Shown here: positions 1-30,079 of the stretch, one piece after another
How the letters are laid out: every line of letters starts with the position of its first letter
How positions within the stretch are numbered: the stretch's first letter is position 1
Origin: a virus
Reading direction: 5' to 3' (one strand)
DNA length: 30,079 nt
Virus record (IMG/VR): IMGVR_UViG_3300030331_004565
Coordinates: 1-30,079 of that record
Position numbers and translations under genes: made by a program
The notes under the pieces: model-generated
What the model was told of the DNA's origin: nothing
The model's database searches: none
What the model saw: only the letters and a program-made list of their open reading frames with translations

Positions 1-37
1 ATTTTGGTTAGATTGGTTAAAAACTTCACGTAAATAA

Positions 38-69
38 TTTGGTTTCCCTAATATATTTTCGTATATTTA
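38..69 (+). promoter_or_regulatory. Bacteroidota-type promoter
   Basis: TTTG at 38-41, a 20-base spacer, and TATATTTA at 62-69 match the -33 TTTG and -7 TAnnTTTG elements of Bacteroidota promoters. The bases just before the -7 element, TTCG, recur at the promoters near 9636, 27476 and 27686. The expected transcript start is about 20 bases before the ATG at 94, so this probably drives the 94-6305 operon. Confidence 0.65.
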
Positions 70-93
70 GGTAATATTAATTAAAAAACGGTT

Positions 94-228
94 ATGATCA
101 AAAATTTTATAAAAAGTATTAAAAACGATCCTTTAAATTTTATAGTAGATTTTATGGCTTTATTAGCTATAATGATATTTGGATATGGTTTATTATTATT
201 TGGAGCTATAATAACTGGTAATGTTTAA
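94..228 (+). CDS. Small single-span membrane protein, 44 aa
   Basis: This short open frame starts at an ATG about 24 bases after the promoter at 38-69 and ends with a TAA that overlaps the next start codon by eight bases, the coupling style used throughout the window. The first 18 residues are basic and polar, and residues about 19-40 form one hydrophobic segment rich in Leu, Ile, Ala and Gly (for example MALLAIMIFGYGLLLFG). It looks like a one-pass inner-membrane peptide. I recognise no family. Its position as first gene of the transcript suggests it is expressed early, which is inference. Confidence 0.55.
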   Translation: MIKNFIKSIKNDPLNFIVDFMALLAIMIFGYGLLLFGAIITGNV

Positions 229-706
229 GATAGGTCATAGTAAAAAATATATAGAAAACCAATTATCAAAAAATTATAGAAAACTAAATTATAATCAATT
301 TAGATGGTGGAGGTGGTATGAATCAAGAAATAAACCACTACCTTATAAAGCTAATTTTAAAGATAAAATATTAAATGGCGACTACGACTCATCCCCTTAT
401 CAATTACAAGCACAGTTATGTGAACACATGCTAAATGAAATTTTAGAAGAGTGTAAAGATGATTATCAAAAATATTTAGAAAAATCTAAATTATTAGGAG
501 CGAGGAGAAAAAGATTATGGGAAGATTATAATAAGGATGAAAATGATAAAATTAATGATATTTATAAACAATTCAAAAAACATTTTCAAATTACTAGAGA
601 AGAAATAGATGAAGAAGTTATGAAATGTCGTGGAGAATTAATAGATCTTTACTATATTATTGAAGATAAGTATAAAAAGAAATTAAGTTATAAAAAATAT
701 GTCTAA
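221..706 (+). CDS. Hypothetical protein, 161 aa
   Basis: This is a highly charged, Lys/Glu/Tyr-rich protein with no signal peptide or membrane segment. An aromatic cluster (RWWRWYESR) sits near residues 28-36. The second half, from about residue 60 on, is mainly helix-forming with long charged stretches that may form a coiled coil. It begins inside the end of the 94-228 gene and ends overlapping the DpdA-like gene by eight bases, so it is probably co-transcribed with the DNA-modification genes. I do not recognise a named domain. A role linked to DNA modification is possible from position only. Confidence 0.8.
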   Translation: MFKIGHSKKYIENQLSKNYRKLNYNQFRWWRWYESRNKPLPYKANFKDKILNGDYDSSPYQLQAQLCEHMLNEILEECKDDYQKYLEKSKLLGARRKRLWEDYNKDENDKINDIYKQFKKHFQITREEIDEEVMKCRGELIDLYYIIEDKYKKKLSYKKYV

Positions 707-1556
707 AAATTTTCAATTCCAACCTAAAATTTCACATGAAGTACCTAGATGTCTTTTAAAAGCATCACAAGAATTTAATGACTATGATTACTGTTTACCT
801 CATTTATTAGATGAAGATAAAGAATATAAAGAATATTTTATTGATGCAAAAAATAAAGGTAGATATATTATTATGGATAATTCACTTCATGAATTAGGTA
901 AGGCATATGACCATAAAAGATTACATTATTGGATTAATGAAATATCTCCAAATGAATTTATAGTACCAGATGTTTGGATGAATTGTGCTCAAACAGCTGC
1001 TCAAGCTAAATATTGGTTACAATTTAAATATCCAAAAGATACTAAAATTATAGCTGTAATACAGGGTGAAGATAAAAATCAAGCTTATCTATGTGCTAAT
1101 TTATTATCAAATTTAGGTTATGAAAAATTATGTGTTTCTTATGGTGCAACTTGGTATAATGACTTTTTCCCTCATTCAAACCCAGATATGGGTAAGGCAC
1201 TAGGTAGAATTAGATTTGTACAAGGATTATTTAATTTAGAACAGTTTAATAGTACTAAATTTCATTTATTAGGATGTTCAATACCTCAAGAATTTGGTTG
1301 GTATAATAATCATCCACAAATAGAATCAATTGACACATCTAATCCAGTGATGGCAGCACTAGATGGTATAGAATATGACAATAATGGTTTATGTAGAAAA
1401 CCGAAAGCTAATATGAATAATTATTTTGATGTTAAATTTGAAGACATAAATTATGGTAGTATTCTTTATAACGTAAATAAGTTTAGAAAAGTAAACGGAT
1501 TTAGGCCCTATCCGGAACATACTGGGTCATTTTTAAATTTAGTAAGTAATGAATAA
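699..1556 (+). CDS. dpdA: DpdA-like TGT-family DNA base-exchange enzyme
   Basis: This is a TIM-barrel protein resembling tRNA-guanine transglycosylase (TGT). Motifs appear in the TGT order: MDNS at residues 59-62, PDV at 90-92 (substrate-side Asp), VIQG at 120-123, LLG at 190-192, and an Asp at 212 in SIDTS that matches the TGT nucleophile position. The C-terminal CxCxxC zinc site of tRNA-acting TGTs is absent. At 285 residues it is shorter than bacterial TGT (about 375). Phage and bacterial DpdA proteins of this fold exchange guanine in DNA for preQ0 or a related 7-deazaguanine. It overlaps queC by eight bases and lies upstream of queD, queE and folE, which supports the DNA-modifying role over tRNA queuosine. 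The fold is confident; the exact DpdA subtype and the base inserted are inference. Confidence 0.75.
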   Translation: MSKNFQFQPKISHEVPRCLLKASQEFNDYDYCLPHLLDEDKEYKEYFIDAKNKGRYIIMDNSLHELGKAYDHKRLHYWINEISPNEFIVPDVWMNCAQTAAQAKYWLQFKYPKDTKIIAVIQGEDKNQAYLCANLLSNLGYEKLCVSYGATWYNDFFPHSNPDMGKALGRIRFVQGLFNLEQFNSTKFHLLGCSIPQEFGWYNNHPQIESIDTSNPVMAALDGIEYDNNGLCRKPKANMNNYFDVKFEDINYGSILYNVNKFRKVNGFRPYPEHTGSFLNLVSNE

Positions 1557-2373
1557 ACATTGTGTAGTTTCGTTAAGTGGTGGAATGGATAGCAGCACCC
1601 TATTGTTAAGAGCTATCAGCGAATATGATACAGTTACAGCTATATCTTTTGATTATGGTCAAAAACATAGAATTGAACTAGAAAGAGCACAGTCTCTTAT
1701 AAATTATCTTGCAGATAAAGGTCATAGTGTAACTTACCAACAAATTAAACTTGATGGTTTAGTTGATTTATTAAATTCCGCTTTAGTACAAGGTGGAGAT
1801 GATGTACCAGAAGGACATTATGAGCAAGATAATATGAAAGAAACAGTAGTACCTAATAGAAATAAAATGTTTGCATCTATTGTACAAGCAGTAGCTTTAT
1901 CTAAAGCAAATGCTACAGAAGAACAAACAGATATTGCCCTAGGTATTCATGCTGGTGACCATGCAATTTACCCTGATTGTAGACAAGAATTTAGAGATGC
2001 AGATGATGCCGCTTTTAGAATGGGTAATTGGGATCATGAAAGAGTAGGTTATTTTACACCTTATCTTGATACTGATAAGTATGGTATATTACAAAATGGA
2101 GAATATTTATGTGGTGTTTTAGATATTGATTTTGATGAAGTTTATAAAAGAACAAATACATCATATAAACCTATTAAACACTATTACAGACCAGAAACAA
2201 ATGCCTATAAATGGTATTCAGATTATAAGTCAGCTTCATCTGTTGAAAGAATTGAGGCATTCATTAAGTTAGGTAGACCTGACCCAGTGGAATATGCAGA
2301 TGAAAGTGGTCCTGTAGAATGGAAAGTAGCTTCAAAACATGTTAATAATTTATTATCAGAGTGGAATGGATAA
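1549..2373 (+). CDS. queC: QueC-like 7-cyano-7-deazaguanine synthase without zinc cysteines
   Basis: QueC converts 7-carboxy-7-deazaguanine plus ammonia and ATP to preQ0. The PP-loop is clear (SGGMDSS, residues 10-16), as are VPNRN at 101-105, the GIHAGD region at 132-137 and YPDCRQEF at 141-148, all matching QueC. Canonical QueC ends with a zinc site made of one Cys in TCY and a CGxCxxC cluster before an ER..AF segment. Here the aligned positions read NTSYK (203-207) and SASSVERIEAF (228-238), so the four cysteines are lost, several to serine. Length (274 residues) is somewhat more than the usual 220-240. It sits between the DpdA-like gene and the other deazaguanine genes. Family membership is very likely; whether it makes the nitrile, stops at the amide or works without zinc cannot be told from sequence. 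Confidence 0.9.
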   Translation: MNKHCVVSLSGGMDSSTLLLRAISEYDTVTAISFDYGQKHRIELERAQSLINYLADKGHSVTYQQIKLDGLVDLLNSALVQGGDDVPEGHYEQDNMKETVVPNRNKMFASIVQAVALSKANATEEQTDIALGIHAGDHAIYPDCRQEFRDADDAAFRMGNWDHERVGYFTPYLDTDKYGILQNGEYLCGVLDIDFDEVYKRTNTSYKPIKHYYRPETNAYKWYSDYKSASSVERIEAFIKLGRPDPVEYADESGPVEWKVASKHVNNLLSEWNG

Positions 2374-2542
2374 ACAAAAACAAAAACAAGAATTACCTGA
2401 TGCGTATTTGCATCAGAAAATAAGTTTCTTTAAATCAGGTATTAGAATATTAGGTTATATTTTTATTCCTTTTAATTTGGTTACCGCAACTACTTTACTT
2501 ATATTGAGTGAGGTAGTGGGAATATTTGAGGAATTAGTATAA
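2366..2542 (+). CDS. Small membrane protein, 58 aa
   Basis: I place the start at the ATG at 2366, which overlaps the end of queC by eight bases. An upstream in-frame ATG at 2339 lies deep inside queC and is less likely. The product has a polar Gln/Lys-rich N-terminus (residues 1-14) and one long hydrophobic segment at about residues 25-52 (ILGYIFIPFNLVTATTLLIL), ending in acidic residues. It looks like a single- or hairpin-pass inner-membrane peptide. No family is recognised. Its place inside the deazaguanine operon suggests co-expression, not necessarily a role in that pathway. Confidence 0.65.
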   Translation: MDKQKQKQELPDAYLHQKISFFKSGIRILGYIFIPFNLVTATTLLILSEVVGIFEELV

Positions 2543-2558
2543 TAATTAAAATTAAAAA

Positions 2559-2804
2559 ATGAAAAAAATACTTTATTTTAGTGCCGCATGGTGCGGTCCT
2601 TGTAGAACATTAGGTCCTATTATTGATTCATTAGGTGACAAAATTAATTATGAAAAAGTAGATGTAGATAATGATACTACTTTAGCATCTGAATATGGAG
2701 TCAGAAATATACCAACTTTAGTATTAGTTAAAGATGGTGTAGAACAAAATAGACTAGTGGGATTACAAACAGAAAAATCAATATTAAATTTTTATAATGA
2801 GTAA
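2559..2804 (+). CDS. Thioredoxin/glutaredoxin-like protein
   Basis: This 81-residue cytoplasmic redox protein carries the classic active site WCGPC at residues 11-15, followed by the helix and the cis-proline segment NIPTL expected of thioredoxins. It is shorter than host thioredoxin (about 105 residues) because the first beta-alpha unit is missing, as is common in phage-encoded thioredoxins. It would reduce disulfides, classically as hydride donor for ribonucleotide reductase, which is not seen in this window. It overlaps queD by eight bases. It may keep the nearby radical SAM and thiol enzymes reduced, but that is only suggested by position. Confidence 0.9.
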   Translation: MKKILYFSAAWCGPCRTLGPIIDSLGDKINYEKVDVDNDTTLASEYGVRNIPTLVLVKDGVEQNRLVGLQTEKSILNFYNE

Positions 2805-3261
2805 ATATCAATCAAGCAAAGTATTTGACGGGTTTTCAACCGTATTCCGTCAATGGAAAGCAGAAACAACGCATTGCAAATATGTACACGGTTATGGAGT
2901 TTCATTTAAAGTCTATTTTGAAGGAGATTTAGATGAAAGAAATTGGGTTTGGGATTTTGGAGGTATGAAAAGAGCTAAAACATTAATTGATGGTAAACAA
3001 CCAAAAGCATGGATGGATTATATGTTTGACCATACATTAATTGTAGCAGAAGATGATCCTTATATTAAAGCATTTAAACAAATGGATGAAGCAGGTGTAG
3101 CTCAGGTAAGAGTAATTCCAGCTACTGGCGCAGAGAAATTTGCTGAATATATTTATACTAAACTCAATGATTTTGTTAAAACTGAAACTAATGGTAGGGT
3201 AAGAGTTACCAAAGTTAAGTTTGCAGAACATGGTAAAAATGCCGCTTATTATAGCGAGTAA
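2797..3261 (+). CDS. queD: QueD-like 6-carboxytetrahydropterin synthase
   Basis: QueD turns dihydroneopterin triphosphate, the FolE product, into 6-carboxy-5,6,7,8-tetrahydropterin. The 154-residue sequence keeps the catalytic positions of the family: Cys27 in THCKYVHGY, Asp78-His79 in FDHT, and Glu144 near the end (FAEHG). The zinc ligands are unusual. In E. coli QueD they are His16, His31 and His33; here His31 is kept, position 33 is Tyr (HGY for HGH), and the FSTVFRQW segment lacks the usual His. From memory, an alphaproteobacterial and phage branch shares the FSTVFRQW and HGY forms, so this looks like an established variant and not decay. It is separated from queE by 45 bases. Confidence 0.85.
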   Translation: MSKYQSSKVFDGFSTVFRQWKAETTHCKYVHGYGVSFKVYFEGDLDERNWVWDFGGMKRAKTLIDGKQPKAWMDYMFDHTLIVAEDDPYIKAFKQMDEAGVAQVRVIPATGAEKFAEYIYTKLNDFVKTETNGRVRVTKVKFAEHGKNAAYYSE

Positions 3262-3306
3262 AGAGTTATAACAGTGAATGAAAAACCACTTTAAAAAATT
3301 AACAAC

Positions 3307-4089
3307 ATGCACAGAAAATTAAAAAGAATAGAGGACTATAATAAAATCCTCCCGGTTTTAGAAGTGTACACAGCAGTACAATCAGAGGGATCAAGACAAG
3401 GTTATCCCACAATAGTAATTAGAACAACTGGATGCACCCATAGGTGTTATTTTGGAGAGGGAGGATGGTGTGATTCTTGGTATACAAGTATTCATCCTGA
3501 AAAAGGTACATATTCATTTCAAGACATAATAGATATGTATGATCAGCATCCTCATATTAAAGAAATGATGCTAACAGGGGGATCTCCTACAATGCATCCT
3601 TCTTTAGTAAATGAATTAACTCACTTTGCACATGAAAGGGATATTTTTATTACTATCGAAACTGAAGGATCTCATTTTCTTCCCACTGATTATCCTATTA
3701 ATCTCCTTTCAATTTCTCCTAAGTTCAGTAATAGCATTCCCGTTATTGGTGCTATTACTCCTCAGGGAGAAGTTGTTGACGAAAAAATGGTTAGGAAACA
3801 TAATTCGAAAAGGATGAATATTGAAGCAATAAAACAATCTATCAATTACCACTCAGATTATCATATTAAACCTGTATTAGATAAAGATTTATCTATGGTA
3901 GAAGAAGTAGAAGAAATGATAAAAGAATGTGAAATCCCAGATCATAAAATTTGGGCGATGCCTGCAGGGGATGATAGAAAATCTTTAATGGAATCCTATC
4001 CTGAAGTAATGAATTTTGTTAGAGATAGAGGATGGAGATTTACAGGTAGATCTCATATTATGGCTTTTGATACAGAAAGATGCGTTTAA
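3307..4089 (+). CDS. queE: QueE-like 7-carboxy-7-deazaguanine synthase (radical SAM)
   Basis: QueE is a radical S-adenosylmethionine enzyme that contracts 6-carboxytetrahydropterin into 7-carboxy-7-deazaguanine, the first deazapurine of the pathway. The N-terminal EVYTAVQSEGSRQG region (about residues 19-32) matches QueE. The cluster-binding cysteines are Cys43, Cys47 and Cys55, spaced C-x3-C-x7-C instead of the usual radical SAM C-x3-C-x2-C or the CX14CX2C of some QueE. The SAM-binding TGGSP motif is at 90-94. Length (260 residues) is slightly above normal. It overlaps the flavodoxin gene by ten bases, fitting the known use of flavodoxin as electron donor for QueE. Codon use is a little richer in C than in its neighbours. 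Confidence 0.9.
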   Translation: MHRKLKRIEDYNKILPVLEVYTAVQSEGSRQGYPTIVIRTTGCTHRCYFGEGGWCDSWYTSIHPEKGTYSFQDIIDMYDQHPHIKEMMLTGGSPTMHPSLVNELTHFAHERDIFITIETEGSHFLPTDYPINLLSISPKFSNSIPVIGAITPQGEVVDEKMVRKHNSKRMNIEAIKQSINYHSDYHIKPVLDKDLSMVEEVEEMIKECEIPDHKIWAMPAGDDRKSLMESYPEVMNFVRDRGWRFTGRSHIMAFDTERCV

Positions 4090-4580
4090 AATTAATATAC
4101 GGTTCCGACACAGGTAATACAGAATTAGTTACAGAAGACTTAGTTAAATTAATTGATGAAGTAGATGTAATTACTGTTAAAGATTTAACTCCTGAAGATT
4201 GGGATCATGATAAATTTATATTAGGCATACCTACTTGGTATGATGGTGAACTTCAAAGTGATTGGGAAGATTATTTTGAAGAATTTAAAACAATAGACTT
4301 TACAGATAAAACAGTAGCTATATTTGGTTTAGGAGACCAATTAGGGTATGAAGAATGGTTCTGTGATGGTGTAGGTATTTTAGCTAAAGTTGTTTTAGAA
4401 AATGGAGGTAAAATTATTGGTTATACTGAAAAAGATGATTCTTATGAATTAGATGAACCTTGCAAGGCCTTAGTTGATGATAATACCTTTTATGGTTTAT
4501 GTTTAGATGAAGATAACCAACAGGAACTAACCCAAGAAAGACTAGTGAAGTGGGTTGGAGATTTAAAAAAAGAATATTAA
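4080..4580 (+). CDS. Flavodoxin
   Basis: A flavodoxin of 166 residues, the long-chain size. The FMN phosphate loop GSDTGNTE is at about residues 8-15. The aromatic loop TWYDGELQ follows a typical GIPTW segment at about 50-59, and the second isoalloxazine loop is GLGDQLGYEEWFCDG at about 83-97. It carries single electrons in the cytoplasm. Its start overlaps the end of queE, and flavodoxin is the physiological reductant for E. coli QueE, so it probably powers the phage QueE. It could also serve a ribonucleotide reductase elsewhere in the genome. Confidence 0.93.
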   Translation: MRLKLIYGSDTGNTELVTEDLVKLIDEVDVITVKDLTPEDWDHDKFILGIPTWYDGELQSDWEDYFEEFKTIDFTDKTVAIFGLGDQLGYEEWFCDGVGILAKVVLENGGKIIGYTEKDDSYELDEPCKALVDDNTFYGLCLDEDNQQELTQERLVKWVGDLKKEY

Positions 4581-4605
4581 ATTAATAATAAATAAATACA
4601 AGTTT

Positions 4606-5307
4606 ATGTCAAAAAGAAAATCAAAAATAAAATCCCATTTAGATTTAGAAACGGCTAAAGTAGGTTATGCAAACGGGGTTTCACACAAATATCCCCTTAC
4701 TGATAAGGAAAAAGGTAAAATGATTAAAGATGCAGCAGCAGCTTATGCTCGTTTCTTAGAAGCATTAGATTGTGATTGGCAAGACGATCCTAATTCTTCT
4801 GATACTCCAATGAGAGTAGCTAAAGCTTATGTTAATGATTTATGGGCAGGTAGATATACCCCTATGTCTGATATTACTGCGTTTCCTTCAGATGGATATG
4901 ATGGAATTGTAATTGAAAGAAATATTCCATTAACATCAATGTGTTCACATCACCACCAAACAATTGGAGGTGTAGTACATATAGGTTATATAGTAGGTAA
5001 AGAAGGTAAAGTAGTTGGATTATCTAAATTAAATAGAATAGTTGAATTATTTGGTAGAAGAGGAGCAATACAAGAGCAATTAACATCAGCAATACATAAT
5101 GCAGTTGATGAAATATGTGAAAATAATAGAGGTGTTATTGTAACAGTAGTAGCTACTCATAACTGTGTAAGTTGTAGAGGTGTAAAACACCAAGGAGCAT
5201 CTATGGTTACAACTAAAGCATCAGGTGTATTTAGACAAAATACCAATTTAGCTAGAAAAGAATTTTTTGATTCAATTAAAATAAATAATGGCGGACACAA
5301 CATCTAA
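4606..5307 (+). CDS. folE: GTP cyclohydrolase I
   Basis: FolE opens the guanine ring of GTP to give dihydroneopterin triphosphate, the entry step of 7-deazaguanine synthesis. The 233-residue protein shows the zinc and catalytic motifs: MCSHHH at 112-117 (zinc Cys113 and a following His), GLSKLNRIVE at 138-147, and CVSCRGVKHQGA at 187-198 with zinc Cys187. The first 40 residues are a basic, poorly conserved extension. Unlike QueC and QueD in this operon, its zinc site looks fully canonical. The 25-base A/T-rich gap before it has no Shine-Dalgarno sequence. It overlaps the phosphoribosyltransferase gene by 20 bases. Confidence 0.95.
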   Translation: MSKRKSKIKSHLDLETAKVGYANGVSHKYPLTDKEKGKMIKDAAAAYARFLEALDCDWQDDPNSSDTPMRVAKAYVNDLWAGRYTPMSDITAFPSDGYDGIVIERNIPLTSMCSHHHQTIGGVVHIGYIVGKEGKVVGLSKLNRIVELFGRRGAIQEQLTSAIHNAVDEICENNRGVIVTVVATHNCVSCRGVKHQGASMVTTKASGVFRQNTNLARKEFFDSIKINNGGHNI

Positions 5308-5773
5308 AATATTCCTTGAATGGTCTGATATACATGAATGTGTTAGAATTTTATGTACAAAGATCTTTATGGATTATCCAAATATAGACTCAGTAATGGG
5401 ATTACCTAGAGGAGGACTAATACCAGCAGTAATGATTTCTCATGAATTAGGATTACCTCTAGAACTACACCCAGGCAAAAATACTTTAGTAGTAGATGAT
5501 ATTAATGATACAGGACATACTTTAAGTAAAGCACCAGGTGCTTATTGGGCTGTATTACACCAAAAACCAACATCTAAATTTAAACATGCTATGTATGCTA
5601 AAGAAGTTGGAGATGAATGGTTAGTATATCCTTGGGAAAGAGAAGATTCAAAAGCTTTACCTGACTATTTAAAACAGGTTGAACACCTGAGTGATTCTCA
5701 TTATATTGGTGGTCTAACAATGCCTAAAGGAGCTAAAACCTCTTGGTGGAAAAAAATGAGTAATAATGAATAA
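5288..5773 (+). CDS. Phosphoribosyltransferase, type I
   Basis: The PRPP-binding motif LVVDDINDTGHTL lies at residues 67-79, and the pyrophosphate loop MGLPRGG is at 37-43, typical of type I purine phosphoribosyltransferases (xanthine/hypoxanthine type). The 161-residue length fits. It would join a nucleobase to PRPP in the cytoplasm. It overlaps folE by 20 bases and the MazG-like gene by eight. In this setting it may salvage guanine or hypoxanthine, or act on the deazaguanine base itself. Sequence alone does not decide the substrate. Confidence 0.85.
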   Translation: MADTTSKIFLEWSDIHECVRILCTKIFMDYPNIDSVMGLPRGGLIPAVMISHELGLPLELHPGKNTLVVDDINDTGHTLSKAPGAYWAVLHQKPTSKFKHAMYAKEVGDEWLVYPWEREDSKALPDYLKQVEHLSDSHYIGGLTMPKGAKTSWWKKMSNNE

Positions 5774-6305
5774 ACAATTAAAAATGGATTTTCAAGTATT
5801 TGATCCTGAAGCAAATGGGTTAGTTCCTTTTGTTGATGAAGTAGAAAGATTTAACACAACATTTAATAAACCAAACAATTATAGTCCTACAATTCCTAAT
5901 GAGAAAGAATGGATGTTTGTATATGATTTTATTCAGGAAGAATTAGCTGAATATAAAGAAGCTTGTGAAAAGGGTGATATAGTAGGAATATTAGATGCAT
6001 TATGTGATATCACTTATGTATCTTTAGGTAATGGTACTATGTTACATGGCTTAAAAAATAAAATATGGCCAGCATATGAAGAAGTACAAGCATCAAATAT
6101 GTCTAAATCATGTGAAACTGAAGAAGAAGCTATAGAAACAGTCTCTATTAGATCTAAGGAACAATTAGAAGATTGTCATTATGAAAAAGTTGGAAATAGA
6201 TACGTTGTATATAGATCCAGAGATAGAAAAGTAATGAAATCAATTAATTATTTTGCACCAAATTTGAAAAAATTTTTTACAAAGGAAGAACTAGATAATG
6301 TATAA
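5766..6305 (+). CDS. MazG-like nucleotide pyrophosphohydrolase
   Basis: This all-alpha NTP pyrophosphatase-fold protein has the magnesium-binding pattern EELAEYKEA (residues 58-66) followed by DALCDITYVSLG (77-88), the EExxE...ExxD arrangement of MazG and PRA-PH relatives. It would split a nucleoside triphosphate to the monophosphate and pyrophosphate. The C-terminal third (about 120-179) is an added charged region I do not recognise. It overlaps the neighbours on both sides by eight bases, so it is co-expressed with the deazaguanine genes and the polymerase. Such enzymes in phages adjust nucleotide pools or alarmone levels; the substrate is unknown. Confidence 0.75.
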   Translation: MNKQLKMDFQVFDPEANGLVPFVDEVERFNTTFNKPNNYSPTIPNEKEWMFVYDFIQEELAEYKEACEKGDIVGILDALCDITYVSLGNGTMLHGLKNKIWPAYEEVQASNMSKSCETEEEAIETVSIRSKEQLEDCHYEKVGNRYVVYRSRDRKVMKSINYFAPNLKKFFTKEELDNV

Positions 6306-8058
6306 AAAATGTTATGCAACAAGGATAGGTGGTTATGATAGTAATCGTTATAAAATTGACTTGTGGGATGAAGATGGTCACCAAGAAATTGAATGGTTAG
6401 ATACAGCTTATGTAGAAGATGATAGTGGTAAATTTATTGGTTTAGAAGGTGAAAAACTATCTAAAACTACAAAATGGAATAAAAGAGATCTTGGACTTCA
6501 TTACCATGATATGAAGGCACATCAAAAATTCCTAATTGAAAAATATGGTATTAATGATACTCCATCAACAGGCCATAGAGAAGTTTATTTTGATATTGAG
6601 TGTGAAATTGGAGGTGCATTAACTAAAGAATATATTGAAAGTGCTCCTATGCCTATTACTTCTATTGCATGGTGGGATAAAAAAGATTGGATTATTCTAA
6701 TTTTAGATAAGAAAAATCTAATAAAAAGTACTACTTGGGATAAACAAAGAAATAAAAAAATAATACCTTGTAGAAGTGAACGTGAACTACTAGCAGAATT
6801 TTTAAAATACCATGTAGATAACTACCCAGATATTTTAATAGGTTATAATAGTGATTTTTTCGATATACCTTATTTATATTATAGAATATGTAATGTATTA
6901 GGTAAGGAATATGCTGAAATGCTATCACCACTACAACAAGTAAAAACTGAAAAATCATCATGGTTTAAACATCCAGAGACTCAAAAATGGATTTCTTATT
7001 GGAGTAAAAGAGATCAGTATGTAGATTTAGTTGGAATTGAACAATTAGATTATCTTCGTTTGCATAAAAAATATAGTTGGAAAGATGAACCAAGCTATAA
7101 ACTAGATGCTATTGGAGAAAAGTATGCTGGTGTTAAAAAAATTGAATATGAAGGTAACTTAGATCAACTATTTGAAACAGACTTACATAAGTTTATTGAA
7201 TATAATTTTCGTGATGTTGAAATACTTAAACTATTAGACGAAAAATTAGATTACATAGCATTAACTAAAAACTTGGCACATAAAGGTAAGCATAATTATG
7301 ATGAAGTCTATTCAAATAGTGTTACTCAAGATGGGGCAATTTCAGCTTACCTATTGTCCCAAAATATTATTCCACCAGCTAGACCTTACCAAGGTAAAAG
7401 ACCATTAGGTAAGGGTGAAACTTATGCTGGTGGTTATTTATTTTGTCCTAAAGCAGGATTATACAATTATATGTTTGATTTAGATTTAGTATCACTGTAT
7501 CCATGTATAATAATGTCACTTAACATAGGTAGAGAAACTTTAGTCGGTTATATTAAAGATGCTAATAAACGTAATAGTAGATTGGCTATTAATGATTTAA
7601 AAGATCGTGATCCTGATGAAGAATTATTAATTGAGAATATTAAAGGACAACAAACACATGTAAATGTTGGTAAATTAATATCTATGATTGAACAAAATCA
7701 ATTATCAGTATCTGCTAATGGAACATTTTTTAGACAAGATAAGGAATCAGTATTATCAACTATTTTAAATAAATGGTTTGATGAAAGAGTAGAGTATAAA
7801 AATAAAATGAAGGAAGCTTATAAAGCTAAAGATAAGGAAAAAGGCGAATATTATTATTTAATGCAATACACAATGAAAATTCTGCTCAATTCATTATATG
7901 GAGCAACAGCATTACCTACTTTTAGATATGGATTACCTAATTTTTTAATTAGTCAAGCTATTACTTTAACAGGACAAAGAATTATTCAAGAAAGTGCATT
8001 ATGTGCTAACACATTTTTAAATAAAGTGTTAAGAGATGAAATAAAACTAGAAATATGA
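6298..8058 (+). CDS. 43A: DNA polymerase family B, N-terminal part (exonuclease, motifs A and B)
   Basis: These 586 residues are the first two thirds of a T4 gp43-like replicative DNA polymerase. Exonuclease motifs are YFDIEC (Exo I, Asp99/Glu101), IGYNSDFFDIPYL (Exo II, 181-193) and YNFRDVEIL (Exo III, 302-310). Polymerase motif A is DLVSLYP (396-402) and motif B is KILLNSLYG (527-535). The protein then stops shortly after the helix that follows motif B, before motif C. The second catalytic aspartates are supplied by the gene at 8667-9647. The two parts sum to 912 residues, close to T4 gp43 at 898, so little or nothing is lost. The stop overlaps the next ATG as ATGA. No intein motif is visible at the break. 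Confidence 0.93.
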   Translation: MYKKCYATRIGGYDSNRYKIDLWDEDGHQEIEWLDTAYVEDDSGKFIGLEGEKLSKTTKWNKRDLGLHYHDMKAHQKFLIEKYGINDTPSTGHREVYFDIECEIGGALTKEYIESAPMPITSIAWWDKKDWIILILDKKNLIKSTTWDKQRNKKIIPCRSERELLAEFLKYHVDNYPDILIGYNSDFFDIPYLYYRICNVLGKEYAEMLSPLQQVKTEKSSWFKHPETQKWISYWSKRDQYVDLVGIEQLDYLRLHKKYSWKDEPSYKLDAIGEKYAGVKKIEYEGNLDQLFETDLHKFIEYNFRDVEILKLLDEKLDYIALTKNLAHKGKHNYDEVYSNSVTQDGAISAYLLSQNIIPPARPYQGKRPLGKGETYAGGYLFCPKAGLYNYMFDLDLVSLYPCIIMSLNIGRETLVGYIKDANKRNSRLAINDLKDRDPDEELLIENIKGQQTHVNVGKLISMIEQNQLSVSANGTFFRQDKESVLSTILNKWFDERVEYKNKMKEAYKAKDKEKGEYYYLMQYTMKILLNSLYGATALPTFRYGLPNFLISQAITLTGQRIIQESALCANTFLNKVLRDEIKLEI

Positions 8059-8270
8059 CATTAAAAAAACAATCAATTAGACAAAATATGGTTATTAAAG
8101 CCAATGGAAAATTAATTGAAAAAGAAGAATTAATAAAATTAAGTGAATCCTGGAATGAATCACAAGAAAATATGTTTAAAAAATGTCTAAAGCAGGGAGT
8201 ATTTAGATTTACAATTAATAAAATAACTTTTCAAATAACACTAACAAATAAATACAATGAAAAAATTTAA
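8055..8270 (+). CDS. Hypothetical protein, 71 aa, inside the split polymerase
   Basis: A small basic protein whose ATG overlaps the stop of the polymerase N-terminal part (ATGA) and whose end overlaps the next gene by 14 bases. The sequence has a central charged helix (KEELIKLSESWNESQENMF) and a C-terminal strand-like segment (FRFTINKITFQITL). It has no LAGLIDADG, GIY-YIG or HNH motif, so it does not look like an intact homing endonuclease. I do not recognise the family. It could be a remnant of an element that split the polymerase, or a small replication partner. Confidence 0.7.
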   Translation: MTLKKQSIRQNMVIKANGKLIEKEELIKLSESWNESQENMFKKCLKQGVFRFTINKITFQITLTNKYNEKI

Positions 8271-8670
8271 AGAACAAACTAATTATAAAGTAGATATATC
8301 TAATGGAGAATTATTGGATAAAATTTCAATTTTAGAATTAAAGTTACTTAAAATTGATAATAAAGAAAAATTAAATAATATTCAAAATGAATTTGATACT
8401 ATTAATCCTTTAGTAGTAGATTTATTTGAAACCTATGGTTCTGATTTACAAATTAAGTATTTAGAACTATCTAAAATTAATGGTCAACTTTGGGATATAG
8501 AAGATGACATAAGAGAATGTGAAAGAAATAAAGATTTTAGTAAAAAATTTGTAGAACTAGCTCGTTCTGTGTATATTACTAATGATGAAAGAAGTAGAGT
8601 TAAAAAAGAAATTAATATGTTAACTAACTCAAATTTAGTAGAAGAAAAATCATACGAAGATTATAAATGA
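8257..8670 (+). CDS. DUF6165 family protein
   Basis: The sequence resembles the DUF6165 family: VDISNGELLDKISILELKL near residues 12-31, LWDIEDDIRECERNKDF at about 79-95, and ELARSVYITNDERSRVKKEIN at about 100-120. It is a mostly helical, charged, 137-residue cytoplasmic protein of unknown function. Relatives are often found next to glycan or polysaccharide genes, which makes its position between the two polymerase halves odd. It overlaps the upstream small gene by 14 bases and the downstream polymerase part by an ATGA. It has no nuclease motif. The family call is from memory of these motifs. Confidence 0.7.
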   Translation: MKKFKEQTNYKVDISNGELLDKISILELKLLKIDNKEKLNNIQNEFDTINPLVVDLFETYGSDLQIKYLELSKINGQLWDIEDDIRECERNKDFSKKFVELARSVYITNDERSRVKKEINMLTNSNLVEEKSYEDYK

Positions 8671-9647
8671 GACATTTAGAAGATACTCCTTGGTGGATTT
8701 GTAATAAAAATGATGTGAATTTATGTGCTTATGTTGACACAGATTCAAATTATTTTCATGGGGGTCCTGTACTAAAACATTTATATCCTGATTTTGAAGA
8801 AAGATTTAATGATATTGAAAAAGATAATATAACTGAAAAATTAGCTGAAATAACAGAAGAAGTAATTAATGAAGATTATAAAAGATTAGTTACTGAAAGT
8901 TTTGGAGTTATTGGGAAGAATAGGTTAAAAATGAAAACTGAATGTGTTATTAGAGCAGCTTATTTTAGAGCAACAAGACGTTACGCTCAATGGATAACAA
9001 AAACAGAGGGTATAACAAAAGAAACTTTAGATATTAAAGGTTTAGAGTTTATGAAAGCAAATTTTCCTCCCATTTTAGGAGAATTTTTTAATGATATTTT
9101 ACAACAAACATTAAAAGGTGTTAAAGAAGAAAGTATTACTAATCAAATAAAATTATTTAAAGAAAAAATATTAAATGGAGATATTCCTTTAACCCAACTA
9201 GGAAACCCAACCATGATTAAAAAATTAAATAAATATAAAGGACATAAGGCGGCTGGTGAAATATTTACCGAAATATTAAGGCCTTTAAGTGCTAAAAAAG
9301 AAGGAAAAACACAAAGAAATTTAGGAGCACCCGCACCTGTTAGAGCTGCAATTAGGTACAATGATTTATTAACTTTATGGCAATTAGATAAAAAATATAA
9401 TTTAATGACTCAGGCTGATAAGGTAAAATGGATTTATTTAAAAGATAATCCATATAAAATTGAAGCACTAGCTTTTTTTGATTATGAAATGCCTCCTAAA
9501 ATAAAACAATTTTTAGAACAATATGCAGATAGACAAAAAGTATTTGATTCTATTTTATTAAATAAATTAGAAGGGTTTTTTAATGATCTAGAATGGGATT
9601 TATCTTTAAATCCCTATGTAAATGCATTGAGTTCTTTTGAAGTATAA
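8667..9647 (+). CDS. 43B: DNA polymerase family B, C-terminal part (motif C and thumb)
   Basis: This 326-residue protein starts just before motif C, AYVDTDSNYF (residues 21-30), which holds the palm aspartates missing from the 6298-8058 protein. A KNRLKMKTE segment and an ARYxx-like RATRRYAQWI stretch (about 90-113) match the region after motif C in T4-type polymerases, and the remainder is the thumb. Alone it has no exonuclease, motif A or motif B, so it must join the N-terminal part to be active. Its start is an ATGA overlap with the DUF6165 gene, which would favour balanced translation of the two halves. Confidence 0.92.
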   Translation: MRHLEDTPWWICNKNDVNLCAYVDTDSNYFHGGPVLKHLYPDFEERFNDIEKDNITEKLAEITEEVINEDYKRLVTESFGVIGKNRLKMKTECVIRAAYFRATRRYAQWITKTEGITKETLDIKGLEFMKANFPPILGEFFNDILQQTLKGVKEESITNQIKLFKEKILNGDIPLTQLGNPTMIKKLNKYKGHKAAGEIFTEILRPLSAKKEGKTQRNLGAPAPVRAAIRYNDLLTLWQLDKKYNLMTQADKVKWIYLKDNPYKIEALAFFDYEMPPKIKQFLEQYADRQKVFDSILLNKLEGFFNDLEWDLSLNPYVNALSSFEV

Positions 9648-9666
9648 AATAAATTTCGTATATTAT
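9636..9666 (+). promoter_or_regulatory. Promoter before the sliding clamp gene
   Basis: TTTG at 9636-9639, a 19-base spacer and TATATTAT at 9659-9666, preceded by the recurring TTTCG, fit the Bacteroidota pattern. The TTTG lies in the last codons of the polymerase C-terminal part. The clamp ATG at 9672 is only five bases after the -7 element, so a transcript from here would be leaderless or nearly so. Confidence 0.5.
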
Positions 9667-9671
9667 AACCT

Positions 9672-10400
9672 ATGATAAATAAAAATATAGTACAATCAAT
9701 TATTAATAAGTATTTTTTAAAAGGATTAAATAATACTGTTAAATGGAGAATTAAAGATAATACTTTAACTATATATGCTGGCTCATCAGGAAATTTATGT
9801 AAAGTATATTTAAATAATTTTCAATTAGAAGATTGTGAGTTAGCTATTTTTGATACAGATAAATTAAATAAATTAATTTCTATCACTAATGGAGATTTAT
9901 TAATAGAACCAATTAAATCCCATAAAATTTATACTAAAATTAATATATCAGATGCAAATTTTGATTTATCCTACTCTTTAGCAGATGTAACTATTATAGG
10001 TAAAGATACATGGTTAGAGGATCCAAAAAATGGATATGAACTTGAAACTGAATTATCAGTAAATGATATTGATTCATTAATAAAAGCTAAAAACGCACTA
10101 TCAGAAGTAGATCATATGTTAATTAAAACAAGCAAAAGTATAGATGGAGCAAAAGTATGTGAATTTTTATTTGGGGATGATGCTAATTATGCAAATAAAA
10201 TAACATTTCAAACACCTGCTATTTTTGAAGAAAATATTTCTTTACCTTTTAATTCTAGTACATTCAAAGATATTTTATCAGCAAATAAGGATATGGATAA
10301 AGGCTTATTAAAATTAACTAAAGAAGGATATATAAATTTAAATTTTATTTCTGAGGGATTAGGTATAACTAGTGAATACTTTTTAGTAAGAAATGAGTAA
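9672..10400 (+). CDS. 45: Sliding clamp, T4 gp45-like
   Basis: This 242-residue protein has the strand-rich, low-cysteine composition and size of T4 gp45 (228 residues), a trimeric ring that holds the polymerase on DNA. Recognisable stretches are the early NNTVKWRIKDNTLTIYAGS segment (about 20-38) and a second domain of similar strands from about residue 125. There is no single signature motif, so the call rests on overall resemblance and on its place directly after the polymerase in a genome that also has gp44 and gp62-like loaders. It has its own promoter-like site five bases upstream and overlaps the DUF2452 gene by eight bases. Confidence 0.72.
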   Translation: MINKNIVQSIINKYFLKGLNNTVKWRIKDNTLTIYAGSSGNLCKVYLNNFQLEDCELAIFDTDKLNKLISITNGDLLIEPIKSHKIYTKINISDANFDLSYSLADVTIIGKDTWLEDPKNGYELETELSVNDIDSLIKAKNALSEVDHMLIKTSKSIDGAKVCEFLFGDDANYANKITFQTPAIFEENISLPFNSSTFKDILSANKDMDKGLLKLTKEGYINLNFISEGLGITSEYFLVRNE

Positions 10401-10770
10401 AAAACCAGACCAATTTGCAGAAAATAAAGCTATTATGCCTTATGGTGATAATGTAGGGGCACCTTCAATTCATCCTACAAATATTACTGCCTATAAGCAG
10501 GAAAAAGTAATTAAAACTAATCATTATTTTGAGGCTAGATTTAATGAAATAAAAGATGAATATAAAAAACTTATAGAAGCCTATAAATGGAATGAATTAG
10601 TTTATGATAGTGAATTTAGATTTGAACCTATTAAGGGAAATATCTATCATTTATATCAAAAACAAGATGAAACTTTATTTTTATCACTAATAGCACCTGA
10701 TGAATGGGATCAAATTTTTATTGGATCATTTAGAATGGATTCAGATGATAAATGGACAAAAGTAAATTAA
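10393..10770 (+). CDS. DUF2452 family protein
   Basis: The 125-residue protein matches the DUF2452 pattern: MPYGDNVGAPSIHPTNITAY at about residues 15-34, a helical middle, and FEPIKGNIYHLYQK followed by LSLIAPDEW in the second half. The function of the family is unknown. Relatives are frequent in Bacteroidota and other aquatic bacteria, so its presence supports that host group. It overlaps the clamp gene by eight bases and is the last gene before a 131-base leader region, so it likely shares the clamp transcript. It has no membrane segment or signal peptide. Confidence 0.75.
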   Translation: MSKKPDQFAENKAIMPYGDNVGAPSIHPTNITAYKQEKVIKTNHYFEARFNEIKDEYKKLIEAYKWNELVYDSEFRFEPIKGNIYHLYQKQDETLFLSLIAPDEWDQIFIGSFRMDSDDKWTKVN

Positions 10771-10776
10771 AAATAA

Positions 10777-10808
10777 TTTGGAAGAGTGACTTTTCTTTCT
10801 TATTATAT
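10777..10808 (+). promoter_or_regulatory. Promoter of hsp20
   Basis: TTTG at 10777-10780, a 20-base spacer and TATTATAT at 10801-10808 fit the Bacteroidota -33/-7 arrangement. An alternative -7, TATATATG, overlaps at 10804-10811. The site is in the 131-base gap after the DUF2452 gene. Transcription from here would give an hsp20 leader of about 90 bases. Confidence 0.5.
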
Positions 10809-10811
10809 ATG

Positions 10812-10901
10812 TATAATAAAATAACATTGTAGCTAGGGCACAAGTTATATTTTTAAAATAAATAATTAACCGAGAGCTTCGGCCTCACAAAACAAAATGA
10901 T
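10812..10901 (+). promoter_or_regulatory. Long structured 5' leader of hsp20
   Basis: This roughly 90-base leader holds two notable elements. One is GCTAGGGCAC at 10832-10841, the exact reverse complement of the hsp20 terminator stem-loop region. The other is a small GC-rich hairpin, CCGA at 10870-10873 pairing with TCGG at 10879-10882, about 20 bases before the start codon. A two-codon frame (ATG ATA TGA, 10897-10905) overlaps the real ATG at 10902. Leaders of small heat-shock genes are known sites of RNA thermometers, but no ROSE or fourU element is certain here. Confidence 0.4.
10832..10841 (+). repeat. Inverted-repeat arm in the hsp20 leader
   Basis: GCTAGGGCAC here is the perfect reverse complement of GTGCCCTAGC at 11343-11352. 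Seven of ten bases are G or C in a very AT-rich region, and the two arms flank exactly the hsp20 gene. Confidence 0.6.
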
Positions 10902-11324
10902 ATGAGTACATTAGAACTATTTGAAGGGCATTTAAGTCCTTTCGACATCCTTTTTAGGAATCACTTTAAATCTGACAGCACATTTCAACCTGTTGGAAAT
11001 TTCAAACAACCACACCCACTTAATATTTTTTATGATGATACAGGACTTAATTTTGAAGTCGCCTGTACTGGTCTAACTAAAAAAGACATAGTATTAGATA
11101 TTGAAGGGGATACTTTAAAAATAAGTTACAATAAACCAGATAAAGAAGAACTCCACCCAGGAATGATTCATAATGGTTTATCTAAAAAATCATTTGATTT
11201 AAGGTATAAAATAGCACCTAAATTCGATTTAAATAAAGTAAAGGCTACATTAGTAAATGGTTTATTAGAAATTTTTATTCCATTAGCTGAAGAAGCTAAA
11301 CCAAAATCAATTAAAATTAATTAA
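10902..11324 (+). CDS. hsp20: Small heat-shock protein, Hsp20 family
   Basis: A 140-residue ATP-independent chaperone that binds unfolding proteins in the cytoplasm. The alpha-crystallin domain spans about residues 45-132: it opens with LNFEVACTGLTKKDIVLDIEGDTL and ends with the family signature VNGLLEIFIPL. A C-terminal IKI motif (IxI type), used for oligomer contacts, sits at the very end. T4-like cyanophages and other marine T4-type phages also carry Hsp20. It is a single-gene transcript, with its own promoter, a long leader and a terminator, and it stands directly before the GroES/GroEL operon. Confidence 0.93.
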   Translation: MSTLELFEGHLSPFDILFRNHFKSDSTFQPVGNFKQPHPLNIFYDDTGLNFEVACTGLTKKDIVLDIEGDTLKISYNKPDKEELHPGMIHNGLSKKSFDLRYKIAPKFDLNKVKATLVNGLLEIFIPLAEEAKPKSIKIN

Positions 11325-11334
11325 TAATAATTCC

Positions 11335-11363
11335 AAAAAAACGTGCCCTAGCCATGTTTTTTT
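11335..11363 (+). terminator. Rho-independent terminator of hsp20
   Basis: Bases 11335-11345 pair with 11353-11363 in an eleven-base-pair stem (seven A-T pairs at the base, then CGTG with CATG, one G-T wobble) around the loop CCCTAGC, with the T-run forming the descending arm. It begins ten bases after the hsp20 stop codon. The loop is complementary to GCTAGGG in the hsp20 leader. Confidence 0.75.
11343..11352 (+). repeat. Inverted-repeat arm in the hsp20 terminator
   Basis: GTGCCCTAGC covers the top of the ascending stem and the whole loop of the hsp20 terminator. It is the exact reverse complement of 10832-10841. Confidence 0.6.
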
Positions 11364-11365
11364 TG

Positions 11366-11373
11366 TATATTAT
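11366..11373 (+). promoter_or_regulatory. Possible -7 element before the GroES/GroEL operon
   Basis: TATATTAT directly follows the terminator T-run (TTTTG), 23 bases before the ATG at 11396. It is identical to the -7 at 9659-9666, but no TTTG is present at the right distance upstream (CGTG at 20 bases). It is a weak candidate on its own. Confidence 0.3.
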
Positions 11374-11395
11374 CGTCAAATTAATAAATAGTTAT

Positions 11396-11701
11396 ATGGC
11401 AAGAAAACCTAAATCCTTAACACTTATTGAAGATCCAAATTTAGATCCATATTACATTACTAAAGATGAAAACTGTTATACAGTTAATATTAGAGTAGTG
11501 TCAGATAAGAATCATTTTAGATCTACAGGTAAAAGTAAAACTTATTCTAAAGCACTTACTTTCCATGCTAATTTTGAAAGAGCATTAGAAAGAATAAGTC
11601 AAGAAAAGTTACATACTAAAGAACATTATAAAAATCTAAATGATTTTTTAAATGAATATAAAAAAATTGAAAATAATATTAAAAATTATATAGAAAAATG
11701 A
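11396..11701 (+). CDS. Hypothetical protein, 101 aa, first gene of the chaperonin operon
   Basis: I place the start at the ATG at 11396 (MARKPKSLTL). An in-frame ATG at 11354 lies inside the hsp20 terminator and would add a spurious hydrophobic stretch. The product is basic and polar: a strand-rich first half (YTVNIRVVSDKNHFRSTGKS at about 27-46) and a helical, Lys/Glu-rich second half. It may bind nucleic acid, but no known motif is visible. Its stop overlaps the GroES start (ATGA), so it is translationally linked to the chaperonin genes. Confidence 0.75.
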   Translation: MARKPKSLTLIEDPNLDPYYITKDENCYTVNIRVVSDKNHFRSTGKSKTYSKALTFHANFERALERISQEKLHTKEHYKNLNDFLNEYKKIENNIKNYIEK

Positions 11702-12072
11702 ATAAATTAGATAAAATAGAAGCAATGTTTGATGCTGTGATAGTTAAACCTATCGAAAGTGAAGAACAAACACATGGCAATATTATTGTACCTGATATGG
11801 GTAATCAAATAAATGAATACGCAGAAGTCATATCCGTTGGGCCTGGTAGATATACCATAAATGGAGAATTAATTCCTAGTCATTTAACACCAGGTGATTT
11901 AGTAGTATTACCTACTCAGGGTTTTACTAAATTGAATTTTAAAGGTGATGAATACTATGTTGGGCCTGAAAATCAAGTATTAGCAAAAATAACTACAAAA
12001 ATAGATGTTGCTGATATTTTAGATCAAGTAGAAGTAACTAAAGAAGACGAAGAAAATTTAACCGAATTATAA
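11698..12072 (+). CDS. groES: GroES-like co-chaperonin
   Basis: GroES caps the GroEL ring and closes the folding chamber. The 124-residue sequence shows the family order: the first strand FDAVIVKPIES (about 11-21), a mobile loop with HGNIIVPD (about 26-33, matching the GGIVL region), EVISVGPGRY (about 44-53), the GDLVVLP segment (about 66-72) and the final strand VLAKI. It is longer than host GroES (about 97) because of an acidic C-terminal tail from about residue 102. Many T4-type phages carry a co-chaperonin (gp31), but this one is followed by its own GroEL 12 bases later. Confidence 0.92.
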   Translation: MNKLDKIEAMFDAVIVKPIESEEQTHGNIIVPDMGNQINEYAEVISVGPGRYTINGELIPSHLTPGDLVVLPTQGFTKLNFKGDEYYVGPENQVLAKITTKIDVADILDQVEVTKEDEENLTEL

Positions 12073-12084
12073 AATTAAATAAAA

Positions 12085-13713
12085 ATGAGTAAACAAATAC
12101 AATTTAGTAATGAATCTAGAAATAATCTAGTAAAAGGAATAAACACTTTAGCTGATGCTGTTGTTTCAACTTTAGGTCCAAATGGAAGAAATGTTGTAAT
12201 AGCAGGAGATGATGGAATACCTTCTAGTACAAAAGATGGTGTTACAGTAGCAAAATCAATTTCACTAAAAGACCCAACTGAAGAATTAGGAGTTCAACTA
12301 GTAAAACAAGCAGCTGTTCAAACAGCAGAAAAAGCAGGTGATGGTACAACAACATCTACTTTATTAGCTAGAGAAATGATTAATTTAGGATTAGATAATT
12401 TATCTAAAAATGAAAATGCTGTAGAAATTAAACGTAATATTGATAAGGCAGTTAAAGAAGTAATCAAAACCCTAAGAAAAGAAATATCAGAGGATATTTC
12501 AGCTGAGGGTCAATTAGAACAAATTGCAACTATATCAGCTAATAATGATTCTGAAGTAGGTGCTTTAATAGCAACTTCTTTAGAAAAAGTAGGAATGGAT
12601 GGTGTTGTTCATATTGAAGAATCTAAAACTGGAGATACATATCTTGAGACCGTTGAAGGTATGCAATTTGATAGAGGTTATAAATCACCTTACTTTGTTA
12701 CTGATAATAATACTATGTCATCAGTATTAGAAAACCCAGTTATATTAATTGCAGATCAAAAACTAAATTCAGTAAAAGAATTACTACCTATTTTAGAGGC
12801 TGTATCTAGTGAAGGAAAATCATTATTAATTATAGCTGAAGATATTGATAATGAAGCTTTAGCTACTCTTATTGTAAATAAAATGAGAGGAACAGTTAAT
12901 GTATGTGCTGTTAAAGCTCCTGAATTTGGAGATAGAAGAAAATTAGTTTTAGAAGATATTGCTATTATGACTGGAGGTCAAGTATTTGATAAGCAAAAAG
13001 GTATGAAACTAGATAAGTTTTCTTGGGATTGGTTTGGAGAGGCAAGAACAGTAACTGTTACAAAAGAAACAACTACAATAGTTGATGGTAAAGGATCAGA
13101 AGAATCAATTGAACAAAGAGTTAATGAATTACAAAAACAAGTAGATAGAGCAGAAACTCCTTATGAAACAGAGCAATTGCAAAATAGATTAGCAAAATTT
13201 GTAGGTGGAGTAGCTATTATTCATGTTGGAGGTAATACTGAATTAGAATTAAGAGAAAAGAAAGATAGAGTTGATGATGCATTACATGCAACAAAAGCTG
13301 CTATTGAAGAAGGAATACTACCAGGAGGTGGTGTTGCTTTACTTTATGCTAGAGAAAATATTAAAGTAAATAATGAAGGTGCAAAAATTGTATATCAAGC
13401 ATGTGGTAAACCATTTGAACAAATTTTACTTAATGCTGGTTATAATCAAACTGACGCACAATTACTTGGTAAGTATAAATTAGTAGAATCAGGAAATGAT
13501 CATTGGGCAGGAATAGATGTTAATAAAGGAGAAATAATTGACTATAAAATAGAAGGAATTATTGATCCTACTAAAGTAACTAGATTAGCACTTGAAAATG
13601 CTGCATCAGTTGCTGGAACTGTACTATTAACAGAATGTACTGTAGTAAATGACCCAGAAGATAATGATAATAAACAATCACAAATAGATCCATCAATGAT
13701 GGGAATGATGTAA
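12085..13713 (+). CDS. groEL: Chaperonin GroEL
   Basis: A full-length Hsp60 subunit (542 residues against 548 in E. coli). The nucleotide site is intact: GPNGRNVV at 31-38, DGVTVAK at 51-57, GDGTTTSTLLA at 85-95, GGG at 414-416, and the ATPase Asp at 398 in DDALHAT. The apical substrate and GroES contact residues are also kept: Tyr199, Tyr203, Phe204, Leu234, Leu237 and Val264. The usual GGM tail is replaced by a short Met-rich end (SMMGMM). Nothing suggests decay. It lies 12 bases after groES and would fold phage proteins in the cytoplasm. Phage genomes with a complete GroES/GroEL pair are much rarer than those with only a co-chaperonin. Confidence 0.97.
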   Translation: MSKQIQFSNESRNNLVKGINTLADAVVSTLGPNGRNVVIAGDDGIPSSTKDGVTVAKSISLKDPTEELGVQLVKQAAVQTAEKAGDGTTTSTLLAREMINLGLDNLSKNENAVEIKRNIDKAVKEVIKTLRKEISEDISAEGQLEQIATISANNDSEVGALIATSLEKVGMDGVVHIEESKTGDTYLETVEGMQFDRGYKSPYFVTDNNTMSSVLENPVILIADQKLNSVKELLPILEAVSSEGKSLLIIAEDIDNEALATLIVNKMRGTVNVCAVKAPEFGDRRKLVLEDIAIMTGGQVFDKQKGMKLDKFSWDWFGEARTVTVTKETTTIVDGKGSEESIEQRVNELQKQVDRAETPYETEQLQNRLAKFVGGVAIIHVGGNTELELREKKDRVDDALHATKAAIEEGILPGGGVALLYARENIKVNNEGAKIVYQACGKPFEQILLNAGYNQTDAQLLGKYKLVESGNDHWAGIDVNKGEIIDYKIEGIIDPTKVTRLALENAASVAGTVLLTECTVVNDPEDNDNKQSQIDPSMMGMM

Positions 13714-13735
13714 TTAATAATTAATAAATAGTAAA

Positions 13736-13903
13736 ATGACAAAAAACGATATATTTAAAATAATTGAAGATAATTTTTATATCTTAGCTGAAAATAATAA
13801 TGGAACAACAAAAGTTTCACAGGCAAGAGCAAGAAAAGCAGCGCAAGCTATCAAGAGAGTAATTACTGATTATAAAAAAGCATCAGTAGCTGAATCTAAA
13901 TAA
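13736..13903 (+). CDS. Short histone H1-like DNA-binding protein, 55 aa
   Basis: This small gene fills the gap between groEL and the terminator at 13906. The product begins TKNDIFKIIEDNF, and its second half is a basic, Ala/Arg/Lys-rich helix with KVSQARARKAAQAIKR (26-41) and DYKKASVAESK at the end. That pattern, an acidic N-terminal helix then RARKA..I...I.dyrk.S, resembles the short histone-H1-like (Hc1-type) proteins of Bacteroidota. It probably binds DNA non-specifically, perhaps compacting phage or host DNA. The ATG is 22 bases after the groEL stop in an A/T-rich leader. The family call is by pattern and moderate in certainty; the coding call is firmer. Confidence 0.68.
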   Translation: MTKNDIFKIIEDNFYILAENNNGTTKVSQARARKAAQAIKRVITDYKKASVAESK

Positions 13904-13905
13904 TT

Positions 13906-13930
13906 AATGGGGGAGCTTGTCTCCCCTATT
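13906..13930 (+). terminator. Rho-independent terminator of the chaperonin operon
   Basis: Bases 13906-13915 pair with 13921-13930 (AATGGGGGAG with CTCCCCTATT, one G-T wobble) around the five-base loop CTTGT, followed by TAATTTT. The GC-rich core stands out sharply from its AT-rich surroundings. It begins three bases after the stop codon of the histone-like gene. Confidence 0.88.
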
Positions 13931-13947
13931 TAATTTTCGTATCTTAT
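13917..13947 (+). promoter_or_regulatory. Promoter-like site overlapping a terminator and a start codon
   Basis: TTG in the terminator loop (13917-13919), a 20-base spacer and TATCTTAT at 13940-13947 preceded by TTTTCG copy the other promoters of the window. The -7 element overlaps the ATG at 13946, so initiation here would miss that start codon. It may serve the later genes or be a relic. Confidence 0.3.
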
Positions 13948-14221
13948 GAAAGTAAAAACAGAAATAGTAGAAACAGACGTTTTGATTGCTCGTAGAGTAC
14001 CACCTGGAGACAAGTGGAGATTAGTATCAGAAGAACCGAATGGAACTGTTCATTCAAATTTAACTGATGCTTTAGAAGCATATATGCATAAAACTGATTT
14101 TAGAGGTGATTATAAATTAGCTCCTATGAAAAGTGAATTATACGCAATTTCAACAACTGAAGAAGAAATAAAACCAGAACCAATTAAAAGATATTCAATT
14201 TATGGTGAATACGGACAATAG
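13946..14221 (+). CDS. Hypothetical protein, 91 aa
   Basis: A soluble 91-residue protein with no signal peptide or membrane segment. The first part is strand-rich (VKTEIVETDVLIARRV, then a WRLVSEEPNGTV stretch). A short helix (LTDALEAYMHKT) follows, and the end is charged. I recognise no family. The ATG lies 16 bases after the chaperonin terminator and inside a promoter-like -7 element, and no later Met is available before residue 47, so the start is somewhat uncertain. It overlaps the gp44-like gene by 20 bases, suggesting co-translation with the clamp loader. Confidence 0.7.
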   Translation: MKVKTEIVETDVLIARRVPPGDKWRLVSEEPNGTVHSNLTDALEAYMHKTDFRGDYKLAPMKSELYAISTTEEEIKPEPIKRYSIYGEYGQ

Positions 14222-15116
14222 TTTATTAGTAGAAAAATATAGACCTATTAAATTAGATAATTATGTAGGCAATGAAAATATAAAATCAGTAATATCAAAA
14301 TATTTAGAACAAAATGATATTCAAAATTTCATATTTTATGGACCAGCAGGTACAGGTAAAACAACATTAGCAAAATTAATAATTAAAAATTTAGACTGTG
14401 ATTACATTTATATTAACGCTTCTGACGAACGTGGGATTGAAACTATTAGGGATAAAGTCTCTGGTTTTGCGTCTGTTGCGTCATTTAAATCCCTTAAAGT
14501 TATTATCTTGGATGAGGCGGATTTTCTTACGATACAAGCGCAAGCATCACTTAGAAATATAATTGAGACATTTTCTAGGACTACTAGATTTATTTTAACA
14601 TGCAATTTTATAGAAAGAATAATTGACCCTTTACAATCAAGATGTCAAGTATTAAAAATAGTACCTCCAAGTAAAAAAGAGGTCGCTAAACATCTATCTT
14701 GGATTATGGATGAAGAAGGAATTAATCATAGAATGGATGATTTAGGATCTATAGTATTACAATACTACCCAGATTTAAGAAAATGTATTAATACTATCCA
14801 AGCAAATACTGTTGAAAATAACCTAAAATTAGATAAATCTATTTTAGTATCTTCAAATTATATGGATAAAGTATTATTTGAATTAAAACAAAATAAACCT
14901 TCATTTACTAAAGTACGTCAAATAATAGCGGATGCTAATGTTGATGATTTTGATGAATTGTTTAGGTTTTTATATGAAAATGCTGGTAAATTTCTACCTA
15001 ATAAAGAAGGTACAGCAACTGCTCTAATTAATGACCACCAATATAAGGCTAATTTTAGAATAGATAAAGAAATTAACATAATGAGTTTAATAAATAATTT
15101 AATAATTAATAAGTAA
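14202..15116 (+). CDS. 44: Clamp loader large subunit, AAA+ ATPase, T4 gp44-like
   Basis: A 304-residue AAA+ ATPase that opens and loads the sliding clamp onto primed DNA. Walker A is GPAGTGKTT at 47-55, Walker B is ILDEAD at 102-107, and the SRC motif that supplies the arginine finger is at 146-148, as in clamp loader and RFC proteins. The N-terminal VEKYRP (10-15) is also typical. T4 gp44 has 319 residues. The stretch at about 14415-14545 uses GCG and CGT codons that are rare elsewhere here. It would act with the gp62-like protein at 15368 and the clamp at 9672. Confidence 0.95.
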   Translation: MVNTDNSLLVEKYRPIKLDNYVGNENIKSVISKYLEQNDIQNFIFYGPAGTGKTTLAKLIIKNLDCDYIYINASDERGIETIRDKVSGFASVASFKSLKVIILDEADFLTIQAQASLRNIIETFSRTTRFILTCNFIERIIDPLQSRCQVLKIVPPSKKEVAKHLSWIMDEEGINHRMDDLGSIVLQYYPDLRKCINTIQANTVENNLKLDKSILVSSNYMDKVLFELKQNKPSFTKVRQIIADANVDDFDELFRFLYENAGKFLPNKEGTATALINDHQYKANFRIDKEINIMSLINNLIINK

Positions 15117-15117
15117 A

Positions 15118-15366
15118 ATGGCAAAAAAACCACAACAACCGCAATTAAATGTTGATTTAAAAGCGACAACAGCAATACTTAACTCAGAAGGAAAAAATGT
15201 ATTCTTATCTGGAGTTATTTTAAGAAAAATCTCAAAATTTGTAGCAGGTACAGACGATGATGCTATAATGCCTCTTCCAGTATTTTATGATCCATCTACA
15301 GGTAAAATTTTAAAAGAAGGATTACCAAAAGAATTAAGAGAGGAATTAAAAGACGAGTGTTTATAG
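15118..15366 (+). CDS. Hypothetical protein, 82 aa
   Basis: A small soluble protein placed one base after the clamp loader large subunit and one base before the small subunit. The N-terminus is Lys/Pro/Gln-rich (residues 1-12), the middle has alternating hydrophobic residues (NVFLSGVILRKISKFV at about 27-42), and a loop with PVFYDPSTGKI precedes a charged C-terminal helix. No family is recognised. Its tight position between two clamp-loader genes suggests a replication-linked role, but nothing in the sequence shows one. Confidence 0.75.
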   Translation: MAKKPQQPQLNVDLKATTAILNSEGKNVFLSGVILRKISKFVAGTDDDAIMPLPVFYDPSTGKILKEGLPKELREELKDECL

Positions 15367-15367
15367 G

Positions 15368-15781
15368 ATGAAGAATATTTGGGATTGGCTTAAACAAATA
15401 AATAATATTAAAGCTGATCCTAATTCTTTTTCTGATAAAGATTGGGAATTATGGAACAGTTATATGATTCATAGATTTATGTCTATGGATCGTAACTTTT
15501 TACCTATTGTAAACGAAGTACAAACAATTCCACCTCAGAATAAAAAAGAAATATACACTATATATAGAGAATTTATTCCTAAAAATAATAAATGGAATAA
15601 ATATATTAAATCTAGTGTTAAGCAACCAAATAGTGATTTAATAAATAAATTAAGTGATATTTTGGAGTGTTCAAAATCCGAGGCAAAAACATATTTAAAT
15701 ATTTTGGAAAGCGATGAACTTATTCATATATTAAACCGTGTTGGAATAGATAATAAAGAACTAAAAAAATTACTAAAATGA
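15368..15781 (+). CDS. 62: Clamp loader small subunit, T4 gp62-like
   Basis: The N-terminal IWDWLKQIN segment (4-12) and the WNSYMIHRFMSMDRNFLPIVNEVQ region (from about residue 29) recall gp62 proteins of T4-like phages, which share a WD.L..IN opening and a conserved YPPFiVNr.LS..-like block. At 137 residues it is shorter than T4 gp62 (187), in line with marine relatives. gp62 is the non-ATPase subunit that completes the gp44/gp62 clamp loader. It lies close behind the gp44-like gene and overlaps the next gene (ATGA). The call depends partly on this context. Confidence 0.6.
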   Translation: MKNIWDWLKQINNIKADPNSFSDKDWELWNSYMIHRFMSMDRNFLPIVNEVQTIPPQNKKEIYTIYREFIPKNNKWNKYIKSSVKQPNSDLINKLSDILECSKSEAKTYLNILESDELIHILNRVGIDNKELKKLLK

Positions 15782-15999
15782 ATATACAAGTATATAAATT
15801 TCTAAAATCAGAAGCCGAAGCTGATAAAAATAAGGCATTAGCAAGTATTGAGCTATTAACTAACCACCCAGCAGGAATTGGTGATCATTCAACAAAAGAC
15901 TATTGGGATAATTGTACTGAAGCTCTTAAATTATTGTCATCGGCAGATGAAAGATTAGAAATCCTAGAAAAATATTTTAATACAAAAGAAGTAGTGTAA
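15778..15999 (+). CDS. Hypothetical protein, 73 aa
   Basis: A small acidic, helical protein. It has a helix rich in Lys/Glu/Ala (residues 5-25), a short loop NHPAGIGDHSTKDYWDN (about 29-45), and a second helix (CTEALKLLSSADERLEILEKYF). It could be a helical hairpin or part of a coiled coil. It overlaps the gp62-like gene by four bases (ATGA) and its stop shares a base with the DUF1599 gene start (TAATG). It is not RegA, which is longer (122 residues) and sits in this neighbourhood in T4. The function is unknown. Confidence 0.75.
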   Translation: MNIQVYKFLKSEAEADKNKALASIELLTNHPAGIGDHSTKDYWDNCTEALKLLSSADERLEILEKYFNTKEVV

Positions 16000-16400
16000 T
16001 GAGTGATTCAGTAAAAACATACTATGAAGAAAAGGAATTTGGGAAAGTAGAAGCAGTTAAAACATCATCTACAGTAGAAGCATTTGAAACCGAATACCCA
16101 GAACTATCAGAAGAATTTAAAAGAATAAGTGAAGAAATGTATGAAATGTTTGCTGCTAAACACATGGACTATGGTTTAAATAATATTGCTCTTGGAGGTG
16201 ATTTAACTAATAAAGAAGATAAAAAGTTTTCACTTACTGGTTTAGCAATTAGATTAACCGATAAAATATCTAGATTAAAAAATCTTTTAATTAACGGAAA
16301 AAACTACGTTAAAGGAGAAGGAATGGAAGACACGTTTATTGATATAGCTAATTATGGAATAATTGGTTTATTAGTTGGACGTGATAAATGGAAAAAGTAA
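15999..16400 (+). CDS. DUF1599 / nucleotide modification associated domain 1 protein
   Basis: The second half of this 133-residue protein matches the DUF1599 (Nmad1) pattern: AAKHMDYGLNNIALGG at about 52-67, then GLAIRLTDKISRLKNLL at about 80-96, and the ending DTFIDIANYGIIGLLV at about 110-125. The family is known from phages and bacteria with modified DNA bases and is thought to act on nucleotides, though no reaction has been assigned. Its helical, acidic residue pattern is reminiscent of MazG-type pyrophosphatases. Its presence fits a phage with a deazaguanine DNA-modification pathway 10 kb upstream. It lies three bases before the TTG start of the nuclease gene. Confidence 0.7.
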   Translation: MSDSVKTYYEEKEFGKVEAVKTSSTVEAFETEYPELSEEFKRISEEMYEMFAAKHMDYGLNNIALGGDLTNKEDKKFSLTGLAIRLTDKISRLKNLLINGKNYVKGEGMEDTFIDIANYGIIGLLVGRDKWKK

Positions 16401-16403
16401 ATT

Positions 16404-17297
16404 TTGGCTAAAAAAATACCTAATATAGTTAAGGAGATTAGGAATAATCCTCCTCACGAGATAGATTATTCATATCAAAAAAATATATCATACTCCCAAA
16501 TATCTATGTTTAAGCAATGTCCTCATAGATGGAAATTGCATTATAAAGATAAAATTAGTCAAAGGGATACCTCTATTTATTTAGTATTTGGAATAGCTAT
16601 ACATGAGGTTATTCAGGAATATTTAACTGTTTACTATGAAAAATCAAAAGTAAAAGCAAATGAAATTAATTTAGAAGAAAAATTCCAAGAAACATTTATT
16701 GAAGCCTACCAAAAACAGTATAAACAAAATAATAATTCACATTTTTCAAGTGCTGAAGAAATGAGGGAGTTTTTTGAAGATGGGGTTGAAATATTAAAGT
16801 TCTTTAAGAAAAAAGTAAGTGGATATTTTTCAAAACGAGGTACTTACCTAGTAGGTATTGAACTACCAGTTATTAATGTACCAAATAGAATGTATAATAA
16901 TATTTTATTTAAAGGTATGTTAGATATCGTTTTATATAATGAAACATTAGATGAATTTACTATAATAGATATTAAAACTAGTACTAGAGGATGGCATGAT
17001 AAAATGAAAAAAAATGAGGATAAACAATTTCAACTTATTCTTTACAAACAATATTTTTCAGAATTATATGATATTCCCCTAGATAAAATAGATATTAAAT
17101 TTTTTATAGTTAAAAGAAAATTATATGAAAATTGTGACTGGGTACAAACAAGAATACAAGAATTTAGTCCCCCTAGTGGTAAAATTAAATTAGGTAGAGC
17201 TAATAAATATGTGAATGATTTTATGGCACAAGTATTTGATTCTAAAGGTAATATTAAGGAACAAAATTACCCTTGTACCTGTAAATATTGTGAATAA
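16404..17297 (+). CDS. PD-(D/E)XK nuclease, Cas4/RecB-like with probable Fe-S cluster
   Basis: A 297-residue nuclease of the PDDEXK_1 group. Motifs: SYSQISMFKQCPHRWKLHY (29-47), GIAIHEVIQEYL (63-74), the metal-binding MLDIVL (172-177, Asp174) and IIDIKTS (187-193, Asp189, Lys191), and a QxxxY helix (Gln210, Tyr214). Cys39 plus the C-terminal CTCKYC cysteines (291, 293, 296) form the one-plus-three pattern that binds a 4Fe-4S cluster in Cas4 and AddB, here with tighter spacing. It probably cuts or resects DNA in recombination or host-DNA breakdown. The start is TTG at 16404, since an in-frame stop lies six bases upstream and the next ATG (residue 35) would cut into the first motif. Confidence 0.85.
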   Translation: MAKKIPNIVKEIRNNPPHEIDYSYQKNISYSQISMFKQCPHRWKLHYKDKISQRDTSIYLVFGIAIHEVIQEYLTVYYEKSKVKANEINLEEKFQETFIEAYQKQYKQNNNSHFSSAEEMREFFEDGVEILKFFKKKVSGYFSKRGTYLVGIELPVINVPNRMYNNILFKGMLDIVLYNETLDEFTIIDIKTSTRGWHDKMKKNEDKQFQLILYKQYFSELYDIPLDKIDIKFFIVKRKLYENCDWVQTRIQEFSPPSGKIKLGRANKYVNDFMAQVFDSKGNIKEQNYPCTCKYCE

Positions 17298-17320
17298 ATA
17301 TCGATTTCAATAAATAAATA

Positions 17321-17344
17321 TATATGTATAATATGAATAACATT
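17321..17344 (+). promoter_or_regulatory. AT-rich element shared with the hsp20 upstream region
   Basis: TATATGTATA at 17321-17330, followed by ATATGAATAACATT, nearly repeats the sequence at 10806-10828 (TATATGTATA then ATAAAATAACATT, one base shorter). It lies 18 bases before the regulator gene at 17363. It could be a second promoter class or an operator. Confidence 0.4.
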
Positions 17345-17362
17345 AATTAAACAATCAAGATT

Positions 17363-17548
17363 ATGGCAAATAAACCAATGACACTAACAAGTGTAAAAGT
17401 AAAAACGGATCTATTTAATGATTTTAAAGTAGAATGCGTTAGACGTAAATTTTCATTCCAAAAACTTGCAGATAGATCTATATTTTTATATCTTACTGAT
17501 GAAGATTTTAGAAAAAAAATTACGAACCAAACTAATTTAGAAAAATAA
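17363..17548 (+). CDS. Ribbon-helix-helix-like small regulator, 61 aa
   Basis: The sequence LTSVKVKTDLFNDFKVECVRR (8-28) has the short strand then helix of Arc/MetJ-type ribbon-helix-helix proteins, followed by KFSFQKLADRSIFLYLTDEDFRKKI, which fits the second helix and a C-terminal extension. Such proteins bind DNA operators as dimers through the N-terminal strand. It stands alone after a 65-base gap with its own AT-rich upstream element, directly before the glycosyltransferase run, so it may control that run or its own gene. The call is by pattern. Confidence 0.6.
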   Translation: MANKPMTLTSVKVKTDLFNDFKVECVRRKFSFQKLADRSIFLYLTDEDFRKKITNQTNLEK

Positions 17549-17562
17549 AAATAAATTAAATT

Positions 17563-19011
17563 ATGAATAAAAGTTTTAAGCACCTTCCCCAAAATGAGAG
17601 GAAGAAAATACTATTAATCTGTGATGATATTAGAGTACATTCTGGAGTAGCAACAGTAGCTAAAGAAGTAGTAGTACATACTGCTCACCATTTTAATTGG
17701 GTCCAAATGGCAGGAGCAATAAAACATCCTGAACTTGGAAAACATTTAAATATATCTAATGATACTAATAATCTTGCAGGTATAAATGATAGTTCTGTAT
17801 TTTTATATCCTGTAAATTCATATGGTGATCCTCGAATATTACGTGAGATACTAAAAAACGAAAAACCAGATGCCGTATTATTAATTACTGACCCTAGATA
17901 TTTTAGGTATATTTGGGATATGGAAAGTGAAATTAGAAAACATTGTCCTATTGCATACTTAAATATTTGGGATGATTACCCGGCTCCAATGTATAATAAA
18001 CCATATTATGAAGCATGTGATTTATTAATGGGTATTTCAAAACAAACAGTAAATATTAATAAATTAGTAATGGAAGGGTGTGATAAACCAAGAATATACA
18101 AATATGTACCTCATGGTTTAAATCATAAAATTTACTATCCTATGACTAAGAAAGATAGATTAGATAAAGAATTTTTAAATTTTGAAGACGCTATTTTTCA
18201 AGGTAAAAAACCTAAATTTACCTTGTTCTTTAATTCAAGAAACATCAGAAGAAAACAAATCCCAGATAGTCTAATGGCTTTTAGATTATTTTTAGATTCA
18301 CTTCCATATGAAGATGCACTTCAATGTAAGATGATACTACATACAGAGAGATCAACTGAAGCTGGAACCGATTTATATGAAGTAAATGATTTTTTATTTG
18401 GAGAAAAGTATGATGAGAATTTAATTTTTTCTCATAATAAATTATCTACAACACATCTAAATTATCTATATAATATAGCTGATGCCCAAATTTTAATTAC
18501 TTCTAATGAAGGTTGGGGATTAACACTTACAGAGGCAATCTTATCAGGTACTCCTATTATTGCTAATGTAACAGGTGGAATGCAAGATCAAATGAGATTT
18601 GTAGATGATGAGGGCAAGTGGTTTGAACCAGATGCTAATGTTCCTTCAAATCACAGAGGTACTTATAAAAAACATGGTGAATGGGCTTTTCCTGTTTATC
18701 CTACTTCTAGATCAATCCAAGGTTCACCTCCTACACCTTATATCTATGATGATAGATGTAAATTTGAAGATGTAGTAGAAAAAATTAAAGAATTATATCA
18801 TTTAAGTCCCAAAGAAAGAGTAAAAAGAGGTTTAAAAGGTAGAGAATGGGCTATAAGTGATGAAGCAGGATTTACTTCTATTCATCAAGCTAATAGAGTA
18901 ATGGAGGCATTTAATGAATTATTTGATACTTGGAAACCAAGAGAAAAATATGAAATTATTAATGCTACTAAACATAAAAGAAGTTTCATAAATCATAAAA
19001 TAATATACTAA
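17563..19011 (+). CDS. Glycosyltransferase, GT-B fold, family 4-like
   Basis: This 482-residue cytoplasmic protein opens with ILLICDDIRVHSGVATVAKE (about 15-34), a GT4-type N-terminal loop. In the C-terminal domain it has the donor-binding NEGWGLTLTEAILSGTPIIA segment with the E-x7-E pair at Glu316 and Glu324. It would transfer a sugar from a nucleotide-sugar donor with retained configuration. It is longer than a typical GT4 because of a roughly 100-residue insertion or extension after the active site. It starts the 10 kb glycan run and ends sharing a base with the next gene (TAATG). The acceptor is unknown. Confidence 0.88.
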   Translation: MNKSFKHLPQNERKKILLICDDIRVHSGVATVAKEVVVHTAHHFNWVQMAGAIKHPELGKHLNISNDTNNLAGINDSSVFLYPVNSYGDPRILREILKNEKPDAVLLITDPRYFRYIWDMESEIRKHCPIAYLNIWDDYPAPMYNKPYYEACDLLMGISKQTVNINKLVMEGCDKPRIYKYVPHGLNHKIYYPMTKKDRLDKEFLNFEDAIFQGKKPKFTLFFNSRNIRRKQIPDSLMAFRLFLDSLPYEDALQCKMILHTERSTEAGTDLYEVNDFLFGEKYDENLIFSHNKLSTTHLNYLYNIADAQILITSNEGWGLTLTEAILSGTPIIANVTGGMQDQMRFVDDEGKWFEPDANVPSNHRGTYKKHGEWAFPVYPTSRSIQGSPPTPYIYDDRCKFEDVVEKIKELYHLSPKERVKRGLKGREWAISDEAGFTSIHQANRVMEAFNELFDTWKPREKYEIINATKHKRSFINHKIIY

Positions 19012-20312
19012 TGAATAAAAAAAATAAACCATTTTTTGTAATAAGCTGCCCTTTTGACACATATAGTGGTTATGGAGCCAGATCAAGAGACGTAGTAAAA
19101 TCAATAATAGAATCAGACAAATATGAAGTCCAATTATTAGCTCAAAGATGGGGTGATACTCCCTGGAATTTTTGTAAAGACCATTCTGAGTGGGAATTTT
19201 TATATGATTATGAGCATAACCCTAGAACATCATCTAGAAGACAACCAGATATTTGGATGCAAATAACTATTCCTAATGAATTTACTCCTATTGGAAAATA
19301 TAATATTGGATGTACTGCTGGTATTGAAGCTACTTCATGTAGAGGTGAGTGGGTTGAAGGAATAAATAGAATGAATGAGACTTGGGTATCATCTAAATTT
19401 GCAAAAAATGTATTTGATAATGTTAAATTTGAAAAAAGAGATCAAAAAACAAATAATGTTATAGGTGAATTAAAAGTCGAAAAACCAGTTCATGTTATAT
19501 TTGAAGGAATAGATACTAATTTATATAAGAAAATTTCAAAACCAAAAACTAAAAGCATCAATTTATCAAGTATAAAAGAACAATTTTGTTATCTATTTGT
19601 AGGTCATTGGATGAATGGAGCACATGGTCATGATAGAAAAAATGTAGGAGTATTAGTAAAAGAATTTATTGAAACTTTTAAAAATAGAAAAGGAATGCCT
19701 GCATTAATTTTAAAATGTAGTAAAGGTAGTAACTCCTATACTGGTAAAGATGCTATTTTAAAACAAATAAATAGTTACACTAGAGCATACAAAAATGAAA
19801 AGATCCCAAATATATATTTGTTACATGGTGAATTTACTGATGTTGAAATGAATGATTTATATAACCATTCTAAAATAAAAGCTATGGTAAGTTTTACTAA
19901 AGGAGAGGGATATGGTAGACCACTATTAGAATTTAGCCTATCAGGTAAACCAGTTATAGCATCTGGATGGTCTGGTCATATGGATTTTTTACACCCAGAA
20001 TTTAATACCTTTATACAAGGTCAATTAGAAAATGTACATCCTAGTGCAGCTAATGAATGGTTATTAAAAGAAGCTAGATGGTTCCAAGTTAATACTGCTT
20101 ATGCTAGAGAAGCTTTAAGAAGTGTATATAATAATTTTAAATTAAAATTAAGTAACGCTAAAAGACAAGCATATTTTGCTAAAAATAATTTTAGTAGAGA
20201 ACAAATGAGTGAGTTAATTGATAATCATTTATCAGAAGTTTTACCTGAGTTTTCAGTTACTCAAGAATTAAAAATACCAGAATTAAAAATTCCAAAACTT
20301 AAAAAAGTATAA
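19011..20312 (+). CDS. Glycosyltransferase, GT-B fold, family 4-like
   Basis: A second GT-B enzyme, 433 residues, with the N-terminal SCPFDTYSGYGARSRDVV loop (about 11-28) and the C-terminal donor site KGEGYGRPLLEFSLSGKPV, E-x7-E at Glu299 and Glu307. The order of motifs matches the upstream gene, but overall similarity is low, so they are probably different specificities and not a recent duplicate. The last 20 residues carry three short repeats built on L/E-K-I-P (LKIPELKIPKLKK). It is followed two bases later by the 148-residue unknown gene. Confidence 0.87.
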   Translation: MNKKNKPFFVISCPFDTYSGYGARSRDVVKSIIESDKYEVQLLAQRWGDTPWNFCKDHSEWEFLYDYEHNPRTSSRRQPDIWMQITIPNEFTPIGKYNIGCTAGIEATSCRGEWVEGINRMNETWVSSKFAKNVFDNVKFEKRDQKTNNVIGELKVEKPVHVIFEGIDTNLYKKISKPKTKSINLSSIKEQFCYLFVGHWMNGAHGHDRKNVGVLVKEFIETFKNRKGMPALILKCSKGSNSYTGKDAILKQINSYTRAYKNEKIPNIYLLHGEFTDVEMNDLYNHSKIKAMVSFTKGEGYGRPLLEFSLSGKPVIASGWSGHMDFLHPEFNTFIQGQLENVHPSAANEWLLKEARWFQVNTAYAREALRSVYNNFKLKLSNAKRQAYFAKNNFSREQMSELIDNHLSEVLPEFSVTQELKIPELKIPKLKKV

Positions 20313-20314
20313 TT

Positions 20315-20761
20315 ATGCAATATGATGAAATAGTAAATTGCCCTAAATCTGGAGGTGATTTATGTTATAAAGTAGAAGTTACCAAAGATATAACTAATTA
20401 TATGAGTTTATCTTGTGGTTTTTGGACTAATACCTTAATGAAAGCAGGATCTAGTTTTTTTGAAGAACAAATAGAACTTTTACCTGAGTTATATAAAGAT
20501 TTAGCTTGGACAGATCCAAATACAGAATTAATTTGGTTACCAACTACAATAAATGAAGAACAATTAGGTATGGTTTTTGCTAATGGCCAAAATAGTTCAA
20601 CTTGGAGTTGGTCAGCAGTAAAAGCAAGACCTTTAACTGAAGATGAATTAAAAGAAGTAGAAGGTAAAATAACACACAAACCAGATATGTCTACTATGAA
20701 AACGTTTCATGAACGTGATTTTATGGAAGCACTTTCATATATTGGAATATTACCTGAATAA
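20315..20761 (+). CDS. Hypothetical protein, 148 aa, in the glycan cluster
   Basis: A soluble acidic protein with recognisable aromatic-rich stretches: ITNYMSLSCGFWTNTLM (about 26-42), ELLPELYKDLAWTDPNTELIWLPTT (about 53-78) and GMVFANGQNSSTWSWSAVKA (about 85-104). Similar proteins are, to my memory, common in marine T4-type phages beside glycosyltransferases and have no assigned role. It has no DxD, Rossmann or nuclease motif. It is spaced two bases from both neighbours, so it belongs to the same transcript. Confidence 0.8.
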   Translation: MQYDEIVNCPKSGGDLCYKVEVTKDITNYMSLSCGFWTNTLMKAGSSFFEEQIELLPELYKDLAWTDPNTELIWLPTTINEEQLGMVFANGQNSSTWSWSAVKARPLTEDELKEVEGKITHKPDMSTMKTFHERDFMEALSYIGILPE

Positions 20762-20763
20762 CT

Positions 20764-21387
20764 ATGAATATAAGTTACGCAATTACAGTATGTAATGAAT
20801 TAGAAGAAATTACCAGATTATTAAATTTTCTTTTAAAATATAGAAGAAAAAATGATGAAATTGTAGTTTTATTTGATAAAGGTAAAGGTACTGCTGAGGT
20901 ATGGAATAGAATCATTGAATTAAAGGGTGAAAAAAATGTAGTATATAAGGCAGAAACCTTTAAACATCATTTTGCTGATTGGAAAAATAAATTAACTAAT
21001 ATGTGTACAGGTGATTATATATTCCAAATAGACGCAGATGAAATCCCACACGAGTTATTAATAGAAAATTTACCAAGTATAATTAAAGACAACCCAGATA
21101 ATGAAGTTTATTTAGTCCCTAGAGTTAATACAGTAACTGGCTTAACTAGTGAACATATAAATAAATGGAGATGGAATGTAGATGAAGAAGAAAGAGTAAA
21201 TTGGCCTGACTATCAATGGCGTGTATGGAAAAATAAACCAGAAATAAAATGGAAAAATAAAGTACATGAGATATTAGAGGGACACAAAACACATGCTTTT
21301 ATACCAGCAATGAAAGAATTAGCATTATATCATCCTAAAACAATAGCTAAACAAGAGGAACAAAATAATTATTATAATACTTTATGA
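20764..21387 (+). CDS. Glycosyltransferase family 2-like
   Basis: A compact 207-residue GT-A enzyme. The N-terminal ISYAITVCNELEEITRLL (3-20) and the metal- and nucleotide-sugar-binding DxD in FQIDADEIP (Asp90, Asp92) are typical of family 2. It is shorter than most family 2 enzymes (250 or more) and ends soon after the acceptor domain, like the small lipopolysaccharide core transferases that contain WRVWKN and W.. . .VHE segments (here at about 156-176). It overlaps the methyltransferase gene by four bases (ATGA). Confidence 0.82.
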   Translation: MNISYAITVCNELEEITRLLNFLLKYRRKNDEIVVLFDKGKGTAEVWNRIIELKGEKNVVYKAETFKHHFADWKNKLTNMCTGDYIFQIDADEIPHELLIENLPSIIKDNPDNEVYLVPRVNTVTGLTSEHINKWRWNVDEEERVNWPDYQWRVWKNKPEIKWKNKVHEILEGHKTHAFIPAMKELALYHPKTIAKQEEQNNYYNTL

Positions 21388-21992
21388 GAGAAACTCAAAG
21401 ATATGAATTATTAAACCATTTAATTGACACTTATAGTTTTGTTAATTATTTAGAAATTGGTGTTTTTTCTGGTGAATGTATTAGAGCTGTTAAAGCGGAA
21501 CATAAAGATGGAGTAGATCCTGGGCACGAAGGTTTTATGGTAGATGAAGTAAATTATCCTATCACTTCAGATAAATTTTTTGAGCTTATAAATGGTCATG
21601 ATATAAAATATGACCTTATTTTTATAGATGGGTTACACCATTATGAACAAGTAAAAAAAGATATTGAAAATAGTTTAAAACACATCCAACCTAATGGTAT
21701 TATAATGATGCATGATTGTAATCCCCTAACTTATGAATCACAATTAGTTCCTAGGCAATGCATTACTTGGCATGGTGATGTTTGGAAAGCATATGTTGAA
21801 TTTAAACAAACACATCCTGCCTTTAATTGTTATGTAGTTGATACTGATTGTGGTTGTGGTGTAATAGTTAATAACGAAGATAAAACTCAAATTCCCATAA
21901 ATTTGGATTTGAATTATAAAGACTTAGAAAAAAATAGAAAAGAACTATTAAATTTAATAACAGTAAAAGAATTTAAAAATATATTTAAATGA
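21384..21992 (+). CDS. Class I SAM-dependent methyltransferase
   Basis: The Rossmann-like SAM site opens with NYLEIGVFSGECI (21-33, motif I). DLIFIDGLHHYE (about 76-87) is the post-motif II strand, and NGIIMMHDCNP (about 104-114) completes a pattern seen in the methyltransferase group found in polysaccharide and glycan clusters (Methyltransf_24 type). It probably O-methylates a sugar of the glycan assembled by its neighbours. A DNA or protein target cannot be excluded but no target-recognition domain is present. It is overlapped by four bases on each side. Confidence 0.83.
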   Translation: MRETQRYELLNHLIDTYSFVNYLEIGVFSGECIRAVKAEHKDGVDPGHEGFMVDEVNYPITSDKFFELINGHDIKYDLIFIDGLHHYEQVKKDIENSLKHIQPNGIIMMHDCNPLTYESQLVPRQCITWHGDVWKAYVEFKQTHPAFNCYVVDTDCGCGVIVNNEDKTQIPINLDLNYKDLEKNRKELLNLITVKEFKNIFK

Positions 21993-22966
21993 AGATATTA
22001 TATGTAACTGATTTTCAAGAAACATCTTTAGAATCTGGAGGGTTTATTAGTGATTATTTAAATGATTTAACTTTTCATGGTCTAAAACAATTATATGGAA
22101 AAGATGTAACTGCTCTTATCCCACCTATTCATTTATATAAAGAAAGTCAAGGTGGGGCTTATAATCATATGTTCCAAACAAATAATATGGAAAGTCACTT
22201 TTGGGGAGGTATGACATCTTTTTATTTATTAGATAGGGATTATGATCCTATAGTATTAGATGGTTCTACTAAGGAAAGAAAAGAATGGTTTGATTCCCTA
22301 AGAGATAGAATTGTATCTAAAGAGTTTGATTTAATCATCTGGGGTAATGCCAGACGTTGTTTACATATGTTTAGAGATGCTAAAGAAATATATCCTAAAG
22401 AACAATTAATACTTTTAGATGGAAATGATGATACTAAATTATTAGATTTAGCGGATCAAGGATACCCATATTTTAAAAGGGAACTAAATGATTATAGTAA
22501 TTTACCTTCCAATATTAAACCAATAACTTTTAGCTACCCAGAAGAAAAAATTGGAAGAAGAACTAAAAATAAAACACAAAAAACAGGAACTGTAATACCT
22601 GGAGATGAAAGTACTTATATTTTTAGGGGAAATTGTTTTTCATTTGATATGGAAAAAAAATATTATAAAGATTATAATAAATCATATTTTGGACTAACAG
22701 AAAAGAAAGCAGGTTGGGATTGTATGAGGCATTATGAAATAATGGGTAATTATTGTTTACCTTACTTTCCCGATTTAATATATTGCCCAAATAATACTTT
22801 ATATAATTTTCCAAAAAAATTAATTATTGAAGGAAATAGATTAATGGACAATTTTGATGAACAAGAATATTTTCGTATATTAGACGAAATGTTTGAATAT
22901 TTTAAAAATAATTTAACAACAAAGGCAGTAGCCCAAGATTTAATAAACAGAATAAATGGAGAATAA
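21989..22966 (+). CDS. Probable glycosyltransferase, GT-B-like
   Basis: A 325-residue protein starting with a strand MKILYVTDF and ending with a block KKAGWDCMRHYEIMGNYC (about 239-256), which in related proteins marks a nucleotide-sugar-binding region of single-domain-fused GT-B enzymes of polysaccharide clusters. LIIWGNARR (about 116-124) and LILLDGNDDTKLLD (about 138-151) are further strands of the N-terminal domain. No DxD is used in this fold. It overlaps the methyltransferase by four bases and the epimerase by eleven. The enzyme class is probable and the specificity unknown. Confidence 0.65.
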   Translation: MKILYVTDFQETSLESGGFISDYLNDLTFHGLKQLYGKDVTALIPPIHLYKESQGGAYNHMFQTNNMESHFWGGMTSFYLLDRDYDPIVLDGSTKERKEWFDSLRDRIVSKEFDLIIWGNARRCLHMFRDAKEIYPKEQLILLDGNDDTKLLDLADQGYPYFKRELNDYSNLPSNIKPITFSYPEEKIGRRTKNKTQKTGTVIPGDESTYIFRGNCFSFDMEKKYYKDYNKSYFGLTEKKAGWDCMRHYEIMGNYCLPYFPDLIYCPNNTLYNFPKKLIIEGNRLMDNFDEQEYFRILDEMFEYFKNNLTTKAVAQDLINRINGE

Positions 22967-23984
22967 AACAGTATTAATAACAGGTGTAGCAGGTTTACTA
23001 GGTAGTAGATTAGCTGACTGGATAATTGAAAATAAACCAGGAACAGAAGTAATTGGTATAGATGATTTAAGTGGGGGGTATAAAGAAAATATTAATTCAA
23101 AAGTTAGATTATATACAAATAATTTATCTACAGATGATATTAGTCACATTTTTGATTTACATAGAATAGATTATGTTTTCCATTTTGCTGCTTATGCTGC
23201 TGAAGGATTATCACCTTTTATACGTACTTTTAACTATGATAATAATTTAAAATCAACAGCCCGCCTAGTTAATGAATGTATAAAGCATGACGTTGAAAGA
23301 CTAGTATTTACATCTTCATTAGCTGTATATGGTCATGGTTATGGTGGTATATTTGATGAAGAACAACAACAAGCACCAATTGATCCTTATGGGATAGCAA
23401 AATATGCTTGCGAAATGGATATTCAAATTGCCGGTGAACAACATGATTTAGACTGGTGTATTATTAGGCCTCATAATGTTTATGGTATTAAACAAAATAT
23501 TTGGGACAAGTATAGAAACGTATTAGGTATTTGGATGTATCAATACTTAACAGAACAACCACTAACAATATTTGGTGATGGTAAACAAACAAGAGCATTT
23601 AGTTATATAGATGATTCATTAGAACCATTATGGAATGCAGCTATTAGACCTGAAGCAAGTAAAGAAATTATTAATTTAGGTGGCATTAAAAGTTACTCTA
23701 TAACTGAAGCAGCTGAAACATTAGTTGATGTATTACAGGAGGAAGAAGGAATAGATGATTTTGAAATCCCAATTCAGTACTTAGAAGCAAGACATGAAGT
23801 TAAACATTCAATACCAACATTCCAAAAATCAATTGATATATTAGGATTTGAACATAAAACTAATTTAAAAGAAGGATTAAGACAAATGTGGGATTGGGCT
23901 AAAAAACAGCCAATGAAAGAAAGATTTGTGTGGGATAATTATGAATTAGATAAAGGTATTTATAGTTTTTGGAAAACAAAATAA
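22956..23984 (+). CDS. NAD-dependent sugar epimerase/dehydratase (extended SDR)
   Basis: A 342-residue extended short-chain dehydrogenase. The NAD-binding GxxGxxG is GVAGLLG (10-16), the acidic residue after strand 2 is in GIDDLSGG (34-41), the catalytic Tyr145 and Lys149 are in DPYGIAKYA, and a Ser sits at 120-121. RPHNVYG and the later QTRAFSYIDD motif are typical of UDP-glucose 4-epimerase relatives. It would make or convert a nucleotide sugar, so the phage may supply its own activated sugar to the neighbouring transferases. It is the only nucleotide-sugar enzyme seen in the run. Confidence 0.92.
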   Translation: MENKTVLITGVAGLLGSRLADWIIENKPGTEVIGIDDLSGGYKENINSKVRLYTNNLSTDDISHIFDLHRIDYVFHFAAYAAEGLSPFIRTFNYDNNLKSTARLVNECIKHDVERLVFTSSLAVYGHGYGGIFDEEQQQAPIDPYGIAKYACEMDIQIAGEQHDLDWCIIRPHNVYGIKQNIWDKYRNVLGIWMYQYLTEQPLTIFGDGKQTRAFSYIDDSLEPLWNAAIRPEASKEIINLGGIKSYSITEAAETLVDVLQEEEGIDDFEIPIQYLEARHEVKHSIPTFQKSIDILGFEHKTNLKEGLRQMWDWAKKQPMKERFVWDNYELDKGIYSFWKTK

Positions 23985-24766
23985 TGGAAAATATAGTATT
24001 ATATTGTAAAAGTTATGATAGAGATTTAGATAGAGTTATAGAACTATCTAATAGTATTAAAAAGTATAATAAAGATAATATACCTTTTTATATTTCGGTA
24101 CCATCTAAAGACGTATCCTTATTCAAAAGCAAATTACCTCATTATACCCAAATAATAGAAGATGAAAGTGTATTTGAACATAAAATACCTAGCGGGTGGC
24201 ATTATCAACAATATATAAAAGCATTCTTTTATAAGTTAAAAATTAGTAAATATTATGTAAGTTTAGATAGTGATTGTTATTTCTTTAAAGACTTTTATAT
24301 TAGTGACTTTTTATATAAAGAAGATATACCTTATATGGTAATGACACAACATGGAGATATGTTAGAATGGACTGATAGATATCATAAAGAATGTTTTCCA
24401 TTCAACCCAAGAGAATCTCATGAAAGTGACTATAACTTTATTAAATCCATATTTGGGAGAGAAGGAAAAATATATCATTATGGTCCTAATCCTTTTATTT
24501 GGAATACAGAAGTTTGGGAGTGGTTAGATAAAGAAATAGGCATTATAAAAGCATTCGCAGATAGACCTAATGAATTAAACTGGTATGGTGAAGCTACTTT
24601 AGCTAAAGGAGATAAATTTATGCCTTGTGATCCTTTATTTAAATGTTTTCACTATGAGGCACAATATAGTTTTTATAAACAATTAGGATGGACAGAAGAA
24701 CATCTAAAACCTCAATATATGGGAGTAGTTATGCAGTCTAATTGTAATTTACCTATTAAATATTAA
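23984..24766 (+). CDS. DUF6492-like glycosyltransferase
   Basis: I start this gene at the ATG at 23984, which shares its first base with the epimerase stop codon; an in-frame TTG at 23969 would lie inside the epimerase. The 260-residue product has VLYCKSYDRD near the N-terminus, a DxD-like DSD at about 95-97 (YYVSLDSDCYF), and GWHYQQYIKAF (about 71-81) and NPFIWNTEVWEW segments seen in the DUF6492 group of GT-A-like proteins. It probably transfers a sugar. Neither donor nor acceptor can be told from the sequence. Confidence 0.72.
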   Translation: MENIVLYCKSYDRDLDRVIELSNSIKKYNKDNIPFYISVPSKDVSLFKSKLPHYTQIIEDESVFEHKIPSGWHYQQYIKAFFYKLKISKYYVSLDSDCYFFKDFYISDFLYKEDIPYMVMTQHGDMLEWTDRYHKECFPFNPRESHESDYNFIKSIFGREGKIYHYGPNPFIWNTEVWEWLDKEIGIIKAFADRPNELNWYGEATLAKGDKFMPCDPLFKCFHYEAQYSFYKQLGWTEEHLKPQYMGVVMQSNCNLPIKY

Positions 24767-24768
24767 AT

Positions 24769-25608
24769 ATGATAACATTTTGTATAAGCACTTATAATAA
24801 TTTACCTTACTTAAAAATAGCTATAGATTCAGTTAGAAAAAATAGTTATTTTAAAGATGCTCCTTTCGTTATTCATGCTGAAAATTGCAATGACGGAACT
24901 GATATATGGTTAAAAGAAAATATGCATAAATATGATTTAGATGTTTATATAGATCATAATGATAATCCTAAAGGAATAGGTGGAGGAATGAATTTTTGTG
25001 CTGATAAAGTAAAAACAGAGTATATAATGTTTTTACATTCTGATTTTTATGTAACTACTAATTGGGATAAAACATTATTAGAGGTATTTGATAAATATCC
25101 TGATGACAAAATGTGGGTTTGTTCTCATAGAATAGAACCTCAAATGTTCCCTAATAGTCAAAATAGACCAGGCACAGTTATACTTCCAAAAGAAGCATTT
25201 GGTGCCTATCATAATGATTTTAAAGGAGAAATATTTAATGAATGGGCTAAAGAATTTACTAGTGCAAATGATTTTGAAGTTCCTAAAGGTGAAGGGGTAA
25301 GTGGTTTAATAAGAAAAAAAGATTGGGATCAAATTGGGGGTAATGATCCTTTATTTGCACCCGCTAGTTGGGAAGATATGGATTTATTTTTAAGAATGTT
25401 GAAAGAAGATTATAAATTTATTTTAACTTCTAAATCATTAGTATGGCATTTTGGGGCTAGAGGTAGTCATAGATTAGAAGAGAATAACAATCAATCATCA
25501 GAAAGACAAATAAAAGCAGAAAGAGAAAATGCCCAAAAATGGGTTAAAAAATGGGGTTCAATGCCTAAATTTGATAAATATGGAATGATATGCGGTTTGA
25601 AGAAATAA
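24769..25608 (+). CDS. Glycosyltransferase family 2
   Basis: A 279-residue GT-A enzyme. The N-terminal ITFCISTYNNLPYLKIAIDSV (2-22) is the family 2 start, and MFLHSDFYV (87-95) holds the SD variant of the DxD site. The acceptor part has APASWEDMDLFLRML with the ED pair of family 2, then LVWHFGARGSHR. It is clearly related to the enzyme at 26429, which shares the same order of motifs, so the two are probably tandem paralogues. It overlaps the next gene by 19 bases. Confidence 0.88.
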   Translation: MITFCISTYNNLPYLKIAIDSVRKNSYFKDAPFVIHAENCNDGTDIWLKENMHKYDLDVYIDHNDNPKGIGGGMNFCADKVKTEYIMFLHSDFYVTTNWDKTLLEVFDKYPDDKMWVCSHRIEPQMFPNSQNRPGTVILPKEAFGAYHNDFKGEIFNEWAKEFTSANDFEVPKGEGVSGLIRKKDWDQIGGNDPLFAPASWEDMDLFLRMLKEDYKFILTSKSLVWHFGARGSHRLEENNNQSSERQIKAERENAQKWVKKWGSMPKFDKYGMICGLKK

Positions 25609-26429
25609 TACAAAAATGTGACGCTATAGTTTTACCAGCTTTTATTGCTGGAGAGGAAGATATTGATAGAATAGATAAATTACAGTCAATAAATAAAAAA
25701 TTTAATAATTTATTTTCAAAAACTATTATTTGTGTTAATTATCTATCTTTAGATATAAGAGATAAATATATGAGTAAAGCTGAAGAATTATTTAATAAAC
25801 ATTTTAATGATGTAGATTATATTCATAATAAAACTAACTTTACTAATGTTAGATCATTATGTGAACAGGAAGAACAATTAATACAATTATGTAAATCTCG
25901 TGATTATAAATTTATATGTAAAACAATGGATCATGTAGTTATTCTTGAAGAAGCTTATAATTTATTATTAGATGATACATCTGATTTTTATTATACTAAT
26001 GGCATTGGGGCTCAAAGATGTTTAGATTGGGATAATGATATAGAACGTATAATGAAAGATACATTTTTCCCACAAACTAATTTTTATTTTTTAGATGTAA
26101 GCAAAATAGATTATATATATGATCTTAAAGATGTTGAGAAAAAGCATTTAGAGTATGAAGCAGAAGAACAAAGAATACAAGCAATAGATCCTGAATATAG
26201 ATTCCATCCTCAATTAAACGGATATTTTGTATGTTGTGAAGATGAAACTGGTAAAATGGCAGTTAGAAACAATTTAAATAAGTTTGATATGATACCTAAA
26301 GATAAGTTTGAATTATTAATTAGAAAGGTTATAGCTAATTTAATAGCGGATCCATCTTTTAAAAATTTATCAACTTGTGGAATATTGCATTACCAATATT
26401 TAGATGAACCTGTAGGAAAATTAATATAA
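25590..26429 (+). CDS. Unknown protein, 279 aa, in the glycan cluster
   Basis: The sequence begins with a possible Rossmann or GT-A first strand (CDAIVLPAFIAGEEDIDRI). It continues with NNLFSKTIICVNYLSL and a CKSRDYKFICKTMDHVVILEEAY stretch at about 103-125 that could be a GT-A metal-binding region with an MD pair in place of DxD. The C-terminal part (from about 190) is helical, with HPQLNGYFVCCEDETGKMAVR. It lies between two paralogous family 2 glycosyltransferases and overlaps one of them, so a sugar-related role is likely. I cannot assign a family from the sequence. Confidence 0.65.
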   Translation: MRFEEIIQKCDAIVLPAFIAGEEDIDRIDKLQSINKKFNNLFSKTIICVNYLSLDIRDKYMSKAEELFNKHFNDVDYIHNKTNFTNVRSLCEQEEQLIQLCKSRDYKFICKTMDHVVILEEAYNLLLDDTSDFYYTNGIGAQRCLDWDNDIERIMKDTFFPQTNFYFLDVSKIDYIYDLKDVEKKHLEYEAEEQRIQAIDPEYRFHPQLNGYFVCCEDETGKMAVRNNLNKFDMIPKDKFELLIRKVIANLIADPSFKNLSTCGILHYQYLDEPVGKLI

Positions 26430-27472
26430 TGATAAGCATAGTAATACCTAGTTATAATAACTTAAGGCATTTAAAAAATGCCTATGAAAGTGTAAGAAAA
26501 CACTATCAAGATAAAGTTGAGTTAATTTTAATTGATGATGGAAGTGATGATGGTACTTTTGAATGGTTAAAAACACTTAATGATAAGAATTTAGTTTATT
26601 GGAGAGAGAAAAAAAGAGTAGGTCATACTATATTATATGATAGAGGTATAGGTGTGGCTAAAAATGAAATTGTAGGTATATTACATGCTGACATGTATAT
26701 TGCCCCTAATTATGTTGAAAATCTAATCAAACATTTAAAACCAGGAATGGTTGTTTGTGCTACTAGAGTAGAACCACCTTTACATCCAGAAGGTAATGAA
26801 AAAATAATTAGGGATTTTGGTATGGACTTTGATTCATTAGATATAGAAGGTTTTTATAATTTTGCAATTCAAGAATCGGATGATGTTAAAGGATTAACTA
26901 GTAGAGGTATGTTTGCCCCTTGGATTTTATATAAAAAAGATTTTCAAGCAATGGGTGGACACGATCCTAAATTTGCACCTTTTCCATATGAGGACTCAGA
27001 CATATTTCAAAGATGGTTAATAGCTGGTTATGAATTAATTCAAAGTAGAGATGCCTTAGTTTATCATTTAACTTGTAGAGGCCACAGGTGGAATAAAGAA
27101 ATAGGTAAAAACGATGATGAATTTAAACAATTTGAAGAAAATGCTAGAAAACATTATCTTCAAAAGTGGGGTAGTTGGATCCAAAACGATAATTTTGGTC
27201 ACCCTATATTAATACCAGTATATAATAAGAAATTAATTATGAATAATCCAAACCCCCAATTAGAATCTATTAAAGATTGGTTTAATGGTGGTGATGATGT
27301 AATTGTTACTATGGATGGTAATAAATTTACAGCTATTGACTTTGATTATATAACAAAACTTAATCAAATAATTGAAGATAATGGGTCTGTAGGTGAATTT
27401 GAATTAGGTAACTTACACATTAAAATTAATAAAGTAGAAGATATCTCAAAGTCTTTTAACATTCCCGCGTAA
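26429..27472 (+). CDS. Glycosyltransferase family 2 with C-terminal extension
   Basis: A 347-residue enzyme with the complete family 2 signature: MISIVIPSYNNLRHL (1-15), LIDDGSDDGT (34-43) for UDP-sugar binding, and GILHADMY (83-90) for metal. The acceptor part mirrors the enzyme at 24769: FAPFPYEDSDIFQRW, then LVYHLTCRGHRW. After about residue 265 it has an added segment of roughly 80 residues without family 2 motifs (ESIKDWFNGGDDVIVTMDG and a strand-rich end), absent from its paralogue. It shares its first base with the upstream stop codon and closes the glycan run. Confidence 0.88.
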   Translation: MISIVIPSYNNLRHLKNAYESVRKHYQDKVELILIDDGSDDGTFEWLKTLNDKNLVYWREKKRVGHTILYDRGIGVAKNEIVGILHADMYIAPNYVENLIKHLKPGMVVCATRVEPPLHPEGNEKIIRDFGMDFDSLDIEGFYNFAIQESDDVKGLTSRGMFAPWILYKKDFQAMGGHDPKFAPFPYEDSDIFQRWLIAGYELIQSRDALVYHLTCRGHRWNKEIGKNDDEFKQFEENARKHYLQKWGSWIQNDNFGHPILIPVYNKKLIMNNPNPQLESIKDWFNGGDDVIVTMDGNKFTAIDFDYITKLNQIIEDNGSVGEFELGNLHIKINKVEDISKSFNIPA

Positions 27473-27475
27473 AAA

Positions 27476-27507
27476 TTTGGTTACCATAGAGAGAGTTCGT
27501 ATATTTA
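27476..27507 (+). promoter_or_regulatory. Bacteroidota-type promoter, copy 1 of a near-identical pair
   Basis: TTTG at 27476-27479, a 20-base spacer and TATATTTA at 27500-27507 preceded by GAGAGAGTTCG. It begins three bases after the stop codon of the last glycosyltransferase and lies 23 bases before the ATG at 27531. Confidence 0.72.
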
Positions 27508-27530
27508 CCAACAAATTAAAAAAACAATAT

Positions 27531-27668
27531 ATGACTAAAATTATAGATGGAATGGTTTATGATAGCGAAACTGATAAGTGGGTAACTATCGAAGAATATA
27601 ATAAAGAATACGATAAAATTGAATGCTCAGCCGACCAAGATTGGGAATGGCACTATGCAAGTGAATAA
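27531..27668 (+). CDS. Small hypothetical protein, 45 aa
   Basis: I start this gene at the ATG at 27531; the in-frame TTG at 27477 lies in the promoter and would be upstream of the transcript. The product is acidic and aromatic (WVTIEEYNKEY in the middle, DQDWEWHYASE at the end) with no membrane segment. It is flanked on both sides by near-identical promoters. It has no recognised family. A short acidic protein with its own strong promoter in a phage could be a host-takeover or DNA-mimic protein, but that is only a guess from composition. Confidence 0.6.
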   Translation: MTKIIDGMVYDSETDKWVTIEEYNKEYDKIECSADQDWEWHYASE

Positions 27669-27685
27669 AGATTCCTACGGGAAAA

Positions 27686-27717
27686 TTTGGATACTCGGGA
27701 GAGAGTTCGTATATTTA
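27686..27717 (+). promoter_or_regulatory. Bacteroidota-type promoter, copy 2 of a near-identical pair
   Basis: TTTG at 27686-27689, a 20-base spacer and TATATTTA at 27710-27717, again with GAGAGAGTTCG before the -7. The ATG of the next gene is at 27749, about 25 bases after the likely transcript start. Confidence 0.72.
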
Positions 27718-27748
27718 CAAAGTATTAATAATTAAAACAATAAAGGTT

Positions 27749-28531
27749 ATGTCAAACGTAGAATTACAATTAGATTTATTTGAAGGTCAAATTTTAACAA
27801 CTGAACAAGAAAACACAGTTCGTGAATTTATTGATTCAAAAGAAAAAGCTGCTACTAGTAGAGCAGATTACAACAAAAGGTTAGAAGAAACATTAAAAGA
27901 AGCTGGATTTCAAAGAACTCAGTATGTAAATGATTTTAAAATAGTAACTAAACAAAATGAAAAAAAGTCATTTGGTTATGGTGATAATAGATTTACTACT
28001 GAAGTTTCTTATAAAGATTATACAGGTGGAATTGCATTAAAATATAACTATTTTTGTACTTCATCAAGAACATTAAAAACAAGTACAGCATGGGTTACTT
28101 TAGAAAAAGAATGGTCACGTGGTGCTTATAGAACAAAGTTATCATGTAGTTCAGTTACTCCACAGTATAGAGCATATTTACCAACTAGTTTATTAGAAAA
28201 ATTGAATGAAAAAAATCAAAAAGCAGTTAATAAATTAGAAAGGAATAAGAGAGAAATGAAAATGTTTAATTATACTAAAGCTAAATATGAGAAATTATAT
28301 CCTGAAGCTACTGTTACTAAATCAGAAACATATACTAGTTGGAGAAGTTGGGAGCCATTAGTAAAAGTTACATTTAAAAGTGGTAGTTATGTTGAGTTTT
28401 ATTTAGGTAGAGAAAAAGATGGTGAGTATGTTAAACAAAGATACAATGCCATTAAACCAAAGGAAAAAACAACTAAACAATGGATGGATATATTTAATAA
28501 CCAAAAAGCAAAAATAGAAAAAGCAGCGTAA
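27749..28531 (+). CDS. Hypothetical protein, 260 aa
   Basis: A soluble, basic protein with a QLDLFEGQ start and a helical N-terminal third (about 17-50, with many Glu/Lys). A strand-rich middle (about 75-130) is rich in Tyr, Thr and Ser, with KYNYFCTSSRTLKTSTAW in its centre. A second helix (about 150-175) is followed by a strand-rich end (VKVTFKSGSYVEFYLG). No domain is recognised. It has a dedicated promoter 32 bases upstream and an A/T-rich leader without Shine-Dalgarno sequence, and its stop shares a base with the next start (TAATG). Confidence 0.8.
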   Translation: MSNVELQLDLFEGQILTTEQENTVREFIDSKEKAATSRADYNKRLEETLKEAGFQRTQYVNDFKIVTKQNEKKSFGYGDNRFTTEVSYKDYTGGIALKYNYFCTSSRTLKTSTAWVTLEKEWSRGAYRTKLSCSSVTPQYRAYLPTSLLEKLNEKNQKAVNKLERNKREMKMFNYTKAKYEKLYPEATVTKSETYTSWRSWEPLVKVTFKSGSYVEFYLGREKDGEYVKQRYNAIKPKEKTTKQWMDIFNNQKAKIEKAA

Positions 28532-28881
28532 TGAAGTATTATGATTTATTAATAGGAATAGCGGCCTTCGTGGTCGCTCATGTCCTAACATTTTTTCAAT
28601 TAAATGGTCAATTTTTTAAAATAGATTGGTTTAGGAAAAATGAAATATGGGTAGCAGCAGCAGGTATAATACTATCGTTTTTTTATATTTGGGGTACAAA
28701 ATATTCTGTTATAGGATTTAATGGTTTATTATGGCCGGCAAGATTTATTGGATTCGGAGTTGGAATGATTATTTACGCAATAGGTGTTTGGTATTTCTTT
28801 AGTGAAGGAATTACCCCAAAAACTGCTGTTAGTTTAGTATTAGCATTATTATTAATTTGTATACAAGTATTATGGAAGTAA
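28531..28881 (+). CDS. Integral membrane protein, 116 aa
   Basis: Four hydrophobic segments can be seen: about residues 5-22 (LLIGIAAFVVAHVLTFF), 40-56 (WVAAAGIILSFFYIWG), 70-90 (PARFIGFGVGMIIYAIGVWYF) and 98-114 (AVSLVLALLLICIQVLW). Charged residues are few and lie mostly between segments 1 and 2, so it is probably a small four-helix inner-membrane protein. It resembles no family I can name. A GC-rich hairpin lies near the start of the gene (28561-28577). It overlaps the next gene by ten bases. Confidence 0.8.
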   Translation: MKYYDLLIGIAAFVVAHVLTFFQLNGQFFKIDWFRKNEIWVAAAGIILSFFYIWGTKYSVIGFNGLLWPARFIGFGVGMIIYAIGVWYFFSEGITPKTAVSLVLALLLICIQVLWK

Positions 28882-29243
28882 AAAATAAATATTATGGTAA
28901 ATTGCCTGATGGTAAATGGAAAGTTTATATTCAACTATTTACTAAAAAAGGTACTAAACAAAGATTATATTTAAAACCCGGTATTACGGAATTTTGGGAT
29001 GGAGATGCTAGAATGTATTTTAATAATCTAACAGAAGAAGATAGTTTTATAAAACATTTTGATACTAAAGTAATGTGGAGTAAAATATTTTCAAGTAAAG
29101 CAGAAGCAGAAAAAGTTGAAAAAGAATTATTAGAGTATTTTGGAGATAAAGTTGATATGGGTTTTAAAACAGGTGGGTATAGTGAAGTAAGAGAGTATAA
29201 TCATGAAAAATGGCTAGCAAAAGCAAATGAATTATATAATTAA
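28872..29243 (+). CDS. GIY-YIG/T5orf172-like protein, 123 aa
   Basis: I start at the ATG at 28872; an in-frame TTG lies 15 bases upstream. The pattern YLKPGIT (about 34-40), DGDARMYF (about 45-52, with the Arg), a KVMWSKIFSSKAEAEKVEKELLEYFG helix (about 66-91, with Glu) and GGYSEVREY (about 101-109) recalls the GIY-YIG nuclease superfamily and its T5orf172 branch. The GIY tyrosines are not clear, so activity is uncertain. It overlaps the membrane protein gene by ten bases. The 57 bases after it hold no gene. Confidence 0.6.
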   Translation: MEVKNKYYGKLPDGKWKVYIQLFTKKGTKQRLYLKPGITEFWDGDARMYFNNLTEEDSFIKHFDTKVMWSKIFSSKAEAEKVEKELLEYFGDKVDMGFKTGGYSEVREYNHEKWLAKANELYN

Positions 29244-29300
29244 AAATTTAAAGTCGAAAGCTTTTCACTACAACTATCCAGTATTTAATATGTATATACG

Positions 29301-29531
29301 ATGATTGGAGTACATTATTTGAAATATGTTAATGATAGAGGTTACATTGTTAAACGTACCTTACCTGTTAAAACATTTGAAGTTAAGGGATCAAATAGGT
29401 TAAATATGGAGTTATGCCAAGCCTTTAGAGATTATGTAGGGTGTGATCATGTGTTGAGAACCCCAACACACTTTATGTTTTGTGAAACAATTGAAGATGC
29501 TGAAGTAATTGATAACTGGGAATTAGTATAA
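29301..29531 (+). CDS. Hypothetical protein, 76 aa
   Basis: A small soluble protein with a strand-rich first half (VHYLKYVNDRGYIVKRTLPVK) and a helical middle (MELCQAFRDYVG). The second half contains CDHVLRTPTHFMFCETIEDAEVID, with two Cys and two His that might bind metal but are not in a known zinc-finger spacing. The ATG follows a 57-base gap containing TATGTATATA at 29289-29298, too close to the start to be a standard promoter. No family is recognised. Confidence 0.65.
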   Translation: MIGVHYLKYVNDRGYIVKRTLPVKTFEVKGSNRLNMELCQAFRDYVGCDHVLRTPTHFMFCETIEDAEVIDNWELV

Positions 29532-29551
29532 ACGTTTTGTAGGTTTAAGAT

Positions 29552-29869
29552 ATGAAGAAATTTATTAGATTTGTTTTAATTTGGATTAGTCAACAGTTAG
29601 CTATACCGTTTTGGATGGTAGGTCATGTTCACTTATCGTTTAATTGGGACGTTTATAGTGATGTAAAAATCCTTTTCGCTTCGCTTGGTATGAATGTTTT
29701 AGTTGCAATTGGCTTTTGGTTAGATTGGAAACAATATTCTACTAATAAAGTAGATCATGTTAGTGTTTTACAAAAACAAATTAATGAAAATAGAAGTTCG
29801 ACTACTCATACGGCTTCAACAGTGAATAAAATTATGAGTGAAATTAGTAAAATGAAAGTTTATAAATAA
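29552..29869 (+). CDS. Small membrane-anchored protein, 105 aa
   Basis: Two hydrophobic segments, about residues 5-24 (IRFVLIWISQQLAIPFWMVG) and 39-57 (VKILFASLGMNVLVAIGFW), are followed by a soluble tail from about residue 60 that is rich in Gln, Asn, Ser, Thr and Lys and probably helical (a possible coiled coil). This layout, hairpin anchor and cytoplasmic tail, occurs in phage lysis accessory and spanin-like or holin-like proteins, but no diagnostic motif is present. It is three bases upstream of the secreted protein gene, so the two are probably made together. Confidence 0.72.
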   Translation: MKKFIRFVLIWISQQLAIPFWMVGHVHLSFNWDVYSDVKILFASLGMNVLVAIGFWLDWKQYSTNKVDHVSVLQKQINENRSSTTHTASTVNKIMSEISKMKVYK

Positions 29870-29872
29870 ATT

Positions 29873-30079
29873 ATGAGAAAGTTAGAAAGTATAGATAAAT
29901 TATTATTGTTTGCATTAGTGTTATTTACCTTTATGTTGTTTAATTCAGTAAATGCTCAAACAAAAATAGGTATGGACACACCAAATGAAAACATTTATGG
30001 TGAGTGGGTTAGTTATGATGGTGAACACCAATTATTTTTAAATTACACTGATAGAGGTGATACATTTTATAGAAAATCA
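29873..30079 (+). CDS. Secreted or lipid-free exported protein, N-terminal part (runs off the window)
   Basis: Only the first 69 residues are present. A basic start (MRKLESIDK) is followed by a hydrophobic stretch (LLLFALVLFTFMLFNS, about 10-25) and a likely cleavage site after VNA with Gln next (NAQT, about 27-30). This Ala-Gln junction is very typical of Bacteroidota signal peptides. There is no lipobox Cys. The mature part begins polar with GEWVSYDGEHQLFLNYTDRGDTFY, consistent with a strand-rich periplasmic or surface protein. The function cannot be told from the fragment. Confidence 0.72.
   Translation, partial: MRKLESIDKLLLFALVLFTFMLFNSVNAQTKIGMDTPNENIYGEWVSYDGEHQLFLNYTDRGDTFYRKS

Follow-up and report, generated by a model that had tools for sequence, protein, structure and literature searches.

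The window (the whole stretch of DNA analysed, 30,079 nucleotides of an IMG/VR virus record) belongs to a marine-type phage, and carries a gene cluster all members of which lie on one strand (Table 1). The genes for a DpdA-like protein, QueC, QueD, QueE and FolE are open and intact, and their occurrence together in the interval 699-5307, claimed in a sequence-only reading, is borne out by Pfam and PHROGs and, for the 699-1556 protein, by phrog_19058 and the predicted fold. The five genes are at the places given by that reading, but the unit is wider than was thought: a conserved ORF (221-706) is its upstream member, and beyond 5307 the cluster continues to 6305 with genes for a purine phosphoribosyltransferase (PRT) and then a MazG-like protein. 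Thioredoxin and flavodoxin genes are accessory components inside the 699-5307 interval. The sequence-only reading named none of these additional genes, and it noted neither the zinc loss in QueC nor the kinship to Campylobacter phages with full replacement, both described below. Neighboring genes overlap by 8-20 bases at seven junctions (706/699, 1556/1549, 2804/2797, 4089/4080, 5307/5288, 5773/5766 and 6305/6298), and the cluster therefore looks like one transcription unit. A megablast search with 24 kb of the window retrieved no near phage record.

Table 1. Members of the deazaguanine gene cluster, in coordinates of the window.
Position	Strand	Product	Evidence or remark
221..706	+	basic, mostly helical conserved protein, function unassigned	directly 5' of dpdA
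699..1556	+	compact DpdA-like guanine transglycosylase, TGT-fold TIM barrel (predicted)	phrog_19058; structure model
1549..2373	+	zinc-less QueC, predicted 7-cyano-7-deazaguanine (preQ0) synthase	PF06508
2339..2542	+	small conserved ORF with hydrophobic stretch	no family match
2559..2804	+	thioredoxin-like protein	PF00085 6e-18
2797..3261	+	QueD, 6-carboxytetrahydropterin synthase, zinc-ligand positions changed	PF01242, phrog_2389
3307..4089	+	QueE, 7-carboxy-7-deazaguanine synthase, radical SAM, CX3CX7C	phrog_2076
4080..4580	+	flavodoxin	PF00258 9e-21
4606..5307	+	FolE, GTP cyclohydrolase I	PF01227, phrog_2197
5288..5773	+	Gpt-type purine phosphoribosyltransferase (PRT)	PF00156
5766..6305	+	MazG/PRA-PH-like nucleotide pyrophosphohydrolase	PF01503 1e-9

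The cluster was found again in about 80 viral contigs of IMG/VR. Forty-five contigs extend far enough beyond dpdA on its 3' side; all of them host QueC, 42 QueD, 33 FolE, and 40 each QueE, PRT and MazG, a recurrence of the gene set far above chance. The thioredoxin-like gene runs into queD at 54 of 56 loci, and the small ORF at 2339-2542, which matches no Pfam or PHROG family, keeps the same place in most related loci. Flavodoxin is carried by only a few relatives, and possibly acts as electron donor for QueE. Of 45 related contigs of sufficient length, 39 encode a homologue of the 221-706 protein, and at 45 of 70 loci its gene is no more than 150 bp from dpdA. The protein has no match in Pfam, in PHROG or by fold, and a search run without a positive control found no homologue in six other phages with the same DpdA type. 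Its mean pI is about 9.1, against about 6.0 for DpdA, and it may possibly be a DpdA partner.

The 699-1556 protein falls into phrog_19058 (2e-42), labelled 'unknown function' in PHROGs, a compact family including proteins of the Campylobacter phages CP220 and CPt10 (Firehammervirus). Identity to the CP220/CPt10 proteins and to that of Flavobacterium phage vB_FspM_immuto (Immutovirus, hereafter immuto) is 36-37%, the value for CP220/CPt10 being 36% over 91% of the length. The structure model (pLDDT 90.4) has the TGT/DpdA fold, and its best 41 structure matches in the PDB are either TGTs or DpdA 7ui4, a DNA preQ0 insertase (E 2.7e-6 to 1.1e-4). The comparison with DpdA and TGT structures that had been recommended thus yields a predicted fold matching both. 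By sequence, no grouping with TGTs acting on tRNA emerged: Pfam gave no PF01702 match, a 44-sequence profile retrieved no TGT from the PDB, and identity as a tRNA TGT was rejected on these grounds. Alignment of the profile by hhalign to E. coli TGT, represented by a single sequence and hence of low diversity, was unsuccessful. In a divergent set, residues D60-N61, D91, G192 and D212 do not vary and Q122 is retained in most members; D60, D91, Q122, G192 and D212 are all invariant in 44 relatives. At these putative active-site positions the succession Asp, Asp, Gln, Gly, Asp is that of TGT; they are equated with the TGT residues by this order and by where they sit in the fold. The protein is short, mildly acidic and devoid of an obvious DNA-binding part, features which count against the interpretation favored below.

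FolE is recognized by PF01227 (4e-43, 147 bits versus a cut-off of 27) and phrog_2197 (8e-59), and its Cys/His/Cys zinc ligands, located in MCSHH and HNC, are present and conserved. QueD matches the PTPS family PF01242 (4e-14) and phrog_2389 (2e-40). In the alignment with E. coli QueD the catalytic Cys, Asp-His and Glu residues (C27, D78-H79, E113) are invariant; of the three zinc histidines only H31 is kept at an E. coli ligand position, the first one being absent and HGH having become HGY. The same changes are shared by QueD of immuto and phiST. Searching the PDB by sequence with QueD returned chance matches only, and the search for a bacterial counterpart in 11 Pirellulaceae genomes gave only weak matches. 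QueE matches a radical SAM family in Pfam (1e-7), phrog_2076 (1e-49) and the solved QueE 5tgs; in the alignment the canonical radical SAM cysteines correspond to C43, C47 and C55, and a five-residue insertion results in a CX3CX7C motif. The unusual metal motifs of QueD and QueE also count against the favored interpretation.

QueC matches PF06508 (7e-38, 130.6 bits) and PHROGs (2e-43), and the catalytic motifs SGGxDS, YxQxHxxE, VPxRN and YPDC are all kept, and conserved in 54 sequences. When the protein is compared to canonical QueC (PF06508, cluster 1 of PMC13329287), the zinc motif C(x)8CxxCxxC is missing. All four cysteines are absent in the window QueC and its relatives, and a strictly conserved Ser-rich motif stands in their place. 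Because of this loss the window QueC is assigned, on sequence grounds, to a zinc-less clade and not to canonical QueC. Likewise, 9 of 60 Pirellulaceae genomes yielded zinc-less QueC and no QueC of another type. These chromosomal proteins are 45-51% identical to the window QueC, have likewise lost the zinc cysteines, and make up a sister clade, phage and bacterial proteins forming together one clade (support 99/94). TGT and QueF are present in all nine genomes, where zinc-less QueC presumably serves tRNA queuosine. Since QueF requires preQ0, co-occurrence with QueF implies that zinc-less QueC most likely still makes preQ0. The sequence-only reading had expected plain preQ0 unless QueC were altered; QueC is indeed altered in its zinc cysteines, but the comparative evidence still points to preQ0.

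PRT matches purine and xanthine-guanine PRTs in the PDB, and its RGG and DD.D.G.T motifs are invariant. In all 39 loci the gene is no more than 150 bp from folE, an adjacency which suggests that guanine released by DpdA may be recycled to GTP via PRT. The MazG-like protein matched only the general PRA-PH family, and a profile search of the PDB retrieved no MazG-type protein and no match to solved MazZ. Identity with MazZ, the dGTP diphosphohydrolase of Z-genome phages, or specificity for dGTP, is not supported by this search.

A route leading from GTP to a 7-deazaguanine inserted in DNA, as originally proposed, is the best reading of the locus, supported by the predicted TGT/DpdA fold and by relatives in phages with deazaguanine DNA (PMC8306585). 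We infer that FolE, QueD, QueE and then zinc-less QueC would convert GTP to preQ0, and that the compact DpdA would swap guanine in phage DNA for free preQ0. The predicted base is dPreQ0, and a large share of the Gs would probably be replaced by it. Guanine look-alikes in phage DNA are a known shielding strategy, and many restriction enzymes would fail on dPreQ0 DNA. GAATTC and some other palindromes are still depleted, so any protection would be incomplete. The freed guanine would be recaptured as GMP by the neighboring PRT, and turned into GTP, the substrate of FolE. That the operon makes preQ0, DpdA inserts dPreQ0, and guanine is recycled through PRT appears on the whole quite probable. A minimal gene set as that of the window leads to dPreQ0, identified by LC-MS, in Escherichia phage CAjan and Mycobacterium phage Rosebush, dpdA being required in CAjan (PMC6884629). 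About 30% of the Gs are replaced in these phages; at the search level used, their DpdA gave no sequence match to that of the window, and a Rosebush-type QueC (L104) carries zinc cysteines, unlike the window QueC. A further system for comparison is the DpdA3 subfamily described by Cui et al. 2023, reportedly a DpdA type tied to complete guanine replacement; for the window DpdA, sequence comparison shows kinship with CP220/CPt10.

The closest chemically known relatives of the window DpdA suggest a different final base. CP220 and CPt10 carry ADG, not preQ0, all dG being reported as replaced by dADG (100%; PMC8306585); membership in the same DpdA family makes extensive G replacement plausible. By analogy the altered QueC, lacking a zinc site that has been described as necessary for the enzyme to function (PMC13329287), might halt at the amide, and ADG be inserted in the DNA. 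This is rather unlikely. QueC of CP220/CPt10 retains the zinc cysteines and has changed catalytic motifs (YGSNH and FPDC in CP220), whereas the window QueC shows the reverse, and zinc-less QueC coexists with QueF both in the nine Pirellulaceae genomes and in immuto. Loss of zinc as the switch to ADG has been downgraded for both reasons. Immuto draws attention to processing beyond preQ0. Its QueC is 70.6% identical to that of the window and also zinc-less, identity is 68% for QueD, 71% for QueE and 37% for DpdA, and PRT and MazG-like genes are present as in the window. Immuto differs in that its deazaguanine genes are scattered, QueF and formyltransferase genes lie next to DpdA, and the polymerase is of family A; no homologue of the 221-706 protein was found in a search run without a positive control. 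As the window is a genome fragment, later phage genes, or a host QueF, could alter the base, resulting in dPreQ1 or a derivative. Yet the absence of QueF and amidotransferase genes noted in the sequence-only reading holds, QueC not being a GAT fusion; QueF was not found in 18 related contigs, including two of 119 and 139 kb, nor formyltransferase in nine, and further processing is judged unlikely.

Modification might alternatively take place in the nucleotide pool, the DpdA-like protein swapping the base in dGMP or dGTP, the MazG-like protein lowering dGTP, and the polymerase incorporating the modified dNTP. A dNTP route had earlier been proposed for Campylobacter phages (PMC6884629), and MazZ of S-2L phages is a precedent for such pool control (PMC8342488). 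Full replacement in CP220/CPt10 (PMC8306585), the frequent presence of a MazG-like gene (40 of the 45 contigs), and thymidylate-kinase-like genes adjoining DpdA in CP220 and immuto fit this scheme. It is nonetheless improbable, given that the fold relatives of the DpdA-like protein act on polymers, no PRA-PH-type MazG was found in CP220/CPt10, no kinase adjoins the window dpdA, and no match of the MazG-like protein to solved MazZ was found. CP220 and CPt10 further differ from the window in that their dpdA shares no operon with the preQ0 genes. Phages with preQ0 genes and no recognized DpdA have been explained as boosting queuosine precursors for host tRNA (PMC6884629), in which case the 699-1556 protein would act on tRNA. 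Such a role is very improbable here: the transglycosylase is outside the tRNA TGT family by sequence, it groups with proteins of modified-DNA phages, and the operon has no queuosine-specific gene.

Phage 7-deazaguanine DNA and the route to it were already known, and the zinc-free QueC and the link to PRT look new. More tentatively, a zinc-independent QueC may make preQ0 in a phage clade and some Planctomycetes, the zinc site defining the family being dispensable, and a closed guanine cycle, in which DpdA, PRT and kinases return guanine as GTP to FolE, may permit the replacement of most or all guanines by preQ0. If true, preQ0 would be synthesized without zinc, although the zinc motif has defined QueC, and comparison of zinc-less with Campylobacter QueC would point to residues which may decide between a stop at the amide and formation of the nitrile. 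The constant adjacency of PRT to FolE would in turn suggest how a phage could afford wholesale guanine exchange.

The sequence-only reading placed FolE, QueD, QueE, QueC and a DpdA-like enzyme in one cluster at 699-5307, and took them as a route from GTP to a 7-deazaguanine in DNA. The cluster is borne out, each pathway enzyme identity being upheld by family searches, and the real unit is wider (221-6305), with stops and starts overlapping at several junctions and a polymerase gene directly after the MazG-like gene. All its genes are intact, and related viral contigs conserve them. The proposed route is supported as well. The source of the 30,079-base window is a T4-like phage, with about 28% GC in the window, encoding a family B polymerase, a clamp loader and GroEL/ES. 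Querying viral contigs with the DpdA-like protein gave 134 relatives, 80 of which were kept. The gene set recurs in nearly unchanged order, and in the 45 contigs long enough QueC is present in 45, QueD in 42, QueE, PRT and MazG each in 40, and FolE in 33.

Features of the window; the genes from the unknown ORF to the MazG-like gene form one same-strand run, 221-6305
Feature	Positions	Remarks
Unknown ORF		first of the run
DpdA-like	699-1556	phrog_19058
queC	1549-2373	zinc-less
Small ORF		
Thioredoxin	2559-2804	
queD	2797-3261	
queE	3307-4089	
Flavodoxin	4080-4580	
folE	4606-5307	
PRT	5288-5773	
MazG-like	5766-6305	
DNA polymerase, two ORFs	6298-9647	family B; one or two small ORFs between
Polymerase part 1	6298-8058	exonuclease domain, DxxSLYP, NSLYG
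Small ORF	8257-8670	DUF6165
Polymerase part 2	8667-9647	DTDS
DUF1599 protein	15999-16400	replication region; Pfam 'Nucleotide modification associated domain 1'
Long ORF run	17563-27472	resembles glycosyltransferases, a methyltransferase, a sugar epimerase (judged by reading alone)

The DpdA-like protein has no match in Pfam, and its PHROGs family is labelled 'unknown function'. Among solved structures, its model (pLDDT 90.4) matches both tRNA-guanine transglycosylases and DpdA, the DNA preQ0 insertase (7ui4), at 10-12% sequence identity. D60-N61, D91, G192 and D212, invariant in a divergent alignment set, sit at or just past strand ends in the model and follow one another as TGT active-site residues do. 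A subfamily DpdA3, reportedly named by Cui et al. in 2023, is said to be tied to complete replacement. The nearest proteins by sequence (36-37%) are found in Campylobacter Firehammerviruses, including CP220 and CPt10, and in Flavobacterium phage immuto; remoter ones occur in Bacillus BSP7, Cellulophaga phiST and Chryseobacterium MA9V-3. A thymidylate-kinase-like gene adjoins, or stands two genes from, the related dpdA of Campylobacter phages CP220 and CP21 and of immuto (comparison records L087:6813-7355, L002:9813-10355, L001:10475-10999); none lies beside dpdA in the window.

Canonical QueC carries SGGxDS, YxQxHxxE, VPxRN and YPDC motifs and a zinc motif, C(x)8CxxCxxC (PMC13329287). In the window QueC the four other motifs are retained and every zinc cysteine is gone, the former zinc region reading TNTSYKP...SDYKSASSVERIEAF. 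Across 54 related sequences this replacing stretch shows at least 95% conservation, and immuto QueC has it too. A QueC 45-51% identical to that of the window and likewise lacking the zinc motif is the only one found in each of nine of 60 Pirellulaceae genomes, the remaining QueC sequences that were read being of the zinc form. In a tree built with the zinc region left out of the alignment, phage and bacterial zinc-less QueC form one clade (support 99/94), with one change. Zinc cysteines are likewise missing from the QueC of Vibrio phage vB_VibM_83AMN (L105:1501-2355), which is placed outside this clade, on a long branch whose position is unsure; this is perhaps a second zinc loss. All nine Pirellulaceae genomes carry TGT and QueF, though in one (G019) the TGT match is partial, lying where a contig ends. 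As QueF reduces preQ0, their zinc-less QueC should make preQ0.

Which base enters the DNA may be argued from the same genes. That it is dADG is favored by CP220 and CPt10, where dADG is reported for 100% of dG (PMC8306585); in 2019 Campylobacter phages had been given as having preQ0 genes and lacking DpdA (PMC6884629). The QueC of CP220, whose base is thus the amide ADG, in contrast to that of the window keeps the zinc cysteines and carries YGSNH and FPDC in place of the usual motifs. Immuto, like the Pirellulaceae, has zinc-less QueC alongside QueF. On the simplest reading, losing the zinc site does not halt QueC at ADG. As to dPreQ1, QueF was sought in 18 related contigs, the longest of 138,667 bases, and a formyltransferase in nine; neither turned up, immuto matching as positive in both searches. 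The predicted base is therefore dPreQ0, with dADG and dPreQ1 as its rivals. PhiST (L088) and MA9V-3 (L090) carry a related DpdA-like gene and other deazaguanine genes, with QueC unmatched across the whole record, a gene content compatible with a base whose synthesis skips the nitrile step.

GAATTC is the most depleted six-base palindrome both in the window (0 vs 8.3 expected over 30 kb) and in 17 relatives, where it is halved (45 vs 98.5); other palindromes are mildly depleted, which suggests lasting pressure from restriction enzymes. CAjan DNA containing preQ0 was fully cut by EcoRI (2019 study, PMC6884629); set beside the GAATTC depletion, this is a weak, post hoc hint on the base, too slight to decide between the candidates.

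Of the three histidines that bind zinc in E. coli QueD, the window enzyme lacks two (the first is missing, and HGH is changed to HGY), and its motif, FRQW..E.THC..VHGYG, is conserved and common to immuto and phiST. In QueE the radical SAM motif is CX3CX7C, a five-residue insertion kept in relatives, immuto and phiST. Flavodoxin would be a natural reductant for radical SAM QueE; its gene is present in few relatives.

The polymerase split, with its intervening small ORFs, recurs in about 30 related contigs. The DUF1599 protein might take part in deazaguanine or another nucleotide modification.

The PRT carries a PRPP motif, an RGG loop and a W...PWE stretch, as in Gpt-type enzymes. In all 39 loci its gene sits no more than 150 bp from folE, and in 22 the two overlap. 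Each base inserted by DpdA would release one guanine, and FolE would spend one GTP per 7-deazaguanine; a guanine PRT adjoining folE would close the guanine-to-GTP loop, a putative recycling that the constant adjacency supports. A possible role of the MazG-like protein is to trim dNTP pools; this DpdA type does not depend on that protein, as CP220 yielded no PRA-PH match. The system is of an already known kind, though several of its parts are notable variants: the DpdA is compact, the QueC is zinc-less, the metal motifs of QueD and QueE are altered and the PRT is tied to folE.

Follow-up and report, generated by a model that had tools for sequence, protein, structure and literature searches.

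The genes for rRNA lie between inverted arms; in the transcript these pair into a long stem, which is the place of processing by RNase III. In the hbs message of B. subtilis, an intramolecular pairing of 14 nt between the 5'UTR and the 3'UTR protects the message from cleavage by RNase Y in the 5'UTR (Braun et al. 2017, in the account given in PMC7821165). In S. aureus, the 5'-3'UTR pairing of icaR extends over the Shine-Dalgarno region; it blocks translation and creates a site for RNase III, and the motif is reported to be absent from S. epidermidis (PMC3868564). The RNAIII (hld) of S. aureus contains a long-range 5'-3' pairing of 7 nt, the role of which in translation is unproven (PMC7821165).

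We analyzed the DNA of the IMG/VR record IMGVR_UViG_3300030331_004565, a 30-kb virus record, from position 1 to position 30,079. This whole stretch of 30,079 nt is referred to as the window. In it, the gene for a small heat-shock protein (hsp20) is flanked by two complementary arms, which are predicted to form a helix in the message. As far as the account of hbs goes, hbs is the closest in its working to the phage hsp20 helix; that is, its 5'UTR pairs with the 3'UTR of the same message. The two differ in that hbs is a host gene, and in that protection was measured for hbs and is proposed for the phage hsp20; we claim no sequence relation between them. The covariation over many lineages, in contrast, is a feature of the phage hsp20 helix. 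The helix of icaR lies at the Shine-Dalgarno sequence, whereas that of the phage hsp20 lies 60-74 nt from the AUG; furthermore, the icaR motif is reported to be absent from S. epidermidis, whereas the phage pairing is retained while its sequence changes. RNAIII resembles the phage element in that its 5' region pairs near the 3' end, but it is a regulatory RNA and its pairing comprises 7 nt. Compared with the stems of rRNA, the phage hsp20 transcript is an mRNA of about 500 nt with a shorter helix and a promoter-like motif of its own.

The search of Rfam gave no match in the window at the gathering thresholds, and region 10700-11450 gave just sub-threshold, chance-level matches. No comparable phage element was found in the open-access papers, subscription papers and preprints being outside the scope of this search. 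Pairing of a 5'UTR with a 3'UTR is already known as a kind; what appears to be new is a phage family in which the arms re-evolve.

The hsp20 locus and its complementary arms

The window encodes hsp20 (PF00011), groES (PF00166) and groEL (PF00118), together with a DNA polymerase that is apparently split, a putative sliding clamp, and a T4-type clamp loader whose best cultured matches were the clamp loaders of large phages (38-39% identity). The DNA polymerase apparently occupies two ORFs (6298-8058 and 8667-9647), with the small ORFs 8055-8270 and 8257-8670 between the halves and a YVDTDS motif just after the start of the second half. The nearest cultured-phage match of the groEL DNA was Flavobacterium phage immuto, and one relative, L269, had been placed in the bin of a Flavobacteriaceae MAG. 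The host may plausibly be a marine member of the Bacteroidota. The features of the hsp20 locus are as follows.

10809-10818, + strand: promoter-like -10 sequence ATGTATAATA (consensus match), immediately ahead of the 5' helix strand
10823-10841, + strand: 5' strand of the long-range helix, with the core GCTAGGGCAC at 10832-10841
10823-10850, + strand: weak local leader hairpin (-6.6 kcal/mol), whose loop contains the core or lies close to it; an alternative state
10872-10886, + strand: second conserved leader hairpin, GAG-A(bulge)-GC-UUCG-GC-CUC; three of five pairs change on both sides, and all cells are paired
10902-11324, + strand: hsp20, small heat-shock protein of 140 aa (Pfam PF00011, E 1.4e-12)
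11335-11364, + strand: terminator-like hairpin with U-tract (about -7 kcal/mol)
11343-11358, + strand: 3' strand of the long-range helix, with the core GTGCCCTAGC at 11343-11352
11362-11371, + strand: promoter-like motif TTTGTATATT (consensus match) ahead of the next gene; the form in relatives is TTCGTATATT

A preliminary description of this DNA had claimed that GCTAGGGCAC at 10832-10841 is the exact reverse complement of GTGCCCTAGC at 11343-11352, and that the second copy forms the top of the stem and the loop of the hsp20 terminator hairpin. Both coordinates are right, and the hairpin has the form A7-CGTG-CCCTAGC-CATG-T8 (11335-11364). In the window, GCTAGGGCAC occurs at 10832-10841 on the + strand and at 11343-11352 on the - strand and nowhere else; the number of matches to the 10-mer expected from window shuffles was 0.01. 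The predicted helix exceeds these ten bases, joining 10823-10841 with 11343-11358 by 16 pairs with small bulges. The fold of 10820-11370 joined both arms (z -2.6). The terminator hairpin and the long-range helix use the same bases in the window and are mutually exclusive.

When 46 ORFs of the window were tested alike for complementarity of their 5' and 3' flanks, hsp20 ranked first. The runner-up was ORF 8257-8670, which has conserved coding sequence in both flanks. The strong matches of this ORF and of ORF 15118-15366 were dropped because they are situated in conserved protein-coding sequence. A generic search for inverted repeats in the window gave 953 pairs, which were AT-rich and uninformative.

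The motif TTCGTATATT occurs in five copies on the + strand of the window and in none on the - strand, and is likely to be a phage promoter motif. Its positions are 58, 9655, 11362 (one mismatch), 22872, 27496 and 27706, several of which lie shortly before genes. Since the copy at 9655 ends 7 nt before the ATG of the clamp gene, a leaderless mRNA is possible there.

Compensatory change in the two arms

IMG/VR was scanned for relatives four times at the protein level and once by pattern, which gave the closest relatives among the matches listed; every relative is a metagenomic assembly, and they come from a large, uncultured family of marine phages. At least 90 distinct intact pairs of hsp20 5'UTR and 3'UTR were obtained among these matches. 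Where a locus had been picked up solely through the pattern of the leader arm, hsp20 was confirmed in all cases except L214 and L219, both of which are cut near the match, and no intact arm-pattern locus without hsp20 was found among the loci listed. The commonest gene order was clamp, hsp20, orf115, groES and groEL.

The spacing of the elements was largely retained among the 90 relatives in the matches listed. The distance from the end of a GTATAA-like motif to the leader core was 11-23 nt in 86 of them and mostly 14-16 nt, which would place the transcription start at about the first base of the helix. A GTATATT motif followed the 3' core in 88 of the 90, with a spacing of 12 nt in 80.

A contiguous helix of 8-24 bp was present in 90 of 90 distinct relatives among the matches listed, but the sequences of its arms differed. 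The commonest core was GCTAGGGCAC with GTGTCCTAGC, in which a G.U pair takes the place of the G-C pair of the window. The other cores were GCTAGAGCAC with GTGCTCTAGC (L041 and L187), GTTAGGACAC with GTGTCCTAGC (L181), AAGGCGCGCT with AGCGCGCCTT (L034, L042 and L043), AGGGCGC with GCGCCCT (L050, L053, L064 and L072), and CCCTAGAG with CTCTAGGG (L170). In the hsp20 tree, which has 140 columns and many weak forks, the replaced arm types were nested among the common type (type A); L030 was sister to L023 and L170 to L078, and L041 and L187 were placed apart. This nesting indicates about seven joint changes of the two arms. The preliminary description had named a change in one arm without its partner as evidence against pairing; what we found on the tree, at these roughly seven places, were matched changes.

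In an alignment of 46 sequences, 96.5% of the cells were paired, and two-sided changes were seen at six of the ten core pairs (20 cells). The covariation score was 0.226, compared with 0.117 after shuffling, and none of 500 shuffles matched any of five measures. When the register was slid by one to three columns in either direction (-3 to +3), pairing dropped to 21-49%, every slide being far lower. Because the relatedness of the sequences inflates such alignment-based covariation results, we added a test free of alignment. In addition, the most divergent 3'UTR types had been placed in register by hand, which favours pairing, and we therefore took the comparison of own and swapped duplex energies as the main test.

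In this test, the duplex energies of eight divergent arm types with their own partners summed to -262.7 kcal/mol, and this own pairing was the unique best among the 40,320 possible assignments of leaders to 3'UTRs. For 12 distinct cores, 113 of 120 cells were paired, whereas 20,000 arm swaps reached at most 112. As a control, the other ORFs of these loci, 732 in all, were scored: the lowest score of hsp20, 22, was reached by 23 of them (3%), and 24.5 by seven. Furthermore, in folds of 27 whole transcripts, the pairing probability of the core was 0.90-1.00 in all 27, and the duplex (-22.8 to -36.3 kcal/mol) was stronger in each of them than the summed local hairpins (-4.9 to -21.5 kcal/mol). 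Taken comprehensively, this comparison of relatives shows that the helix exists and is maintained by compensatory change. The view that the match is unlikely by chance is thus borne out, both by the expectation of 0.01 and by conservation with compensatory change in 90 distinct relatives among the matches listed.

The local leader hairpin varied from -13.1 to -1.6 kcal/mol among relatives, meaning that its strength is not conserved. A model in which the leader loop kisses the terminator loop was set aside, because the local hairpins are not conserved and the duplex is. The local hairpins may serve as first contacts, and kissing loops are possible in type A. The second leader hairpin (10872-10886) keeps an invariant bulged A two pairs below its tetraloop and about 16 nt before the hsp20 AUG, while its loops interchange among UUCG, UUAG, UAAG and GAAA in relatives. 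We take its geometry to resemble that of the protein-binding operator hairpins of RNA phages.

Genomic contexts of the hsp20 unit

The helix was kept with hsp20 in three genomic contexts. Besides the common gene order, L030 and L170 carry hsp20-groES-groEL without orf115, and their groEL is 60-61% identical to that of the window. They apparently belong to a different phage group; by eye, a DNA polymerase gene in the vicinity looks family-A-like. Their hsp20 is 73-85% identical to that of the window and their groES 40-43%, which suggests that phage groups have exchanged the hsp20 unit. In L177, hsp20 stands alone between other genes, and the next gene resembles the window ORF 16404-17297 and not groES. 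Since the helix is present in all of these contexts, it belongs to the hsp20 unit and not to the chaperonin operon.

The hsp20 protein of L209 is only 46% identical to that of the window, yet its arms are of the common type. The hsp20 genes of L209, L232 and L241 form a very distant branch, while the common type is seen in their UTR arms and neighbours; this suggests a coding region that was replaced, or that evolves fast, inside a retained RNA frame. In L080 and L158 there is an apparent partial tandem copy of hsp20 and its leader, with a second leader hairpin and an ATG after an early stop, which could be a duplication or an assembly artefact.

The hsp20 genes of two cultured phages, Pelagibacter HTVC115P and Pseudomonas Y7, had no comparable 5'/3' match (scores of 16.5 and 16 against a background mean of 15.9). 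As these scores are close to background, phage hsp20 genes do not carry the feature in general. The cultured Immutovirus has groES and groEL, and no recognisable relative of the window hsp20 was found in it.

Possible functions of the helix

We think that the two arms form a conserved 5'-3' panhandle which closes a monocistronic hsp20 mRNA and governs its decay in the manner of hbs. We put the probability of this reading, which is drawn from sequence and analogy, at about 0.55. That both arms lie on the same transcript is inferred with the support of the promoter-like motif 5' of the 5' arm. The start of transcription would coincide with the 5' strand or slightly precede it, and its end would follow closely on the 3' strand, so that both ends of the mRNA would be held in the duplex. 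The 5' core starts 60-74 nt ahead of the ATG in all relatives among the matches listed, and the 3' core pattern lies 7-21 nt beyond the stop codon; translating ribosomes therefore need not disrupt the helix. Pairing of the 3' motif with the ribosome binding site, as in icaR, was not found in the relatives listed, the 5' core being at the above distance in all of them. The helix would thus seal the ends of a one-gene message while leaving the ribosome start site untouched, and would shield the 5' end and the 5'UTR from decay nucleases. The outcome would be a long-lived and highly translated chaperone message. Among the effects considered in the preliminary description, message stability is the function that we prefer.

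More tentatively, we speculate that this is a phage-specific, self-closing mRNA, in which a near-blunt panhandle hides both ends. Such a unit would be carried between unrelated phages with re-evolved arms, and its message would outlive the decay of bulk mRNA during infection. In the extreme case, an RNA ligase could join the ends into a circular mRNA.

The main rival, which we consider rather unlikely, is that the helix is a processing stalk cut on both strands by RNase III, either excising hsp20 from longer transcripts or starting its decay. The icaR 5'/3'UTR duplex is a substrate of RNase III (PMC3868564), and several lineages have a long helix (24 contiguous bp in L177; 21 contiguous bp in L030, plus 7 bp beyond a small internal loop). 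In most lineages, however, it comprises just 10-13 contiguous pairs with bulges adjoining. In addition, excision seems unnecessary for hsp20, a gene with a promoter-like motif of its own upstream. By analogy with hbs, stabilisation seems to be the better reading than processing by RNase III.

Control of read-through is less probable still. In this explanation, pairing of the leader would pre-empt the terminator hairpin, and the polymerase would continue into groES/groEL. The mutual exclusion of the two structures in the window fits this explanation, as does the presence of groES/groEL downstream in most relatives. The window copy is itself terminator-like, but an intrinsic terminator or attenuator was not conserved in relatives: a U-tract followed the 3' hairpin in just 38 of the 90 among the matches listed, and the local 3' hairpin ranged from -0.4 to -10.3 kcal/mol across the folded relatives. 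It was as weak as -0.4 (L177), -1.2 (L170) and -1.8 kcal/mol (L030) in three that all keep long helices. Because neither U-tract nor local hairpin is kept throughout and the duplex is always stronger, the conserved object is the long-range helix. A promoter-like motif directly 3' of the 3' arm also speaks against read-through, and since hsp20 of L177 does not adjoin groES/groEL, control of read-through is not the general function. Thus, of the leader-terminator pairing proposed in the preliminary description, the pairing of the arms as RNA in the hsp20 message stands by covariation, whereas an effect on termination or read-through into groES/groEL does not stand as the general function.

It is very improbable that the arms act as DNA, either by ending a mobile or invertible hsp20 cassette as its terminal repeats or by serving as paired sites of a DNA-binding protein. 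They do tightly flank one gene that is found in three contexts, and a DNA-binding protein that changes could in principle carry both sites with it. However, column 14 of the alignment holds G.U, a mismatch in DNA, in 29 of 46 sequences; its states were GU, GC and AU, and A.C never occurred. Among the 12 distinct cores, G.U was seen seven times and A.C three times, with four other mismatches; the count is small, and this excess of G.U, in the direction expected for sense RNA, is not decisive alone. Furthermore, hsp20 was co-oriented with its neighbours wherever both were found (264-270 loci for groES, orf115 and groEL, and 231 for the clamp, the loci being partly redundant), and no inverted hsp20 was seen among those loci. 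No transposase or recombinase was recognised beside hsp20 when the gene neighbourhoods were judged by eye, and the remaining leader carries the second covarying RNA hairpin. We rejected the invertible cassette because hsp20 has a single orientation and the arm sequences themselves diverge. The cassette and the protein-binding site suggested in the preliminary description fit poorly with the G.U pair in the commonest core, with arms that diverge fully and stay complementary, and with the constant orientation.

Heat-shock genes often carry RNA thermometers, and the invariant bulged A in a conserved hairpin about 16 nt before the AUG could fit translational control in which the closed form sets the start region and responds to temperature or to a protein at that hairpin, but this is the least probable explanation, as the A-rich stretch before the AUG is covered by neither helix and the long helix is 60-74 nt from the AUG and predicted to be very stable.

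So far, pairing between 5'UTR and 3'UTR has been described for a few host messages of bacteria. In the present case, natural variation in a DNA phage amounts to a compensatory-mutation experiment that was already repeated many times around a single chaperone gene. The natural arm variants are a ready set for testing how closure of an mRNA loop affects its decay. Our findings suggest that some phages protect selected messages through RNA structure.
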